Shown piece by piece: positions 1 through 48,320 of a stretch of DNA of 48,320 nt. This stretch comes from a virus. The translations under genes were made by a program, and so were the position numbers. The notes below the pieces were generated by a model, which saw only the letters and a program-made list of their open reading frames with translations, did not search any database and was not told the DNA's origin. Within the stretch, counting starts at the first letter, position 1. Each line of letters opens with the position of its first letter. The DNA lies in the IMG/VR virus record IMGVR_UViG_3300034407_003054, positions 1 to 48,320 of that record; one strand, 5' to 3'.

Positions 1-2
1 GA

Positions 3-2075
3 TTCACATTAGAAAGTCAAGAAAGAGGCCCATCTCAATTCATAGGAGTTCGTACTGGTGAACCAGTTGGTCTTGAGTTTAATAATACTGGTCTAAAATA
101 TGAAATGAGTGGTGTTACTTTTCCTGGTCCTGTTAACTTCTTTAAAGACACACATGCGAAAGGATTCACATTAAAAAGAAAAGAAAAAGATGATACAGAA
201 TATATTGAAGATATAAGTCTTTTTGACGATGGAGTTGGTGAATTGGGTATACCACAATTTATTCAAGATGGTACATTCCAAATAAAAGCGATAGATGGAG
301 TTGACCCAAATAAAGGTGGAATTCATGGTGTCACAAGAGATTCAGTTGCACCATTCGTATTTGGTGGTCATAATTTCTCAATACTTGAAACTGAAACCAT
401 TAATGAGATTTCAGAAAATATGTCAGATGTCAATTTAGTTGATGTAGACCAAGGTTATGGTGGTAGTACAGAAGTTGGTAAAGGTCAAGTAATAAAATTA
501 GGAGATATCTCATTAACAGGAGATAAGTTTGATGTCAAACCACAATTTGGACAATTCATTAATCAAACCATTGCATCAAAAGAATTTCTTGATAGTGCAT
601 ATGATAAATTTGGTGGAAATCGTGCACTTAGAGAACATTCAAGAGAAAACCAACCATATATCATTAGAGAAATTGGACAAAGATATCTTGGGTTTATTGG
701 TGGAGATGAATCACCACCACTTATTGCAGATGGTGGATTATTCCGAGCTGGTATTGTAACTCAATTAGATAGAGTTAGACTTGATACTGAAAGAATTGGT
801 AAATTCTTATTATCACCAAAAGGATTAGTTTGGAATGTAAAACAATTCGTACTACACAGATTAAATGCGAGACCAGAAACAAGAATATTTAATCCACTCT
901 CAACACCATTAAGTGTAACTAATTTATTCCATCAACCAAGACATATTGATTTAAATCCATTACGAATGGGATTAGGTGGATTCAGAGTTCCAAGGTATGA
1001 GGATTATGTTCATACTGAGGCAGAAGAAGCGTCATTTGTTAAAGAGGCAGCAGAAAGAACTGGTGAGATAGTAAAATTAGAAACATCAATGAAAGAGAAT
1101 TGGGATAAGGCATTTCCTAAAAAGAAAAAAGACCAAACCAAAGATGAAAACAAAGCTGTAAATAGTGCAGGTAAAGTTGAGACAGGAGTATCTGCAAAAG
1201 AAATTGCACAAAGAGCAGGTGCAGGTGGAACTGCATTATTTAAAGGTGTTCAAGTAGTTGCACTAAAGGCACAAGATAAATTAAAGGGTGTTAGAAAACT
1301 TGCAGTAGAGGTAAGTTATGATACTGATTTACAAGTTCCATATCAAGGTAAATATGGTAATATCAAAGAGTTAAATGATGGTAAAGCTTTTCCAAAAGAT
1401 TTAATTAAATTTAGAATAAGAGATGCAGTCAATGGTAAGTGGATTATATTCCCTGCATATCTTGAAGATATTTCTGATAATTCAAGTGCAGAATATTCAA
1501 CAGAAAAATATATTGGTAGACCTGATTCTGTACATATTTATAATGGGTTCACAAGAAACATTAGTCTATCATTTAAAGTTGCAGCACTTTCAAGAAACGA
1601 CTTACCAATCATATGGGAAAAGTTAAATGCACTTAAAGGATTAACTACACCTACATTTAAAAAATTCTTATCATTAGATAAAGAAGTTAGACCAGTATCA
1701 CCTTATGTTTATTTGACGATTGGTGACATGTTTAATAATACACCAGGTTACTTCAGTAGTGTTAATGTTCAAGTTAACAATACCACATCATGGGAAATAT
1801 CTGATGGAGTACAATATCCACATGTTGCAGATGTAAGTTGTGAGTTTGTATACATTGGTAAAGGATTACCAAACACATTAGGTAAACATTATGACATACC
1901 ATGGTTAAAAGATGCAGGTGTAGGTGAAAATAAATTTGGTGTATTTGCTAATATAGACCCTAAAGAAAAAGAGGCATTCATAAGAAGATATGATACTAAA
2001 GTAGATGGTGATAATATCACATGGGATAAATGGTTAAGTAAACAAAATAATAATACTTTTGGTAGAGGTAATTAA
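3..2075 (+). CDS. Tail/baseplate structural protein, 5' end missing
   Basis: The frame is already open at base 3 and runs without a stop into the ATG at 105, so the gene begins before the window; the 105 ATG has no ribosome site and is probably internal. At least 690 residues are present. The middle (about residues 380-440 counted from the 105 ATG) is Lys/Glu/Ala-rich and probably helical. The last 200 residues are beta-rich, with the motif YIGRPDSVHIYNGFTRNISL, a layout I associate with baseplate/tube-initiator-type proteins of contractile tails. The next two genes are a gp53-like wedge protein and a hub-like protein, which supports a role in baseplate assembly. The exact T4 equivalent is not clear to me. 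Confidence 0.6.
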   Translation, partial: FTLESQERGPSQFIGVRTGEPVGLEFNNTGLKYEMSGVTFPGPVNFFKDTHAKGFTLKRKEKDDTEYIEDISLFDDGVGELGIPQFIQDGTFQIKAIDGVDPNKGGIHGVTRDSVAPFVFGGHNFSILETETINEISENMSDVNLVDVDQGYGGSTEVGKGQVIKLGDISLTGDKFDVKPQFGQFINQTIASKEFLDSAYDKFGGNRALREHSRENQPYIIREIGQRYLGFIGGDESPPLIADGGLFRAGIVTQLDRVRLDTERIGKFLLSPKGLVWNVKQFVLHRLNARPETRIFNPLSTPLSVTNLFHQPRHIDLNPLRMGLGGFRVPRYEDYVHTEAEEASFVKEAAERTGEIVKLETSMKENWDKAFPKKKKDQTKDENKAVNSAGKVETGVSAKEIAQRAGAGGTALFKGVQVVALKAQDKLKGVRKLAVEVSYDTDLQVPYQGKYGNIKELNDGKAFPKDLIKFRIRDAVNGKWIIFPAYLEDISDNSSAEYSTEKYIGRPDSVHIYNGFTRNISLSFKVAALSRNDLPIIWEKLNALKGLTTPTFKKFLSLDKEVRPVSPYVYLTIGDMFNNTPGYFSSVNVQVNNTTSWEISDGVQYPHVADVSCEFVYIGKGLPNTLGKHYDIPWLKDAGVGENKFGVFANIDPKEKEAFIRRYDTKVDGDNITWDKWLSKQNNNTFGRGN

Positions 2076-2077
2076 TT

Positions 2078-2380
2078 ATGGCATCAAGATATAGAAACCA
2101 AAAAATTTTAGTAGACATGGATACTAATAAAAGATATTTATCAAGAATTAAATATCCTGTTATACCATCAAGAGATAGTGATATAAGAATAGTCACAATA
2201 CAAGGACAATCATTATTGACTCTTGCAAACGAATTTTATGGAGATGTAAATTTATATTGGGTTATTGCAAGAAGGAACAATATTAATAATACTCTTTTTC
2301 CTACTATTGGTACTGAATTGTTTATTCCTGTGGAGATGGGAGAGATAACAACTGAACTAAGTAGGTTAAATGCAGTATAA
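2078..2380 (+). CDS. 53: Baseplate wedge protein gp53-like (LysM fold)
   Basis: This 100-residue protein has a LysM-like segment at about residues 45-88 (GQSLLTLANEFYGD, then WVIARRNNINN and IGTELFIP), the pattern in which a short beta-alpha-alpha-beta unit is followed by an Asn-rich turn. T4 gp53 is a LysM-bearing baseplate wedge protein that joins wedges around the hub. This copy is shorter than T4 gp53 (about 196 residues) and consists mainly of the LysM core. It lies 2 nt after the upstream structural gene, and its stop overlaps the next start (TAATG), so the three are translated as one late structural unit. A small tail LysM protein of the gpX/XkdP type is the alternative. Confidence 0.7.
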   Translation: MASRYRNQKILVDMDTNKRYLSRIKYPVIPSRDSDIRIVTIQGQSLLTLANEFYGDVNLYWVIARRNNINNTLFPTIGTELFIPVEMGEITTELSRLNAV

Positions 2381-5300
2381 TGAAATTCAGAACTAACATA
2401 TCACCATCCGTACAAAAAACATTATTTAAAAAAATGAGAAGACTCTCAAGGGAGAATGTTAGTGGTATGCTTGAACCTAAAGATTTTAATGGTAATGATA
2501 CACCATGGGGAACTATGTTGAGTAGAGCCTGTTGGGTAAGATGTCATACACCAAGAGTAACTAAGGGTGAAGATGGTAAATATAAAAGTGAGTTAATGAG
2601 ATTGAGTTCTGCCTATGATGACGATGGTAATACAATAAATGAACCACTTTCAGGATTAAATCCACTAACAAGTCGTACAATGTTTACTTTAGATAAATCA
2701 GAAACATATAGAGGGCCTGCAGGTATTACAGGTGTTAGTGTTGATACTAAATCATTTTACATGAATAGTGCCACTATAAACTTTAAAGTTCCAAATCCAA
2801 CTGAATTTGAAAGATTAGAGAAGGGATTTTTAAAACATGGTAATGTTGTATTATTAGAGTTTGGTTGGGGTACACCTGAATATGATGATTTATCAAAATC
2901 AAAAATAGACTTTCAAAGTTTTTTAGAAGCACAATACAAAATCAATGATAAAAATGAACAATCAAATGGAAACTATTATTCAATATTAGGAGTTATTTCT
3001 GATTTTAGTTTTAATATCAATAATGATGGAATATATGAATGTAGTTTCACCTTAACTGCCATGGCGAGAAATATCATAGGACAATCCATTCAAGTTGGTG
3101 GAGTTGATAAATTATTAGGTGAGGTAAGAAATAAAATTGATTCATTAGATAGTGACGATACAGATACCAAAAAAACACTAAATAAATTTATACAGAGTTT
3201 TGCAAAATTTGAATCAGTAATGGAAAATTTAGGTACGGTAGTTAGAACATATTGTGAACAAGGTACTAAAGCTAAGGCAGATGTGGAAAGACCATGGTTG
3301 CCTGATAGAAACTTAGAATATTATTATCGTAATGGTGCTATGCACATCTCAAATGAACCAGGAATTGATAGCGGAAAATTTTGGGAATCTACAGAGGAAA
3401 AAGGAGAGAGAGGTTATGTAAGTTGGGGTTGGTTTGAAGACCAAATATTAAATAGATTCTTTTCATTTGTAAGTGTTCAAGAACAAGACAATCCAGATTT
3501 CAAAGGAGATAGTAAATTTAAAACATCTATTAGAAGTACATCATGGGAAAAAGACGATAAAGGTAATTACAAAGAAGTAGAAAATGAATGTAAATCTCAT
3601 CTTTATTTAAAATCAATGGGATTGAGTTCAGTCATACTACCAGGTTCACAAACTTTACCAGGATATGACCCTGATAAAGGTGATAGAGATATTTTAATTT
3701 ACATAGAACAAATTAACGACAGATTTAAAAACTTTGAAACTGAAGAACATAAATCTGGTTCTATAAGAAGAATGGTTTTTCCTGTCCATTTCCTTAAAAC
3801 ATATTTTACTGGTATAACATCTATTGAACAAGGACTAAATAGTTTTTGGAGTGCAGTCTCTTCACTTTATGGTGGATTTTGGAACTTTCAAGTAACTACA
3901 GATGACTTTGATACAGGTAGAATTGGAATGGTAGAGATGTATGGTTCAAATGGATTTGGTGTTGATGTTAATAAAGATTACTATAATGATTTCAAAGACG
4001 AAGTTAGTAATTCATCAAAAAATATTGATTCGTATTTAAACTATGGTGAGGAAAATAATTCTACTAATCCAAATAAGATGTTTATGATACCACTTTATAG
4101 TAAAGATTCTTTTGTAAAAGAGTTTAGTCTTGATGTCAAGATGAGTTCTCAAATGGTAACACAGGCAGTCTATGGTACACAAACAACATTCAAAACATCA
4201 GGTGGTAATTTACCACAAGGATTAACAGACTTGGGTGTTCGTGCAATGAGTTTATTATTCAATGATTCACAAGTTAATGAAATGGAACAAGAAGTTAGTG
4301 AGGATGAAATAATGAAACACATTGCATTTCCTGAACAAATTGAAGGTGTTAAAGTTGGTTCATTATATTCAAGAGGTGATACTACAGAGATTGACCCATT
4401 ATCAACACAAAGTCAATACTATGTAGACTTTACTAAAGTACCAGATATTGCATCGGATACTGCAGAGAAAATAAATAAAGTAAAGAAAGGTAAGAAAAGT
4501 TTAAAAGAACTTGATATAAATGATGAAAGTTCAGTTGAAGATTATGCGGAAAAATTACAAAAAGAAGGTAGTGTTTTATTTTTTCCATTTTCACCAGATG
4601 TAAAAAGTGAAGATAGATATCCAATCTATGATGATTCAGGAGATATGACAAGTTATTTTCGTAAAGTACATAACTTAGTTATAATGAATTATAGAGGTGA
4701 AGAAGGTGAAACTTCAAATAAAACTTCTGCATTTTATAGTCACATACCAATGACACCAATTAAGTTATCATTATCTCTTGATGGAATCGGTGGATTACGA
4801 ATTGGTAATTTATTTGTATTGGATTATCTACCACAACAATATCGTGAGTGTACACATTTCATGATAACTAAAATTGGTCACGATTTATCAACATCAGGTT
4901 GGACAACTAAAATAGAGGCAGTTATGCAAATTAGTATGTCACAATTAACTAAAAAGAAACTACAAAATGTTGATGATGGTATCAAAGTTCAATTTGGTAA
5001 AATAGGTGAATCTTTAGACCAGGCATATGTTGATTATGTTAAAGAACAAAAGAAGAGTATTGAGGATAAAGAATTCAAAGCAAAAATGGATAAAATTAAA
5101 AAAGAAGATGATGCAAAAAAACAAGAAATGGAACAAAATCTTAAAGATGGTAAATTCACCGATACCGATGGTATTGACCCAAATGACACATCAAGAGCAG
5201 CAGATGCACATCGTTCAGAGATACAATTTAGGAAAGGCCTTGAAAATCAAAGTACAACAAAATTTAATGTGGTTGCTGAAGGTGATAATTTATCAAGTCA

Positions 5301-5517
5301 AAAGATAACAAAAACACAAAAAGATACATTTGATTCAAGTGGTCAAATTAATAGTGGTGAAAAAGTAACTGAAAAGGCAATAACCGTAGATGAACTTTTT
5401 GAAAGTTTAAAAGATGATAGAAAAGATGAATTTTTCGGCCCACAACTTCCTGTAAATAAAGATGGAAGTGAACCACAAGAAGAAACAAAATCTTCGTGGT
5501 GGAATCCTTTTGACTAA
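2380..5517 (+). CDS. Large baseplate hub-like protein
   Basis: A 1045-residue protein, the largest in the window. The region around residues 770-850 (SAFYSHIPMTPIKLSLSLDG, then IGNLFVLDYLPQQYRE and a TKIGHDLSTSGWTTKIEAVM segment) matches the end of hub-type proteins (T4 gp27, Mu gp44, P2 gpD class), in which a beta-barrel closes with a V.H.l...gW.T.i motif. The N-terminal 250 residues look like a globular tail domain. The last 190 residues are charged and rich in Lys, Glu, Asp and Gln, probably coiled or disordered, and may reach another baseplate part. No lysozyme motif is seen, so no gp5-like lytic domain is fused here. It ends the structural block; an AT-rich spacer with a weak promoter-like sequence follows. 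Confidence 0.6.
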   Translation: MKFRTNISPSVQKTLFKKMRRLSRENVSGMLEPKDFNGNDTPWGTMLSRACWVRCHTPRVTKGEDGKYKSELMRLSSAYDDDGNTINEPLSGLNPLTSRTMFTLDKSETYRGPAGITGVSVDTKSFYMNSATINFKVPNPTEFERLEKGFLKHGNVVLLEFGWGTPEYDDLSKSKIDFQSFLEAQYKINDKNEQSNGNYYSILGVISDFSFNINNDGIYECSFTLTAMARNIIGQSIQVGGVDKLLGEVRNKIDSLDSDDTDTKKTLNKFIQSFAKFESVMENLGTVVRTYCEQGTKAKADVERPWLPDRNLEYYYRNGAMHISNEPGIDSGKFWESTEEKGERGYVSWGWFEDQILNRFFSFVSVQEQDNPDFKGDSKFKTSIRSTSWEKDDKGNYKEVENECKSHLYLKSMGLSSVILPGSQTLPGYDPDKGDRDILIYIEQINDRFKNFETEEHKSGSIRRMVFPVHFLKTYFTGITSIEQGLNSFWSAVSSLYGGFWNFQVTTDDFDTGRIGMVEMYGSNGFGVDVNKDYYNDFKDEVSNSSKNIDSYLNYGEENNSTNPNKMFMIPLYSKDSFVKEFSLDVKMSSQMVTQAVYGTQTTFKTSGGNLPQGLTDLGVRAMSLLFNDSQVNEMEQEVSEDEIMKHIAFPEQIEGVKVGSLYSRGDTTEIDPLSTQSQYYVDFTKVPDIASDTAEKINKVKKGKKSLKELDINDESSVEDYAEKLQKEGSVLFFPFSPDVKSEDRYPIYDDSGDMTSYFRKVHNLVIMNYRGEEGETSNKTSAFYSHIPMTPIKLSLSLDGIGGLRIGNLFVLDYLPQQYRECTHFMITKIGHDLSTSGWTTKIEAVMQISMSQLTKKKLQNVDDGIKVQFGKIGESLDQAYVDYVKEQKKSIEDKEFKAKMDKIKKEDDAKKQEMEQNLKDGKFTDTDGIDPNDTSRAADAHRSEIQFRKGLENQSTTKFNVVAEGDNLSSQKITKTQKDTFDSSGQINSGEKVTEKAITVDELFESLKDDRKDEFFGPQLPVNKDGSEPQEETKSSWWNPFD

Positions 5518-5531
5518 TAAAAAAATCTATT

Positions 5532-5560
5532 TTGAGAAATAATTACTATATTTATTAATA
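5532..5560 (+). promoter_or_regulatory. Weak promoter-like sequence before cysC-like gene
   Basis: TTGAGA at 5532 is followed by several possible -10 hexamers (TATTAA at 5553 with a 15-nt spacer, TTAATA at 5555 with 17 nt, TAATAA at 5556 with 18 nt). The TTTTGAGAAA string is shared with the sequence before gp45 (26164-26173). It sits at the boundary between the late structural genes and the metabolic block, where a new transcription unit is expected. The call rests on position and shared wording only. Confidence 0.3.
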
Positions 5561-5576
5561 AATTAATGAGGTTATA

Positions 5577-6038
5577 ATGATTCTATGGTTTACAGGTCAA
5601 CCAGGTTCTGGTAAGACTACACTATGTAATGAAATTAAAGAGAAAATTCTATACTCACATCACTATTTAAAAGATAAAATAATACATCTTGATGGTGATG
5701 ACTTGAGAGATGTTTTGGATAATAAAGATTATTCAGAAAAGGGTCGTAGAAAAAATATTCAGTTTGCAATTAATATGGCAAAGGTTATGGAAAACAAAGG
5801 TTATTTAGTTTTGGTATCTTTAGTATCACCTTATCGTGATTTAAGAATAGGTGAGATTTTTTATCTACATTCAGAAAGAGACTTACGACAAGACTACCAT
5901 GTTGAAAATTATGAACCACCAACAGAAAATTTTACAAAAATTAACACAGACAAACCAATAGAGGAGTGTATAAATGAAATACTCAATGTTTATAGGAAGA
6001 TGGCAACCTTGGCACAAGGGACATCAATGGTTGATTGA
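5577..6038 (+). CDS. cysC: Adenylylsulfate kinase-like P-loop kinase (CysC family)
   Basis: A 153-residue P-loop kinase. The Walker A motif GQPGSGKTT is at residues 7-15, followed by HLDGDDLRDVL (about 38-48) and YSEKGRRKNI (about 53-62), which are the substrate-binding signatures of APS kinases (LDGDxxR and FSxxxRxxNI). Later parts are weaker: the usual VSPY segment is present, but the C-terminal half is short. APS kinase phosphorylates adenylylsulfate to PAPS, the universal sulfate donor. No ATP sulfurylase or sulfotransferase is visible in the window, so the true substrate is uncertain. The start has a GAGG site 6 nt upstream. Its 3' end overlaps the next gene by 65 nt in another frame. 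Confidence 0.7.
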   Translation: MILWFTGQPGSGKTTLCNEIKEKILYSHHYLKDKIIHLDGDDLRDVLDNKDYSEKGRRKNIQFAINMAKVMENKGYLVLVSLVSPYRDLRIGEIFYLHSERDLRQDYHVENYEPPTENFTKINTDKPIEECINEILNVYRKMATLAQGTSMVD

Positions 6039-6315
6039 ACAAAGACTAAAACTTGGTAAAAATGTTTTAGTTTGTATCCGTGATATGATGCCAGATGAAA
6101 ATAATCCATATACGAGTGAAGAAGTATTTGATAATATAAGTTTAGAATTACAAGACTATATAAGAGTTGGACAAGTAAAGGTTATGATAATACCAGATAT
6201 AGAATCTATAAATTATGGAAGAGGTGTGGGTTATGATATAATTGAACATGAACCACCTAAAGAAATAGGAGAAATATCTGCAACTAAAATTAGGAGTGAA
6301 CAAAATGAAAATTGA
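5974..6315 (+). CDS. HIGH-superfamily nucleotidyltransferase (NMN/cytidylyl type)
   Basis: A short (113-residue) nucleotidyltransferase-fold protein. It opens with GRWQPWHKGH at residues 8-17, the GRFQPxHxGH motif of NadM/NMN adenylyltransferases and cytidylyltransferases, and ends with EISATKIR, the ISxTxIR motif that binds the triphosphate. Only about 70 residues lie between the two, against roughly 110-130 in NadM, so the acceptor-binding part is reduced. The start at 5974 is preceded by GAGGAG with good spacing and lies inside the upstream kinase gene, so the two are probably translationally coupled. A role in NAD salvage or in activating a small phosphorylated alcohol is possible; the acceptor cannot be read from sequence. 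Confidence 0.65.
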   Translation: MKYSMFIGRWQPWHKGHQWLIEQRLKLGKNVLVCIRDMMPDENNPYTSEEVFDNISLELQDYIRVGQVKVMIIPDIESINYGRGVGYDIIEHEPPKEIGEISATKIRSEQNEN

Positions 6316-6997
6316 TATCTTGGATAAAGGATACATTGAATTAGTGGATACACTTGGTGATGACTTAACACCTGTAAATGCCGCTCGTGTATCATTTGGT
6401 GGTAGGAGTGATAAATTTGAGAGTAAAGATAGAAAACTATCTAAGTTCTTAATTAAACACAAACACTTTTCACCATTCAGACATCAACATGGTATGTTTA
6501 TTATAAAGGCACCAGAGTTTGTAATGAGACAATGGTACAAACATGTCGTTGGTATTGAAACCACAAGTAATCATCCTACTAAAGACCATGCTTGGAATGA
6601 GATAAGTGGTCGTTATGTTCCATATGATGAGTTCTATGAACCAACAGAGTTTAGAAAACAATCAGAAGATAACAAACAGGCAAGTGATGGATTGATTGAA
6701 TTACAAGATAGTACAAGATTATTATGGATGACTGCACAACAAAATTCTATATCTGCATATAACGAAATGTTAAAACGAGGAATGGCAAAAGAACAAGCTC
6801 GTAGTATATTACCACTTACGGTTTATACAAAAGTATGGTGGACTGCATCATTTCAAAGTATTATGAACTTTATTGAGTTAAGAGATGAACCAACATCACA
6901 AGTGGAGATACAAGAATATGCACGAGGGTTAAAGGAAATCATGTTGGAGACATTTCCTGAAACTACTAAATTATGGAGTGAGATTTATTTAGACTAA
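6305..6997 (+). CDS. thyX: Flavin-dependent thymidylate synthase ThyX
   Basis: ThyX makes dTMP from dUMP using methylenetetrahydrofolate, FAD and NADPH. The 230-residue protein carries FSPFRH (55-60), RQWYKH (75-80) and WNEISGRY (97-104). These are the ThyX blocks, but the usual contiguous RHRxxSxNExSxRY signature is split: about 11 extra residues separate the RQW..H part from the NExSxRY part. The C-terminal RSILPLTVYTKVWWT block, with its conserved Arg and Leu, is normal. I chose the ATG at 6305 because AGGAG lies 8 nt upstream; a longer reading from GTG 6296 would put the start on the ribosome site itself. The gene overlaps the nucleotidyltransferase gene by 11 nt and ends in TAATG with the next gene. 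Confidence 0.88.
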   Translation: MKIDILDKGYIELVDTLGDDLTPVNAARVSFGGRSDKFESKDRKLSKFLIKHKHFSPFRHQHGMFIIKAPEFVMRQWYKHVVGIETTSNHPTKDHAWNEISGRYVPYDEFYEPTEFRKQSEDNKQASDGLIELQDSTRLLWMTAQQNSISAYNEMLKRGMAKEQARSILPLTVYTKVWWTASFQSIMNFIELRDEPTSQVEIQEYARGLKEIMLETFPETTKLWSEIYLD

Positions 6998-7881
6998 TGA
7001 AAGGTTGGATATTCACAACGCAAAACACACCATCATACGAAACAAAAAGGTTACTTGAATGTTTTGATAATGAAGGTATAGAATGTTTTTCTGTACATCC
7101 TAATAGTGTGGATATATTTATCAGTAAAGATAATAAAAAATCTGTGTTAGTAGATAATGAATATACATCTATTCCTGATTTTGTAATACCAAGAGTTGGA
7201 AGTGCAACCACATATTATCAGAAAGCAGTATACAGACATTTAGAACGAATGGGTGTGTTATTTATTAATGGTAGTGATGCAATTGATAATGTAAAAGATA
7301 AACTTTACACTATGCAAATATTATCACAAAATAATATTCCACATCCAAAAACAATGTTGGTTAAGAATCCAATTGATTCAAGTTATGTAGAAAGAAACAT
7401 CGGATTTCCTATTGTGGTTAAATCACTAAGTGGTACTCACGGAAAGGGTGTTTATCTTGCAGATAATAAAAGAAACTTTGAACAATTAGTAGAGATGATG
7501 GAACAATTTAATGATAGATTTAATATCATCTTACAAGAGTTTGTTAAGGATTCACATGGAAAAGATTTAAGAATTATCGTAGTAGGTGGTAAAGTTATTG
7601 GAGCAATGAAAAGAGAATCAACCGATGGTGATTTCAGAGCTAATGTTACACGAGGTGGTGGAGCAAAACCAGTAGAACTTGATGAACAAATGGAATATCT
7701 CGCATTAGAATCTACAAAGATATTAGGATTAGATATCGGTGGTGTAGATTTATTATATGATGGTGATAGTTACAAAATATGTGAGGTTAATTCTTCACCT
7801 GGTTTCAATGGAATGGAAAAATATACTGAAATAAGAGTTGCCGAACAGATAGTTACTTATGTAAAAAATAAATTAAATTAA
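6997..7881 (+). CDS. RimK-like ATP-grasp ligase
   Basis: A 294-residue ATP-grasp enzyme. An N-terminal pre-ATP-grasp part (1-95) with PDFVIPRVG is followed by DKLYTMQILSQNNIPHPKT (about 104-122), the K-loop FPIVVKSLSGTHGKGV (about 134-149), the QEFV segment, DLRIIVVGGKVIGAMKR (about 193-209) and the metal-binding end GVDLLY...ICEVNSSPGF. This order is that of RimK/LysX glutamate ligases, which add glutamate or another amino acid to a protein C-terminus, lysine-biosynthesis carrier or cofactor using ATP. All catalytic features appear intact. Start and stop are both TAATG overlaps with neighbours. Target unknown; the adjacent genes do not include an obvious carrier protein. Confidence 0.82.
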   Translation: MKGWIFTTQNTPSYETKRLLECFDNEGIECFSVHPNSVDIFISKDNKKSVLVDNEYTSIPDFVIPRVGSATTYYQKAVYRHLERMGVLFINGSDAIDNVKDKLYTMQILSQNNIPHPKTMLVKNPIDSSYVERNIGFPIVVKSLSGTHGKGVYLADNKRNFEQLVEMMEQFNDRFNIILQEFVKDSHGKDLRIIVVGGKVIGAMKRESTDGDFRANVTRGGGAKPVELDEQMEYLALESTKILGLDIGGVDLLYDGDSYKICEVNSSPGFNGMEKYTEIRVAEQIVTYVKNKLN

Positions 7882-9152
7882 TGGTTATAGTAAATTCAAA
7901 AGAGAAGTGGGATTCATTACAAAAGAGAATGAAGACCCAACACTTCATCTATCTACAGATGTTATCGGATATACACAAACATCCGAAAGAGAATCGTGTA
8001 TCTTGTTTTTATATAAGAACAATACAAGAAGAATACATTGTGCCTGTAAATCATAATGAGAAGTTTGGAACAATACAAACCATTGATGTAGACGATAGTA
8101 AAGTATGTGTGGGTGATATGAAATCATTTATACATAATTCAATGATTGATTGTGACCATGTGTTTGGGTTAGTTGATTTAAATTGGTGTCACTATATGAA
8201 AACAAATGAACCATATGATTTTGATAAACATTTAACAACTGCACATCATCATAATCATAGATTACATTACGATAAAGAGAATGTAAATGATATTATCCCA
8301 TTAGTGAAACATGGTGAGTACTTTTCAAAGGTATCAATGGACTTATTAAATTATTTAGAAGACCATGATTACTATGACCAAAGTATCTTAGAAGTTTTAT
8401 CCAAGATAGAGGATAATGGAATCCAAACTACAGATGGTTTAGTTTATTCAGAATACAATCCATACACTTCAACAGGTCGTCCAAGTAATCGTTTTGGTGG
8501 ATTGAACTTTGCCGCATTAAATAAGAAAGATGGTAGTAGAAAACAATTCATTAGTAGATTTGATAAAGGTGTATTAGTGGAGTTTGACTATGATGCATAT
8601 CATCCAAGATTGATTGGTGATAAAGTTAAGTATGAGTTTCCAAATGGTAGTGTTCACCAACACTTGGCAGACACCTATGGATTAAGTTACGATGATGGTA
8701 AGGCATTGACATTTAAGTATTTATATGGTGGTATCACACATGAAATAATAAATAATCCTTTCTTCAGTAAAGTGGATAAGTATGTTCAAAAACTTTGGAA
8801 CACTTGGAAAGGGAATAAAATCATAAAATCTGATATTTATAATAGAGAAATAAGCAGAAAGAATCTATCTGATATGAATCCTAATAAATTATTTAATTAT
8901 ATGATTCAGTTGATGGAGACAGAAAACAACATGGCAGTCTTAGAACAACTTTTACCTACTATAGAAGATAATCGTAGTAAGTTAGTTCTTTACAACTATG
9001 ATGCGTTCTTGTTTGACTTTGATATATCAGAAGGTTTGGACTATTTAAACAATGTTAAAAAGATACTTGAACAAGATGGTAAGTATCCAACACGAGTTTC
9101 AATGGGTAGTAATTACCATGAGATGAAAGACATAACGGAGAAATTTAAATGA
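7881..9152 (+). CDS. Divergent family A DNA polymerase-like protein
   Basis: A 423-residue protein whose C-terminal half carries recognisable PolA palm/fingers blocks: TSTGRPSNRFGGLNFAAL (197-214, the T.TGR region), motif A VEFDYDAYHPRLIG with Asp236, motif B KALTFKYLYGG with Lys274 and Tyr282-Gly283, and motif C LYNYDAFLFDF with Asp374. The two metal-binding Asp are kept, but the usual Glu of motif A is replaced and motif C reads YDA instead of HDE. The first 180 residues show no 3'-5' exonuclease motifs and are His-rich (HHHNH at 122-126). It is far smaller than usual PolA. The phage also has a full gp43, so this could be a repair or priming-associated polymerase or an inactive relative. 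Confidence 0.62.
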   Translation: MVIVNSKEKWDSLQKRMKTQHFIYLQMLSDIHKHPKENRVSCFYIRTIQEEYIVPVNHNEKFGTIQTIDVDDSKVCVGDMKSFIHNSMIDCDHVFGLVDLNWCHYMKTNEPYDFDKHLTTAHHHNHRLHYDKENVNDIIPLVKHGEYFSKVSMDLLNYLEDHDYYDQSILEVLSKIEDNGIQTTDGLVYSEYNPYTSTGRPSNRFGGLNFAALNKKDGSRKQFISRFDKGVLVEFDYDAYHPRLIGDKVKYEFPNGSVHQHLADTYGLSYDDGKALTFKYLYGGITHEIINNPFFSKVDKYVQKLWNTWKGNKIIKSDIYNREISRKNLSDMNPNKLFNYMIQLMETENNMAVLEQLLPTIEDNRSKLVLYNYDAFLFDFDISEGLDYLNNVKKILEQDGKYPTRVSMGSNYHEMKDITEKFK

Positions 9153-9340
9153 TTAAACTATCAAAACTTATCAATGAAAAAGATGAAGGTTTGAGTAATC
9201 CAGTTGTACAGAAAATTGATTTCAATAAACCAACCGTAATACATATTTCTGATGAAGAGATGAAATTATTACATCAAGACAAAAGATTAGAAAAGGATGG
9301 AATCACAATAATATTTGGTGATGAAAAACGAACTAAATAA
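9149..9340 (+). CDS. Small charged protein, unknown
   Basis: A 63-residue acidic/basic mixed protein that starts in an ATGA overlap with the polymerase-like gene and ends 20 nt inside the following gene, so it is bracketed by coupled genes and is likely real. The N-terminus (MIKLSKLINEKDEG) is of a type that recurs on small marine-phage proteins. No Cys, no membrane segment and no recognised domain; helix is predicted by eye for residues 1-10 and 36-48. The upstream ribosome site is a weak GGAG (AACGGAGAAA). Function unknown. Confidence 0.55.
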   Translation: MIKLSKLINEKDEGLSNPVVQKIDFNKPTVIHISDEEMKLLHQDKRLEKDGITIIFGDEKRTK

Positions 9341-11363
9341 AATACTAACCGAATTATCCTATCGTGTTAAAGATGGGGTGCCTAATTTAAACAACGAACA
9401 ACACTTAATTAAATTGTTTGATGTGTTGAAAGAGTTTAACTGGCCGATAGAAGCACGCGTAGAACTTATACAGAATCTTACTGAATCCGAAGCAGGTGAC
9501 CAAGCAAAGAAACTTGGATTAACACACATGGGATTTGGTAATTATGGTAAAGATGATAAAGTAACTCACACTTCAAAAGATGGTGAATTAGTTCCTGTCG
9601 GTGGAAGTGGAGGCGATGATAGTGAAAAATCTGAAAAAGGTGAAAAAGAATTAAATCAAAAGATAGATTTTAACAATCCACCAGAATCAATTACAAAAGA
9701 TATTCAACCTGATGATGAAACTTTTGAAAACCAAGAAAATATTACACCACATGAATATGACCCACAAGAAATAGAAGTTGGTGGACAAAAAATTAAATTA
9801 CCAGTAAATGAGGAAACATTAAATAAAGTATTTAACCAACCACCACATAAATTTCCTAAAAAATATATTAAAACTTTAGAAAGAATTTTAAATACACAAA
9901 AGATAGATAAAGACAATCCACCAATAACTTCCTTTACAAACTCTTCCGAAGAAAGAGAACAAGTGGGTGCAGGTCAGATATCCGCACAAGCATCAGAATT
10001 ATTAATGATGATGAGTACTACTTTATCAGATGAGGAATCAGATAAATTATATGAGTTATTAGAAAAAACTTCAGATTCTACAAAAGGAAACCAAATACTT
10101 GATAAAAGTTGGATACAGGCCTCAAGGTCTATGAGAGAAGCAGCTATTAAAAATATTAAGGAACAATATGGGCCAGATGCAGTAGTTGAATTTGGTGGTT
10201 GGGATTCTACTGCTGATGTTGAGGATGGTATTGGAATATCATACGATAAAAAAGGATTCTCTACTGATACTTTCTTCAGAGTAAAAGTTGATGGTAAATC
10301 TAAAATACATGAAGTATCAAATAAAAAAAGTTTAGTGGTTCATTTGGCAAATCCAGGTTCAGGTGATATAGAGGATGGAATGGAAAAGGCGGGTGTTGAT
10401 ATAGGAGACCCAAATAGACATGCAGGTAAATATACAGAAAACGCAGCCAATCGTTCACGAAAACGATTAGAAGAAATTAATGATATAGAAGTATATGAAA
10501 AGTTAGATGATATGAATGATGATGAACTTCTTGAAACATTAAATAATCTACCATCTGAAATCAGGTCAAACTTTACAAGTGGTAGTGCACCTAAACTTGA
10601 ATTAAAAAAAGATGCGAGAAATTATTTAAAGATGATGAAGGCATTGAAGAATGTTCCAAAACCATGGGACACCACTAATAAAGAATTTTTAGATGCAGCG
10701 AAAGAAGCAGGAGTCAATCTTGGTTCAAGAGTTCCAGGTTCATCAAAGGCGATAAATAAAATGATGATATATTCTGCATATTTACAATACGCAGATGAAT
10801 TAAGTAATGGTGTAGAAGACGGACCAGGTATGAATTTTATTCAGAATCAAGTAGGTATAATTGGTAAAGAACCATATCCAGAGGGTTCTCAAAGAGATGT
10901 AGAAAATCAACACATTGTTAATTTAAATAAAAAAGAATCAAGACCTGTTTTGATGAAATTAATTAGAGAAAAATTTCCATTAAAATCACTAATGGAAGCA
11001 GAAGAGAGTATGGTACTTGGTGGTAATAGAATGAGTCCTGAGATTTGTGAAAAGATTTTTGGAACTACTGAATGGGATAAGGTTCAAGAAAATATTTCTA
11101 TTAAGAAAAATGATAAGGGTGAATATTATCTAACATATTCTGTAAAAGTTGATGGAAAAGAAAAAGAAATAAGGATTGCTCAAATAAAACCAAGAGGTAA
11201 GGGTAAAGGATATGCAAGTATAACAACCGAAATGTCATTGGCAGAAGAGTTTCAACATACCGTTCATTGTGCGAATAAAACTTCAGATAATCCACCAAAA
11301 AACCCAAGTGATGAAGAAATTAAACTCGCTAAGAAATTAGAAAGAAAGTATGGAGAATGTTAA
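9321..11363 (+). CDS. Unknown 680-residue phage protein
   Basis: The likely start is ATG 9321; the longer frame begins at TTG 9315 and adds two residues. Near residues 55-90 it has AKKLGLTHMGFGNYGKD followed by a K.THTS.DGELVPVG stretch, a linker-like motif that I associate with large proteins of marine T4-like phages. An acidic low-complexity region (about 90-115) follows. The middle contains FGGWDSTADVEDGIGISYDK and a Lys-rich region; the C-terminal 250 residues look globular and end with EEFQHTVHCANK. No catalytic motif or transmembrane segment is convincing. It may be a virion-associated or early host-takeover protein. It ends with a TAATG overlap with the next gene. Confidence 0.55.
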   Translation: MKNELNKILTELSYRVKDGVPNLNNEQHLIKLFDVLKEFNWPIEARVELIQNLTESEAGDQAKKLGLTHMGFGNYGKDDKVTHTSKDGELVPVGGSGGDDSEKSEKGEKELNQKIDFNNPPESITKDIQPDDETFENQENITPHEYDPQEIEVGGQKIKLPVNEETLNKVFNQPPHKFPKKYIKTLERILNTQKIDKDNPPITSFTNSSEEREQVGAGQISAQASELLMMMSTTLSDEESDKLYELLEKTSDSTKGNQILDKSWIQASRSMREAAIKNIKEQYGPDAVVEFGGWDSTADVEDGIGISYDKKGFSTDTFFRVKVDGKSKIHEVSNKKSLVVHLANPGSGDIEDGMEKAGVDIGDPNRHAGKYTENAANRSRKRLEEINDIEVYEKLDDMNDDELLETLNNLPSEIRSNFTSGSAPKLELKKDARNYLKMMKALKNVPKPWDTTNKEFLDAAKEAGVNLGSRVPGSSKAINKMMIYSAYLQYADELSNGVEDGPGMNFIQNQVGIIGKEPYPEGSQRDVENQHIVNLNKKESRPVLMKLIREKFPLKSLMEAEESMVLGGNRMSPEICEKIFGTTEWDKVQENISIKKNDKGEYYLTYSVKVDGKEKEIRIAQIKPRGKGKGYASITTEMSLAEEFQHTVHCANKTSDNPPKNPSDEEIKLAKKLERKYGEC

Positions 11364-11770
11364 TGAGAACTCAATTACTATGTACATTCACTAAACAAGA
11401 CAAACTAAATGAATCTATTGATATCATAGTTTCTTGTAATAAAATTTTATATGATAAGGTTTATGTCTTTACAGATGTAAATGACCCATCACAATTGTTA
11501 TGCACTTACAATGTGGAATTCAATGAAGACTTTCAAGAACCAACTATAGATACTATATCTCTTCATAGAAAGAAACAATCAAATACACTCTACACAATCA
11601 ATGCACTGAATGAAGTTATTCGTTCAAAGAATAATGGAATCTTAGATAAGAAGTTCATGGTTGATTGGGATGAGTTTCAGAACACACTATTATTAACAAA
11701 TGAAAATGGATTAACAAAGATTCCTACAAAGATTCATTCCATTATAGATGTTAATGAATGGTTAAAATAA
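11363..11770 (+). CDS. Conserved small protein of T4-like marine phages
   Basis: A 135-residue protein. The start at 11363 is set by GGAG 7 nt upstream and the TAATG overlap with the previous gene; an in-frame ATG at 11357 would sit only 1 nt after that site. It reads MRTQLLCTFT at the N-terminus and contains ISLHRKKQSNTLYTINALNE (about 72-91) and FMVDWDEFQNTLLLT. I recall similar proteins, including the LHRKKQxNTLYTINALN stretch, in cyanophages, where they are unannotated. It is the last gene before the long non-coding region and gp32. Function unknown; no domain recognised. Confidence 0.65.
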   Translation: MRTQLLCTFTKQDKLNESIDIIVSCNKILYDKVYVFTDVNDPSQLLCTYNVEFNEDFQEPTIDTISLHRKKQSNTLYTINALNEVIRSKNNGILDKKFMVDWDEFQNTLLLTNENGLTKIPTKIHSIIDVNEWLK

Positions 11771-11824
11771 AAAAAATAAAAAAAAAATAAAAAAAAATAC
11801 GGTTTGGGATTTTTCCAATATATA

Positions 11825-11832
11825 TATAAATA
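11825..11832 (+). promoter_or_regulatory. T4-type late promoter box TATAAATA
   Basis: An exact TATAAATA lies in a TA-rich stretch after an A-rich tract (11770-11801). T4 late promoters consist of this octamer at -10, read by the phage sigma gp55 without a -35 element. A transcript would begin near 11840-11845 and would run into the candidate structured RNA and stop at the terminator at 12282-12352. In such AT-rich DNA an octamer can occur by chance, so its position in front of the RNA is the main support. Confidence 0.45.
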
Positions 11833-11844
11833 TACTTAATAACT

Positions 11845-12352
11845 TAAGTATTAGTTTTTTGAAAATTTGAAATCAGAAAGTACAGAGAGTAATTGACTTT
11901 GTATGGGATTGACCGAATAATGGGTAGACTTTAGAAGCCCATAAGGTAATCACAGATGAGTTTGTGGTGAACCTACCGAGGTTAGAATAATTTTGGTAGT
12001 TGAGACATCAATCATTTAATGTACTTGAAGAAAAAACAATAGAAACGATTCTATTGACCTTGTTGTGGGTAAGGGTAAAACTGAAGTCCCACTTTATGAC
12101 TGAATCAATCTAATCTTGGAGAGATAAGGTAATGATACAGAGGTTGTACTCACTTCAATGAGATTAACCATCTTGAGAAGAATCATCGTAACTGATGGGT
12201 ATTAGGTACAAGGTAGAAAAAATCCAAGCTTCAAGTTGTAGGTAATCGTTAATCCTACATCCCCATAGATTTCATAAAATTAAAAAAATGGTCACACGAT
12301 TTTTAGTTTCCACCTTATATACAAACTTAAAAACAAGATGACCATTTTTTTT
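11845..12352 (+). ncRNA. Candidate structured non-coding RNA, about 500 nt
   Basis: No coding frame of any length covers this region, yet it is less AT-biased than the flanking spacers and rich in compact hairpins: 11920-11925/11937-11942; CACA 11951 with TGTG 11963; CTACC 11973 with GGTAG 11995; CAATAGAA 12037 with TTCTATTG 12049 (8 bp around an ACGA tetraloop); GTGGG 12065 with CCCAC 12088; TGTAGG 12237 with CCTACA 12254. The word AGGTAAT occurs three times (near 11944, 12127 and 12240), always beside a helix. A late-type promoter box lies upstream and a long hairpin terminator closes it. I could not fit tmRNA, RNase P or group I intron signatures. Ends are approximate. Confidence 0.6.
12282..12352 (+). 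terminator. Strong Rho-independent terminator
   Basis: Bases 12282-12294 (AAAAAAATGGTCA) pair perfectly with 12339-12351 (TGACCATTTTTTT), and inside the loop TTTTTAGTTT near 12300 pairs with AAACTTAAAAA near 12323 with one bulge, giving a long two-part hairpin. The 3' arm ends in eight T. Because the 5' arm starts with A7, it could also stop transcription from the other side. It separates the RNA region from the gp32 leader. Confidence 0.75.
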
Positions 12353-12406
12353 GCAAAAAAATAAAAATAAAACCGTTTTTTACAAATATATATGATATAT
12401 ATTATT

Positions 12407-12437
12407 GTATCAAGGTTATACTTGAATACCAATTAAC
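12407..12437 (+). promoter_or_regulatory. gp32 leader hairpin/pseudoknot-like element
   Basis: GTATCAAG (12407-12414) pairs with CTTG(A)ATAC (12421-12429) around the loop GTTATA; the loop bases GTTA (12415-12418) can pair with TAAC at 12434-12437, giving an H-type pseudoknot. It lies 31-61 nt before the gp32 start and is followed by an unstructured A/T-rich stretch and AGGAG. T4 gene 32 mRNA has a pseudoknot at about the same distance, which nucleates gp32 binding and autogenous repression. The second stem here is only 4 bp, so the pseudoknot is a proposal. Confidence 0.4.
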
Positions 12438-12467
12438 AATTAAACATAAAATAATAGGAGATAAATA

Positions 12468-13226
12468 ATGGACTTAAATGCTATTCGTAAGAGGTTATCA
12501 CAACTTCAAACAACAAACAACAGAACATCAAGTCTTTGGAAACCACAACCAGGTAAAACTCAAATCAGAATCGTACCTTACAACTTAAATAAGGACAATC
12601 CTTTCATTGAGTTATTTTTCCACTACAATCTCAACAATCGTTCATATCTTTCACCAATATCATTTGGTAGACCTGACCCGATTGAAGAGTTTGCACAGAA
12701 ACTTCGTGGAAGTGGCAACAAAGAAGATTATCAATTGGCTCGTAAATTAGAGGCAAAAATGAGAACTTTTGCACCAGTCGTAGTCAGAGGTGAAGAATCA
12801 CAAGGAGTAAAATTTTGGGGATTCGGTAAAACCGTATACCAAGAACTACTTTCTGTAATTGCAGACCCAGACTATGGTGATATTACAGACCCAGTTAATG
12901 GTCGTGATGTTGTTGTTGAGTTCATTTCAGCAGAGGAGACTGGAGCCAGTTATCCTACTACTAAGATTAGAGTGAAACCTAATCAAACACCAATTTCAGA
13001 TGAACCTGAAATCTTGGAAAAAGTAAAAGACCAACAAGACATTACTGAAATTTATCAAGAGTTATCTTATGATGACTTATCAGGAGTATTAAACGAATGG
13101 TTAAACCCATCCGATGACGATACTGATGGTGAGGAATCAACAACAGATACCGTAACAACTTCTGAATTGGAATCTTCCAAAGTGAAAGATACATCAGAAG
13201 CATTTGATGAATTATTTAATTCATAA
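12468..13226 (+). CDS. 32: Single-stranded DNA-binding protein gp32
   Basis: A 252-residue protein with the layout of T4-type gp32: a basic N-terminal segment for cooperative binding (MDLNAIRKRLSQLQ), an OB-fold core (WKPQPGKTQIRIVPY, then FWGFGKTVYQELLSVIADPD and DPVNGRDVVVEF) and a long acidic tail (about 210-252) ending DTSEAFDELFNS, which in T4 contacts the other replication proteins. It coats single-stranded DNA during replication and recombination. It contains no cysteine, so the structural zinc of T4 gp32 is absent. It has an ideal AGGAG site. A candidate leader pseudoknot upstream suggests autoregulation. UvsX, its recombination partner, follows after 97 nt. Confidence 0.92.
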   Translation: MDLNAIRKRLSQLQTTNNRTSSLWKPQPGKTQIRIVPYNLNKDNPFIELFFHYNLNNRSYLSPISFGRPDPIEEFAQKLRGSGNKEDYQLARKLEAKMRTFAPVVVRGEESQGVKFWGFGKTVYQELLSVIADPDYGDITDPVNGRDVVVEFISAEETGASYPTTKIRVKPNQTPISDEPEILEKVKDQQDITEIYQELSYDDLSGVLNEWLNPSDDDTDGEESTTDTVTTSELESSKVKDTSEAFDELFNS

Positions 13227-13227
13227 A

Positions 13228-13303
13228 CAATAACAATATAGTGTGTGGCAACATACAAGAAAAGTAGAGATGGGTGTTATTGTATTCCCTAACTACACAC
13301 TAT
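13228..13303 (+). promoter_or_regulatory. Intergenic pseudoknot candidate before uvsX
   Basis: ATAGTGTGT (13238-13246) pairs perfectly with ACACACTAT (13295-13303). CAATAAC (13228-13234) pairs with GTTATTG (13276-13282), which lies inside the loop of the first helix, so the two helices cross as in a pseudoknot. The element fills nearly the whole 97-nt gap between gp32 and uvsX and ends 20 nt before the uvsX start. It could be a terminator/attenuator or a translational operator. A weak T run (ATTTTA) follows the last arm. Confidence 0.4.
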
Positions 13304-13323
13304 TTTAACTTAGGAGAAAATGA

Positions 13324-14421
13324 ATGTCAGTAAATGATGTATTGGCCGATACTTTGGCAAGTAGTCTAAACAAAAAGTTTAAAGATAACAAAGTGGCATA
13401 CTTCTTAGATGGAAGTGATACCACACCAACAGATATAAAAGACTTTATATCTACAGGTAGTTCTATGTTAGACTTGGCAATATCAAATAGACCAAATGGT
13501 GGTATTGCAGTTGGACGAATCACAGAAATCAATGGATTAGAATCAAGTGGTAAATCACTACTTGGTGCTCACATTCTTGCAGAAACTCAAAAGAAAGGTG
13601 GAGTTGCAGTTTATATAGATACTGAGACTTCAGTTAGTCAAGAGTTTATGGAAGTGATTGGTTTAGACTTAAATAAAATGTTATACCTACATTTAGAAAC
13701 CGTAGAAGATATCTTTGAGGCAATTGTAGAAATAGTAACAAAAGTTAGAGAATCAGACAAAGATAGGTTAGTAACTATTATGGTTGATTCACTTGCCGCC
13801 GCTACTACGAAAGTAGAGTTGGAAGCAGACTTTGATAAAGATGGTTGGGCAACTGCCAAGGCTATCATTATATCAAAGGCGATGAGAAAAGTTACTCAAA
13901 TGATTGGAAGACAAAAGGTTGCACTTGTGTTTACTAATCAATTAAGACAAAAACTCGGAGTAATGTTCGGAGACCCTTGGACAACAAGTGGTGGAAAAGC
14001 ATTACCATTCCATGCTTCAACAAGAATTAGATTGAAGAACATGGGTCAAATCAAAGACACAGGTAAGAATGTACTTGGTATGAAGTGTAGAGCACAGATT
14101 GTCAAGAACAGACTTGGCCCACCTTTGAGACATGCAGACTATGATATGTACTTTGATAGAGGTATAGATAATTATGGTGCATGGTTAACCGTACTGAAAG
14201 AACACAAGTTAGTCAAAACTGGTGGAGCATGGTATACTTTAGTAGACCAAAATGGTGAAGAACATAAATTCCTATCAAAAGATTGGGAAGATTTAATCAC
14301 CGAAAATGATGAACTAAGAGAGTATGTTTATAAAATCATTTGTGACAAGGTTATATTACAATACAGAGAAAAACTTGGTATTGATGATGTAGAGTTTACA
14401 GATGAGGTTCTCGGTGACTAA
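13324..14421 (+). CDS. uvsX: UvsX recombinase (RecA/Rad51 family)
   Basis: UvsX forms filaments on single-stranded DNA and drives strand exchange and recombination-dependent replication. The 365-residue protein has Walker A GLESSGKS at 71-78, an IDTETS segment after strand 2, a Walker B-like IMVDSLAA, and the TNQLRQKLGVMFGDPWTTSG DNA-binding-loop region, followed by HASTRIRLK. Length and order fit phage UvsX. It has an AGGAG site 6 nt before the ATG. It follows gp32 with a structured spacer, and its end overlaps the RNase H gene by 20 nt. No intein or frameshift. Confidence 0.92.
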   Translation: MSVNDVLADTLASSLNKKFKDNKVAYFLDGSDTTPTDIKDFISTGSSMLDLAISNRPNGGIAVGRITEINGLESSGKSLLGAHILAETQKKGGVAVYIDTETSVSQEFMEVIGLDLNKMLYLHLETVEDIFEAIVEIVTKVRESDKDRLVTIMVDSLAAATTKVELEADFDKDGWATAKAIIISKAMRKVTQMIGRQKVALVFTNQLRQKLGVMFGDPWTTSGGKALPFHASTRIRLKNMGQIKDTGKNVLGMKCRAQIVKNRLGPPLRHADYDMYFDRGIDNYGAWLTVLKEHKLVKTGGAWYTLVDQNGEEHKFLSKDWEDLITENDELREYVYKIICDKVILQYREKLGIDDVEFTDEVLGD

Positions 14422-15466
14422 TAAAAGATATCTTTCAATACTTGATGAGATAAAAAAATCTGGCGGTAAAGTAGATAGTGGTGAACCAAACGACTCGGTT
14501 TTACTTATAGATGGTCTGAACACTTTTATTAGAGTGTTCTCAGCAATACCAACTACTAATGATGATGGGGTTCACATTGGTGGAATAGTTGGTTTTTTAA
14601 GGTCAGTTGCGTTCGCTGTAAATATGGTAAGACCTACCCGAACTATCATTGTATTTGATGGTAAAGGTGGGTCTAACCGCCGTAGAAAAATCTTTCCTGA
14701 ATACAAAATGGGAAGGAAAATGTCTCATCGTTTGAACAGAGCAAACGATTACTTAACTCGTGAAGACGAACAAAAGATGATGATTCATCAATTGAATCGT
14801 GTGGTTGAGTATCTTGAATGTTTACCCTTGACTATAATCAATATGGATAATATTGAGGCAGATGATGTTATTGGTTATTGTAGTAAACATATTTTCAAAA
14901 AGAAAGTTACTATAATGTCTACTGATAAAGACTTTTTACAATTAGTAGATAATAGGATTCAAGTATACTCACCAACTAAAAAACTAATGTACGATGAAGA
15001 ACGAATTAAGAATGAGTTTGGAATTAATCCTAAAAACTTTTTACTATTTAGAGTTTTAGATGGAGACAAATCAGATGGTATACCTGGTATACATGGAGCT
15101 GGACTAAAGACTTTACTTAAAAACTTTCCATGGTTGAGTGAAGATGTGAAGTATACCATCAATGATTTACTGAAGAGTGCATCTACAAAAAGAAAACATG
15201 TAAAATTATGTGAAAAGATTTGTAACTCTGAAGAACAATTACTAATGAATAGAAGATTGATGGACTTGGATGATGGTATTATGGGTGGTAGTAGTAAACT
15301 AAAAGTCCAAGACATTACATCACAACCAATTCAAAGAATAATAAAACACAAGTTTCAGAAAATGTTTTTAGAAGATAAAATGTATACTGCACTACCTAAC
15401 TTGACAAGTTGGTTGGCAACTACATTTAATAGATTGAATCATATGGCGGAGAAAACACATGGGTAG
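14402..15466 (+). CDS. rnh: RNase H-type 5'-3' exonuclease (FEN family)
   Basis: T4-type RNase H removes RNA primers from Okazaki fragments. In this 354-residue protein the acidic metal-binding motifs appear in order: VLLIDGLNTFIR (about 33-44), IIVFDGKGGSNRRRKIFPEYK (about 83-103), NIEADDVIGY (about 150-159), MSTDKDFLQL (about 173-182) and VLDGDKSDGIPGIHGAG (helix-hairpin-helix clamp, about 219-235). The start at 14402 lies inside the end of uvsX without an obvious ribosome site, so it is probably coupled; a later start would still keep the first motif. The C-terminal 100 residues are basic and may contact gp32. Confidence 0.88.
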   Translation: MRFSVTNKRYLSILDEIKKSGGKVDSGEPNDSVLLIDGLNTFIRVFSAIPTTNDDGVHIGGIVGFLRSVAFAVNMVRPTRTIIVFDGKGGSNRRRKIFPEYKMGRKMSHRLNRANDYLTREDEQKMMIHQLNRVVEYLECLPLTIINMDNIEADDVIGYCSKHIFKKKVTIMSTDKDFLQLVDNRIQVYSPTKKLMYDEERIKNEFGINPKNFLLFRVLDGDKSDGIPGIHGAGLKTLLKNFPWLSEDVKYTINDLLKSASTKRKHVKLCEKICNSEEQLLMNRRLMDLDDGIMGGSSKLKVQDITSQPIQRIIKHKFQKMFLEDKMYTALPNLTSWLATTFNRLNHMAEKTHG

Positions 15467-15644
15467 AAAGAGAAAATACCATAGTGAAAAAGAAAGACGA
15501 GATGCTCAAAGAAAATGGCAGATGGAACATTACAAAAGAAATGCAGATGAGATAAGAGCAAAGGCTCGTCAAAAATATCGTGATAAGAAAAGAAAAGAGT
15601 TTTATGACAAGAAAGTACAAGATATGTATGGGAACATTGAGTGA
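15459..15644 (+). CDS. Small, very basic helical protein
   Basis: A 61-residue protein, almost all Lys, Arg, Glu, Gln and Tyr (MGRKRKYHSEKERRDAQRKW at the start, then a KARQKYRDKKRKEFYDKK stretch). It is likely one long basic helix and resembles the DNA-contacting helical part of HNH proteins without the HNH core. It overlaps RNase H by 8 nt and the radical SAM gene by 4 nt (GTGA), so it is embedded in the operon. A nucleic-acid-binding role is inferred from composition only. Confidence 0.5.
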   Translation: MGRKRKYHSEKERRDAQRKWQMEHYKRNADEIRAKARQKYRDKKRKEFYDKKVQDMYGNIE

Positions 15645-16771
15645 GTAAAAGTAAAACATTTTGTCCCTTACCTTTTGTACATTTGTATGCACAACCTTCA
15701 GGTCATGTGAAACCTTGTTGTATTGCAGAAACTATACATACTCACAATTTAAACAAAGAATCCATAGGTGAAGTATTTAATTCTGAAGAGATGAAGAAAC
15801 TTCGTATGGATATGTTAAATGGTGAGAGAAACAAATTATGTGACATTTGTTATCTCGCAGAGGATAGAGGTGAGGTAAGTGCACGACAAGGATTTTTAGA
15901 ACCAGATAACAATGAATTTGAAATACCAAAGACTACTGATGGTGAAGTTCCATTAGAGTTTCAGTATATTGATATTAGGTTTTCAAATCAATGTAATTTT
16001 AAATGTAGAACATGTTGTCATGATTTCTCATCATCTTGGTATGAACCTGAAATGTTATTAGGTGGAATATCACCTGATGTTAATAAGGTTATTAAAGTAG
16101 AAAATAACTTTATGGAAAATCTTAAGAAACATTTGGGTAAACTTAAGAAGATATATTTTGCAGGTGGTGAACCTTTGATTATGCCAGAACACATGGATAT
16201 CCTAAAGTTTGTTACTGATAATGAATTAAAATTACATTTACATTATAATTCTAACATGTCTACTTTAAAATACCAAGAGGAATCATTGTTCAAATATTGG
16301 AACAAGATAAAAGAAAAAGGTACTATCTATATTGCAGTATCTTGTGATGGTTTATATGACTTAGGTGAATATATCAGAGTAGGTTTCAATCATGATAAGT
16401 TCGTAAAGAATATAGAAAAATTAAAAGAAAATGATATTCACTATGGAATTCAATATACCGTATCCACATATAACATACATCACATATTTGAATCAATTGA
16501 ACAATTCCTTGATTTAGGTATTATTGAGAGTACCGATGATATATCATTTCATTATGCATGGGCACCTGATGGAGTATGTATACAGAATTTACATGAAAGA
16601 GATAAGTTCAAAGTTACAAATACCTTTGAAAAAAATATGAATAAAGTTACAGAAAAAACAAAAGTGGAGTTAAATAATATCCTAAAGTTTATGGGAACAG
16701 AAAGTGGAAATCATAAAGAAATAAAAGACTATTATGATAAAATAAATCGTGTGTTTCCGAAATCTAAATGA
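15641..16771 (+). CDS. Radical SAM protein with N-terminal twitch/SPASM-like part
   Basis: A 376-residue radical SAM enzyme. An N-terminal Cys-rich part (FCPLPFVHLYAQPSGHVKPC; Cys8, 26, 27, 67 and 70) may hold an auxiliary cluster, and the radical SAM motif CNFKCRTC has Cys118, 122 and 125, followed by YFAGGEPLIMPEH, the GGEP motif that binds SAM. This arrangement is the twitch-domain radical SAM family that I know from marine T4-like phages; reaction unknown, though SPASM-type members modify peptides. Translation starts at GTG 15641, overlapping the upstream TGA. It is inserted between RNase H and the helicase gene, which are DNA replication genes. Confidence 0.78.
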   Translation: MSKSKTFCPLPFVHLYAQPSGHVKPCCIAETIHTHNLNKESIGEVFNSEEMKKLRMDMLNGERNKLCDICYLAEDRGEVSARQGFLEPDNNEFEIPKTTDGEVPLEFQYIDIRFSNQCNFKCRTCCHDFSSSWYEPEMLLGGISPDVNKVIKVENNFMENLKKHLGKLKKIYFAGGEPLIMPEHMDILKFVTDNELKLHLHYNSNMSTLKYQEESLFKYWNKIKEKGTIYIAVSCDGLYDLGEYIRVGFNHDKFVKNIEKLKENDIHYGIQYTVSTYNIHHIFESIEQFLDLGIIESTDDISFHYAWAPDGVCIQNLHERDKFKVTNTFEKNMNKVTEKTKVELNNILKFMGTESGNHKEIKDYYDKINRVFPKSK

Positions 16772-16780
16772 TAATTATAA

Positions 16781-18148
16781 ATGGTTATGAATGAATCTTT
16801 AATTAAATATGGAACATCTTTTCAGAGTAAAATAATAACATCTTTGATAGTAGACAATAAGTTTATAAAAACTATTGGTGACATCTTAGAGGTAAGTTAT
16901 TTTGATTCTGATGCAAACAAATTTCTTATTAAATCAATAGTAGATTATTTTGAAAAATATAAATCACCACCAACAATGGAGGCATTAAAAGTTGTCATTG
17001 ATGATGTGGAAAATGATACTTTGAAGACTGCTATTGTTGATTCGTTACGAGGTGCCTGGCAACATCGTGAGTCACCAGATTTAGAATTTGTAAAAGAAAA
17101 AACACTTGAGTTTTGTAAGAATCAAGTTATCAAAAGTGCAATCATGGAATCGGTTGAATTACTTGACAATCAACAATATGATGAAATCAAAGGTGTAATT
17201 GATAATGCGATGAAGGCTGGTGTTGAAAGAGACATAGGACACGAGTATATTACAGGTTTTGAAGAACGAATGAATCAACAATCAAGAAAAACATTACCTA
17301 CACAATGGGATAGTGTAAATGATTTAATGGATGGTGGATTGGCAGGTGGTGAACTTGGAGTTATAGTTGCACCAGCTGGTATTGGTAAATCTTGGACACT
17401 TCAAACAATCGGAGCACATGCAGTTGCACAAGGTAAAACCGTGATTCATTATACATTAGAGTTAAATGCTCAATATGTAGGATTAAGATATGATACCATT
17501 GTAAGTGGACAACCAACAGGTAACTTACAATATCATAAAGAAGAAGTATTAAAGAAAATTAATCAATTAAAAGGTGAATTAATAATTAAATATTATCCAA
17601 CACGAACTGCAAGTGTCAATACATTGGCCGCTCACTTACAACAATGTGAGATGCAGGGATTAAAACCAGATATGGTTATTGTAGATTATGCAGATATCAT
17701 GAAATCAACATCTAACTTCACAGAAAAAAGACATCAGATAGGTCATGTGTATGAAGAGTTACGAGGTATGGCAGGTGAGTTTGACATTCCATTATGGACT
17801 GCTTCACAGGCAAATCGTTCATCTTTGGAAGAAGATGTGATTGGTGCAGACAAAGTTTCAGAAGATTATTCAAAGGTCATGACTGCGGATTTCGTTATGT
17901 CTATGAGTAGAAAAGTAGAAGATAAGATTGCAAACACAGGTAGATTCCATGTCATCAAAAACAGATTTGGGCCTGATGGTATTACATTCCCTGCAACTAT
18001 TAATACTAATACAGGTAATATACAAATCTACGAAACTAATACACAAGGTGGACAAGAAGCACAAGGTAAAATGAATAATGCAGATGAGTATATTCGTAAA
18101 ACCTTGGCACAGAAGAAGAAGGATTTTGATACAGGTGGGTTTGAATAA
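16781..18148 (+). CDS. 41: Replicative DNA helicase gp41 (DnaB-like)
   Basis: The 455-residue protein has an N-terminal helical part that binds primase (1-165) and a RecA-like motor: Walker A APAGIGKS at 197-204, the HYTLELN segment, Walker B MVIVDYADIM (about 303-312), and the TASQANRSSLEE sensor region (about 345-356). Gp41 unwinds the fork 5'-3' on the lagging strand and works with primase. ATG 16781 and ATG 16787 are both possible starts; no strong ribosome site precedes either. It follows the radical SAM gene by 9 nt and ends a transcription unit, since a palindrome and a 116-nt spacer follow. Confidence 0.9.
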   Translation: MVMNESLIKYGTSFQSKIITSLIVDNKFIKTIGDILEVSYFDSDANKFLIKSIVDYFEKYKSPPTMEALKVVIDDVENDTLKTAIVDSLRGAWQHRESPDLEFVKEKTLEFCKNQVIKSAIMESVELLDNQQYDEIKGVIDNAMKAGVERDIGHEYITGFEERMNQQSRKTLPTQWDSVNDLMDGGLAGGELGVIVAPAGIGKSWTLQTIGAHAVAQGKTVIHYTLELNAQYVGLRYDTIVSGQPTGNLQYHKEEVLKKINQLKGELIIKYYPTRTASVNTLAAHLQQCEMQGLKPDMVIVDYADIMKSTSNFTEKRHQIGHVYEELRGMAGEFDIPLWTASQANRSSLEEDVIGADKVSEDYSKVMTADFVMSMSRKVEDKIANTGRFHVIKNRFGPDGITFPATINTNTGNIQIYETNTQGGQEAQGKMNNADEYIRKTLAQKKKDFDTGGFE

Positions 18149-18164
18149 AACTTCAAAGAAAATC

Positions 18165-18183
18165 TTTTTAGAACTTCTAAAAA
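18165..18183 (+). promoter_or_regulatory. Perfect 19-base palindrome after gp41
   Basis: TTTTTAGAACTTCTAAAAA reads as an inverted repeat of 9 bases around a single C. It lies 17 nt after the gp41 stop and about 80 nt before nrdJ. A hairpin with an ACT loop is possible, but no clear T run follows on the + strand, so it could be an operator rather than a terminator. The remaining spacer to nrdJ holds a TATATT-like box at 18212 without a well-placed -35. Confidence 0.4.
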
Positions 18184-18264
18184 ATTAACAAATGTGCCTT
18201 TATTCTCCGTATATATTATAGTTATATTGGGAGAAAAAAAATCAAAACATAGGAGTAAGTTTCA

Positions 18265-20289
18265 ATGGAACAAAACAAATTTAAGTTATCTGATAACTTT
18301 ATAAATAAATGGAAAAGAAAGAAACCACCATTTGGTTTCAATGGATTAGGTGAATTAGTTTATATGAGAACCTATTCAAGAATCAAAGAAGATGGAAAGA
18401 ATGAAAGATGGTGGGAGACCGTACAAAGGGTTGTAGAGGGAACTTACTCTATGCAGATGAATCATATTGATTCACATCAGTTAGGTTGGAATCCATGGCA
18501 AGCTCAGAAGTCTGCTCAAGATATGTATGAAAGAATCTTCAACATGAAGTTCTTACCACCAGGTCGTGGTTTATGGGCAATGGGTACACCAATCACAGAG
18601 GATAAAGGTTTATATGCTGCACTAAACAATTGTGCATTTGTATCAACAAAAACACTTAAAGAAGATTATTCAAAACCATTCTGTTTCTTAATGGACGCAT
18701 CAATGTTAGGAGTTGGTGTAGGGTTTGATACTAAGGGTGCAGGAGAGATTCTTGTTAAAGGTGTTGATAAAGACAGAGAAACAACATTTGAAATACCTGA
18801 TACTCGTGAGGGTTGGGTAGAAAGTTTAAGGTTATTATTAGAAAGTTATTTTCATGGACAACCAAAAGTAAAATTTGATTATAGTAAAATCAGACTGGCA
18901 GGTGAACCAATTAAAGGATTCGGTGGAGTATCATCAGGACCAGAACCATTAGAAGAAGTTCATGAGGATATCAGAAAAGTCTTAGAAAATAATAGTGGTA
19001 ATCCAATCACAATCACAACCATTGTAGATATTATGAATCTAATCGGTAAGTGTGTTGTTGCAGGTAATGTTAGAAGAACTGCAGAGATTGTATTTGGTGA
19101 CCCTGATTCAGAAGAATACTTAGACTTAAAGAATTACAAAGTAAATCCACATCGTGACCAATATGGTTGGACAAGTAACAATAGTATATTTGCAGAACTT
19201 GGTATGGATTATACTGAGGTTTCAAAACGAATCGTGGATAATGGAGAACCAGGACTTGCATGGTTAGAAAACATGAGAAAGTATTCTCGTATGAAAAATG
19301 GTGGTGATAACAAAGACCACAGAGTAATGGGTGGTAATCCTTGTTTAGAACAATCATTAGAATCATATGAGTTATGTTGTTTAGTAGAAACATTTCCTGA
19401 TAACCATGATGACTTTGAAGATTATGCACGAACACTAAAATATGCATACTTATATGCGAAAACCGTAACACTCGGAAGAACACATTGGTCAGACACGAAT
19501 CGTGTTATGTTGAGAAACAGAAGAATCGGTTGTTCAGTAAGTGGTGTTGCACAATTTATAACTCATAGAGGTTTAAATGAGTTAAAGGAATGGTTAAATA
19601 ATGGATATGATGTCATACAAGAATGGGATGATGTATATTCTGATTGGTTTGCTATACCAAAATCAATTAAAACTACTTCAGTTAAACCGAGTGGTACCGT
19701 TTCATTATTGGCTGGTAGTACTCCAGGTTTACATTATCCCGAAAGTAGGTTCTATATAAGAAGAATTAGATTATCAATCAATTCGGAGTTAGTTGAACCA
19801 TTGAAGAAGGCAGGTTATAAAATAGAACCTGCATTTGGTTCTGAAGATTCAACATTAGTAGTTGAGATACCAGTTGATGTTGGTGAAGGAATAAGGACTG
19901 CAGGTGACCTAAGTATTTGGGAACAATTCAGTTTGGCCGCCTTCCTACAGAGACATTGGGCAGACAATCAAGTTAGTTGTACCGTAACTTTTAATCCTGA
20001 AACAGAGAGTGAAGAGATACCAAATGTATTGAATTACTACCAATATCATTTAAAAGGTATTAGTTTGTTACCACGACATGATTATGGTGCATACAAACAG
20101 ATGCCTTATGAAGCGATTGATGAAAAAGAATATAATAAACAAATGAGTAAACTTGGTAAGTTATCATTTGGTGTAATTAAATCAGAAGAAGCCAACATAG
20201 AAAAATTCTGTGATGGGGACTTTTGTGATATAGAAGAAATCACACCAACCGCAGGTGATAACGATGACCAAGAGTATACGAATGGTTAA
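18265..20289 (+). CDS. nrdJ: Adenosylcobalamin-dependent (class II) ribonucleotide reductase
   Basis: Reduces ribonucleotides to deoxyribonucleotides using a B12-derived radical, independent of oxygen. The 674-residue protein follows the monomeric Lactobacillus leichmannii type: Cys123 in NNCAF, GNPCLE at 357-362 with Cys360 (radical site) and Glu362, Cys371 eleven residues later (redox partner), PSGTVSLLAGSTPGLHYP later in the barrel, and a C-terminal CDGDFC pair (C-x4-C) that would shuttle electrons. All the catalytic residues I can name are present, and no intein is present. A TAGGAG site precedes the start. It is followed by a TonB-dependent receptor gene after 75 nt, which is unusual and raises a possible cobalamin link. 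Confidence 0.9.
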   Translation: MEQNKFKLSDNFINKWKRKKPPFGFNGLGELVYMRTYSRIKEDGKNERWWETVQRVVEGTYSMQMNHIDSHQLGWNPWQAQKSAQDMYERIFNMKFLPPGRGLWAMGTPITEDKGLYAALNNCAFVSTKTLKEDYSKPFCFLMDASMLGVGVGFDTKGAGEILVKGVDKDRETTFEIPDTREGWVESLRLLLESYFHGQPKVKFDYSKIRLAGEPIKGFGGVSSGPEPLEEVHEDIRKVLENNSGNPITITTIVDIMNLIGKCVVAGNVRRTAEIVFGDPDSEEYLDLKNYKVNPHRDQYGWTSNNSIFAELGMDYTEVSKRIVDNGEPGLAWLENMRKYSRMKNGGDNKDHRVMGGNPCLEQSLESYELCCLVETFPDNHDDFEDYARTLKYAYLYAKTVTLGRTHWSDTNRVMLRNRRIGCSVSGVAQFITHRGLNELKEWLNNGYDVIQEWDDVYSDWFAIPKSIKTTSVKPSGTVSLLAGSTPGLHYPESRFYIRRIRLSINSELVEPLKKAGYKIEPAFGSEDSTLVVEIPVDVGEGIRTAGDLSIWEQFSLAAFLQRHWADNQVSCTVTFNPETESEEIPNVLNYYQYHLKGISLLPRHDYGAYKQMPYEAIDEKEYNKQMSKLGKLSFGVIKSEEANIEKFCDGDFCDIEEITPTAGDNDDQEYTNG

Positions 20290-20301
20290 GAATTTTCACA
20301 C

Positions 20302-20338
20302 CTGGCAGAAGGCACACCAGAATAAAAATGTGCCGTTC
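20302..20338 (+). promoter_or_regulatory. Competing hairpins before the TonB-dependent receptor
   Basis: In the 75-nt gap after nrdJ, CTGG (20302) can pair with CCAG (20317), or GAAGGCACA (20308-20316) can pair with TGTGCC(G)TTC (20329-20338). The two pairings use the same bases and exclude each other. Neither is followed by a T run. It may set how many ribosomes or polymerases continue from nrdJ into the receptor gene. No cobalamin-riboswitch core was recognised. Confidence 0.35.
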
Positions 20339-20364
20339 ACAAGTAAACAAACAAGGAGATGATT

Positions 20365-23103
20365 ATGAACTATCGTAATCTTATCGCATCTGTAGTACTT
20401 ATGACTGGATTGTTCGCACAATCTATTCACGGAGTTATTACTGATGTAGACTCAAATCCACTTGAAGGAGCTAATGTTGTAGTTGTTGGGACAGATTTAG
20501 GTGCAGTATCTAATGAATTAGGTATCGCACATATTGAAATTCCAGCTGGAACCTACGATGTAACTGCTTCTTTTATTGGTTACTCTACTCTAACTCAATC
20601 AGTTGTAGTTGGAGAGGGTATGGCTACATTAAATTTCATATTGGATTTTGATGTGGTTGAACTAACAGATGTAGAGGTGTTAGCATCTCGTGCATCTGAA
20701 ACTACACCTGTTGCTTACACTAATGTTAGTAAAGAAGAAATGGAAGTGAGATTAGGTTCTCAAGATATTCCAATGATTCTTAATACTACACCAAGTGTAT
20801 ATGCGACTCAACAAGGTGGTGGTGCGGGTGATGCTCGTATCAACATTCGTGGTTTCAATCAAAGAAATGTTGCAGTGATGATTAATGGTGTTCCCCAAAA
20901 TGATATGGAGAATGGATGGGTTTATTGGTCTAATTGGGATGGTGTAGGTGATGCTACATCTTCAATTCAGGTTCAAAGAGGTCTATCAGCTGTTAATCTT
21001 GCTACACCTTCTATTGGTGGAACTATGAATATAATTACCGACCCAACATCATTTGAAAAGGGTGGGAAGTTCAAACAAGAAGCTGGTGATGGTGGTTTTC
21101 TGAAAACTACTTTCAACTATAATACTGGTCTCATTTTAAATGACAAGTTGGCTTTGAGTGGAACTATTGTTCGTAAAACTGGTGATGGAATCATTGATGG
21201 AACTTGGACAGACGCTTGGGCATACTACTTTGGTGGTAGTTATGCAGTAAGTGAAAACCAACGATTTGAATTATATGCCATCGGTGCTCCACAACGACAT
21301 GGACAGAATCTATACAAACAGAATATTGCAACTTACTCACAAGAGTTAGCTGGTGATACAGATGGATATGATACTGATGCATTTGCAGAAGGTAACAAAT
21401 TCCAAACTGAAGCTGGTAGATTTTTCAATCAGAATGTCGCACCAATTGACCCATCATATACAGGTAAACAATATTGGTATATGTATGGTGCAAATAAATC
21501 CAATAGGTTCAACAAGAACTTCTTGAACGAAAGAGAAAACTTCTTCCATAAACCATTAGTGAATTTAAATCACTTCTTAACTATCAATGATAAAACAAGA
21601 TTAAGTTCTGTTTTATATTGGAGTGGTGGTTCTGGTGGTGGTACTGGTACATATGGTAGTGTATCAAGACAACCAGCAGTTGAAGGAGAAAGATGGTATG
21701 CAAGTTCACCTTGGACTTGGGATTGGAATGCAGAGATTGCACAAAATTCCGACAACATTGATGAGAACTTTTCTACTACTGAAAATCGTTCAACAGGAAT
21801 TCTTCGTAATTCTATCAACAGACAAGATACATATGGTTTGATTTCAAAATTAAACTACGATGTAAGTGATGTTTTAGCATTACAAGTTGGATTAGATTGG
21901 AGAACTGCTCGTATAGAACACGCTCGTGAAGTTCGTGATTTATTGGGTGGTGATTATTATGTTGATTATGCAGACGATAACTTTGAAGAAGGTAAAGTCG
22001 TTAGACTCGGTGACGAGATTGCATATCACAATGAAACAACCGTAGATTGGATTGGTGGATTTGTCCAAGGTAACTACACAACAGAAAAACTAAACCTATA
22101 TGGTATGGGTGGTGTTTCTTCTATTGAGTATAGTTATCAAGACCATTTCACTATAGAGGATGCAGTAGTAACTGCAGACCCAATCACTACTTACCAAGTT
22201 AAAGGTGGTGCATTATATAATGTAAATGAGAACCTTGGAGTATTCATCAATAGTGGATATGTCCAAAAGGCTCCCATTTTAGATAATGTTATTACTTTTG
22301 ATGGAACCGTAGCAACCGACCCTGATAATGAGAAATTCTTACATAATGAGTTTGGTGCAAACTTCGGTACACAAAAACTTGGAGTTAGAGTTAGTGCATA
22401 CAATACTGATTGGCAAGATAGGAACCTTACAAAATCTGTACAAACAGGTCAAGGTTCATCAGGTGATACTGATGTTATCTTCCTAAAAGGTGTAAATCAG
22501 AAACACCAAGGTCTTGAGATTGAAACTAAGATTCAACCAAATGATATGGTAGAACTTGACTTAATCGCAAGTTTTGGTAATTGGAAATTTGATGGTGATG
22601 CCGATGGTACTTACCAAGAAAATGAGTACAATGATGAAGGCCAAGTGATTGGTTATCAGACTACTGATTATGCATATGCACTTGATGGATTATATGTTGG
22701 TGATATGCCACAGACTGCCTATATTTTAGGTGTTACTCTTAAACCGATTAAAGGATTAAGATTACAGGCATTGTACAAAACATATGACAAAAACTATTCT
22801 GATTGGTCGCCATCAGCTCGTGAATTTGACGGAACGAATGACGACGCAGATAGAAGTCAAGTATGGGAAGCCCCAGGTTACTCAAAACTTGACTTACACG
22901 CATCATATAAACTTCCTATCAAGGGATACGACATTTCTTTAAATGCTCATGTATTCAACGCACTTGATGAAGTATTTGTACAAGATGCAGTTGATAATAG
23001 TCAATACAATGGTTATGGTTCTAAGGAACACTTAGCACATAACGCAGAAGTATTCTTGGGTACACCAAGATATGCAAACATTGGAGTTTCTATTAACTTC
23101 TAA
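20365..23103 (+). CDS. TonB-dependent outer-membrane receptor
   Basis: A 912-residue complete TonB-dependent receptor. Residues 1-19 (MNYRNLIASVVLMTGLFAQS) form a Sec signal peptide; 20-95 is a carboxypeptidase-regulatory-like beta domain (GVITDVDSNPLEGANVVVVG); a TonB-box-like ELTDVEVLA lies near 99-107; the plug spans about 115-230 with INIRGFNQRNVAVMINGVPQ; the rest is a 22-strand-type barrel ending in NIGVSINF with the terminal Phe of the BAM signal. Such receptors import scarce nutrients in FCB bacteria. ATG 20365 fits AAGGAG at 20353-20358; ATG 20359 directly abuts it. Ala GCT and Arg CGT codons look commoner than in the neighbouring phage genes, which suggests capture from a host. A terminator follows. 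Confidence 0.93.
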   Translation: MNYRNLIASVVLMTGLFAQSIHGVITDVDSNPLEGANVVVVGTDLGAVSNELGIAHIEIPAGTYDVTASFIGYSTLTQSVVVGEGMATLNFILDFDVVELTDVEVLASRASETTPVAYTNVSKEEMEVRLGSQDIPMILNTTPSVYATQQGGGAGDARINIRGFNQRNVAVMINGVPQNDMENGWVYWSNWDGVGDATSSIQVQRGLSAVNLATPSIGGTMNIITDPTSFEKGGKFKQEAGDGGFLKTTFNYNTGLILNDKLALSGTIVRKTGDGIIDGTWTDAWAYYFGGSYAVSENQRFELYAIGAPQRHGQNLYKQNIATYSQELAGDTDGYDTDAFAEGNKFQTEAGRFFNQNVAPIDPSYTGKQYWYMYGANKSNRFNKNFLNERENFFHKPLVNLNHFLTINDKTRLSSVLYWSGGSGGGTGTYGSVSRQPAVEGERWYASSPWTWDWNAEIAQNSDNIDENFSTTENRSTGILRNSINRQDTYGLISKLNYDVSDVLALQVGLDWRTARIEHAREVRDLLGGDYYVDYADDNFEEGKVVRLGDEIAYHNETTVDWIGGFVQGNYTTEKLNLYGMGGVSSIEYSYQDHFTIEDAVVTADPITTYQVKGGALYNVNENLGVFINSGYVQKAPILDNVITFDGTVATDPDNEKFLHNEFGANFGTQKLGVRVSAYNTDWQDRNLTKSVQTGQGSSGDTDVIFLKGVNQKHQGLEIETKIQPNDMVELDLIASFGNWKFDGDADGTYQENEYNDEGQVIGYQTTDYAYALDGLYVGDMPQTAYILGVTLKPIKGLRLQALYKTYDKNYSDWSPSAREFDGTNDDADRSQVWEAPGYSKLDLHASYKLPIKGYDISLNAHVFNALDEVFVQDAVDNSQYNGYGSKEHLAHNAEVFLGTPRYANIGVSINF

Positions 23104-23112
23104 TTGTAATTT

Positions 23113-23140
23113 GGGTGGTTGAAATATACCACCCATTTTA
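23113..23140 (+). terminator. Rho-independent terminator after the receptor gene
   Basis: GGGTGGT (23113-23119) pairs with ACCACCC (23128-23134) around an 8-nt loop, followed by ATTTTATT. It lies 10 nt after the receptor stop and directly before a new promoter, closing the nrdJ-receptor unit. Confidence 0.8.
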
Positions 23141-23153
23141 TTAAAAAAAAAGC

Positions 23154-23183
23154 TTGACAAGCATAAGGTTTTATTAGTATATT
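23154..23183 (+). promoter_or_regulatory. Sigma-70-type promoter for gp43
   Basis: A consensus TTGACA at 23154-23159 and TATATT at 23178-23183 are 18 nt apart. The sequence AAAAAGCTTGACA and the GTATATT -10 are repeated almost exactly at 33949-33983, so this appears to be a phage early promoter read by host sigma-70. A start near 23190 would give a 25-nt leader to the polymerase gene. Confidence 0.75.
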
Positions 23184-23215
23184 TAGTTATAAAAACAAGG
23201 GACATTACAACCTAA

Positions 23216-25723
23216 ATGTATCAGAACATATATTTTGACAATCGTAGACAGAAAGTTCATCTTTGGGATGACAAAAAAGGGTACTTAATTATACCTTATA
23301 AAAAGTATGCCTATGTAAAAAATTCAAATGGACATCATGTTTCATTATATGGGGACAGATTAAAGAAAGTATTTAATTATGACAAAGAAGACCCAACACT
23401 TCACGAATCAGATGTTCCACCAACAACAAGATTTTTAGTAGACCAATATACAGATTCAGACGAAGTATCAGAAGGACATAGAAAAGTATTCTTTGATATT
23501 GAGGTAGAGGTTACAGATGGTTTTCCTGATGTGATGAAGGCAAATAATGTTATCACTTCTATTGCATTGTATGATTTCATGACAGAGACATATTTTACTT
23601 ATGTTTATGATGCAAAGAGAAGACTTACATCATATACCAAAGATGATAAAATAGTAGAAGTATATGATACTGAATATGAAATGTTGAATAAGTTCTTCCA
23701 AAAGTATTTAGAAATTAAACCAACTATTATTAGTGGTTGGAATTCAGACTACTTTGATATTCCTTATTTGTATAATAGGGCAGTAAATGTATTAGGTGTA
23801 AGTGTGGCAAACTTAATGTCACCAATATCAGAAGTCTACTACAATGATTTTAAAAAGAGATATGTCATTGCAGGAGTTAGTTGTTTAGACTATCTATCAT
23901 TATATAGAAAGTTCTCATTCTCTCAACAATCAAGTTATCGTTTAGATTATATCGGAGAAGTAGAAGTCAATATGAACAAGGTAGAATATGAAGGAACATT
24001 GAATGACCTATATGAAAATGACTTACAAACTTTTGTTGATTACAATATCCGAGATGTAAAAATATTAGTTGAGTTGGATAAGAAATTAAATTTGATTGAG
24101 ATATCACGAGGTATTGCACACCTTGGACACATACCTTATGAAGAGGTGTTTATGAGTTCAAGATACCTTGAAGGTGCTATATTAGTATACCTAAAGAAAC
24201 TTGGTATTGTTGCACCTAACAAACCACCAAGACCAAAAACATTTGATGATGATAAGTTTGCAGGTGCTTATGTACAACCACCACAAAAGGGTAAACACGA
24301 TTGGGTATATGATTTAGATATCACAAGTATGTATCCAAGTGTGATTCGTTCATTGAATATATCACCAGAGACTAAACTTGGTAAGGTTGAAGGTTGGGAA
24401 GCAGAAGAATATTTAAAGAAAGATAATGTAAAGACCTATACCATGAATGACAAGAAAGGTAAAGAGATAGGTAAGTTTACAAATGGTGAATTAGAAAATT
24501 ATTTATTAACTAATGATATTAGTATTGCCTCTAATGGTGTTTTATATCGTACAGATAAACAAGGATTGATTCCTGCACTACTTACCAAGTGGTTCAATGA
24601 AAGAGTTGAAATGAGAAAACTTGTTAAGAAGTATAATGAAGAAGGTAATAAAGAATTAGAAGATTACTTTGATAGAAGACAATACATACAGAAGATTATT
24701 CTAAACTCTTTGTATGGTGTATTGGGTCTATCAGTATTTAGATTTTATGACTTGGATAATGCAGAGGCAACGACTCTAACTGGTCAAGCCTTAATTAAGT
24801 TCAGTAAGAAGATAACGAATCATTTTTATAATAAAGAACTTGGTACTAATGAAGACTATGTTATATACATAGATACTGATTCCATTTTTGCCTCTGCTAT
24901 TCCATTAGTTGAAAAGAGATTCCCTAATCAAAAACTAAGTGACACGATGATGACACAAAGGATTATGGAAATCTGTAGTGAAGTACAAGACTATCTGAAT
25001 GAGAGTTATAATTTCTTTTCAAAGAAGTTTTGTAATGTAGATATAGATAAACATGTATTTGATATTAAACAAGAGGTTGTTGCAAAGAGTGGATTATTCA
25101 TTACGAAGAAACGATATGGATTACGAATTATCAACGATGCAGGTCGTAAGGTAAATAAGATTCATGTAAAGGGATTAGATACGGTTCGTAGTAACTTTGC
25201 AGTTGCGATGAAAGAATTGTTGGGTAATGTATTGGATGATATACTGGCAGATGTTCCAAAGGAAAAGATTGATGAGAGAATCAGTAAGTTCAAAAGAAAT
25301 ATGCATATGTTACATTATGATGTTATGGCAAATCCAATCGGTGTTAAAGGTATTGGTAAGTACGAGGTTGATGAAGAAGACTCATCATTTAAGACATACA
25401 AAAAAGGATGTCCTGTACATGTAAAATCTGCAATCAATTATAACTCATTATTAGACTATTGGTATGAGGGTAGAAAATATGAAAGGATTACCAATGGTAC
25501 TAAAATTAGGTGGGTGTACTTAAAGAACAATGAGTTTGGATTTGATACAATAGGTTATAAAGGGTATGAAGACCCACCACAAATATTAGAATTAATTAAG
25601 ACACACATAGACCATGATAGAATGTTTGAACAGGCAATGAGTAAGAAGATTGGTATGTTCTATCAGGCAATGTCATGGGAAGCAGTAGTAGATAAGACAA
25701 AAAGTATAGAGAGGTTTTTCTAA
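23216..25723 (+). CDS. 43: Replicative DNA polymerase gp43 (family B)
   Basis: The 835-residue polymerase has both activities. Exonuclease motifs: FFDIEVEV with Asp94 and Glu96, SGWNSDYFDIPY with Asp178, and YNIRDVKIL with Asp280. Polymerase motifs: DLDITSMYPSVI (366-377), KIILNSLYGVLG (493-504) and YIDTDSI with Asp553 and Asp555. All are intact and uninterrupted; no intein. It copies the phage genome with the gp45 clamp. The ribosome site is weak (AAGGG about 14 nt upstream). It has its own promoter just upstream and overlaps the next gene (TAATGG). Confidence 0.95.
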   Translation: MYQNIYFDNRRQKVHLWDDKKGYLIIPYKKYAYVKNSNGHHVSLYGDRLKKVFNYDKEDPTLHESDVPPTTRFLVDQYTDSDEVSEGHRKVFFDIEVEVTDGFPDVMKANNVITSIALYDFMTETYFTYVYDAKRRLTSYTKDDKIVEVYDTEYEMLNKFFQKYLEIKPTIISGWNSDYFDIPYLYNRAVNVLGVSVANLMSPISEVYYNDFKKRYVIAGVSCLDYLSLYRKFSFSQQSSYRLDYIGEVEVNMNKVEYEGTLNDLYENDLQTFVDYNIRDVKILVELDKKLNLIEISRGIAHLGHIPYEEVFMSSRYLEGAILVYLKKLGIVAPNKPPRPKTFDDDKFAGAYVQPPQKGKHDWVYDLDITSMYPSVIRSLNISPETKLGKVEGWEAEEYLKKDNVKTYTMNDKKGKEIGKFTNGELENYLLTNDISIASNGVLYRTDKQGLIPALLTKWFNERVEMRKLVKKYNEEGNKELEDYFDRRQYIQKIILNSLYGVLGLSVFRFYDLDNAEATTLTGQALIKFSKKITNHFYNKELGTNEDYVIYIDTDSIFASAIPLVEKRFPNQKLSDTMMTQRIMEICSEVQDYLNESYNFFSKKFCNVDIDKHVFDIKQEVVAKSGLFITKKRYGLRIINDAGRKVNKIHVKGLDTVRSNFAVAMKELLGNVLDDILADVPKEKIDERISKFKRNMHMLHYDVMANPIGVKGIGKYEVDEEDSSFKTYKKGCPVHVKSAINYNSLLDYWYEGRKYERITNGTKIRWVYLKNNEFGFDTIGYKGYEDPPQILELIKTHIDHDRMFEQAMSKKIGMFYQAMSWEAVVDKTKSIERFF

Positions 25724-26163
25724 TGGCACGAGACCCATTTAAAAAGATGATGTCAAATGTAAATATGTCATCACAGAATCAAGGTAGTACAAGAGGAAAT
25801 TTAAATTCAAAACTGAAGAGAGAGTTAGCAGTTAGTAAAGAAGGTAGAATTTACAGATATAAAAAACAACTTGAAGTTGGTATAACAAGAGATGATTTAG
25901 AAAAACAATTTAAGAAACAAAAGGGTTGTGACTATTGGATGCCACATTATCAAATAGATTTGAATGAAATATTTGTACCACATTCAATTAAGGCACCATC
26001 AGTTGACAGATGGCCTGACCCAAAGGGTGGTTATGTCAAGGGTAATTTTGTAATCACTACAAGGTTTATGAATCTCGGTAGGTCTAATTATCCTGAAGAT
26101 AAGTTTCAAGAATTTTTAAAAGAAATGTTTGGGGAACCAACAAAAATAGAAAAATATTTTTGA
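25723..26163 (+). CDS. HNH-like DNA-binding/endonuclease-like protein
   Basis: A 146-residue basic protein. Its second half reads C-D-Y-W near 66-69, then IDLNEIFVPHSIKAPSVDRW and GGYVKGNFVITTRFMNLGR. The order Cys... DL ... PSxDR.D...GY..GN....T...N.gR is that seen in HNH and AP2-linked phage endonuclease-type proteins, but clear catalytic His residues in the expected places are not obvious (His75 and His89 exist). It sits between the polymerase and the sliding clamp genes and overlaps the former by 1 nt. It may be a domesticated homing nuclease or a replication accessory protein. Confidence 0.5.
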   Translation: MARDPFKKMMSNVNMSSQNQGSTRGNLNSKLKRELAVSKEGRIYRYKKQLEVGITRDDLEKQFKKQKGCDYWMPHYQIDLNEIFVPHSIKAPSVDRWPDPKGGYVKGNFVITTRFMNLGRSNYPEDKFQEFLKEMFGEPTKIEKYF

Positions 26164-26165
26164 TT

Positions 26166-26194
26166 TTGAGAAAACTAATATATATGTATATATA
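26166..26194 (+). promoter_or_regulatory. Promoter-like sequence before gp45
   Basis: TTGAGA (26166-26171) and TATATA (26189-26194) are 17 nt apart, with G next to the -10. The surrounding string TATATATGTATATATA, then a C/T-TAACAA-type stretch and a Shine-Dalgarno sequence, is closely repeated at 36912-36948 before the small RHH-like gene, so it is a shared phage control element. Confidence 0.5.
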
Positions 26195-26222
26195 TAGAAT
26201 ATTAACAATAGGAGAATGACAA

Positions 26223-26954
26223 ATGGATAAAAACAAATTAGTTGGGTTTATCAACAAATATCATCTTGGTGGAGAAATAAAATCTACTAAGATTGAATCA
26301 AATGGAAAGTCACTTACAACAAGATTTATCTCTGGTGATAAGTCTGTAGTTGGTAGTGTTAAAATGGATAAGTTTGATGCGTTTGACCCAAGTGAGATTG
26401 GAGTTTATAATACTTCACAATTATTATCACTACTTTCAGTAGTTGGTGATGATGTGGACTTTACAATAGATAACATGGGTGGAAAGTTTGTATCACTACA
26501 AATGAAAGACTCAGGTCATGGAACAACATCAAAATATATGTTGAGTGACTTAAGTGTTATCCCAACACCACCACCACTAAAAAACTTACCAAGTGAATTT
26601 GAATTAGAATTGAAATTAGATTCATATTTTATTGGTACATTTATTAATGGTAAAGGTGCCTTACCTGAAACTGAAACATTTACAATCATTGCAGACAATG
26701 ATAAAGTAAATATTGTAATTGGATTTTCTAACATTGCATCCAATAGAGTTACAATACCTGTTAGTGTAGATAACTATTCAGATATTGAACCTATTTCATT
26801 CAGTGCTGAAATGTTTTCAAGTATATTAAGTGCGAATAAAGAATGTCAAAATGCAACTATGAAAGTATCATCTGCAGGGTTATCAAAGATTAACTTCTCA
26901 ATAGATGATTATGAATCCGAGTATTATTTAGTATCAACACAATCTAATACATAA
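26223..26954 (+). CDS. 45: Sliding clamp gp45
   Basis: The 243-residue protein has the length and pattern of T4-type gp45, a trimeric PCNA-like ring that tethers gp43 to DNA and, in T4, also activates late transcription. Supporting features are the alternating beta-strand pattern, FDAFDPSEIGVYNTSQLLSL near residues 40-60, the acidic stretch DDVDFTIDN, and its place directly before clamp-loader genes. It has an AGGAG site. The stop overlaps the next start (TAATG). Sequence identity is low, as usual for this family, so context carries part of the call. Confidence 0.82.
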   Translation: MDKNKLVGFINKYHLGGEIKSTKIESNGKSLTTRFISGDKSVVGSVKMDKFDAFDPSEIGVYNTSQLLSLLSVVGDDVDFTIDNMGGKFVSLQMKDSGHGTTSKYMLSDLSVIPTPPPLKNLPSEFELELKLDSYFIGTFINGKGALPETETFTIIADNDKVNIVIGFSNIASNRVTIPVSVDNYSDIEPISFSAEMFSSILSANKECQNATMKVSSAGLSKINFSIDDYESEYYLVSTQSNT

Positions 26955-28174
26955 TGTATTTATCGTACTTTGACAAATTCTATGATATGGAACCTTATCT
27001 TTTCATAGATGAGGTTGAGTGGGAGTATATCAAAAACACCTTTGATAAACAAGATGTAAGAGAGAGTCTTGCAAAGGTCGCGATGTCCTACCCACCACCA
27101 TACATGGATATATCCGAAAAGGATGCATTAAAACAACTTCAGAAACTAAAAGGAATGAGACATAATGAAATTTTAGTTGAAGGAGAATGGTTTGCTCGTG
27201 AGGGTACAGAGTACAGATATGATTTAACTTTTGAGGGTAAACAACAATACTTCAAAAGAAATAATACAGGTAATGATTCAAGTAATTATTTCCAACAGAA
27301 GAATCGTTGGAGTGTTGATGGTACAATTGCACCTGGCCCACATAGAACATGGGAAAGTCATAAGTTTATGACAACATTAATTGGGTCTGCATACTCTCTA
27401 AAGTTACCTAAGATTGATAAGAGTGCATTTCGTGTAATGATTGGATTGAGAAAATATATTTGTTCTCAATTTAAACCAAATGTTGCAAAGGTATTGTATG
27501 ATAAGTTAGAGAGTAAAAGTATCTTAGACTTTAGTGCAGGTTGGGGTGATAGACTTGCAGGATTCTATGCAAGTGAAACAGGTGAGTTTTACATGGGTAT
27601 AGACCCACGAAAAGAAAATCATCCCATCTATGAAGAACAGAAACAATTTTATGATAAACATAGAACTATGTTTGAAGTTCCTAAGAAAAGTTTATTTATA
27701 GAATCACCTGCAGAGGACTTTGAATACAAAGAAAATATGTATGATACCGTATTTACATCACCACCTTACTTTAGTGTTGAGAGATATAGTTATGATGATA
27801 CTCAGAGTTGGGTAAGATATAAAGATATTGATACATGGAATACTCAGTTCTTACAAAAAACATTAGAAAAAATCTGGCCTTCTATAAAAAGTGGTGGATA
27901 TTTATTAGTGAATATTGCAGATGTATTTGCACGAACAGGTGGACAAAGAAACATGGTAGAGATATGTAATCCTATGAATGATTTCTTAAGTACACTTAGT
28001 GATTCAGAGTATCAAGGTTGTATTGGTATGGAGATGGCAAAGAGACCGAATAGTGGTGGTGCAGGAATGGCACGAGAGTCAGATGAAAGGTTTCAAGACT
28101 CTACAATAAAAAGAGCAGAAGAAACTAAAGATAAAAGATTTTGTGAACCAATTTGGATTTGGAGAAAGTTATAA
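26954..28174 (+). CDS. DNA methyltransferase-like protein (SPPY motif)
   Basis: A 406-residue Rossmann-fold methyltransferase. SILDFSAGWGDRLAG (about 189-203) is the SAM-binding motif I, GIDPRKEN is motif II, and VFTSPPYFSVERY (about 268-280) is the motif IV SPPY catalytic loop of amino-methyltransferases acting on adenine N6 or cytosine N4. The N-terminal 150 residues could recognise the target. No restriction enzyme is adjacent, so it probably protects phage DNA or modifies it for other reasons. It is coupled to gp45 and gp44 on both sides by TAATG overlaps, an unexpected place between clamp and loader. Confidence 0.75.
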   Translation: MYLSYFDKFYDMEPYLFIDEVEWEYIKNTFDKQDVRESLAKVAMSYPPPYMDISEKDALKQLQKLKGMRHNEILVEGEWFAREGTEYRYDLTFEGKQQYFKRNNTGNDSSNYFQQKNRWSVDGTIAPGPHRTWESHKFMTTLIGSAYSLKLPKIDKSAFRVMIGLRKYICSQFKPNVAKVLYDKLESKSILDFSAGWGDRLAGFYASETGEFYMGIDPRKENHPIYEEQKQFYDKHRTMFEVPKKSLFIESPAEDFEYKENMYDTVFTSPPYFSVERYSYDDTQSWVRYKDIDTWNTQFLQKTLEKIWPSIKSGGYLLVNIADVFARTGGQRNMVEICNPMNDFLSTLSDSEYQGCIGMEMAKRPNSGGAGMARESDERFQDSTIKRAEETKDKRFCEPIWIWRKL

Positions 28175-29097
28175 TGGATGAAATTAAAAATTCCCTATGG
28201 GTAGAAAAGTACCGACCTACAAGTCTTGACACTTATATAGGTAATGAACACCTAAAAAGTAAGGTCAAGTTATATCTTGAGAGTGGAGATTTACCACACC
28301 TTCTATTGTTTGGTAGGGCTGGTACAGGTAAAACCACTCTCGCTAAGTTACTCGTCAATAACATTGAATGTGATTATCTATACATCAATGCATCTGATGA
28401 GAGAAAACTTGAAATGGTAAGAGACAAAGTAAAAAACTTTGCCTCTACTATTGGGTTTTCAAATATGAAAGTTGTGATTCTTGATGAGGCAGATTACATT
28501 ACACCTGCATCACAGGCCGCTCTTCGTAATCTTATGGAAACTTTCTCAAAACATTGTAGGTTTATCTTAACTTGTAATTATGTTGAGAGAATCATTGACC
28601 CAATACAATCAAGGTGTCAATCATTTCAGATTATTCCACCAGATAGGAAACAAGTTGCAGTACATCTAAGTGATATCCTACAAAAAGAAAAGGTTAATGC
28701 AAAGGTTGATGATATTGTAACAATAGTTAATAGTGGTTTTCCTGATTTAAGAAGAGTAATCAATGGTGCACAGAGACAAGTCGTGGATGGTAAGTTGGTC
28801 ATTGATGAGGGAATGAGTATACAAAATGACTATAAGGTAAAGGTATTAGAGATACTCAAGACACAAGACAAAAAGAATTCTTTTAAGAATATAAGACAAG
28901 TACTGGCAGATTCAAAGGTAACAGATTTCTCTGATTTATTCAGATTGTTATTTGATACCGTAGATGATTGGGGTAAAGGTCATGTTGCAGAATGTATATT
29001 GGTATTAAGTCAATATCAACAAAGTGACGCAGTAGTAGTAGATAAAGAGATAAACATTATGGCGATGTTTATAGAAGTATTAGGAGTAATAAAATGA
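28174..29097 (+). CDS. 44: Clamp loader large subunit gp44
   Basis: A 307-residue AAA+ ATPase that opens the gp45 ring. Walker A GRAGTGKT is at 47-54, Walker B VILDEAD at 101-107, and the SRC motif (QSRCQSF) with the arginine finger near 148. ATG 28174 is chosen over TTG 28153 because GGAG lies 9 nt upstream and the ATG overlaps the preceding TAA. The start motif WVEKYRPTSLDTYIG is standard for RFC-type loaders. Its partner gp62 lies 3.9 kb downstream, separated by an accessory cassette. Confidence 0.93.
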   Translation: MDEIKNSLWVEKYRPTSLDTYIGNEHLKSKVKLYLESGDLPHLLLFGRAGTGKTTLAKLLVNNIECDYLYINASDERKLEMVRDKVKNFASTIGFSNMKVVILDEADYITPASQAALRNLMETFSKHCRFILTCNYVERIIDPIQSRCQSFQIIPPDRKQVAVHLSDILQKEKVNAKVDDIVTIVNSGFPDLRRVINGAQRQVVDGKLVIDEGMSIQNDYKVKVLEILKTQDKKNSFKNIRQVLADSKVTDFSDLFRLLFDTVDDWGKGHVAECILVLSQYQQSDAVVVDKEINIMAMFIEVLGVIK

Positions 29098-29324
29098 ATG
29101 ACGAAAGACAATATCAAGAACCATTAGATATTTCAAAGGCAGATACAATTCAATGTGAAGAGTGTGGAAACGCATCCTTTATACAATCGTTCTTTTTGAA
29201 AAGAGTATCAGCATTGATGAGTCCAAATGGTAAAGAAGCAATTATACCAATACAAGTATTCGCTTGTGGTAATTGTGGTTCAATACCAAAGAATATGATG
29301 AGTCAAATTCAACCGAGTGAGTAA
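29094..29324 (+). CDS. Zinc-ribbon protein
   Basis: A 76-residue protein with CEEC (about 21-24) and CGNC (about 56-59), a two-knuckle zinc ribbon with 31 residues between the knuckles. Such small ribbons follow clamp-loader genes in other T4-like marine phages as I remember them; in T4-type transcription, small zinc proteins can contact polymerase, but no function can be assigned here. It has TAGGAG before its start, overlaps gp44 by 4 nt, and its stop overlaps the next start. Confidence 0.65.
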   Translation: MNDERQYQEPLDISKADTIQCEECGNASFIQSFFLKRVSALMSPNGKEAIIPIQVFACGNCGSIPKNMMSQIQPSE

Positions 29325-30736
29325 TGTATACTAAAGTTGGAGATGGACTACAAGTAGTAAGTGGTGACATAGTTAAGAGTTTAGTTGGTTTAGAGAATCT
29401 AACATACAAGATGTCAGAAGAATTCAACTCTGAAAGACTATGGACACCATCTCATCTTTCCATGGACAATGCCTACAAGACAGGATACATGGAATCATTC
29501 TCACATCAAGTATCTATAATTAATTCATACCATGGTGAAGAAAAAGGAATGTGTTCACCTACAGGATGTTATCATTGTTATAGTTTCTTAAAAGATAAAA
29601 GTGTTACAGATAAATCTTATGTAATGACAAGTAAATGTACACGAATAGAAGAAGAGTGCAATGATTTAGAAAGAATGTTTAATTTCACTATATCAGAGAT
29701 AGTGTTTGTTGGTACTGAGAAATATTGTGAGGATAATTTAAATAAAGCAATGACTTTAACATCACAAATGTTAGACCAACTTGGTATCAAATATTTTTAT
29801 GAAGTTGCATCAGACCCATTCTTTGGTGATAAATCAGAGTTAAAAAGAAAAGTACAAATCAAAAGTGGTTCTAAAATTGAGATTAGAGCATGGATTCCTA
29901 ACGAGGATAGACATGTTGCAATAGGTTCATTTAATCTACATGGTAGGAAGTTTATTGATAAATTTAGTATACAAGATTCAGAGATGACTGCATGTTTTGG
30001 TTGGGGATTAGAAAGATTTGTAGATGTTGTAAGTAAGTATGACAAAACCATAGATGAAACTAAAATCAATTTCAACTTCAAAAATGATAACACTTTTATA
30101 CCTGAAATTAGAAAAAATATAATTGATGATTCTAATGGTTGGTTATGTGATAACCATCAGACATATTGGTTTGGTAGAAAACCTATACATGAATATGAAA
30201 TCCAAACACCAGATATTGGTGAGGTTGTCTATGAAGACATTGATACACTTGAACAACTTGATGGGTGGACATGGGAAATTCTACAAGGACTCAAAGAGTG
30301 GGACAGATTGAACATGAAGTGGATTAACGAAGAGACAAGAAAAACTTGGTTATGGGATTTAGAAACTGCAAAGAAAAGAATACAAGATGGACACAATTTA
30401 TGTGCAATGTTTTACGAGGGTAAACTGATACAATGGAATTGGTGGTTTATGGGTGAATTTACTTTTTATGACCATGAGTGGAATATTGATATGAACTTAC
30501 CTAAAGACCATTCTTATGGTGGATATTGGGCATGTTTACCTAAATACAGAACTTCAAGAAAACATGGTAAACTGATAGAACATTTCTACACTTATATTAC
30601 AAACTATCTTATTAGAAAGAATATAAAATATGACTTGGCATATGTTGATGGTTGGAATAATAAGGCAATCAGTATACACAAGAAAATGGGATATGTGGGT
30701 TACAATTGGATGAAAAATGAAAACTTTCTCAAATAA
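29324..30736 (+). CDS. Amino-acid:carrier-protein-ligase-like domain fused to GNAT acetyltransferase
   Basis: A 470-residue two-domain protein. Residues 1-240 match the class II synthetase-like amino acid:[carrier protein] ligases: GCYHCYS (81-87), KCTRIEE (104-110, motif 2), EVASDPFFGDK (160-170), a GSFNLHG segment (201-207) and MTACFGWGLERF (221-232, motif 3). In that family the order ACxPxYP, CFRHE, DVAxDPFFG, SFNYHQ, ACxGFGLER is the hallmark. The third zinc ligand (Cys before the SFN motif) is Ile here. Residues 355-465 form a GNAT domain, with KYRTSRKHGKLIEHF for CoA binding and NKAISIHKKMGYVGY at the end. I know of no described fusion of this kind. It probably activates an amino acid and acylates something. 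Confidence 0.72.
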   Translation: MYTKVGDGLQVVSGDIVKSLVGLENLTYKMSEEFNSERLWTPSHLSMDNAYKTGYMESFSHQVSIINSYHGEEKGMCSPTGCYHCYSFLKDKSVTDKSYVMTSKCTRIEEECNDLERMFNFTISEIVFVGTEKYCEDNLNKAMTLTSQMLDQLGIKYFYEVASDPFFGDKSELKRKVQIKSGSKIEIRAWIPNEDRHVAIGSFNLHGRKFIDKFSIQDSEMTACFGWGLERFVDVVSKYDKTIDETKINFNFKNDNTFIPEIRKNIIDDSNGWLCDNHQTYWFGRKPIHEYEIQTPDIGEVVYEDIDTLEQLDGWTWEILQGLKEWDRLNMKWINEETRKTWLWDLETAKKRIQDGHNLCAMFYEGKLIQWNWWFMGEFTFYDHEWNIDMNLPKDHSYGGYWACLPKYRTSRKHGKLIEHFYTYITNYLIRKNIKYDLAYVDGWNNKAISIHKKMGYVGYNWMKNENFLK

Positions 30737-30751
30737 TCAATATTTATAGAT

Positions 30752-32173
30752 ATGAATGATTCACAAAGACAAACTTACGCAAATTTATTAAAAGAAAAAA
30801 GTTTACAGGTAGGAAATCTGTTTACTGGTAGTGCTTATTGGGATAGTGAACATGAGGGTATGATATATTCCATGGATTGGATACCACAAAGTGGTTCAAT
30901 AAAACTATTAGAAATGAACACCAATACTGGACTAAGTGGTAGAATGAAACCATATTTTAATTTTAGTGAATTAGTAAGTCATATTACAAGTTCTGGTCAT
31001 AATACATGTACTTATTACGAAGACTATCTAAACTTTAATATAGAACCACAAAGAGTTGAAGACACTTTAGATATTTTTAGACAACAACTTAGTTCAAGTT
31101 TGTCATCTTCAGGATGTACATTTACTCACGAGTATAATTTATGGGATGAGATTATCCCAACGCCATCTTCAACACATTATGTATTAAGACAAGGACATTT
31201 AAATTATCATAATGTTGATATATTATGTGAGAACAAGACTACATTTCGTAATTTTATAACAGGTAGTTTAGGTGAAGATTTCTTTCCTGCATTTGGTAGT
31301 AATATTTCATCGTCATTCAGTAATCCAACAAATGTACCTGATGTTGTTATCAAAGACCCAACTGAAGATATGGGTGTGGGTGTATCTTTTACAGACTTTA
31401 CAGACGATAGGAATCAAATTTATAATAATCATAATTATGTAGAGGAATATATTGAACCTGAAATAGACAATAATAGATATAGATTATTTAGAAGTATTAT
31501 ATTGATTGGTAGTGGTAGTGTTAAATATTTAATAAAGAATCCAACTTACACAATTAACTATAGAAAATTTGGACAACCAAGTGGTTCAGTTACAATTGGT
31601 TCACAATCCACTAATATTTATGATACCAATAATATAAGAATATGGCAGACAGGACATTATGAAGGTAATACACCAGTATCAATGTCAGATGGTTCGGTAA
31701 AAACAATTGGTAGTATAGATGCAGGTGATGTGGTTAAGAGTGTAGTGGTAAACAACTATCCAAAAAGAAACACTGCATTCAAGTCATCAACAACCAATGC
31801 ATCTTGGCCTCAATTCATTCTTGATAAGGGTAATTGGACAGGTTCAATCGGTGAGTTAAGTGAATCAACAAGTTCAGTCAATAGTGTCCCACAAGTATAT
31901 TCATGGGGATATTATGAGTTAAATGGTTCTACAAGAGTAAATCCTGAAGATTCTATTATGGTTTATGATAATTCAAAATATCAATTCAAACCAATGAGAA
32001 ATGTTCAAGTTAACGATGTTTTTGTTACAAAAGGATTTGTTACACAATCAGTATCATCTATAAACTTAGTGACTTCTGAATCTATATTTTATTCATTAGA
32101 TTTAGAAACAGAAGATAGATATTTTGCAGGTGATGATACTAATTCGGTTATAACTTCCGATAGTTATTGGTAG
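30752..32173 (+). CDS. ATP-grasp-like domain fused to a Hint domain without nucleophile
   Basis: A 473-residue protein. Near the N-terminus, YSMDWIPQSGSIKLLEMNTN (39-58) looks like the metal-binding end of an ATP-grasp enzyme (E.N motif), while VIKDPTEDMGVGV (199-211) and YVEEYIEPE (229-237) look like its ATP-binding part; the order would be a circular permutation. Residues 300-473 match a Hint fold: GNTPVSMSDGSVKTIGSI, DAGDVV, VNPEDSIMVYD (HPxxV-like block), NVQVNDVFV and IFYSLDLETEDRYFAG. The splicing Cys/Ser at position 1 is His302, and no terminal His-Asn is present, so self-splicing is unlikely. No ribosome site is seen 15 nt after the synthetase-like gene. Confidence 0.55.
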   Translation: MNDSQRQTYANLLKEKSLQVGNLFTGSAYWDSEHEGMIYSMDWIPQSGSIKLLEMNTNTGLSGRMKPYFNFSELVSHITSSGHNTCTYYEDYLNFNIEPQRVEDTLDIFRQQLSSSLSSSGCTFTHEYNLWDEIIPTPSSTHYVLRQGHLNYHNVDILCENKTTFRNFITGSLGEDFFPAFGSNISSSFSNPTNVPDVVIKDPTEDMGVGVSFTDFTDDRNQIYNNHNYVEEYIEPEIDNNRYRLFRSIILIGSGSVKYLIKNPTYTINYRKFGQPSGSVTIGSQSTNIYDTNNIRIWQTGHYEGNTPVSMSDGSVKTIGSIDAGDVVKSVVVNNYPKRNTAFKSSTTNASWPQFILDKGNWTGSIGELSESTSSVNSVPQVYSWGYYELNGSTRVNPEDSIMVYDNSKYQFKPMRNVQVNDVFVTKGFVTQSVSSINLVTSESIFYSLDLETEDRYFAGDDTNSVITSDSYW

Positions 32174-32176
32174 GGA

Positions 32177-32464
32177 ATGAGTTCTTACTTAGTCGGAAAT
32201 GTTATAATTAAAGATTTTTCTGAATACAGAAAGTATGAGAGAAGAATATTTCGTTATTTAAAAAAACATAATGGTAAATTACTTGTGTATGATGATAATC
32301 CAACATCAGTACAAGGTAATATAGATGGTAGGTTATTGATTATGGAGTTTCCAACTAAAAAAAATGCATTAGAATTTTGGAATGATGAAGATTATATAAA
32401 GATGTCGGAGAAATACAGATACCATTGTAGTGAAGTACAATTTGTAACTATAATAGGAGATTAG
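32177..32464 (+). CDS. DUF1330-family small protein
   Basis: A 95-residue ferredoxin-like alpha/beta-barrel type protein. The pattern YLVGNVIIKDFSEYRKYER, a central GRLLIMEFPTKKNALEFWND and a final strand SEVQFVTIIG matches DUF1330, a dimeric fold seen in small enzymes and binding proteins of unknown role. It lies 3 nt after the ATP-grasp/Hint gene and 1 nt before the GNAT gene, so it belongs to the same cassette. Possible role: binding an intermediate; nothing catalytic is visible. Confidence 0.65.
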   Translation: MSSYLVGNVIIKDFSEYRKYERRIFRYLKKHNGKLLVYDDNPTSVQGNIDGRLLIMEFPTKKNALEFWNDEDYIKMSEKYRYHCSEVQFVTIIGD

Positions 32465-32465
32465 T

Positions 32466-32957
32466 ATGTATGTATTAGAACATAAAGAGATTCCATTTAG
32501 TAGAATGGAAGAGATAAAAGAAGATACACCAGAGTTAGATATTTTTTATGAACCTGATATGAAAAACTTTGAATACTATGATTCCGATGGAACACCAATA
32601 GGAATGTATATTATTTACAGAAATGATAAAAAAAATGTTGTTTGCGGTAGGAACTATTATATTTATAAACAACAGAGAACTAAAGGTTGGGGTTTGAATT
32701 GTATACTATCTTGTATCAATTATTCCTTTCAATTATATCCAGATATTGATATATTTTGTTGGTCTACTCATGTAGGTAATAAAGTTATGGACAGAATATG
32801 TTCAAAGATATATGAGAAAACAAGGACAGAAACCAATAATCCAAATATATTTGGTTTCAATGAACCACCACCATCAGAGTTACATTCAGTTACACGAAAA
32901 TATATGGAAAACTTTAATAAAAAGTATCCAAAGGGTTTTAAAAGGTTTAAAATATGA
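32466..32957 (+). CDS. GNAT-like acyltransferase
   Basis: A 163-residue protein with the core of a GNAT fold: GTPIGMYIIYRNDKKNVVCG (strands 2-4), RTKGWGLNCILSCINYSF (about 70-87, the CoA-binding loop and helix), DIFCWSTHVGNKVMDRICSK (strand 5 and helix 4). The P-loop-like R.KGWG is close to the usual Q/RxxGxG/A. It may acylate the product or target of the cassette. It overlaps gp62 by 4 nt (ATGA). A second in-frame ATG lies at 32470; the first is used here. Confidence 0.6.
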   Translation: MYVLEHKEIPFSRMEEIKEDTPELDIFYEPDMKNFEYYDSDGTPIGMYIIYRNDKKNVVCGRNYYIYKQQRTKGWGLNCILSCINYSFQLYPDIDIFCWSTHVGNKVMDRICSKIYEKTRTETNNPNIFGFNEPPPSELHSVTRKYMENFNKKYPKGFKRFKI

Positions 32958-33388
32958 GTAAAGTTAAAGGTTTATTTGACCATGTAAAACAAATCACAAA
33001 TGTACAGAGTCCTACATATTGGGATACATTAAGTGAGGGTGATAAAAAGACATTTAGTAATTACATGATTCATAGATTTCTTAGTATGAAGTCAGAATGG
33101 ATTCAAGTTGTAAATGAGGTACAGAAATATTGGGAGTTGGCTCCTAAGAATGTGTATCAGTTTTATATTGATGTACTACCAAGAGGTAGAACTTTCCTTA
33201 AATACACAAAGTCAAAACATAAGTCAAAAGTAAATCCATGGGTTATGGAACACTTGACAGATTACTTTGAATGTAGTTCAAAAGAAGTAGATGATTACTT
33301 GGAGATATTGACACCACAACAAGTAAAGACAATCATAATGAAGTATGGTGTAGATGATAAACAATTAAAAACGATATGGAGTAAATAA
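32954..33388 (+). CDS. 62: Clamp loader small subunit gp62
   Basis: A 144-residue protein. The patterns IHRFLSMKSEWIQVVNEV, APKNVYQFYIDVLPRGRTF and DYFECSSKEVDDYLEILTPQ (residues about 38-120) fit the helical gp62 of T4-like marine phages, in which short helices end with a tripartite repeat. In T4 it completes the 4:1 gp44-gp62 loader. In T4 it directly follows gp44, whereas here five genes lie between them. Its stop overlaps the clpP start (TAATG). Confidence 0.72.
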   Translation: MSKVKGLFDHVKQITNVQSPTYWDTLSEGDKKTFSNYMIHRFLSMKSEWIQVVNEVQKYWELAPKNVYQFYIDVLPRGRTFLKYTKSKHKSKVNPWVMEHLTDYFECSSKEVDDYLEILTPQQVKTIIMKYGVDDKQLKTIWSK

Positions 33389-33948
33389 TGAGTAAGAATT
33401 ATAGAAACGAAGAAGCATTTTATATGAAGGAAATGGAGTGGGGTGTTAATTCAAAAACAAACACTACTTACATGAACTATGAGTTTGATATAGATTCACT
33501 ATATTCAACAATAGTCAAATGTGATTATCTAATTAGAGTGAATCCTAATACAGATATCAATTTAAATATTGCTTCATATGGTGGTGATGTATATGCAATG
33601 TTAGGATTGGTAGATTATATCAAAAGACTACCAGTTAAAGTTAATACACATTGTGTTGGAACTTGTATGAGTGCTGCATCAATATTATTATCATGTGGTA
33701 CAGGTGTAAGAACAATCACCAAACATGGAACCGTAATGGTTCATGAGGGTTCAGCATTTGAGGCAGGTAAAACTACTGATGTTATGAAAGGTGTTGACCA
33801 CTTAAAAGAATTACAAAAAGATATCAATGAAATACTTGGTGAAGTTACAAATAAAGATGCAAGGTTTTGGGAACTTGCAGGAAGAAACGATTCATACTTT
33901 GATGCAGAAACTTGTTTAGAGTATGGAATTGTTGATAAAATTGTATAA
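33388..33948 (+). CDS. clpP: ClpP-like serine protease
   Basis: A 186-residue ClpP-fold protein with the complete triad: GTCMS with Ser95, MVHEG with His119 and NDSYF with Asp168, spaced as in bacterial ClpP. LNIASYGGDVYAMLGLVDYI (59-78) is the substrate-groove strand and helix. No Clp ATPase is visible, so it would need a host ATPase or act alone. In other phages ClpP-like enzymes mature capsids, but here it lies with replication genes and just before a promoter, so head maturation is not supported by position. It may divert the host Clp system. Full length, no propeptide evident. Confidence 0.85.
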   Translation: MSKNYRNEEAFYMKEMEWGVNSKTNTTYMNYEFDIDSLYSTIVKCDYLIRVNPNTDINLNIASYGGDVYAMLGLVDYIKRLPVKVNTHCVGTCMSAASILLSCGTGVRTITKHGTVMVHEGSAFEAGKTTDVMKGVDHLKELQKDINEILGEVTNKDARFWELAGRNDSYFDAETCLEYGIVDKIV

Positions 33949-33953
33949 AAAGC

Positions 33954-33983
33954 TTGACATGTATAGTAAAAGTTTTGTATATT
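33954..33983 (+). promoter_or_regulatory. Sigma-70-type promoter after clpP
   Basis: TTGACA (33954-33959), an 18-nt spacer and TATATT (33978-33983) repeat the gp43 promoter, including the preceding AAAAAGC and the G before the -10. It lies 5 nt after the clpP stop and would start the unit that begins with the Nmad1-like gene. Confidence 0.75.
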
Positions 33984-34008
33984 AACATATGATAAATTGG
34001 AGAATAAT

Positions 34009-34395
34009 ATGAAAGTTATCAAGGATACACCTAAGAGTAATACAAATAATGAATATGTGGATGTCATAGAGTATATGGAAACAAAATACCCACAGATGAC
34101 ATCAGAGTTTAGGAAAATCCAACAAGACCAATATGAGTTGTTCTTAAGAAAACAACACGATTACGGCCCACAAAACATTGCAGTTGGTACTGCACTAAAA
34201 AATGATGAGGACAAGAGATTATCATTGATGGGTATCTGGTTCAGGATTAATGATAAAGTAGAGAGAATCAAGACTCTTATTATGAGAGGTGATGATGGTT
34301 CTTTAGAGAATGAGGGTTTGGTAGATAGTTATTCAGATATCTCAAACTATGGAGTGATGGCACAAGTAGTCGCGAGAGGTAAGTGGGCTAAGTAA
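34009..34395 (+). CDS. Nucleotide modification associated domain 1 (DUF1599) protein
   Basis: A 128-residue protein. The start at ATG 34009 has TGGAG 6 nt upstream; the longer TTG 33997 reading would cover that site. Diagnostic strings are RKQHDYGPQNIAVG (about 48-61), LMGIWFRINDKVERIKTL (about 73-90) and SYSDISNYGVMA (about 108-119), which match Nmad1/DUF1599. Members were named for their association with phage nucleotide modification genes and are thought to act on nucleotides, as their all-helical fold resembles MazG-type enzymes. It directly precedes a sugar dehydrogenase gene (overlap by 1 nt). Confidence 0.72.
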   Translation: MKVIKDTPKSNTNNEYVDVIEYMETKYPQMTSEFRKIQQDQYELFLRKQHDYGPQNIAVGTALKNDEDKRLSLMGIWFRINDKVERIKTLIMRGDDGSLENEGLVDSYSDISNYGVMAQVVARGKWAK

Positions 34396-35234
34396 TGGAG
34401 ATTGGAATAGTTGGTCAAGGTTATGTTGGTACTGCAATCAAAGTAGGTTTTGAACCACATTATGATTACATACACACCTACGATAAATATGATTTGGCAA
34501 AATCAACTTTACCAAATATAAAAGATTTAGTTGATAAATGTGATGTGATTTTTGTATGTGTTCCTACACCAATGAGAAAAGATGGAACTTGTTATACAGG
34601 TATTGTAGAAGAGGTAATTAAAGAAATTGATTATAATGTAGATGTTAATAAGGATAAACCTATTGTGGTGATTAAGTCAACCATTCCACCAGGTACTACT
34701 GATAAGTTTAATAAAAGTTATTCAAATGTTATTGTAATATTTAATCCTGAGTTCTTAACAGAAGAAAACTTCCTTGAGGATTTCAAGAATCAAAAAAGAA
34801 TTATATTAGGTGGTCAAAGAAATGGGACTAATACACTCAGACAAATATATTCCAAAGTATTTCCACATGCAACTATAGTTAAGACTGGTAGTAAGACTGC
34901 AGAGATGGTAAAGTATTTTATTAACAACTTCTTGGCAACCAAAGTATCATTTGCAAATGAAATGTATAAGGTATGTGAACAAGTAGACATTGATTATGAT
35001 AAAGTTGTAGAGTATGCAACATATGATGAGAGGTTAGGTAAATCACATTGGGCAGTACCTGGTCCTGATGGTGACCTTGGTTTTGGTGGTCATTGTTTAC
35101 CAAAAGATTTAAGTGCGATTATTAATCAATTTGAAACCTATGGTTTATTAGAGGCCGTAGAGAATGTAAATGACCAAGTTCGTGATAATCGTGATTGGGA
35201 AGAAATGAAAGGGAGAGCAATAATAGATGAGTAG
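34395..35234 (+). CDS. Nucleotide-sugar dehydrogenase, short form
   Basis: UDP-glucose/GDP-mannose dehydrogenase family, oxidising an NDP-sugar to the uronic acid. An NAD-binding start IGIVGQGYVG (3-12) and the catalytic loop GFGGHCLPKD with Cys234 are intact, as is FNPEFLTEENF. At 279 residues it lacks the C-terminal UDP-binding domain of the usual 430-residue enzymes, as do some phage members, so substrate handling may differ. It overlaps the Cas4-like gene by 8 nt. It probably supplies the glycan cluster further downstream. Confidence 0.82.
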   Translation: MEIGIVGQGYVGTAIKVGFEPHYDYIHTYDKYDLAKSTLPNIKDLVDKCDVIFVCVPTPMRKDGTCYTGIVEEVIKEIDYNVDVNKDKPIVVIKSTIPPGTTDKFNKSYSNVIVIFNPEFLTEENFLEDFKNQKRIILGGQRNGTNTLRQIYSKVFPHATIVKTGSKTAEMVKYFINNFLATKVSFANEMYKVCEQVDIDYDKVVEYATYDERLGKSHWAVPGPDGDLGFGGHCLPKDLSAIINQFETYGLLEAVENVNDQVRDNRDWEEMKGRAIIDE

Positions 35235-36060
35235 AATTAGTTATAGTCAATTTAGTAAGTGGGACAAATGTCCTTACACTTGGAAATTAGATTACATAGA
35301 TAAGGTTAGTACATTCAAGGGAAACATATATACACTATTTGGTTCTGCAATCCATGAAACTATTCAGGCATACTTAGTTGCGTATTATAATAAAACTATC
35401 AAGTATGCAGATTCACTTCCACTACAAGATATTCTACAATACAGAATGGAAGAGAATTATAAGAAGTCTAAAGAACAACATGGTGATGATTTTGATGTAT
35501 CATTAGATGATATGAAAGAGTTTTTTCAAGATGGTATCAATATTATTGATGAGTTCTTAAAAAGAAAGTCAAGTTATTTTCCTAAGAAAAGTACTGAGTT
35601 AGTTGGTATTGAATTAGACTTGAATCAAGAGTTAGATAACAAACTAACTTTCATTGGATATATGGATGTGGTCATACATAACAAGAAAACAGGTCGTATT
35701 AAGATTATTGATATCAAAACTGCAACGATGGGTTGGAACAAATATATGAAAGCCGACAAGAACAAAACTAATCAGTTGTTGTTATATAAGAAGTTTTTTG
35801 CAGACCAAGCAGATATTCCAATAGATAAAATAGATGTTGAATATTTAATATTAAAGAGAAGATTATATGAGAATATAGCTTACCCACAAAAAAGAATACA
35901 ACAATTTTCACCCGCGAGTGGAAAACCAAGTATTAATAAGGTTATGACAAGATTAGACGAGTTTATGTCTGAATGTTATGATAAAGATGGTAACATTATT
36001 AACAATGATTATCAAAAGTGTGAAAAACACAAAAAATGTAGATTATGTAAGGATTTATAA
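35227..36060 (+). CDS. Cas4/RecB-like PD-(D/E)XK nuclease with Fe-S cysteines
   Basis: A 277-residue nuclease. His43 (IHETIQ), Asp147 (FIGYMDVVI) and IDIKTA with Asp162 and Lys164 make the catalytic core. Cys15, Cys265, Cys271 and Cys274 (CEKHKKCRLC) form the split four-cysteine iron-sulfur pattern of Cas4 and AddB-type nucleases. Such enzymes trim single-stranded or broken DNA ends; in phages they act in recombination. No CRISPR array is near, so a link to adaptation is not supported. It is coupled to both neighbours (overlap upstream; TAATG downstream). Confidence 0.85.
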   Translation: MSRISYSQFSKWDKCPYTWKLDYIDKVSTFKGNIYTLFGSAIHETIQAYLVAYYNKTIKYADSLPLQDILQYRMEENYKKSKEQHGDDFDVSLDDMKEFFQDGINIIDEFLKRKSSYFPKKSTELVGIELDLNQELDNKLTFIGYMDVVIHNKKTGRIKIIDIKTATMGWNKYMKADKNKTNQLLLYKKFFADQADIPIDKIDVEYLILKRRLYENIAYPQKRIQQFSPASGKPSINKVMTRLDEFMSECYDKDGNIINNDYQKCEKHKKCRLCKDL

Positions 36061-36524
36061 TGATTACACCAACACTAAGGTTAAAGTTATCAGATTTTAT
36101 TGATAAACCATGGGAACAAGATGTATTAGGTGAATTATCTAATGTAGGAAATGAAGTATTTCAAAACCAATTCACGATTTATTTTTGGTATGATAGAAAT
36201 ACAGAATCAATAGATTTAAGTAGGTTAAGTCAGTTCTTAAAACAAAGAGAATCTGAAACTAACAAACCACAAAAAACTATTATCAGACCAGAGTTTTTTG
36301 ATAAACAAGTATTTTTTATTTGGTACGATGTAATACCAAGAAGTATATACGAAAACAACCACATTCAATATTCAAGATTTAGTTGGTTATATAGTGACCC
36401 AAGTACAGGTATAGTTGAAGGTATTAAAAACTTTAAAGATACTTGGGAATTCGTATCAAGAGACCCAGAAAGAAAACCAAGGAAACAAAAAAGAAATGAC
36501 TATGAAGATAGCAATCATAGGTAG
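36060..36524 (+). CDS. Unknown 154-residue protein
   Basis: A Trp/Tyr/Phe-rich soluble protein (IYFWYDRNTESI, QVFFIWYDVIPRSIY, FSWLYSDPSTG) ending in a very basic tail (ERKPRKQKRNDYEDSNHR). The start is in a TAATG overlap with the nuclease gene, which argues that it is real. No domain recognised. The last 29 nt overlap the start of the SLOG gene in another frame, so these two are coupled. Confidence 0.6.
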   Translation: MITPTLRLKLSDFIDKPWEQDVLGELSNVGNEVFQNQFTIYFWYDRNTESIDLSRLSQFLKQRESETNKPQKTIIRPEFFDKQVFFIWYDVIPRSIYENNHIQYSRFSWLYSDPSTGIVEGIKNFKDTWEFVSRDPERKPRKQKRNDYEDSNHR

Positions 36525-36903
36525 TAGAAGTTATACTAACAAAAGAAAGATAAAAGATTTCGTCTTCAAGTTAAAAGAAAAAGTTGGAGATGAGTTAGTA
36601 ATAGTAAGTGGTGGAGCAAAACAAGGTTCTGATAAATATGCAAAACAATATGCACTTGAGTTTGATATAAATTATTCAGAGTTCCCACCATACCACGAAT
36701 CACATAATCAACATTGTGTACATGGTGCATTTAGATATAATAAACAATATAGTGTTGGTAATTACCATAAAAGAAATAAAGATTTAGTAGATTATAGTGA
36801 CAATGTGGTCGCATTTGTTACAGATGGTAAGGTAACAGATGGTACAGGTTCTGCATTAAAGTATTCAAAAAAAATAAATAAAAAAGTGATTATTTTTGAT
36901 TAA
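36496..36903 (+). CDS. SLOG-family (DUF2493/YspA-like) nucleotide-binding protein
   Basis: A 135-residue Rossmann-like protein starting at ATG 36496 (AAGGA 12 nt before; ATG 36502 is also possible). KIAIIGSRSYTN (3-14), a GDELVIVSGGAKQGSDKYAK block (about 32-51) with the GGAxGxD signature, and VVAFVTDGKVTDGTG match the SLOG/DUF2493 group, which binds nucleotides or nucleotide-derived ligands and often accompanies phage nucleotide metabolism and defence systems. The longer reading from TTG 36415 adds a low-complexity N-terminus and lacks a ribosome site. Confidence 0.72.
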   Translation: MTMKIAIIGSRSYTNKRKIKDFVFKLKEKVGDELVIVSGGAKQGSDKYAKQYALEFDINYSEFPPYHESHNQHCVHGAFRYNKQYSVGNYHKRNKDLVDYSDNVVAFVTDGKVTDGTGSALKYSKKINKKVIIFD

Positions 36904-36931
36904 CAATCTATTTATATATATGTATATATAG
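36900..36931 (+). promoter_or_regulatory. Promoter-like sequence before the RHH-like gene
   Basis: TTAACA (36900-36905) and TATATA (36923-36928) are 17 nt apart within a TATATATATGTATATATAG block that is nearly identical to the one before gp45, and the ACTAACAA-like leader is also shared. Confidence 0.4.
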
Positions 36932-36953
36932 ATAACTAACAAAAGAGATTATT

Positions 36954-37148
36954 ATGAGTGAAGACAAATTAACATCAGTAAAAGTTATTGATGAGTTATA
37001 TCGTAAGTTCAAAGAGAAATCCATCTCTGAGGACTTTTCATTACAGAAATTAGTAAATCGTAGTTTACATTTATTTGTGTATGATGAAGATTTTAAGGAT
37101 AAAGTATTAAAAAATAGTGACTTGGAAACAAGTGGTTCAAAATATTAA
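36954..37148 (+). CDS. Small ribbon-helix-helix-like protein
   Basis: A 64-residue protein. TSVKVIDELYRKFKEKSISE followed by DFSLQKLVNRSLHLFVYD has the beta-helix-helix pattern of RHH (CopG/Arc-type) DNA-binding proteins, with a helix break between about residues 26 and 29. It has an AAGAG site, a leader shared with gp45 and is first in the glycan unit, so it may be a regulator of that unit. The match is by pattern, not by a diagnostic motif. Confidence 0.5.
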   Translation: MSEDKLTSVKVIDELYRKFKEKSISEDFSLQKLVNRSLHLFVYDEDFKDKVLKNSDLETSGSKY

Positions 37149-37158
37149 GAGGTTATAG

Positions 37159-38583
37159 ATGCAATTACCAAAACTACAAAAGGTATCTTCAAAACCAAAA
37201 AAGAAGAAAATCTTATTGTTGTCAGACGATTTAAGAATGCATAGTGGTGTCGGAACTATGTCAAGAGAAATAGTATTTGGAACTATTGATAAGTATGATT
37301 GGGTTCAAGTCGGTGGTGCTATCAAACATCCTGATAATGGTAAGATAGTTGATATGAATCAGGCAGTTAGGGAAGAGACTGGTGTTGAAGATGCATCATT
37401 AAAGATATATCCTATTGATGGTTATGGAAGTCAAGAAATAGTTAGACAATTATTAGTAGAAGAAAAACCAGATGCCATCCTACACTACACCGACCCAAGA
37501 TTTTGGATTTGGTTATATCAAATGGAACATGAGATAAGACAAAGTATTCCAATATTTTATTACAATATATGGGACAACTTACCTTATCCAACATGGAACG
37601 AACCATTTTATGAAAGTTGTGATTTGATTATGAATATATCTAAACAAACACACAACATAGTTCAAAATGTATGTCAGAATAAACCAAGAACAGATTGGGA
37701 TTCAACTTATATACCACATGGTATCAATGAAAAACATTTTTATCCAATCGTTGATGAAGACGAAATATTCAAAGTAAATAAAATAAGGAATGAGTTGTTC
37801 CAAGGTACAGAAGTAGACTTTTGTATACTATTCATCAATAGAAATATCAGAAGAAAGATGACTTCAGATTTAATCATGGCATTCAAAACATTTGCAGATG
37901 GATTAACAGAAGAACAAAGAAAGAAAATTGGATTTGTTTTACATACTGAACCAGTGGATAACAATGGAACAGATTTACCCGCAGTTATTGAAGAGTTATG
38001 TCCTGATTTGAATGTTGTGTTCTCAAGAGATAAACTTAATAATGAAGGAATGAATCAACTCTATAATGCAGTTGACCTTACCGTAAATATTGCATCCAAT
38101 GAAGGATTCGGATTAGGAACTTGTGAATCATTGATGAGTGGAACACCAATAATTGTAAATGTTACTGGTGGATTACAAGACCAATGTGGATTTAAATTAA
38201 AGGGTGAACACATTACTTATCAAGATTACAAAGATATTGAATCACTACACGATTGGAGAAAGTGGGAACACAATGAAGATTTAACTCATGGTGAATGGGT
38301 AAAACCAGTATGGCCGAGAACTCGTTCAGTTCAAGGTTCAGTTCCAACACCATTCATTATGGATGACAGAGTTGATTGGGTTGATGTTGCAGACGCATTA
38401 AGATATTGGTATGATAAATCACCAGAAGAGAGAAGAGAGGCAGGATTACTTGGACATGAATTTGTAACAGGTGATGATGGTATGATGAGTGCAAGACACA
38501 TGAGTGAGTTATTCATAGACCACATGGAAACTGCGTTTGAAAAGTGGACACCAAGAAAAAGTTATGAGGTACATGAAGTATGA
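37159..38583 (+). CDS. GT4-type glycosyltransferase
   Basis: A 474-residue GT-B glycosyltransferase. KKKILLLSDDLRMHSGVGTM near residue 15 is the acceptor-domain start with its Gly-rich loop, YIPHGINEKHF marks the interdomain region, and IASNEGFGLGTCESLMSGTPIIV (about 310-332) is the E-x7-E donor-sugar motif of family 4. It transfers a sugar from a nucleotide donor to an unknown acceptor. It overlaps the second GT4 gene by 4 nt. The pair probably builds consecutive linkages. Confidence 0.85.
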   Translation: MQLPKLQKVSSKPKKKKILLLSDDLRMHSGVGTMSREIVFGTIDKYDWVQVGGAIKHPDNGKIVDMNQAVREETGVEDASLKIYPIDGYGSQEIVRQLLVEEKPDAILHYTDPRFWIWLYQMEHEIRQSIPIFYYNIWDNLPYPTWNEPFYESCDLIMNISKQTHNIVQNVCQNKPRTDWDSTYIPHGINEKHFYPIVDEDEIFKVNKIRNELFQGTEVDFCILFINRNIRRKMTSDLIMAFKTFADGLTEEQRKKIGFVLHTEPVDNNGTDLPAVIEELCPDLNVVFSRDKLNNEGMNQLYNAVDLTVNIASNEGFGLGTCESLMSGTPIIVNVTGGLQDQCGFKLKGEHITYQDYKDIESLHDWRKWEHNEDLTHGEWVKPVWPRTRSVQGSVPTPFIMDDRVDWVDVADALRYWYDKSPEERREAGLLGHEFVTGDDGMMSARHMSELFIDHMETAFEKWTPRKSYEVHEV

Positions 38584-39902
38584 GTAAACCATTAATATTA
38601 GTTACAGGACCAGTTGCCACAAGAAGTGGATATGGTAACCACACAAGAGATATTTGTAGAGCATTGATTGAAAGTGATAAGTATGATATCAGAATCCAAT
38701 CTATGAGGTGGGGAAGTACACCATTAAATGCATTGGAAGAACATAATCCACACCACAGAGAGATTCATAAAAGAATTTTAAAACAACCAAATCTTGAAAG
38801 ACAACCAGATGTACATTTACATATAAGTGTACCAAATGAATTTCAACCATTGGCAAAAAAGAATATTGGAATTACTGCAGGTATAGAACATACAATCCCA
38901 CCTGGTACTTGGGTAGAGGGAATGAATCGTATGGATGTAAATATTATTACATCTGAATGGAGTGCAGTTAATTTTAAGAATGTATCATATGATAAAAAAG
39001 ATAATCAAGGTCAGTTAATAGGACAACTAAAAGTTAATAGTCCGATGACTACATTATTTGAAGGTGCAGACCCTGACATATTCAAAGAAACAAATGAGTT
39101 TTCAAAACAACTTGTTAGTGAGTTTGAGAAAATATCTACTGATTGGAATTTCTTATATACAGGTCATTGGTTACAAGGTGGTTTAGGTGAAGACAGAAAA
39201 GATGTTGGTATGATGATTAAAGTATTTTTAGAAGTATTTAAGAATCATAAGAATCCACCAGGACTTATACTAAAATCAAGTAGTGCAGGATTCTCAGTAG
39301 TTGATAGAGAAGATATCAAAAAGAAGATTGATTATATCAAGAGAGAGATAAAGGCAAAAACACTTCCTAAAATTTGGTTACTACATGGTGACTTAACAGA
39401 TGAAGAGATGAATCAATTGTATAATCATCCAAAAGTAAAGGCACACTTATCATTCACTCATGGTGAAGGATTTGGAAGACCATTATTGGAGGCATCATTT
39501 AGTGGTAAACCTATTATTGCACCATGTGAAACTGGTCAAAAAGATTTCCTTGATGAAAACAATACCGTAAAACTACCTGGTCAATATGTAAAGGTTCCAA
39601 ATAGGTCTTTTCCTAAAGAATTTTATGTTGATACTTGTGAGTGGTTTGGTGTAAATTATGGACTTGCATCTCAAATAATTAGAGATGTACATAAAAACTA
39701 TACAAAGTATGCCGTCAAGGGTAAGAAACTGATGTTACTTAATAGAAGAATGTTCACTCATGATAAAATGAGAGAGAAGTTAGAACAGATAGTTGACCAA
39801 CAATTATCATCACTTCCAAAACAAGTTGACATAAAGTTACCTAACATGAAAAAGGAAAACAAAAAAGAAGAAAAAAGTTTACCTAAATTGAGGAAAATAT
39901 AA
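38580..39902 (+). CDS. Second GT4-type glycosyltransferase
   Basis: A 440-residue GT-B enzyme. PLILVTGPVATRSGYGNHTR (3-22) is the N-terminal loop, and LSFTHGEGFGRPLLEASFSGKPIIA (about 294-318) contains the family 4 E-x7-E motif. It shares the start pattern with the previous gene, but the middle parts differ, so it is a paralog with its own specificity. The C-terminal 40 residues are Lys-rich (KKENKKEEKSLPKLRKI), which may target it to membrane or nucleic acid. TAATG overlap with the next gene. Confidence 0.84.
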   Translation: MSKPLILVTGPVATRSGYGNHTRDICRALIESDKYDIRIQSMRWGSTPLNALEEHNPHHREIHKRILKQPNLERQPDVHLHISVPNEFQPLAKKNIGITAGIEHTIPPGTWVEGMNRMDVNIITSEWSAVNFKNVSYDKKDNQGQLIGQLKVNSPMTTLFEGADPDIFKETNEFSKQLVSEFEKISTDWNFLYTGHWLQGGLGEDRKDVGMMIKVFLEVFKNHKNPPGLILKSSSAGFSVVDREDIKKKIDYIKREIKAKTLPKIWLLHGDLTDEEMNQLYNHPKVKAHLSFTHGEGFGRPLLEASFSGKPIIAPCETGQKDFLDENNTVKLPGQYVKVPNRSFPKEFYVDTCEWFGVNYGLASQIIRDVHKNYTKYAVKGKKLMLLNRRMFTHDKMREKLEQIVDQQLSSLPKQVDIKLPNMKKENKKEEKSLPKLRKI

Positions 39903-40345
39903 TGTCAGAAGTAAAAACTAAATGTCCAAATTGTTTTTCTGAGAGTCAATGTTTTGAAGAATCTACTGAACACTTTATTTCCTATATTTGTTTTAAATGT
40001 GGGTTCACAAGTAATTCATATTACAAAAACGATACAGAAGAACTAAAAAAGGCAGTTGAATCATCAACACAATTAATGAATGAGATATCATTGTTTGATT
40101 ACGATAGAAAAATACATTGGTTCCCATCAGTATTAAACATGGGTAAGTTTGGAATAATTTATCCAGATGGTACTAAAAATAATTGGGTGTGGAAGTTTGC
40201 ACAAGTAACTAAGTTAACAGAAGAAGAACAGAAAGACCCACAATATGAAGGACATGAACATAAATTAGATGTTGATAATGCACAAACATATGGACAACAT
40301 GAGTTTATGGATGCATGTAAAGATATGGGAATAATTAAAGAATGA
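39902..40345 (+). CDS. Zinc-ribbon protein of unknown function
   Basis: A 147-residue protein. CPNC (8-11) and CFKC (about 30-33) make a zinc knuckle pair; the rest includes HWFPSVLNMGKFGIIYPDGT and a GHEHKLDVDNAQTYGQHEFM stretch. I associate this combination with unannotated proteins of marine T4-like phages. It overlaps neighbours at both ends, so it is co-translated with the glycan genes, though nothing suggests a role in glycan synthesis. Confidence 0.6.
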   Translation: MSEVKTKCPNCFSESQCFEESTEHFISYICFKCGFTSNSYYKNDTEELKKAVESSTQLMNEISLFDYDRKIHWFPSVLNMGKFGIIYPDGTKNNWVWKFAQVTKLTEEEQKDPQYEGHEHKLDVDNAQTYGQHEFMDACKDMGIIKE

Positions 40346-40827
40346 AGAACACAACTTGGACTCAAGTTCAACCAGGTCAAATAGTTTCTTTTGTTTATAA
40401 AAATAAAAATGAAACAAGAGGAATTAAGAGAACCGTATTGTGTTTGAGTAAAAGACATCCATATAGAAAGAAGAATGGAAGACTTACATACTTTTTTGTA
40501 GGGTTACAATTAGATACTGCCGTATCAAGACCAATAACTGCATCAAAGTTTCAATCATTGATTGAACAATTTGGTGGACTAAGTAAAGATAAAAGGATTA
40601 CAGAGGTTGGTAACTTTGAAGATACTATGTCTGCATCAGACATTAGAAAATTATATAAAACACTAAAAGATTTCATAGAGAAGTACAAAATATTCAGAAC
40701 ATACAATCTAAGAGAATGTAGAAAAAGAAGAGTTTATCTTGAAGATGATTATCGTTATTTACCAAAAGAGTCTATGGATGATTTACTATTAGAACAACAA
40801 ATCACGGAAATAGATTTTGAATTATGA
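40342..40827 (+). CDS. Unknown protein with possible SH3-like start
   Basis: A 161-residue basic protein. WTQVQPGQIVSFVYKNKNET, then RTVLCLSKRHPY and LTYFFVGLQLDT, looks like a small beta-barrel resembling the PemK/MazF-type arrangement (PGxIV ... RxVLxLS), but length and later sequence do not confirm it. The second half is helical and basic. ATGA overlap at both ends. Function unknown. Confidence 0.55.
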   Translation: MKNTTWTQVQPGQIVSFVYKNKNETRGIKRTVLCLSKRHPYRKKNGRLTYFFVGLQLDTAVSRPITASKFQSLIEQFGGLSKDKRITEVGNFEDTMSASDIRKLYKTLKDFIEKYKIFRTYNLRECRKRRVYLEDDYRYLPKESMDDLLLEQQITEIDFEL

Positions 40828-41450
40828 AAATTACTTATGGTATAACCGTTCATAACGAACACGAAGAGATAAAAAAACTACTTGAGTTTCTTGTTGAACA
40901 TCGTGATGAGGGTGATGAAATTGTCATATGTGATGACTATTCTGATTATCAATGTTGGAGAGTTTTTGATGAGTACATACATGGACAATATCCTGACATA
41001 GTTTTTTATGAACAACAATTAAATAATGATTTCGCAAAAAAGAAAAATTCAGTTATAGAAAAATCAACAGGTGACTACATATTTCATTTGGATGCAGACG
41101 AAATACCTAATGAAGTTCTCATGTCACAATTAAAAACCATACTTGAAATTAATGATGTAGACTTGATTTGGGTTCCAAGAATCAATACGGTTGATGGTAT
41201 CACACAAGACCACATCAATAAGTGGGGATGGGCAGTAACAGAAAAAGGTTGGGTTAATTTTCCTGACTATCAAAGTAGAGTTTTTAGAAACAGAGATGAT
41301 ATAAGGTGGGAGAGACCAGTACATGAAAGGATTACAGGTTGTAAGACTTACTCACATTTACCACCACATGAAGAGTTATGTATTTATCATCCAAAAACAA
41401 TAGAGAAACAAGAAAAACAAAATGAGTTATATAGTAAAATTATTAGATGA
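40824..41450 (+). CDS. GT2-type glycosyltransferase
   Basis: A 208-residue GT-A enzyme. ITYGITVHNEHEEIKKLL (2-19) and EIVICDDYSDY (about 32-42) are the nucleotide-binding start, and FHLDADEIPNEV (about 89-100) carries the DxD metal motif. It is shorter than many GT2 enzymes, but the core is complete (RVFRNRDDIRWERPVHERI follows, a pattern seen in SunS-like and WaaE/KdtX-like members). Its last 29 nt overlap the aldolase gene. Confidence 0.8.
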   Translation: MKITYGITVHNEHEEIKKLLEFLVEHRDEGDEIVICDDYSDYQCWRVFDEYIHGQYPDIVFYEQQLNNDFAKKKNSVIEKSTGDYIFHLDADEIPNEVLMSQLKTILEINDVDLIWVPRINTVDGITQDHINKWGWAVTEKGWVNFPDYQSRVFRNRDDIRWERPVHERITGCKTYSHLPPHEELCIYHPKTIEKQEKQNELYSKIIR

Positions 41451-42174
41451 ACTTAAAGACCAAGGTGTCGTAGGTATAAAACAATCATTTGAAGATGAAG
41501 GTGTGTTAGATTCAGACCTTTGGAAAATATCTAAAATATGTAGAGACTTAAACTTAAAGTTAAGTGTTAAGATTGGTGGTTGTGAGGCTATCTCTGATAT
41601 AAATCGTTGTATTGATTTAGAAGTTGATGGTATAGTTGCACCAATGATTGAGTCAAGATTTGCATTACAAAAGTTTTCAGAGTCTATAAATAAGTTACCT
41701 TATCATGGTAATAAGTTTATTAATATTGAAAGTATACAGGCATACAAGAACTTAAATGATATATTAGAATCACCTACAAGTAAAATGTTAAGTGGTATTG
41801 TAGTAGGTCGTTCTGATTTAACTAAGTCATTTGGATATGGAAAACAAGATGTCATGTCAGATGAAATTTGTAGAGTAGTAACCTACATACTACAAGAGTC
41901 AAAAAAGTTAGGAATGAAAACATATATGGGTGGAAACATTGGTACTCAAAGTATAGAATTTATTCAAGAGTTATTCAATAAGGGATTCTTAGATTGTATT
42001 GAGACACGAAATGTTATCTTGGGATTAGATGAAAGTAATATAACTGATTTAAGTAAAATCATTTCACATATGTTAGAGTGGGAATCTTTGTGGTTGGAAA
42101 GTAAGGCAACACATTATAACAGATTCTCAACAGAGTATAATACAAGGTCAAAAGAAATACAAGATAGATTATGA
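41422..42174 (+). CDS. HpcH/HpaI-family aldolase
   Basis: A 250-residue TIM-barrel enzyme. VDGIVAPMIESRFAL (about 70-84), KFINIESIQAYKNLNDIL (about 96-113) with a metal-binding Glu, and LSGIVVGRSDLTKSFGYG (about 120-137) with the Asp follow the HpcH/HpaI aldolase/citrate lyase pattern. Such enzymes make or split C-C bonds with pyruvate or phosphoenolpyruvate. In this cluster it could build a keto-sugar acid. No full NeuB-type synthase is visible. Overlaps the GT2 gene by 29 nt and the Fe-S gene by 4 nt. Confidence 0.72.
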   Translation: MSYIVKLLDELKDQGVVGIKQSFEDEGVLDSDLWKISKICRDLNLKLSVKIGGCEAISDINRCIDLEVDGIVAPMIESRFALQKFSESINKLPYHGNKFINIESIQAYKNLNDILESPTSKMLSGIVVGRSDLTKSFGYGKQDVMSDEICRVVTYILQESKKLGMKTYMGGNIGTQSIEFIQELFNKGFLDCIETRNVILGLDESNITDLSKIISHMLEWESLWLESKATHYNRFSTEYNTRSKEIQDRL

Positions 42175-43295
42175 CAAGACAAGAACAACTACAAGAACTA
42201 TTCCACAATAATCAGTATTTTAAAATGATATGTGGTGCAGGTAACGAAGATACCGAAGAAGTTAGAAGACTTGCAATGATTTATACATTGGCAGGTGCAA
42301 AAGGATTAGATATTTCTACAACACCTGATGTAGTAAAGGCAGCGATGGATGGTATTGATAGGGCATATGATATATCAGATAAACTTGGTATTGATATCGG
42401 AATCAGACCTTACATTATGATTAGTGTTGGAATGCCAGGTGACCACCATGTTAGAAAGGCATTCATTCATGAAGATATGTGTGTTCAATGTGGATTGTGT
42501 GTTGCACCAGTTTGTCCAACTGAGGCGATAGAACCTATTGAGATTAAGGTAGAGAATGCATTTGTTATTACTGAAAAGTGTATTGGATGTGGTGCATGTA
42601 GTGCAGTGTGTCCTATTAATGAGTGTATAACTTATGACCACAATGAAAAAGAATTAGAAGAATTACTTCCACAATGTTTAGAATTAGGTGCAGAAAACAT
42701 AGAGTTACATGCCGCAGTTGCAGAAACAGATGTCATTATGAAGGAATGGGAAATGGTTATTAAGGCAAATCCTGATGGACACAATAGTATGTGTTTAGAT
42801 AGACTACATATTGGAAACTTTGAATTGAAAAATAGAATAGAAAAGGCATTAGAAATGACTAAACCTGGTCTAATGATATTACAGGCAGATGGTTATCCAA
42901 TGAGTGGTGGTAGAAATGATTTCAATACAACATTACAGGCAGTTGCAACTGCAGATGTAGTTAATAAACAATTCAACATGAGATTAAATAAGAAAGATAA
43001 ACAATTAATATACAAAAGAAGAAGACAATTAAATGTTGTTTTATCAGGTGGAACTAATTCATTAACTGCAGACTTGGCACTACAAGGTAATGTAAGATTC
43101 CAAGGAGTTGCAGTTGGAACATTTGCAAGAAATTTAATTTATAAACATATAAAAGAAGTCTATGATTATAATGATATGGAATTTTATAATGATTTAAATA
43201 ATATTCGTGAAGCATATCTTATTGGAAAACAATTAGTAGATAGTAACATAAATAAAGGTGAAAGTTATGGGTCAAACACTTATATTCGCAGTTGA
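42171..43295 (+). CDS. LdpA-like protein with two [4Fe-4S] clusters
   Basis: A 374-residue protein. Residues 15-65 (YFKMICGAGNEDTEEVRRLA ... AGAKGLDIST) resemble LdpA's barrel start. The ferredoxin-like insert has Cys104, 107, 110 and 115, and Cys137, 140, 143 and 147 (CxxCxxCx4C and CxxCxxCx3C), enough for two clusters. The C-terminal part, with GLMILQADGYPMSGGRND and NVVLSGGTNSLTADLALQG, is the LdpA C-terminal pattern (D.RPMSGD, L.GGTN..T). LdpA is a cyanobacterial Fe-S protein that feeds redox state to the clock; the biochemical role of the wider family is not known to me. ATGA-coupled to the aldolase gene, so the two may act together. Confidence 0.68.
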   Translation: MTRQEQLQELFHNNQYFKMICGAGNEDTEEVRRLAMIYTLAGAKGLDISTTPDVVKAAMDGIDRAYDISDKLGIDIGIRPYIMISVGMPGDHHVRKAFIHEDMCVQCGLCVAPVCPTEAIEPIEIKVENAFVITEKCIGCGACSAVCPINECITYDHNEKELEELLPQCLELGAENIELHAAVAETDVIMKEWEMVIKANPDGHNSMCLDRLHIGNFELKNRIEKALEMTKPGLMILQADGYPMSGGRNDFNTTLQAVATADVVNKQFNMRLNKKDKQLIYKRRRQLNVVLSGGTNSLTADLALQGNVRFQGVAVGTFARNLIYKHIKEVYDYNDMEFYNDLNNIREAYLIGKQLVDSNINKGESYGSNTYIRS

Positions 43296-43638
43296 TTTTG
43301 ATGGTTGTTTAGCAGAATTTGATTTTCCAAATATCGGAGAACAAACTTCAAAACAAAAAACATTAATGAATATTTTAAAAAAATTACAAGACAAAGGACA
43401 TAAATTAATATTATGGACAAGTAGAGGTGAACCTGCACTACAAGAAGCAATTGATTGGTGTGAAGAAAAGGGATTGATATTTGATATGCATCAAGTTAAT
43501 CCATTTACCAAAAAGATATCAGGACCCAGTCCTAAGATAATTGCAGACTATTATATTGATGATAAGGCATTAGAATTTGGTGATAATGAATCACGAGACA
43601 GAACACTATTTTTATTGGAGAGATTGTTAGATGAGTAG
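43267..43638 (+). CDS. HAD-superfamily phosphatase
   Basis: A 123-residue HAD enzyme. AVDFDGCLAEF (about 7-17) holds the nucleophile Asp and the DxD, ILWTSRGEPALQEAIDWCEE (about 47-66) is motif II with Thr/Ser, and ADYYIDDKAL (about 95-104) is the acidic motif IV. The cap is minimal. The start at ATG 43267 has AAAGGTG before it; GTG 43258 overlaps that site. It likely removes phosphate from a sugar intermediate, given the cytidylyltransferase next to it (overlap by 8 nt). Confidence 0.8.
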   Translation: MGQTLIFAVDFDGCLAEFDFPNIGEQTSKQKTLMNILKKLQDKGHKLILWTSRGEPALQEAIDWCEEKGLIFDMHQVNPFTKKISGPSPKIIADYYIDDKALEFGDNESRDRTLFLLERLLDE

Positions 43639-44299
43639 AAAAAAAATAACCGCAGTGGTTCCTATTAGAAAAGGGTCACAAAGGATAATAGACAAGAACT
43701 TTATTCCATTTGTTGATGGGAAGAGTTTACTTGAGGTCAAACTTGAAATATTGAAGAAGATTACTTTAATTGATGAAATTATTGTTAATACTGATTCAGA
43801 TAAGGCATTAGAGATTGCAGACAAATATGGTGTTAGTAAAAAAGAAAGAGAACCATACTTTGCAAGTAATGAGTGTACCAATAGTGAGTTCTTTCAGAAC
43901 ATGGCAGAAACAACTGATACAGATTATTTAATCTATAGTCCATGTACTGCACCATTAGTTGAAGAGAGTACTTATTATGATTTCATTAATAGGTTTATCA
44001 ATGGTATAGATAATGGACATGATAGTTTAACTACCGTAAATGTATTGAAACATCACATGTGGTTAGATGGAAAACCATTAAATTATGACCCAAAGAATTC
44101 ACCAAATACACAAGACCTACCTGATATCTACAAACTAACTTATAGTCTTTCAATTATAGAAAGGGAGGCAATGTTAGAGTGTAAAAATATAGTTGGTAAC
44201 ACACCACATTTTTATCAGATAGATGAAGTTGAGGGAGTTGATATTGATAATCAAATTGACTTTGATTTTGCAAAGTTTTTATATGGGAGAGTAAAATAA
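43631..44299 (+). CDS. CMP-sugar (acylneuraminate-type) cytidylyltransferase
   Basis: A 222-residue NeuA/KdsB-like enzyme. ITAVVPIRKGSQRIIDKNFI (6-25) matches the (I/V)PAR.GS+.I..KN motif, and EIIVNTDSDKALEIADKYGV and TDTDYLIYSPCTAPLVEEST follow the family order. It couples CTP to a keto-sugar acid to give the donor for a transferase. A CMP-linked nonulosonate or Kdo-like sugar is inferred; no NeuB is in the window, though the HpcH/HpaI aldolase could replace it. Confidence 0.82.
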   Translation: MSRKKITAVVPIRKGSQRIIDKNFIPFVDGKSLLEVKLEILKKITLIDEIIVNTDSDKALEIADKYGVSKKEREPYFASNECTNSEFFQNMAETTDTDYLIYSPCTAPLVEESTYYDFINRFINGIDNGHDSLTTVNVLKHHMWLDGKPLNYDPKNSPNTQDLPDIYKLTYSLSIIEREAMLECKNIVGNTPHFYQIDEVEGVDIDNQIDFDFAKFLYGRVK

Positions 44300-44979
44300 T
44301 GAAAGATTTCAATTTATTGAAAGATATTTATAAAGACAAAGACATTTATGTCATTAGTGGAGGCCCTTCACTTAATCACATAGATAAGAGTTTTTTTGAA
44401 AATAAAATAGTCCTTGGAGTAAATGATATATTCAGATACTTTGAGTGTGATTATGTAGTTGTAAAAGATTGTAATGAAGAACCAAGGTTTACAAGATTGG
44501 TACAAGAACTAAAAGAAAAAGATATACCATTAATCTATAGTCAGTACTATAAAGGTTATGAAGAAAAGGGATTAAATAATTGTGATAATCCTAATTCATA
44601 CATGTTCACACACAACCCAAGAAAAAAAGATTTTGATATGGAGATGATGGAACTTGATATTGACGAGGAGATTATTGTTAGTCGTTCAACCGTAACAACT
44701 GCAATACATATTGCATATTATATGGGTGCAAAAAATATCATACTATGTGGACACGATGGTGGAGAGATTGATGGTCAAATGTATTATCATGAATATGTAG
44801 AGAAAGATTGGAAGTCTGCAAGTAATTGGGATGGTATAAAGGGATTTTTAAACAACATGGAAAGAGAGACAATCGCACTCAAACAATTGTTAAACTTCCA
44901 TGATGTAAATATTTGTTCAATGAATCCATTTATCAATTTACGATTAGAAGGAACTAAATTTGAAACTTATAAAATATAG
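44299..44979 (+). CDS. DUF115/sialyltransferase-like glycan protein
   Basis: A 226-residue Rossmann-type protein. DIYVISGGPSLNHIDKSFFE (14-33) with the GGPSL loop, IVLGVNDIFRYFECDYVVV and STVTTAIHIAYYMGAKNIILCGHDG (about 131-155) match the group containing DUF115/MptE-like proteins and the GT42 sialyltransferase fold (CstII has xGNGPSL ... SGV.M...A...G...I.L.G.D). Coming directly after a CMP-sugar synthase, a transferase using that CMP-sugar is the attractive reading, but the catalytic His could not be settled. Confidence 0.62.
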   Translation: MKDFNLLKDIYKDKDIYVISGGPSLNHIDKSFFENKIVLGVNDIFRYFECDYVVVKDCNEEPRFTRLVQELKEKDIPLIYSQYYKGYEEKGLNNCDNPNSYMFTHNPRKKDFDMEMMELDIDEEIIVSRSTVTTAIHIAYYMGAKNIILCGHDGGEIDGQMYYHEYVEKDWKSASNWDGIKGFLNNMERETIALKQLLNFHDVNICSMNPFINLRLEGTKFETYKI

Positions 44980-44988
44980 GAGATAAAG

Positions 44989-45891
44989 ATGAATATATTA
45001 GTAACAGGTGGAGCAGGATTTATAGGAACGAACTTAATTGAAAGATTATTAGAAGATGGTCACAAGGTAGTCAGTATAGATAATTACTCAACAGGATTTG
45101 AAACAAATGAGATAGAACATGAAAATGTAACCTATTGTAATGTAGATTTAAGAGATGCAATTGATTTTGATTTCTTTATGGAGAATCCTGATTTAGTTTA
45201 TCATCTTGCAGCACTACCAAGAATCCAACCATCATTTCAGTTTCCTGCATTAACCTTTGAGGCAAATGTACTTGGAACAATTAATCTATTGGAATGGATT
45301 AGAAGTAAAGAAAATAAAATACCAATAGTTTATGCAGGGTCAAGTAGTTTTCATGGTGGAGTATACAAGAATCCTTATACATTTACAAAGTGGCAAGGTG
45401 AAGAAGTAGTTCAAATGTATCATAAAACATATGATATGCCAATGAGTATATGTAGGTTTTACAATGTATATGGCCCACATCAATTAACTGAAGGTGAATA
45501 TTGTACCGTAATTGGTATCTTTGAGAAACAATTCAAAGAAGGTCTTGAACTAACTATTACAGGTGATGGTGAACAGAGAAGAGATTTCACTCATGTGTTT
45601 GATATCGTAGATGGGTTTGTAAAATGTGGTAATTCTTTAGTGATTCCAAATGCATATAATGCCAAAGTTGATGGTGAAATTTTTGAATTAGGTAAGGGTG
45701 AAAATCATTCAATAAATGTAATCGCTCAATCATTTGATTGTGGATATACTTACATACCTAAAAGACCAGGTGAAGTTCAAGAAACACTTTGTACAGATAC
45801 AAAGGCACATGAATTATTAGGTTGGAAACCTACAATAGATGTATTAGATTATATAGAAGGAGTACGAGTCTCATGGACAGAAAAAATGTAG
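44989..45891 (+). CDS. NAD-dependent sugar epimerase/dehydratase
   Basis: A 300-residue extended SDR enzyme. MNILVTGGAGFIGTNLIERL (1-20) is the GxxGxxG NAD loop, VYHLAALPRI is the next core motif, and the catalytic part reads YAGSSSFHGG ... YTFTKWQGEE; the YxxxK motif is YTFTK. The usual Tyr-Lys pair is therefore present, although in an unusual context. C-terminal GDGEQRRDFTHVFDIVDGFV is standard. It interconverts an NDP-sugar. TAGGAG before the start; overlaps the next gene by 19 nt. Confidence 0.86.
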   Translation: MNILVTGGAGFIGTNLIERLLEDGHKVVSIDNYSTGFETNEIEHENVTYCNVDLRDAIDFDFFMENPDLVYHLAALPRIQPSFQFPALTFEANVLGTINLLEWIRSKENKIPIVYAGSSSFHGGVYKNPYTFTKWQGEEVVQMYHKTYDMPMSICRFYNVYGPHQLTEGEYCTVIGIFEKQFKEGLELTITGDGEQRRDFTHVFDIVDGFVKCGNSLVIPNAYNAKVDGEIFELGKGENHSINVIAQSFDCGYTYIPKRPGEVQETLCTDTKAHELLGWKPTIDVLDYIEGVRVSWTEKM

Positions 45892-46628
45892 TATTTATGA
45901 CATGCATGGATGGTGCACCTGATATATTAGATTATAAAGAATGGTGTTTCAAGTCATGGGACTATTGGTGTAAGAAAAATAATGTAGAATTATTTGTACT
46001 TGACCAAGAGATAAAAGATAAGTCAATTATGAAACCTACATGGCAAAGATGGTGGGTACATGAAATACTTGAGTCTAATGAAATAGAATATGACCAAGTT
46101 GCATTGGTTGATGTAGACACAATGGTTCATTGGGATTGTCCTAACTTCTTTGAACAAACAGATGGTGAGTTCAGTGCAGTAATGGATAAGTTCAATATTG
46201 AATGGACACATAATAGTATTAAAGGTTATCAAGACTTTTGGCCAGATATTAAGTTTGATTGGACAAGTTATTTTAATTGTGGATTCATAGTCATGAGTAA
46301 AAAACACAAAGGTTTATGTAAAGATATTATAGACTTTTATCTTGAGAATGAAGATGAACTCAGAAAGAGACAACATGAAACACTTAAGAAAGGGTCAGAC
46401 CAAACACCAATCAACTACATGATTCGTGCAAGTGAACACGAACTGAAATATCTTGATGAAAGATTTAATTTATCACAATTACATTTGAGAGGTGTTTTGG
46501 GTGGATTATGTCCTATGTGGGAAGTTGGTCATGTGTGGCACTTCAATGGATTTGAAAAAACACAAAGGAATCAATTAATGATGCAAGTATGGAATCAAAT
46601 CAAGGAGAACTATGAATTTAAAAAGTAA
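45873..46628 (+). CDS. GT-A fold glycosyltransferase-like protein
   Basis: A 251-residue protein. The start at ATG 45873 has AAGGAG 10 nt upstream; the longer frame would run through the end of the epimerase. QVALVDVDTMVHWDCPNFF (about 70-88) contains a DxD motif, and FDWTSYFNCGFIVMSKKHKG and GSDQTPINYMIR follow the order of GT8/GT34-like transferases (DQ..N near the end). Donor unknown. Overlaps the next gene by 17 nt. Confidence 0.68.
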   Translation: MDRKNVVFMTCMDGAPDILDYKEWCFKSWDYWCKKNNVELFVLDQEIKDKSIMKPTWQRWWVHEILESNEIEYDQVALVDVDTMVHWDCPNFFEQTDGEFSAVMDKFNIEWTHNSIKGYQDFWPDIKFDWTSYFNCGFIVMSKKHKGLCKDIIDFYLENEDELRKRQHETLKKGSDQTPINYMIRASEHELKYLDERFNLSQLHLRGVLGGLCPMWEVGHVWHFNGFEKTQRNQLMMQVWNQIKENYEFKK

Positions 46629-47634
46629 ATATGCAATAGGTTGTCATGTAATGTTCTACGAAATAGAAATATTAGATGAATATTTAAATTCAGTAAAGAA
46701 GGCAATTGAGATAGTACAGAATCCTGAGAATATTATTGTTGAATTGTTTTTCAATATATCAGAGTTTTTTGAAGAGATAGATACTGAGACCACTACAAAA
46801 AAAGAACTGATAAAGAAATTCAATAGTAAGTGTTCAGAGATGTCTAAACTTGGAGTGTTAGTTAAGAGTCAAGTCTATGACCAAAACAAACCTTATTGTA
46901 TTGCAGACTACAGAAGAGACTTTAACTATAAGTGGTGTAATGTAGTTGATTACTTAGTGTGGGGTGAAAGTGATTGTTTACTACCAAGAGAATTCTTTCA
47001 TGTGTTAGAGGGTGTAAAAGAATATGCAAACTCTCAAGAAATCTACAGATATACATTAACATTTGCACTTAGAAAAATGTGGGACGAAAGTTGGAGAATA
47101 TTAGAACATCCTGAGTTTACAGATAAACCATATTACGATATGGATACAGAAGAAGATACTAAGTTGGCATTAAACTCACCATGGAGTATTAGATATACTA
47201 TGAGTCAAGAAGAAATGGAAAAAGTAAATGACAAGACAGAAGAACTTGATGTTCAATTAATTACTTCACCTAAATTTGATGGTAGTTGTTTAGTAATGAG
47301 TTCAGATTTAGTAAGAGGTGGAGTTAATTTACCACCTGCAGTATCAATGGTGGGTGATGATACAAGTTTTATGGCAATGTGTCAGAAATTAATGGGTGAT
47401 GACTATAGACAATTTGTTATTAAGAATGTACTAAAGGTTCATAATAGAAACCATCCAAGAAAAAGACTTTATGTTAAGGATGAAGATAAGTCCAAGTCCA
47501 CACACTTCAAGAGAAGAGATAATAATTGGTATCAGACAATCACAAAGATGAGTAAAGGAAATTTAAATAAATTGTTTGGTGGACAAGTTAAATTTAAAAC
47601 ATATGGAGAGTTTAAAGATGAAATCAAAAAATAG
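46612..47634 (+). CDS. Putative GT-A fold glycan-cluster protein
   Basis: A 340-residue protein. YAIGCHVMFYEIEILDEYLN near the N-terminus resembles a GT2 start, and NVVDYLVWGESDCLLPREFF (about 108-127) could be a DxD-like site (ESD). AVSMVGDDTSFMAMCQ (about 243-258) may supply the catalytic Asp pair. The C-terminus is Lys-rich. It is embedded between a GT-A protein and a small protein by overlaps, so a glycosyltransferase role is likely but not proven. Confidence 0.55.
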   Translation: MNLKSKYAIGCHVMFYEIEILDEYLNSVKKAIEIVQNPENIIVELFFNISEFFEEIDTETTTKKELIKKFNSKCSEMSKLGVLVKSQVYDQNKPYCIADYRRDFNYKWCNVVDYLVWGESDCLLPREFFHVLEGVKEYANSQEIYRYTLTFALRKMWDESWRILEHPEFTDKPYYDMDTEEDTKLALNSPWSIRYTMSQEEMEKVNDKTEELDVQLITSPKFDGSCLVMSSDLVRGGVNLPPAVSMVGDDTSFMAMCQKLMGDDYRQFVIKNVLKVHNRNHPRKRLYVKDEDKSKSTHFKRRDNNWYQTITKMSKGNLNKLFGGQVKFKTYGEFKDEIKK

Positions 47635-48049
47635 AAAATGGTTACCGACATTAGGAGAATTAATTGATAGATTAAGTATTCATCAATTAAAAGAGTTATT
47701 TATACCCGAAAACAAGGACAACTATGCTCAAGAAATGAATGATATGGTTCATGATATTAATTTAATATTAAAAGAACACAAAGGTGAGATTACAGGTGAA
47801 GTCATTAGAGCCATTATAGTGTTATCACAAATGAACGCACATATTTGGTATAATGAATCACAAGTTCGTAAAGGTGAAAAGGGTTCAGATAATCTAATGT
47901 TAACTCATGGATTAAATGGAATTAGAAATACTGCCGTAAATAAAATCATGGAAGTGGTTGGTGGTAGAAAAGACTACAAGGTAGATTGTATTGCATCTGA
48001 ATTTAAAGATTGGGAAGTGAGTTGGGATGTTCCAAGAAACAAGAAGTAG
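47618..48049 (+). CDS. Unknown helical protein of the glycan unit
   Basis: A 143-residue protein. ATG 47618 is chosen for GGAG 9 nt upstream (the frame runs back to TTG 47576). It starts with WLPTLGELIDRLSIHQLKEL and is helical throughout, with YAQEMNDMVHDINLILKEHK and a QMNAHIWYNESQVR segment. The LGELIDRLSI...LK pattern resembles small helical proteins found next to phage and bacterial glycan genes (DUF4254-like), but I cannot confirm this. Overlaps both neighbours. Confidence 0.55.
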   Translation: MKSKNRKWLPTLGELIDRLSIHQLKELFIPENKDNYAQEMNDMVHDINLILKEHKGEITGEVIRAIIVLSQMNAHIWYNESQVRKGEKGSDNLMLTHGLNGIRNTAVNKIMEVVGGRKDYKVDCIASEFKDWEVSWDVPRNKK

Positions 48050-48242
48050 GTCTACACAAAAATCAATCACATGGAGATTGATTGCATTCAGTAATTCTTG
48101 GATGATACTGGCCATGGGATTAACAGAGTTACCTTTTTGGAATGCAGTGATTATGAATGTAACAGGTATGATAATGTTTTATTTCCACGAAAGAGTGTGG
48201 AATAGAGTGAAAAGTGGAAGAAATGTACAAGAAAATAGTTGA
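48027..48242 (+). CDS. DUF2061-family small membrane protein
   Basis: A 71-residue protein. RSTQKSITWRLIAFSNSWMI at the start and FYFHERVWNRV near the end are the two DUF2061 signatures (K.ITWR ... HERvW), with a hydrophobic pair of segments at about 20-34 and 38-53. It would insert in the cytoplasmic membrane. DUF2061 proteins often accompany sulfate- or sugar-nucleotide genes; role unknown. It overlaps the previous gene by 23 nt. Confidence 0.75.
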   Translation: MFQETRSRSTQKSITWRLIAFSNSWMILAMGLTELPFWNAVIMNVTGMIMFYFHERVWNRVKSGRNVQENS

Positions 48243-48320
48243 ATATTGGAAAAACTTAACCTTAGTGTTGGCATTACCATTAATGATAGTCAACACACTA
48301 ATGGATTATTATAATGGTTG
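48223..48320 (+). CDS. Membrane protein, 3' end beyond window
   Basis: A frame open from ATG 48223 to the window edge, overlapping the DUF2061 gene by 20 nt, with GGAAG before the start. It reads MYKKIVEYWKNLTLVLALPL and continues hydrophobic (MIVNTLMDYYNG), so it starts with a short basic segment and a membrane helix. Only 32 residues are visible. Confidence 0.45.
   Translation, partial: MYKKIVEYWKNLTLVLALPLMIVNTLMDYYNG

Follow-up and report, generated by a model that had tools for sequence, protein, structure and literature searches.

Since 2010, manA RNAs (Rfam RF01745; Weinberg et al. 2010, PMC2864571) have remained orphan riboswitch candidates. The main texts of that paper and of PMC7657543, PMC7779021, and PMC9964418 describe manA as a single cis-regulatory candidate, and in these main texts no double form is found. 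The RNA described here, which we refer to as double manA, shares with RF01745 the core UGAYYGAAU...UAAGGURAU, P2, the GUGGUG multiloop hairpin, P7, a P8 with GGUA, the closing pseudoknot, and a kissing loop between the P7 hairpin and P8; both RNAs occur in marine phages and often adjoin gp32. It differs from RF01745 in having two modules with exchanged P7 strands, one pseudoknot stem for both, and a predicted terminator of its own. Tandem riboswitches, for example the tandem glnA RNAs (PMC2864571), also place two related RNA domains in series; in double manA, unlike these, strands are shared and neither half alone has a complete set of helices. Circularly permuted natural RNAs include hammerhead, twister, 5S rRNA, and group II introns (PMC10085705), and the inner module of double manA is likewise permuted but, unlike in those cases, sits within another copy of the same module. 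Finally, GOLLD, ROOL, and OLE (PMC12286853) are, like double manA, large structured RNAs of bacteria or phages that use kissing loops and a multi-copy architecture, whereas double manA has no Rfam match to them, carries its two copies in one chain, and is ≈400 nt long.

The gap upstream of gp32 and its manA matches

The window, that is, the whole stretch of 48,320 nt that we analyzed, comes from an uncultivated marine virus of bacteria and carries a T4-like replication module of gp32, UvsX, an exonuclease, a DnaB-like helicase, ribonucleotide reductase, and a family B DNA polymerase. The nearest cultured relative by gp32 (46%) and DNA polymerase (45%) is Microcystis phage Mel-JY01, and no manA is found around gp32 of this phage or of a Flavobacterium phage. 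Elsewhere in this phage replication-type genome, the ORF at 29324–30736 encodes a class II aminoacyl-tRNA synthetase core domain (PF00587, 31.6 bits), which is unusual in a phage, and positions 34395–39902 hold a UDP-glucose dehydrogenase-like protein and two glycosyltransferase-like proteins.

Between the ORF at 11357–11770 and that at 12468–13226 (+), which encodes a gp32-like single-strand DNA-binding protein (Pfam PF08804, 50.9 bits; PHROG 1192), lies a gap of 697 nt (11771–12467). An earlier interpretation made from the letters alone, hereafter the sequence-only reading, had singled out this gap of ≈700 nt as the site of a phage RNA of ≈500 nt with its own late promoter and terminator, with GOLLD as the nearest analogue and no family recognized. 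A protein-coding gap is ruled out, as no ORF of ≥50 aa is present on either strand. The features that had been pointed out are all present: an exact TATAAATA box at 11825–11832, a word of ordinary frequency in the window (12 occurrences versus 9.8 expected); an 8-bp stem with a 4-nt loop, CAATAGAA-ACGA-TTCTATTG, at 12037–12056; AGGTAAT at 11944, 12127, and 12240, words that form parts of two manA cores and of the P8 stem; and a long terminator hairpin at 12282–12352. The 517-nt strand folds better than 100 of 100 dinucleotide shuffles (z −2.6), and the observation of a strongly structured RNA in the gap is confirmed.

The covariance-model search that the sequence-only reading had proposed as a check identifies the family that this reading had missed. 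The 3′ half of the RNA matches manA RF01745 at 12082–12263 (+) with a cmscan score of 67.9 bits (E 2.9e-15) against a gathering score of 55.2, and the whole is a double form of manA. Within the window, only manA attains the gathering score of any Rfam family, and no GOLLD, ROOL, or other large RNA family appears among the sub-threshold Rfam matches in the gap; a GOLLD-like or other known large RNA is thus rejected, and the relative is manA. The 5′ half falls below the RF01745 cut-off (11881–12065, 17.5 bits, E 0.042 in a permissive scan of the window), and in five relatives the same model matches this half, over the module termed D1 below, with 25 to 39.9 bits (E 2.8e-6 to 1.2e-10). Since RF01745 matches both halves, the 5′ half mainly in relatives, both are manA-like, and the 5′ half is manA-related though it scores under the curated cut-off. 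A sequence-only HMM built on single manA detects the 3′ halves and misses the 5′ halves.

Fold of the double manA RNA

Relatives were fetched from viral contigs by the neighboring gp32 protein, with RNA information unused, and both gap and structure recur in dozens of them. We aligned 75 dereplicated full copies with MAFFT, 40 of which make up alignment A1. The pattern used to fetch copies, which spans the junction between the halves, fixes some of the P8-like hairpin and of the second core; it does not reach the closing stem, the kissing loop, the P2-loop pseudoknot, or either of the exchanged P7 helices. The final model contains 109 pairs, including two pseudoknots, and describes an ≈400-nt folded RNA in which two manA modules contribute strands to one another's helices. 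On A1, 94.5% of cells pair, compared with 78.0% in shuffled data, and 77 of the 109 pairs show double changes (shuffled mean 55.0; none of 500 shuffles as high), whereas sliding the partners by 1 to 3 columns lowers pairing to 36 to 43% (maximum 42.9%). The alignment of relatives for compensating changes, also suggested by the sequence-only reading, bears out a structured RNA: the helices covary far above chance. The inter-module helices are recovered unprompted by RNAalifold and by an unbiased APC covariation scan, and the fold is, judging from these comparisons, very likely real and important.

All elements lie on the plus strand. A P1 hairpin (11880–11904; 93% of cells paired, four pairs double-changed) precedes the 5′ strand of the closing stem, GGGAU (11905–11909), which is the equivalent of the 5′ strand of the manA pseudoknot and pairs with AUCCC (12259–12263) in 75 of 75 copies. 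This stem encloses both modules and covaries, pair 11907–12261 being GC in 65 copies and AU in 10, and it is kept with another sequence in a divergent subfamily described below. A possible outermost stem, P0, between 11868–11874 and 12268–12274 is suggestive only (mean pairing score 17.2 versus 16.2 in 200 partner shuffles; sd 0.31, maximum 17.0). The first, outer module D1 (11910–12017), supported by covarying helices and the sub-threshold RF01745 match, comprises the core UGACCGAAUAA...UAAGGUAAU, P2, and a four-way multiloop with the GUGGUG hairpin. It is followed by the 5′ strand of the outer P7 (12023–12030), whose partner is 12229–12236 of the other module (97.5% paired), and by the P7a hairpin (12037–12056), whose ACGA loop (12045–12048) kisses 12246–12249 in the P8 loop (99.4% paired); in relatives, this contact appears as GCGA/UCGC, ACGA/UCGU, AUGA/UCAU, GAGA/UCUC, and UUGA/UCAA. 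The inner P7 strand (12058–12063), which corresponds by homology to the 3′ strand of a P7, has 12208–12213 as its partner (97.1% paired, five of six pairs double-changed). The P8-like hairpin of D1, GUGGGUAAGGG...UCCCAC (12065–12092; 100% paired, partly within the fetch pattern), runs straight into the second, inner core and multiloop, D2 (12098–12204), whose P2 loop (12115–12120) pairs with 12223–12228. This pseudoknot is 100% paired and takes the forms CUCAGA/UCUGAG, CUUGGA/UCCAAG, CUCUGA/UCAGAG, and GUUAGA/UCUAAC. Covariation, RNAalifold, and pairing counts define an exchange strand (12208–12236) in which ACAAGG pairs with D1 12058–12063, UCCAAG with the D2 P2 loop, and CUUCAAGU with D1 12023–12030. 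Finally, the P8 hairpin with its kissing loop (12238–12258; 100% paired, three pairs double-changed) leads into the 3′ strand of the closing stem.

The topology shown by comparison of the copies is that of two manA modules fused into one fold. In manA, the P7 hairpin and the closing pseudoknot GGGAG/CUCCC each form inside one domain; here, the P7 strands are exchanged between modules, and GGGAU/AUCCC joins both halves. The covariation scan and RNAalifold favor the 8-bp exchanged stem over a 2-bp within-module P7. Ordinary tandem riboswitch domains fold side by side, and such an arrangement is ruled out for these modules by the best within-module P7 alternatives, which pair to 57% (outer) and 62% (inner) versus 97% for the exchanged helices. 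By the same comparison, P1 comes from the 5′ module, and the closing pseudoknot takes one strand from each module; because the P7 helices are inter-module, module 2 sits inside P7 of module 1, led by its own P8-like hairpin, and the kissing loop and the second pseudoknot lock the fold. Running in the order P7 3′ strand, P8-like hairpin, core, and P7 5′ strand, the inner module is a circularly permuted manA. In three dimensions, the RNA would resemble a strand-exchanged dimer within one chain, and it may have evolved by a tandem duplication after which P1 and one pseudoknot strand were lost. Double manA is a rare natural case of domain exchange inside one RNA chain.

A pattern scan uncovered a divergent subfamily that was not used to derive the fold model and that Rfam misses in the four loci tested. 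All 10 sequences retain the closing stem as GGGGU/ACCCC, all eight pairs of the outer P7, the six pairs of the P2-loop pseudoknot, and the three pairs of the kissing loop, with an A-U/G-C exchange at one of these; gp32 is the next gene in nine loci. The double manA contacts are replicated with other sequences. Automatic annotation detects half of double manA in one subfamily and misses the other subfamily entirely. The P2-loop pseudoknot and the P7–P8 kissing loop, which are (nearly) invariant in single manA, covary strongly in double manA, and this covariation yields a sharper manA structure and a clear target for probing and cryo-EM.

Single manA and the distribution of the double form

In 82 dereplicated copies of single manA, P7 covaries within the domain, and the kissing loop between the P7 hairpin and P8 alternates between CUGU/ACAG and AUGU/ACAU. 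Single manA lies directly behind a sigma-70-like promoter in 78 of 88 loci and leads into cyanophage gp32 in 23 of 88; other copies precede transaldolase-, thymidylate synthase-, and mannose-6-phosphate isomerase-like genes (names read from the N-termini by eye rather than by family search). It is usually a 5′ leader and is present in cultured cyanophages, whereas two double manA queries found no convincing match in 50,697 phage records.

The gp32-protein search returned many loci with a gap of ≈700 nt containing double manA, and more distant gp32 loci with gaps near 100 nt and no double manA. A pattern spanning the half-to-half junction matched at least 120 viral stretches and had no match in 84,980 bacterial and archaeal genomes. 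Each of the 18 larger contigs carries one double manA copy. In a gp32 tree, double manA occurs in several separate gp32 clades, with some "absent" labels in error (for example, at locus L018); we do not use this tree as evidence because the strict pattern missed variants such as L018.

Free-standing RNA or gp32 leader

Comparison upholds the structure, the promoter-like box, and the terminator that the sequence-only reading had ascribed to this RNA, and it does not support a T4-type late promoter. The promoter-like region (11800–11834, +), predicted from conservation, consists of a CGGTTTGG element and a TATATATATAAATATA box; TATATAT is found upstream of the RNA in 64 of 71 relatives (8% in shuffles), preceded by a TTTTG-type element in 59, and the exact TATAAATA box occurs in only 20 of the 71. 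This box is not conserved, a T4 late promoter is therefore not supported, and both the "late" and the "transcribed" status of the RNA are putative. A 5′ terminal hairpin, ATACTTAA-TAAC-TTAAGTAT (11832–11851, +), has a counterpart at the same place in 52 of 71 relatives, with 22 different stems. At the other end, the terminator hairpin and U-run (12282–12352, +) combine a variable stem with an inner loop AUUUUUAGUUUCCAC...CUUAAAAA. A hairpin with U-run lies 3′ of the RNA in 65 of 76 loci (≈15% lack a terminator by a simple test), and the stems take at least 15 different sequences among relatives with pairing kept.

While the outer terminator stem varies, the inner loop is near-invariant. The same element is seen behind other genes (for example, an Hsp20-like gene in L343 and L355) and, with nothing else beside it, ahead of gp32 in L323, L326, and L338; this phage group may thus have in common either a type of terminator or an element that binds protein.

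The terminator and a second promoter-like region (12370–12429, +; box at 12394–12407, 5′ hairpin at 12407–12429) separate double manA from gp32, and the layout of this second region is kept in gp32 relatives with and without double manA. In locus L032, ≈230 nt upstream of gp32 (start 4001), the promoter-like box and terminator are kept and the double manA body is absent, which would represent either a natural deletion or a pre-insertion state. In the gp32 leader itself (12407–12467), a short hairpin gives way to an A/U-rich, unstructured stretch ahead of the ribosome site, an arrangement that recalls the T4 gp32 autoregulatory operator.

We put the probability that this locus specifies a free-standing, structured phage RNA at roughly 60%. 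Double manA is most likely such an RNA, rather than the 5′ UTR riboswitch that the manA label implies, because it has its own promoter-like box, 5′ hairpin, and terminator, because gp32 has a similar box of its own, also in relatives without double manA, because no antiterminator complementarity is found, and because the RNA also occurs at other sites, namely before an Hsp20-like gene (L216) and downstream of an SbcC-like gene (L248 and L311; names from sequence inspection). The RNA would be transcribed from its AT-rich promoter, protected at its 5′ end by the hairpin, and ended by the terminator at ≈510 to 520 nt, after which gp32 would start from its own promoter. Its most likely role, which is speculative, would be to act in trans as a compact RNA ligand or scaffold with two copies of the site used in cis by single manA leaders; it might, for instance, compete for or concentrate the same factor, of host or phage origin, while the phage replicates. 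A fuller version, in which a fused, strand-exchanged pseudo-dimer with a permuted copy in the helix of another is released to act in trans and the single form remains a 5′ leader, seems to us evenly balanced.

The main rival, which we consider unlikely, is that double manA serves gp32 as a 5′ leader, either a double riboswitch or a leader that responds to protein, with an attenuator that sets the amount of gp32. Its position speaks for this possibility and against a free-standing RNA, given that in 66 of 74 loci gp32 comes directly after the RNA, where a cis role is possible, as does the usual leader role of single manA, including before cyanophage gp32. The classification of manA as cis-regulatory in Rfam also favors a leader, and a terminator between RNA and gene would suit an attenuator; the ≈15% of loci lacking a simple-test terminator count against a free-standing RNA. 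However, the terminator stems vary freely, their complementarity to the RNA body does not exceed that of partner shuffles, so that an attenuator with an antiterminator finds no signal, and the gp32 promoter-like region persists where double manA is absent. Moreover, the RNA is found with its terminator away from gp32, and the same terminator type stands behind other genes. It is quite improbable that the fold is transient and acts mainly as a 5′ stabilizer or RNase-resistant element of a longer gp32 transcript; a compact knotted fold at a transcript 5′ end and the promoter-proximal position of single manA fit this idea, but a strong terminator parts the RNA from gp32, which has its own 5′ hairpin. 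That a single manA merely adjoins an unrelated structured 5′ neighbor, as the one above-threshold Rfam match in the window might suggest, is barely credible, as the 5′ half has a covarying manA core, P2, GUGGUG hairpin, and P8-like element, is matched by RF01745 in relatives (E down to 1.2e-10), and pairs with the 3′ half in a manner that already contradicts this reading by covariation.

On the preferred reading of a free-standing double manA, at least some of the manA family seems to be mislabeled as cis-regulatory. Free-standing manA may extend beyond the double form. A hairpin with U-run lies closely 3′ of single manA in L093, L112, L137, L152, L156, L173, L180, L185, and L201. Furthermore, L098 (9267–9311, −) holds a manA-like core with a different P2 and a longer 3′ region, outside the single manA set and possibly another variant.

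Follow-up and report, generated by a model that had tools for sequence, protein, structure and literature searches.

A class II synthetase-like/GNAT fusion gene lies between two clamp-loader genes

The window that we analysed, by which we mean the whole stretch of DNA, is a 48,320-base viral record from a T4-like phage, whose DNA polymerase has its closest match among GenBank phages in Microcystis phage Mel-JY01 (45% identity). Two clamp-loader genes, encoding a gp44-like large subunit (28153..29097; phrog_168, E 8.5e-83) and a gp62-like small subunit (32954..33388; phrog_225, E 2.2e-17), form the left and right borders of a cassette in which all of the features described here lie on the plus strand. 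Within it, a small protein with two CxxC pairs (29094..29324), recognised by reading the sequence and conserved in related loci, is encoded directly upstream of the gene on which we focused, an ORF of 470 aa (29324-30736) that starts with ATG and is uninterrupted by in-frame stops. The ORF is followed by a gene for a Hint-type partner with a conserved N-terminal domain and a degenerate C-terminal Hint domain (30752..32173), identified through homologues in the related records L083 and L115 that match Hint families, and by two variable cargo genes, one for a DUF1330 protein (32177..32464; PF07045, 53.5 bits against a cut-off of 23) and one for a possible second GNAT-like protein (32466..32957) with weak Pfam GNAT matches (E 0.044).

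Elsewhere, the window encodes a RimK-family ATP-grasp ligase (6997-7881; TIGR00768, 250 bits) and a twitch-domain radical SAM protein (15641-16771; NF033640, 312 bits), both above cut-off. A gene for a 914-aa TonB-dependent receptor-like protein (20359-23103; Plug, CarboxypepD_reg-like) adjoins the DNA polymerase gene and recurs among related contigs.

The N-terminal half resembles amino acid:[carrier protein] ligases and keeps their active site

A sequence-only reading of this DNA had taken the 470-aa protein for an amino-acid activator fused to a GNAT domain. Its residues 1-245 (29324..30058) comprise a class II synthetase-like domain that is nearest to the amino acid:[carrier protein] ligases by NCBIfam, by its match to 3mey and by its predicted structure. 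The top NCBIfam match of this half was PRK07080, amino acid--[ACP] ligase (E 5.7e-27), although its 94.5 bits fall below the equivalog cut-off of 357 bits; the second was archaeal-type SerRS (E 2.7e-19), far below its equivalog cut-off. Pfam PF00587 was matched at 31.6 bits against a cut-off of 29.3, and a sequence search of the PDB gave 3mey, the Bradyrhizobium glycine:[carrier protein] ligase Bll0957, at E 8.5e-14 (E 6.2e-18 in the profile search). Comparison of a predicted structure with this same ligase had been suggested as a check on the sequence-only reading, and in an AlphaFold model of the full-length protein (mean pLDDT 75.7) the class II core spans residues 1-248 and has Bll0957 as its best structural match (VIA-align Z 20.9, rmsd 4.5, 233 aligned; Foldseek 1e-12). 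The proposed relation to these ligases is thus upheld by family, PDB and structural matches alike.

When Methanosarcina SerRS was compared with the model, the alignment began only near SerRS residue 200, indicating that the phage protein begins at the catalytic core, without the N-terminal tRNA-binding domain of archaeal-type SerRS. This result bears on a tRNA route, in which the class II domain would charge a tRNA and the GNAT domain would use the aminoacyl-tRNA, by analogy with Fem-type transferases. Such a route would fit the SerRS match of the N-terminal half and the use of aminoacyl-tRNA by some GNAT-fold enzymes (PMC5370406), but with the tRNA-binding domain missing and no tRNA genes in the window, we consider it very improbable.

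The sequence-only reading had also held that one zinc ligand is lost, which proved to be wrong. The zinc ligands of Bll0957, which we take to be C131, E176 and C279, were reportedly assigned this role in 2010 work on the ligase; their numbers fit a 20-residue offset from positions 151, 196 and 299 of the 3mey chain. At the corresponding places the phage protein has three predicted zinc ligands, C82 in SPTGC (codon 29567..29569), E125 in FTISE (29696..29698) and C224 in TAC (29993..29995), all of which are identical in every phage and bacterial ligase aligned. This alignment comprised five phage and six bacterial proteins, and each of the 15 active-site positions checked (C82, R107, E109, E125, D164, F166, Q178, K184, E186, S202, N204, H206, C224, G228 and R231) was identical in 11/11. 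Since all 15 are conserved, the catalytic site of the phage class II domain looks intact.

The C-terminal half belongs to a phage GNAT family

We assigned residues 300-470 (30221..30733) to a GNAT domain from the topology of the model, a match to a phage GNAT family in hhalign (prob 99.2) and a family-profile score of 158 bits. Direct searches had not led there: the C-terminal half alone had no match in Pfam, attempts to recognise a GNAT with Pfam, phmmer and PDB profiles gave no match or none of significance, and direct hhalign to GNAT gave a prob of 27. In the full-length model, the order of strands and helices in this half is that of a GNAT, so the comparison with GNAT folds that had likewise been suggested as a check came out in favour of the claim, and the Foldseek matches of the model include several viral GNATs. 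The VIA-align fold search with the full-length model listed no GNAT, the class II half dominating its results.

The phage family came to light when relatives of the clamp-loader gene were sought, which gave 80 loci; many of these (L079-L121) hold a stand-alone protein of ~145-190 aa at the same place. A profile built from the stand-alone proteins, together with the GNAT portions of three larger ones, matched the C-domain of the fusion (profile-profile prob 99.2, E 2e-18). The same profile matched bacterial GNATs (prob 98.2, E 4e-13), and stand-alone members from L083 (24.5 bits) and L110 (32.5 bits) exceeded the PF00583 cut-off of 20.7. Because the C-terminal half matches the phage family, which in turn matches bacterial GNATs, we conclude that it is a GNAT domain.

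The two GNAT motifs have fared differently in the fusion. Motif B, DGWNNKAISIHKKMGY (30647..30694), is in register with bacterial GNATs and keeps the pattern N..A...Y/H.K.G. At the position of motif A, the CoA pyrophosphate loop, the fusion has the degenerate CLPKYRTSRKHGKLI (30533..30577), aligned with YRNKGLGSDL of the stand-alone proteins; the Q/RxxGxG/A pattern is lost, with YRTSRKHGKLI or YRYKRGLLK in the fusions versus YRNKGLG in most stand-alone relatives. A different acyl donor is suggested by this degeneration, although the domain might also be non-catalytic.

The fusion is genuine, and the same GNAT is joined to other enzymes

Searches for other fusions, also proposed in the sequence-only reading, found two-domain ligase-GNAT proteins in 12 further records (L001-L006, L020, L021, L022, L024, L035 and L026), and the N-domain was fused to the GNAT domain in every viral contig in which it was found. 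Because the fusion recurs across records whose aligned members range from 95% down to 43% identity, assembly error is ruled out. By part, pairwise identity was 58-97% for the N-domain, 29-95% for the C-domain and 21-86% for the linker, for which we used residues 241-299 in this comparison. dN/dS was 0.07-0.23 for the N-terminal half and 0.08-0.21 for the C-terminal half, apart from a C-terminal value of 0.42 in the pair that has diverged most; the linker gave 0.23-0.59. These values are to be read with dS close to saturation for distant pairs. A fast-evolving linker, which we place at residues 246-299 (30059..30220), therefore separates the two domains, and the ORF is a true fusion with purifying selection on both halves. 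The fusion that had been claimed is accordingly real, with both folds supported and with intact copies in the 12 other records.

One of these copies, in L026 (NZWA01000089.1), lies on a 44-kb contig of the same phage type that was assigned to a Flavobacteriales MAG, either a hint at the host or a binning error. A host origin of the fusion was considered and rejected: a search of 294 further genomes from the class to which the MAG belongs gave no related gene, and the phage contig alone matched.

The same GNAT family also occurs with other partners. A QueC-like PP-loop domain follows an N-terminal GNAT in three proteins (L130 13157-14329, L137 9400-10566 and L153 15679-16869), and a tryptophan halogenase (L139 14603-16489; PF04820, E 1.5e-98) carries the GNAT at its C-terminus. 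Judged by these family assignments, one phage GNAT is joined to three unrelated enzymes, a class II ligase, a PP-loop enzyme and a halogenase, two of which come from ATP-using families.

The variety of partners raises the question of whether the GNAT might be a non-catalytic docking module that brings its partner enzymes to one shared target, for which the Hint protein is a candidate; the ligase domain itself would then transfer the amino acid, as PoxA does on EF-P. That one GNAT sits on three unrelated enzymes is consistent with docking, the halogenase fusion being the strongest hint, as are the loss of the CoA motif in the fusion and the near-constant position of the GNAT next to the Hint protein. 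However, most stand-alone GNATs keep a canonical CoA motif, which is the strongest hint for catalysis, their scores above the PF00583 cut-off likewise suggest catalysis in the family, and motif B is retained by the fusion itself. We therefore regard docking alone as quite unlikely.

The surrounding cassette varies between related phages

In ~30 related uncultured phages, the interval between the two clamp-loader genes holds a GNAT and a Hint-domain protein, in most cases with several 2OG-Fe(II) oxygenases. The phage-family GNAT was directly upstream of the long Hint-type protein in 31/42 cases and at most three genes away in 37/42, and two to five 2OG-Fe(II) oxygenases came after the Hint-type protein in 34/42, although near-identical records among the 42 cases mean that these numbers lack independence. 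Matches in L083 and L115 to PF07591, PF14890 and other Hint-related families give the Hint identity; the copy in the window is degenerate, and its cassette has no 2OG gene. The N-terminal domain of the Hint-type proteins gave weak ATP-grasp matches in 3/22 members (best E 0.0035) and is perhaps an ATP-grasp-like, possibly rearranged domain. Proteins of 450-896 aa share this domain, with the pattern D-W/Y...E.NTN, in L115 (6524-9202), L083 (11872-13632) and the window (30752-32173), and the L115 protein apparently contains several Hint domains. Serine-rich composition was weighed as possible evidence for a virion protein, but another phage protein was equally rich.

Other cargo in the relatives includes radical SAM proteins, a PIG-L deacetylase, an MFS transporter, QueC-like enzymes and a short ANL-type adenylating protein, together with SGNH-like and sulfotransferase-like proteins that were assigned mainly by eye. 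Across L079-L121, the interval between the gp44-like and gp62-like genes is a hot spot of biosynthetic cargo, with rows of 2OG-Fe(II) oxygenases alongside radical SAM, SGNH-like and sulfotransferase-like proteins. The short ANL-type protein (229-248 aa, with TTGSTGKPKEV; L001 4971-5660, L078 7084-7773 and L081 11601-12347) is roughly half as long as an ordinary ANL, and one such protein adjoins a stand-alone phage-family GNAT. In L035, 11361-12377 encodes what by eye is a glycine or inosamine amidinotransferase, with no Pfam match at E 0.01. Among 50,697 GenBank phage records, we found no relatives of one Hint-protein N-terminal domain and one family GNAT that were used as queries. From its predicted gene content, the cassette looks able to build or decorate a molecule.

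Since the fusion gene sits among replication genes, we considered whether that molecule could be a nucleic acid, with the ligase supplying an aminoacyl donor and the GNAT adding the group to a phage DNA base or to RNA in a manner resembling Mom or thymidine hypermodification. There is a precedent in the Mom-family phage GNATs, which modify adenine, reportedly from glycyl-CoA or a similar donor (PMC7824862). However, although the location of the cassette varies little, cargo such as the Hint protein, the transporter and the deacetylase is unlike a base-modification pathway, and no base-modification enzyme was recognised beside the cassette, which makes nucleic-acid modification improbable.

Phage contigs lack a carrier gene and the phage ligases lack a segment of their bacterial relatives

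The absence of a visible carrier protein had been pointed out for the window and was borne out more widely: no phosphopantetheine carrier turned up across 11 phage contigs, which are fragmentary, either with PF00550 or in a scan for the DSx motif. By comparison, four of the five annotated bacterial loci (on two Streptomyces plasmids and in Priestia and Rhizobium) name a carrier gene at most two genes from the ligase, and in the fifth, from Apilactobacillus, an unnamed 82-aa gene adjoins it. The Priestia plasmid locus has a ligase gene followed by a BtrH-type gene, a carrier gene and an ATP-grasp gene. In the gut 'phage' record MT835751, a bacterial-type amino acid:[carrier protein] ligase is adjoined by an 86-aa ORF with a DSLG motif, which we read as a probable carrier protein. 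The ligases themselves also differ, in that 24-31 extra residues directly before SPxxC in 6/6 bacterial proteins are absent from 5/5 phage proteins; one possibility is that carrier docking may have been lost with this segment.

These data can be set against a conventional role, in which a normal amino acid:[carrier protein] ligase would charge a host acyl carrier protein, or a carrier encoded off the contig, and the GNAT would take the aminoacyl group from the carrier. The closest relatives do use carrier proteins (the PRK07080 match; PMC9437257), and a carrier protein gene occurs in the genome to which L026 belongs. However, a carrier gene lies near the ligase in most annotated bacterial loci and in none of the 11 phage contigs, and the segment missing from the phage ligases may matter for the carrier, so we judge this conventional role rather unlikely.

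The fusion may be a two-step amino-acid-transfer enzyme

We propose, at a probability of roughly 0.45, that the protein is a two-step amino-acid-transfer enzyme in a single polypeptide. Activation of an amino acid by the N-domain is likely, being predicted from the complete set of conserved active-site residues; the transfer and the acceptor of the aminoacyl group we infer. In the first step, the class II domain would bind zinc and use ATP to activate a small amino acid as aminoacyl-AMP, like the bacterial ligases. The aminoacyl group would then pass to a pantetheine thiol, most likely that of free CoA, or be used directly from the adenylate, and the GNAT domain would link it through an amide bond to an amine group of whatever product the cassette makes. 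The activate-then-transfer scheme of the sequence-only reading thus seems the most economical account of an apparently intact active site joined to a GNAT half.

Several observations favour this two-step scheme. The active-site positions are kept and both halves are under purifying selection, and the phage contigs show neither a carrier gene nor the bacterial segment before SPxxC. The known amino acid:[carrier protein] ligases take Gly and Ala as substrates and are able to load free CoA and cysteine as well; GNAT folds bind pantetheine, some forming peptide bonds from aminoacyl-tRNA (PMC5370406). The QueC-like PP-loop fusions and the ANL protein next to a stand-alone GNAT point in the same direction. 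Against it, the fused GNAT, with its degenerate CoA motif, may be inactive or unable to bind CoA, the halogenase partner needs no acyl transfer, and the contigs are fragmentary, such that a carrier gene may lie elsewhere. A more specific form of the two-step proposal, in which the protein would be an amide synthetase that works without ribosome, tRNA or carrier protein, via aminoacyl-CoA or aminoacyl-AMP handed to its own GNAT domain, within a modular cassette of a common GNAT and swappable enzymes beside a Hint protein and oxygenases, is possible, and we advance it tentatively.

Relation to known systems and significance

Both halves come from known superfamilies, but in a limited literature search we found no description of the ligase-GNAT fusion, its phage setting or the swappable cassette. 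With the amino acid:[carrier protein] ligases, typified by Bll0957 of Bradyrhizobium (Mocibob 2010 and 2013, as cited in PMC9437257 and PMC5370406), the phage protein shares the class II core, the three zinc-ligand positions, the active-site residues and the lack of a tRNA-binding domain; unlike them, it is fused to a GNAT, has no nearby carrier gene, lacks the 24-31-residue segment and scores far under the equivalog cut-off. Similarly, it shares topology, motif B and profile matches with the GNAT superfamily and the stand-alone phage GNATs, from which it differs in its degenerate motif A and the attached class II ligase.

Other comparisons are of concept or organisation. In butirosin-type systems, which consist of a ligase, a carrier and a BtrH-type transferase, BtrH transfers to an amine. 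There, as in the Priestia plasmid locus with its ligase-like gene beside a BtrH-type gene, an amino acid is activated and then moved to an amine, but by separate proteins and a carrier, whereas the phage has a single protein and no carrier was found. Fem-type and Leu/Phe aminoacyl transferases (PMC5370406) share with it the concept of a GNAT fold that makes peptide bonds from an activated amino acid; they take aminoacyl-tRNA, whereas the phage fusion has no visible tRNA-binding part, and the likeness is one of concept. Parts of PMC4431377 describe operons of ATP-grasp peptide ligases and GNATs, some in phages, that are predicted to add or cap peptide groups. These resemble the phage fusion in linking ATP-dependent ligases to GNATs, but the enzymes treated in those parts are ATP-grasp and COOH-NH2 ligases, in contrast with the class II synthetase that is joined to a GNAT here.

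Both CoA thioesters and tRNA esters can be handled by the class II synthetase and GNAT folds, and it has been hypothesised that amino acid:[carrier protein] ligases and GNAT aminoacyl transferases are traces of thioester-based peptide synthesis that preceded coded translation (PMC5370406). A natural protein that unites the two folds makes this pre-translation thioester chemistry testable in one small enzyme, and, if active, the fusion could serve as a compact amide-forming tool. For the phages themselves, the cassette points to a biosynthetic capacity of uncultured marine phages.

Follow-up and report, generated by a model that had tools for sequence, protein, structure and literature searches.

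An insertion slot beside the clamp-loader gene gp62 of T4-like phages holds exchangeable cassettes that may build amide-linked amino-acid products

The window (the whole stretch of 48,320 nt analyzed here) belongs to a T4-like marine phage lineage that probably infects uncultured SAR406/Neomarinimicrobiota. From gp44 to gp62, it carries the following features:

28153..29097, + strand, gp44 clamp-loader ATPase, the left landmark of the slot (phrog_168, 8.5e-83)
29094..29324, + strand, ZnR, a 76-aa zinc-ribbon protein (two CxxC pairs in the sequence)
29324..30073, + strand, class II synthetase core of gene 1, resembling amino acid:[carrier protein] ligase (PF00587, NF005479, 3MEY)
30209..30736, + strand, C-terminal GNAT domain of gene 1 (hhalign to same-position GNATs)
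30752..31642, + strand, putative circularly permuted ATP-grasp domain of gene 2 (residue pattern, weak matches)
31643..32173, + strand, Hint domain of gene 2 (family matches of relatives, Foldseek)
32177..32464, + strand, gene 3, DUF1330 protein in a variable cassette position (PF07045, 3.3e-14)
32466..32957, + strand, gene 4, GNAT2, a second GNAT-like protein (PF00583, 0.044, sub-threshold)
32954..33388, + strand, gp62 clamp-loader small subunit, the right landmark of the slot (phrog_225, 2.2e-17)

The four co-directional ORFs at 29324-30736, 30752-32173, 32177-32464 and 32466-32957 are separated by 15, 3 and 1 bases, and the fourth overlaps gp62 by 4, in agreement with an earlier note on this DNA that had placed four tightly packed genes between gp44 and gp62. 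The same note regarded the cassette as splitting the two clamp-loader genes. The four genes do lie between them, but so does ZnR, which the note omitted and which persists between gp44 and gp62 where the cassette is absent. Among 69 dereplicated complete ZnR-gp62 slots, a set whose filled fraction is biased because loci found via the cassette itself were mixed with loci found via gp44, 47 carry a cassette, 3 carry one small gene and 19 are empty, ZnR directly adjoining gp62 with no gene between. When close relatives were sampled via gp44 only, 18 of the 25 dereplicated slots were filled and 7 were empty. The samples comprised 80 of at least 161 relatives and, in two others, 80 of at least 591 and 80 of at least 571; 14 overlapping loci were omitted prior to clustering. 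As the same core was found at this position in dozens of contigs, the placement of the cassette is far beyond chance. In this T4-like lineage, exchangeable, putatively biosynthetic cassettes insert into the interval between ZnR and gp62, and the four cassette genes of the window are one variant of a larger exchangeable set.

The earlier note had considered that the four genes might move as a unit, and held that their never co-occurring elsewhere would refute its reading of them as a peptide-making or peptide-attaching system. Homologues do co-occur in related contigs, but the unit that travels is smaller: in the near-constant core of the filled slots, a GNAT gene precedes one whose product combines a putative permuted ATP-grasp domain with a Hint domain. 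A family GNAT stands alongside the Hint protein in 42 of the 47 filled slots, and in 34 of the 47 a GNAT or an AARS-GNAT immediately precedes it. The other members vary. 2OG-Fe(II) oxygenases, which match the PKHD/prolyl-hydroxylase type, occur in 41/47 filled slots, ANL adenylating enzymes in 7/47 (L156 included), the class II synthetase in just 5/47 and DUF1330 in 2/47. In L001, L003, L005 and L006, DUF1330 and GNAT2 give way to GNAT2 and an ANL adenylating enzyme, and in L005 the GNAT2 relative is fused to the ANL enzyme. Sister cassettes encode sulfotransferase-like proteins, methyltransferases, a halogenase (L156/L259/L260), 2OG oxygenases, QueC-like enzymes, an MDR dehydrogenase and exporters.

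The GNAT of the core is also found fused to other enzymes. The synthetase-GNAT fusion is present in 7 contigs. In other phages, 15 loci join the same GNAT to a QueC-like PP-loop enzyme, and 2 contigs join it to tryptophan halogenase (PF04820, 1.5e-98). The version in the window, an activating enzyme fused to a transfer enzyme, is rare among the cassettes. The AARS clade consists of a handful of close relatives with 86-95% identity, and since its members are so closely related, the absence of 2OG enzymes from the clade counts as one evolutionary event. An EamA exporter accompanies 9 of the 15 QueC-type loci, where outer-membrane-like genes also occur. Neither the window nor the two AARS-clade records searched, G003 and G006, yielded an exporter, and the GNAT-QueC protein had no match among cultured phages.

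Gene 1, called an activating enzyme-GNAT by the earlier note, has a clear synthetase core, while its GNAT tail is backed only by hhalign. The core matches PF00587 (2.1e-7, Pfam), the amino acid--[ACP] ligase family NF005479 (5.7e-27; 94.5 bits, below the 357-bit curated cut-off) and PDB 3MEY (8.5e-14). Motif 2 R107 and motif 3 R231 are invariant in A7, as are the predicted metal ligands C82, E125 and C224. The latter align with the zinc-site positions of Bll0957 in the 3MEY chain, allowing for a 20-residue tag offset; this Cys/Glu/Cys site consists of C131, E176 and C279. These residues support the presence of an amino-acid-activating domain with an intact predicted metal site and class II residues. 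The GNAT tail had no Pfam match. By hhalign it matched group c60 at 91.6% probability (E 8.2e-7), c51 at 62.3%, c4 at 57.7% and c26 at 36.7%, and it occupies the position of the free-standing GNAT in other cassettes. Its match to the larger GNAT groups is modest (c4 58%, c26 37%). The AlphaFold model of the fusion protein was poor (mean pLDDT 35, 7 close sequences), and cultured phages yielded a single match to gene 1, at 27%.

Gene 2 itself had no significant family match in Pfam, PHROGs or NCBIfam. The earlier note had assigned it as ATP-grasp-Hint; the Hint part holds through relatives, and the ATP-grasp part is indicated by a residue pattern and weak matches. The protein has the ATP-grasp catalytic set (two Lys, Glu, Asp and E-x-N) but not in the canonical order with E-x-N last, as D42 and E54-x-N56 precede K162, K201 and E231. 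In 31 diverse members of the gene 2 family, D42, E54, N56, K162 and E231 are invariant and K201 is conserved in at least 90%, and stand-alone relatives of the N-terminal half retain only some of the catalytic residues. CPSase_L_D2 was matched in 4 of the 31 members (best 0.0033, Pfam), and the PDB profile matches of gene 2, with E-values of 0.48 and 1.8, were weak and both to ATP-grasp enzymes. Foldseek hits of the N-domain ranged from 0.018 to 0.15 (including 5oev at 0.018, 7uk8 at 0.029 and 2iob at 0.088); they count as weak, coming from a low-confidence AlphaFold model (mean pLDDT 43, 32 sequences). The N-terminal part is a putative, weakly assigned circularly permuted ATP-grasp. It shows a weak likeness in fold only, with no significant sequence match, to eukaryotic-type glutathione synthetase, glutathionylspermidine synthetase and YgiC. 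Some of these ATP-grasp enzymes are permuted.

The Hint domain was recognized through PT-HINT in L018 (8e-6, just below the gathering score), the intein family TIGR01445 on a later Hint repeat of L096 (3.8e-9) and a Foldseek match of the window copy to inteins (4e-4, low-confidence model); up to three Hint repeats occur in relatives. Although these family and fold matches place it with Hint, intein and BIL domains, the window copy differs in having neither the nucleophile at position 1 nor the C-terminal VHN, and is probably unable to cleave. Neither the window Hint protein nor the N-domain of one relative had a match in cultured phages, and 71 pattern matches in bacterial genomes included no relative of the Hint protein. 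Of the remaining two assignments made earlier, DUF1330 for gene 3 was borne out, and a second GNAT for gene 4 has the sub-threshold match listed above. The four cassette genes matched no known anti-phage defence system in PADLOC, and that reading was rejected.

Among known systems, gene 1 most directly recalls the amino acid:carrier protein ligases (NF005479; Bll0957, 3MEY), with which it shares the class II core, the predicted Cys/Glu/Cys ligands and the class II arginines. In contrast to these, the window enzyme is fused to a GNAT and has no detectable carrier protein; PF00550 was found in none of 18 distinct phage records, all of them possibly fragments. The carrier protein could sit in an unsequenced part or come from the host. 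In the host phylum, a relative of the ligases was present in 1 of 199 genomes (L255 of G178) and in none of a smaller set of 13. This cellular relative adjoins an acyl carrier protein, and at 136 bits it is also below the NF005479 cut-off.

Iyer reportedly described, in 2009, amidoligase systems that combine ATP-grasp with GNAT enzymes. For R2K-clade systems, neighbouring ATP-grasp and GNAT genes are proposed to act in sequential amide formation and capping (PMC4431377). The cassettes are similar to these in the adjacency and conserved linkage of the two genes (the 42 filled slots above), but differ in the permuted ATP-grasp order, the trailing Hint domain and the fusion of a GNAT to an aaRS-like ligase. 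The ingredients noticed earlier as amidoligase-like stand as far as the activating domain, the GNATs and the likely ATP-grasp are concerned, whereas the RimK-like ligase (6997-7881) that had been added to them is not linked: it lies 22 kb away, is present in 7 of 18 records whatever their cassette type, some of them carrying quite different cassettes, and was rejected as a partner. A second cluster of cyanophages, with amino-acid and sugar modification genes, is proposed to make a secondary metabolite or a surface decoration (Iyer et al. 2021, PMC7824862). Like it, the present cassettes are phage-borne, and sister cassettes contain a halogenase and 2OG oxygenases. Unlike it, they belong to another phage lineage and have the GNAT and permuted ATP-grasp-Hint core in a fixed slot beside gp62; the carbamoyltransferase given as its core was not recognized in the cassettes examined here. 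Halogenase, 2OG oxygenase and carbamoyltransferase are all absent from the window cassette.

The observed slot, core, swapping, fusions and residues lead us to infer a modular phage pathway to an amide-linked amino-acid product, a reading to which we give slightly less than an even chance. The GNAT and the permuted ATP-grasp protein would provide two amide-forming activities, with activating, oxidizing and tailoring enzymes built around them. In the window, the synthetase domain would convert an amino acid to aminoacyl-AMP. As no carrier protein is recognizable, we propose that the aminoacyl group is loaded on CoA, the presumed carrier, or passed on directly. The fused GNAT domain would then transfer it onto an amine, the ATP-grasp enzyme would form a second amide bond, and GNAT2 may add or process another acyl group, partnered by DUF1330 here and by an ANL adenylating enzyme in relatives. 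The product would be an amide-linked amino-acid derivative made during infection, most likely a small molecule or a surface group. A peptide, as suggested earlier, is possible, but the tailoring enzymes and exporters of the sister cassettes make a simple peptide tag less likely than a surface group or a tailored small molecule. More tentative is the specific idea of a carrier-free amide route, from aaRS-like ligase via CoA to its own GNAT, in exchangeable clusters that make and export specialized metabolites of SAR406 cells during infection. If true, uncultured marine phages have a dedicated slot for chemical innovation, and the amino acid:carrier protein ligase family gains a carrier-free, fused form. 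With the amino-acid-activating enzyme and the transferase on one chain, donor and acceptor would be directly findable, and a common substrate should emerge when the synthetase, ANL, QueC-like and halogenase modules, each pairing activation with transfer, are compared.

The same genes could instead decorate macromolecules, placing amino-acid or acyl groups on, for example, LPS amino sugars or virion glycans and thereby blocking rival phages or masking the virion. This is a real but rather doubtful alternative. By eye, a long run of glycan-type genes lies at ~37-47.6 kb and a GT2-like gene is inserted beside ZnR in L004/L005; GT413-family genes occur in several gp44-sampled slots, and close relatives differ in their cassettes as in surface-antigen loci. 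Decoration is also one of the two roles proposed for the cyanophage cluster (Iyer et al. 2021, PMC7824862). However, no sugar-nucleotide enzyme except GT413 was recognized within the slots, and the exporter and outer-membrane-like genes of the QueC-type cassettes better suit a diffusible product. Host takeover through protein modification, with the synthetase-GNAT aminoacylating or acylating, for instance, RNA polymerase, a translation factor or a ribosomal protein of the host, appears unlikely. Host proteins have been proposed as targets of phage GNATs and of ATP-grasp peptide ligases (PMC7824862, PMC4431377), the slot is located in the replication module and the genome has a RimK homologue, but the RimK gene is independent of the cassette and the tailoring set is far too diverse for a single protein target.

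DNA hypermodification, in which a Mom-like GNAT moves an aminoacyl group (e.g. glycyl) from CoA to a DNA base, is the least probable of the alternatives. Mom-family GNATs are described as users of acyl-CoA such as glycyl-CoA (PMC7824862), a DNA-methyltransferase-like gene at 26954 directly precedes gp44 (PADLOC MTase_II, 9.5e-7), and QueC-like enzymes are present in sister cassettes. On the other hand, no base hydroxymethylase or kinase was recognized by eye among the window genes, the cassette oxygenases are of the PKHD/prolyl-hydroxylase type, and many close relatives have empty slots. Scarcely more probable is a recombination hot spot that has gathered cargo genes by chance, with no pathway in common. 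The rarity of DUF1330 and the many gene families accepted by the slot agree with it, whereas the constant GNAT and ATP-grasp-Hint order in most filled slots and the repeated GNAT fusions to amino-acid-acting enzymes do not. Also against it, the tested cassette genes are under purifying selection, with pN/pS of 0.13-0.27 for whole genes or the ATP-grasp part and 0.45 for the Hint part.

The window, a virus record of 48,320 bases, carries T4-type replication genes, and its interval between gp44 and gp62 contains five ORFs, all on the plus strand: a 76-aa zinc-ribbon protein (ZnR) and four further genes. The earlier note had described a four-gene cassette splitting the two clamp-loader genes, together with a RimK-like ligase elsewhere; the four genes are indeed present, but the zinc-ribbon ORF had been omitted.

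28153-29097, plus strand, gp44, left flank of the interval
29324-30736, plus strand, gene 1, synthetase-GNAT fusion
30752-32173, plus strand, gene 2, putative ATP-grasp with Hint (Hint protein)
32177-32464, plus strand, gene 3, DUF1330
32466-32957, plus strand, gene 4, weak GNAT match (GNAT2)
32954-33388, gp62, right flank of the interval
6997-7881, RimK-family ligase (TIGR00768 2.3e-74)

We annotated the intervals in loci fetched with gene 1, gene 2, an ANL gene and gp44, the gp44 fetch being the less biased. Complete ZnR-gp62 intervals were present in 103 loci, of which dereplication at 95% left 69; this slot held a Hint-protein cassette in 47, was empty in 19 and contained a single small ORF in 3. 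When sampled by gp44 only (40 dereplicated), close relatives (gp44 identity of at least 79%) had 18 filled and 7 empty slots, and more distant relatives 0 filled, 12 empty and 3 other. These counts place the zinc-ribbon gene in the backbone and mark the cassette as inserted. Filled slots span 2,553-8,630 bases (median 6,535). The clamp-loader genes are also non-adjacent in a cyanophage, where a different small gene and a glutaredoxin lie between them. Thus enlarged, the earlier observation is confirmed in part. We regard the anatomy of the slot as solid and infer the chemistry and product of the cassette.

The family GNAT is present in 42 of the 47 filled slots and lies directly upstream of the Hint protein in 34 (29 free, 5 synthetase-fused). 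2OG-Fe(II) oxygenases occur in 41, directly downstream of the Hint protein in 38. The synthetase is found in 5/47, never with 2OG enzymes, and one further filled slot is devoid of 2OG enzymes. Accessory genes encode methyltransferases, sulfotransferase-like, QueC-like and Asp-hydroxylase-like proteins, MDR dehydrogenase, SGNH-like proteins (labeled by eye, without a Pfam match) and radical SAM proteins assigned to the B12 type by eye. In the clade sharing the synthetase-GNAT fusion, the last two genes are variable: the window and L002 have DUF1330 and GNAT2; L001, L003 and L006 pair GNAT2 with an ANL adenylating enzyme of 229 aa; and in L005 GNAT2 and ANL are fused. The ANL gene of this clade also resides in 2OG-type cassettes of other contigs (72-90% identity). 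Homologues of the four genes therefore co-occur elsewhere, but across related phages they do not move as a unit, since the last two are swapped. The proposal of a peptide-forming system was partly supported; the RimK-family ligase does not belong to it, as 7 of 18 lineage records carry it irrespective of cassette type.

The 470-aa product of gene 1 contains a class II synthetase core, which scores better against amino acid:[carrier protein] (aa:CP) ligase (5.7e-27) than against seryl-tRNA synthetase (2.7e-19) and matches the Bll0957 structure (PDB 3MEY) at 8.5e-14. When three phage sequences are aligned with one bacterial and one faecal-phage relative, C82, R107, E109, E125, C224 and R231 do not vary. 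Of these, C82, E125 and C224 align with the three zinc ligands of Bll0957, once the 20 residues by which a tag shifts the 3MEY numbering are allowed for. The last 175 residues had no match in a Pfam search, and profile comparison with same-position GNATs of related phages gave 37-92% probability.

Cellular aa:CP ligases load a carrier protein, and CoA thioesters are GNAT substrates. Among 199 genomes of the host phylum, the sole aa:CP ligase relative found adjoins an 83-aa acyl carrier protein and is useful as an enzymatic control:

L255 (host-phylum genome) 1435-2534, minus strand, aa:CP ligase next to the acyl carrier protein

None of the 18 distinct phage records searched matched the carrier-protein family PF00550, while 11 of 14 control genomes did. 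Because GNATs use CoA thioesters, the simplest inference is that CoA would replace the carrier protein and that the fused GNAT would then take the aminoacyl group from CoA.

Family searches with the window gene 2 protein returned no significant match, and a profile scan of IMG/VR found relatives in 161 stretches, 80 of which were kept. These proteins begin with an N-domain of ~270-330 residues, to which one to three Hint domains are appended. Five residues (D42, E54, N56, K162 and E231) do not vary across 31 diverse N-domains and K201 hardly does; together they make up the ATP-grasp residue set. As the D / E-x-N pair comes first rather than last as in ATP-grasp, the putative ATP-grasp domain would have undergone circular permutation. 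Searches lend it weak but one-sided support: the only two PDB profile matches below E 10, both weak, are ATP-grasp carboxylases aligned on the D / E-x-N hairpin; CPSase_L_D2 is the family touched by most N-domains (4/31, weakly); and Foldseek top matches, obtained with a poor model as query, include glutathione-synthetase-like proteins, YgiC and glutathionylspermidine synthetase. Other phages encode a free-standing protein related to the first half of the N-domain (hhalign E 9e-10), which keeps the catalytic residues only partly. The first Hint repeat lacks the canonical Cys start in the 12 listed proteins and the terminal VHN is also lost in the window clade, so that self-cleavage is unlikely in this clade judging from sequence. 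Constraint is weaker on the Hint part (pN/pS 0.45) than on the ATP-grasp part (0.27). Proteins in L036 and L042 have at least three Hint repeats, with canonical Cys starts on later ones, and single slots in L112 (11879-15068), L114 and L115 contain two Hint proteins flanking a GNAT.

In 15 loci, the fusion partner of the family GNAT is a QueC-like PP-loop enzyme; these loci also carry an upstream zinc-ribbon gene (13/15), an outer-membrane-like gene (10/15, labeled by eye), an EamA-family transporter (9/15) and an AdoMet-decarboxylase-like gene (8/15), the last exemplified by a phage gene adjoining the fusion (L147 15302-15661; PF02675 2e-16). In L156, the partner is a tryptophan halogenase (PF04820 1.5e-98), and the fusion is adjoined by an ANL gene and by one for a TonB-dependent receptor; L259 and L260, the latter being the same contig as L156, have the same fusion with 100% identity. 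Because the GNAT is repeatedly fused to enzymes activating or modifying amino acids, these arrangements suggest that it acts on the same amino-acid-derived substrate.

The literature searched (open-licence PMC papers) yielded no description of the ZnR-gp62 slot, the Hint protein family or the synthetase-GNAT fusion. Linked ATP-grasp and GNAT proteins were proposed to form amides sequentially (Burroughs et al., 2015; PMC4431377). A cyanophage cluster for amino-acid and sugar modification, with halogenase and 2OG oxygenases, was predicted to produce a secondary metabolite or capsule decoration (Iyer et al., 2021; PMC7824862). 2OG oxygenases were reported in 14 of 16 cyanophages, whose sporadic genes include prnA and speD (Sullivan et al., 2010; PMC3037559), and a 2010 review locates the hyperplastic region of cyanophages between g15 and g18 (PMC2984593).

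The window also encodes a full-length TonB-dependent receptor (20359-23103; Plug 8.7e-15, CarbopepD_reg_2 7.6e-14). Candidatus Neomarinimicrobiota accounts for 23 of its best 25 matches, and among the matches listed it is at most 72% identical to receptors in genomes of this phylum, the probable host phylum. The receptor is present in 10 of the 14 phage records of the lineage tested, including a long record with an empty slot, and is therefore independent of the cassette. No paper on phage-encoded TonB-dependent receptors was found in the open-licence PMC search, and no phage in the cultured collection exceeded 60% identity in gp44.

Several other features of the window were recorded:

12082-12263, manA RNA (RF01745, 67.9 bits, above the gathering score)
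15641-16771, radical SAM protein with SPASM domain (8.7e-13 and 2.8e-8)
26954-28174, DNA-methyltransferase-like protein with an SPPY motif (PADLOC MTase_II 9.5e-7)
41422, aldolase-like gene, by eye
42171, ferredoxin-containing gene, by eye
43631, cytidylyltransferase-like gene, by eye
44989, NAD epimerase-like gene, by eye

The manA RNA sits in a 700-base stretch without a listed ORF (11770-12468). The last four genes belong to a long glycan-type run recognized by eye (37159-47634), which includes glycosyltransferases. The radical SAM-SPASM gene lies amid replication genes, and some contigs have homologues of it between gp44 and ZnR. The DNA-methyltransferase-like gene is directly upstream of gp44 and forms a tandem pair in L018.

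Follow-up and report, generated by a model that had tools for sequence, protein, structure and literature searches.

The locus and its open reading frame

The window, by which we mean the whole stretch of 48,320 bases analysed here, is a marine bacterial virus record (IMGVR_UViG_3300034407_003054) whose replication genes are T4-like (clamp loader phrog_168). An open reading frame encoding a protein that, judged by eye, is rich in serine and glycine (Table 1) is situated after a clamp-loader gene (28153-29097) and before a gp62-like one (32954-33388; Phage_clamp_A in Pfam at E 0.0016, under the cut-off). Searches against Pfam, PHROGs and NCBIfam placed this protein in no family at the cut-off or at E 0.01.

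Table 1. Coordinates of the ATP-grasp-Hint gene, its parts and its neighbours in the window
Feature	Position	Strand	Remarks
Amino acid:[carrier protein] ligase-like protein (class II aaRS core) fused to GNAT-like C-terminal part	29324..30736	+	Upstream
ATP-grasp-Hint open reading frame	30752..32173	+	ATG at 30752, stop ends 32173, 473 aa
Circularly permuted ATP-grasp-like domain (~1-290), then non-splicing Hint domain (~297-473)			Basis: ORF, family alignment, structure/fold search
Residues 1-66, helix and two strands with metal motif D42...E54-x-N56	30752..30949	+	
E.N string LLEMNTNTGLS, residues 52-62	30905..30937	+	
Residues 71-147, alpha/beta segment	30962..31192	+	Basis: model secondary structure
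Residues 154-290, ATP-binding part with K162, K201, E231	31211..31621	+	
Hint fold, residues 297-473	31640..32170	+	
His302 (in WQTGHYEGNT), at splicing Cys/Ser position	31655..31657	+	VIA-align
NPED, residues 397-400, at block-B TxxH place, no His	31940..31951	+	
C-terminus NSVITSDSYW, without His-Asn	32141..32170	+	
GNAT-like protein	32466..32957	+	Downstream; weak Pfam Acetyltransf_1 E 0.044

A family of ATP-grasp-Hint proteins in uncultured viruses

Five IMG/VR contigs encode relatives with 81-93% identity to the window protein, and a further close relative is encoded by L197, a contig binned in a Flavobacteriales MAG, which is probably a phage contig because most of its neighbouring genes match the window at 90-100%. 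The reading frame is intact at full length in the five viral contigs and in this MAG-binned contig, with no stop or frameshift among the eight close members, and H302, E54 and N56 do not vary among the six close rows. Distant full-length homologues were recovered by two scans of viral contigs for the E.N motif together with an HMM, giving 26 distinct trimmed homologous proteins. The resulting alignment (A4) holds 24 Hint-bearing rows including the window, at 21-93% identity to it, and a 25th row, L220:2567-3337 (19% identity), an ATP-grasp-like partner without a Hint that carries D, N, N, Y, K and E at the six key columns and is omitted from all counts out of 24 and from the tree. Among the trimmed proteins, L233 (cut at its N-terminus) and L297 (like L249) were left unaligned, and L006 is the window itself. 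The full gene to which the 25th row belongs, L220:2567-3904, encodes a nucleotidyltransferase fused to the ATP-grasp-like part, in which N replaces E54, and it adjoins a C39-like protein and an ATP-grasp-Hint gene.

Measured from the first Met, the homologues of the T4-like contigs are 450-474, 661 (cut by the contig end), 752-755 and 892 residues long; more remote are L302 and L226/L266, which come from other contigs. Of 395 Bacteroidota genomes searched, G001, the MAG holding the phage contig, was the only one in which the match to the family profile reached well past the Hint, and the weak matches of the N-terminal part to L204, L205 and L206 (Bacteroidota) were dismissed as chance on inspection. 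Automatically chosen peptide patterns returned nothing beyond the same five contigs, a KDP-x-E motif scan gave no further full-length homologue, a Hint motif scan gave none among the matches listed, and tblastn against annotated phages gave Hint matches only, or none. The ATP-grasp-Hint fusion recurs across a family of uncultured viruses.

The permuted ATP-grasp-like part

In an ATP-grasp domain the metal motif normally sits at the C-terminal end, and the GSP_synth and CP_ATPgrasp_2 families are circularly permuted. In the window protein the metal motif stands ahead of K162 and K201, which is the permuted order. A preliminary description made from the sequence alone had already proposed this reversal, correctly placing the E.N string at residues 52-62 and the ATP strings (VIKDP...YVEEYIEPE) within 199-237, and key residues, fold search and homologues all agree with it: D42, E54, N56, K162 and K201 are each kept in 24/24 aligned rows, E231 is present in 22 with Q in the other two, and D42, N56, T57 and N58 are invariant across all 25 rows of A4.

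An AlphaFold model built on A4 reached a mean pLDDT of 69.6 and a pTM of 0.68, with residues 186-229 below a pLDDT of 50; a model from six close sequences (pLDDT 31.3) was of no use. In the former, residues 71-147 form a segment that may be pre-ATP-grasp-like. Using Foldseek we matched the model to yeast glutathione synthase (1m0w) at E 9.6e-5 over 421 columns, but with a TM-score of 0.29 and an rmsd of 12.5, and to YgiC (7uka; E 5.7e-3) and human glutathione synthetase (E 7.1e-3). Likewise, hhalign of the N-terminal part against GSP_synth (10 sequences) gave a score of 32.0 and E 0.0018, albeit with a probability of only 14.8%; the alignment falls on the D...E.N motif, and 37 unrelated viral alignments used as controls scored at most 23.2. 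Glutathione synthetase, YgiC and GSP_synth (PF03738) share with the window protein the placement of D...E.N before the ATP part, but the latter has a low TM-score and a fused C-terminal Hint, and neither it nor the family members matched GSP_synth in a Pfam search. Members of CP_ATPgrasp_2 also carry D...E.N ahead of the ATP-binding part; however, there was no Pfam match to CP_ATPgrasp_1 or CP_ATPgrasp_2 (for the latter, PF14403, zero matches in the window record at E up to 10), and the profile comparison, made with CP_ATPgrasp_2 only, gave a score of 17.2, within the control range, and a probability of 0.2%. Across 25 members, the sole ATP-grasp-type Pfam match was to CPSase_L_D2, in one member at E 0.11, and the VIA-align table holds Hint rows only and is silent on this part of the protein. 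The comparison with permuted ATP-grasp families that had been suggested came out divided, the 1m0w match speaking for such a fold and the low TM-score and the CP_ATPgrasp_2 result against. Taken together, the domain order is permuted, an ATP-grasp fold is likely and a ligase activity is predicted.

A first Hint domain that lacks the splicing residues

The cutting or joining of proteins is what Hint domains are known for. That the C-terminal module is a Hint, as first proposed, was confirmed by the match of the A4 profile to the Tetrahymena BIL2 Hint (6tmm, E 1.1e-8) and to a Clostridium BIL domain (2lwy, 5.4e-6), and by the predicted fold, which VIA-align superposed on BIL2 (6y75) with a Z of 19.1 and an rmsd of 1.8 over 137 residues. 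Where named, the BFVD matches shown were mostly Hint or intein-bearing proteins. VIA-align places residue 302 on position 1 of several inteins and on the opening residue (258) of a hedgehog fragment, so that the His seen earlier at the place of the splicing Cys/Ser is indeed there. The fold is therefore that of BIL domains, hedgehog Hint and inteins, but the window clade lacks Cys/Ser1, the block-B His and the terminal Asn; the absence of a terminal His-Asn had likewise been read correctly.

Cys is present at the nucleophile column of the first Hint in 0/24 rows, which instead have H (nine), T (12) and S, F and K (once each). Conservation of His302, proposed as a check, held in part: it is kept in all eight rows of the window clade (tree support 100/100) and in L226, but T, S, F or K stands in the other rows, and since the residue varies outside the clade it is not a general catalytic His. 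The first Hint of L220 has Ser at this column, so a first nucleophile is still possible there. The block-B His (column 400), whose absence the preliminary description did not mention, is found in none of the 24 rows, with a gap in L220 and L226 and a His at 397 instead in L005. Terminal HN is present in the first Hint of 15/24 rows and in 0/8 of the window clade, and in a midpoint-rooted tree of the 24 rows, which has several long branches, HN was lost twice, in the window clade and in L226. The residue following HN in the A4 rows is I, L or P, and there is hence no +1 nucleophile. Splicing without Cys1 occurs in inteins of classes 2 and 3, as described in excerpts of PMC7664689, and loss of the Cys alone is therefore no proof of inactivity; in the window clade, the absent Asn and C-terminal flank are a stronger point for inactivity than the Cys loss.

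Over 28 pairs of the eight close members, mean dN/dS was 0.16 for residues 1-291 and 0.35 for residues 297-473, with a Hint value of 0.62 for the window against L222. The Hint is under purifying selection, yet is less constrained than the N-terminal part, and it looks like an old, selected domain and not one in recent decay.

Additional Hints in longer homologues

Longer homologues bear two to three more Hints that retain Cys1 and TxxH. Cys, TxxH and HN are all present in the second Hint of 14/14 distinct long proteins and in the third Hint of 13/13 proteins that are not cut, while the fourth Hint (four proteins) has Cys and TxxH and no HN. The occurrence of a dead first Hint and complete later ones in the same chains argues against misalignment.

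Several observations were made alongside. Cys-rich tails follow the Hint in L302:5025-6680 and L266:4798-6747, and are possible substrates of Hint cleavage. The second Hint of one homologue (L263:3825-4274) matched the Pfam AXH domain (ataxin-1/HBP1) at E 2e-28, and phmmer with the same Hint returned ataxin-1 at 1.2e-9 alongside BIL domains; the AXH domain may, judging from these matches, be a Hint that lost splicing, and no paper on an AXH-intein connection was found in the open-licence literature searched. A complete Hint (Cys, TGEHH, VHN), with 25% identity to the window's Hint, is encoded by L202:473-1906 (G001:C66), in the same MAG as L197.

The gene neighbourhood

The upstream ligase-like protein matched NCBIfam NF005479 at E 5.7e-27, under its cut-off, and the GNAT label of its C-terminal part comes from a weak blastp match to a neighbour in L207 (29%) and from reading of the sequence. 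A gene of this type adjoins the ATP-grasp-Hint gene in 5/5 close contigs and in L197, and on the downstream side the window clade has a GNAT-like gene, with an additional AMP-binding (ANL) protein or GNAT-AMP-binding fusion in four contigs. Among 21 homologue loci, 13 have a GNAT gene immediately upstream and four more have one two to four genes upstream, and in 15/21 the next gene downstream encodes a 2OG-Fe oxygenase; the 21 loci include many near-copies, and the GNAT and 2OG labels have Pfam support. The window clade has no 2OG genes at the cassette place. Radical SAM, weakly sulfotransferase-like and C39-like genes are also present in some lineages, and in T4-like contigs the gene is surrounded by genes for replication and modification. 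The cassette neighbourhoods yielded no substrate gene. From its gene content, the neighbourhood resembles a peptide- or protein-modifying cassette.

Elsewhere the window encodes, all on the + strand, a second and canonical RimK-type ATP-grasp ligase (6997-7881; above the TIGR00768 cut-off), a Twitch-domain radical SAM protein (15641-16771; above the NF033640 cut-off) and a 914-residue TonB-dependent-receptor-like protein with CarboxypepD_reg_2 and Plug domains (20359-23103). The gene for the last of these lies in the highest-G+C stretch of the window, and its end recurs in L007 and L010.

Discussion

Both folds described here are known. The open-licence literature searched, some of it in excerpt, yielded neither the ATP-grasp-Hint fusion nor a Hint dead throughout a family: the fusion was not met in the excerpts of PMC7824862, PMC4431377, PMC7664689 and PMC2213659, nor by term search in PMC8939145, and PMC4431377 contains none of the strings 'hint', 'intein' and 'permut'. 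The R2K ATP-grasp peptide ligases of phages are proposed, in excerpts of PMC7824862 and PMC4431377, to modify host proteins, and have GNAT neighbours in some bacteria; however, no R2K family was among the profile matches of the window protein.

Our favoured reading, which we hold to be reasonably probable, is that the gene encodes a phage permuted ATP-grasp ligase, its domains ordered as in eukaryotic glutathione synthase and YgiC/GspS, that has an old, dead Hint as a fixed part and works in a modification cassette. The ligase would activate a carboxylate as an acyl phosphate and then join it to an amine, forming an amide bond to a peptide or protein substrate. A putative binding role for the dead Hint is plausible, the domain serving as a docking or scaffold part that would hold or position the peptide or protein substrate. 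In the long relatives the later, complete Hints would cleave themselves off, as their intact motifs suggest, and the same core of ATP-grasp and dead Hint would remain. GNAT and, according to lineage, an amino-acid:carrier-protein ligase, an ANL adenylase, 2OG-Fe oxygenases and radical SAM enzymes would be the partners with which the ligase modifies a peptide or protein during infection. A more elaborate version, which we regard as improbable, has Hint modules replacing leader peptides and proteases, so that the dead Hint docks the substrate and live Hints release peptides for modification; the released peptides would then be linkers or the Cys-rich tails of L302 and L266, to be modified by the ligase, GNAT, 2OG oxygenases and radical SAM enzyme.

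It could instead be that the Hint is what is left of a self-processing domain in decay and that only the ATP-grasp part matters in the window lineage, an option that the preliminary description had left standing. The separate losses of His-Asn and the faster evolution of the Hint, most evident between the window and L222, would fit such decay. However, Cys1 and the block-B His are already absent from every one of the 24 rows, the Hint fold is well predicted, the eight close members have no frameshift or stop and mean dN/dS is well below 1, and we therefore consider recent decay disfavoured and this explanation unlikely. Rather doubtful, too, is the notion that the first Hint is still reactive, by Asn-type C-terminal cleavage in the relatives with HN and atypically, through His302 or in a class 2/3-like manner, in the window clade. 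HN persists in most rows, complete Hints follow the first one in long relatives, and class 2/3 inteins offer a precedent for splicing without Cys1 (PMC7664689, in excerpt); yet in the window clade the terminal Asn is lacking and the chain stops with the Hint, residue 302 is variable beyond the clade, the block-B His is missing, and I, L or P after HN leaves no +1 nucleophile.

We think it very unlikely that the product is a virion or injected protein in which the ATP-grasp-like fold is a structural or binding module and no ligase. The serine/glycine-rich composition, the similar Hints found in phage tail proteins and a tail-fibre-like gene adjoining the L266 homologue point that way, but the metal ligands and the two ATP lysines are kept despite low overall identity, and the company of replication and modification genes in T4-like contigs also speaks against it.

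On the reading of a ligase with a fixed, dead Hint, a self-cutting module has apparently been kept for another job. A Hint that lacks its splicing residues family-wide, is under selection and is fused to a predicted enzyme makes the use of the non-splicing Hint fold testable, and the conserved cassette around it suggests that marine phages have a modification pathway not yet described.
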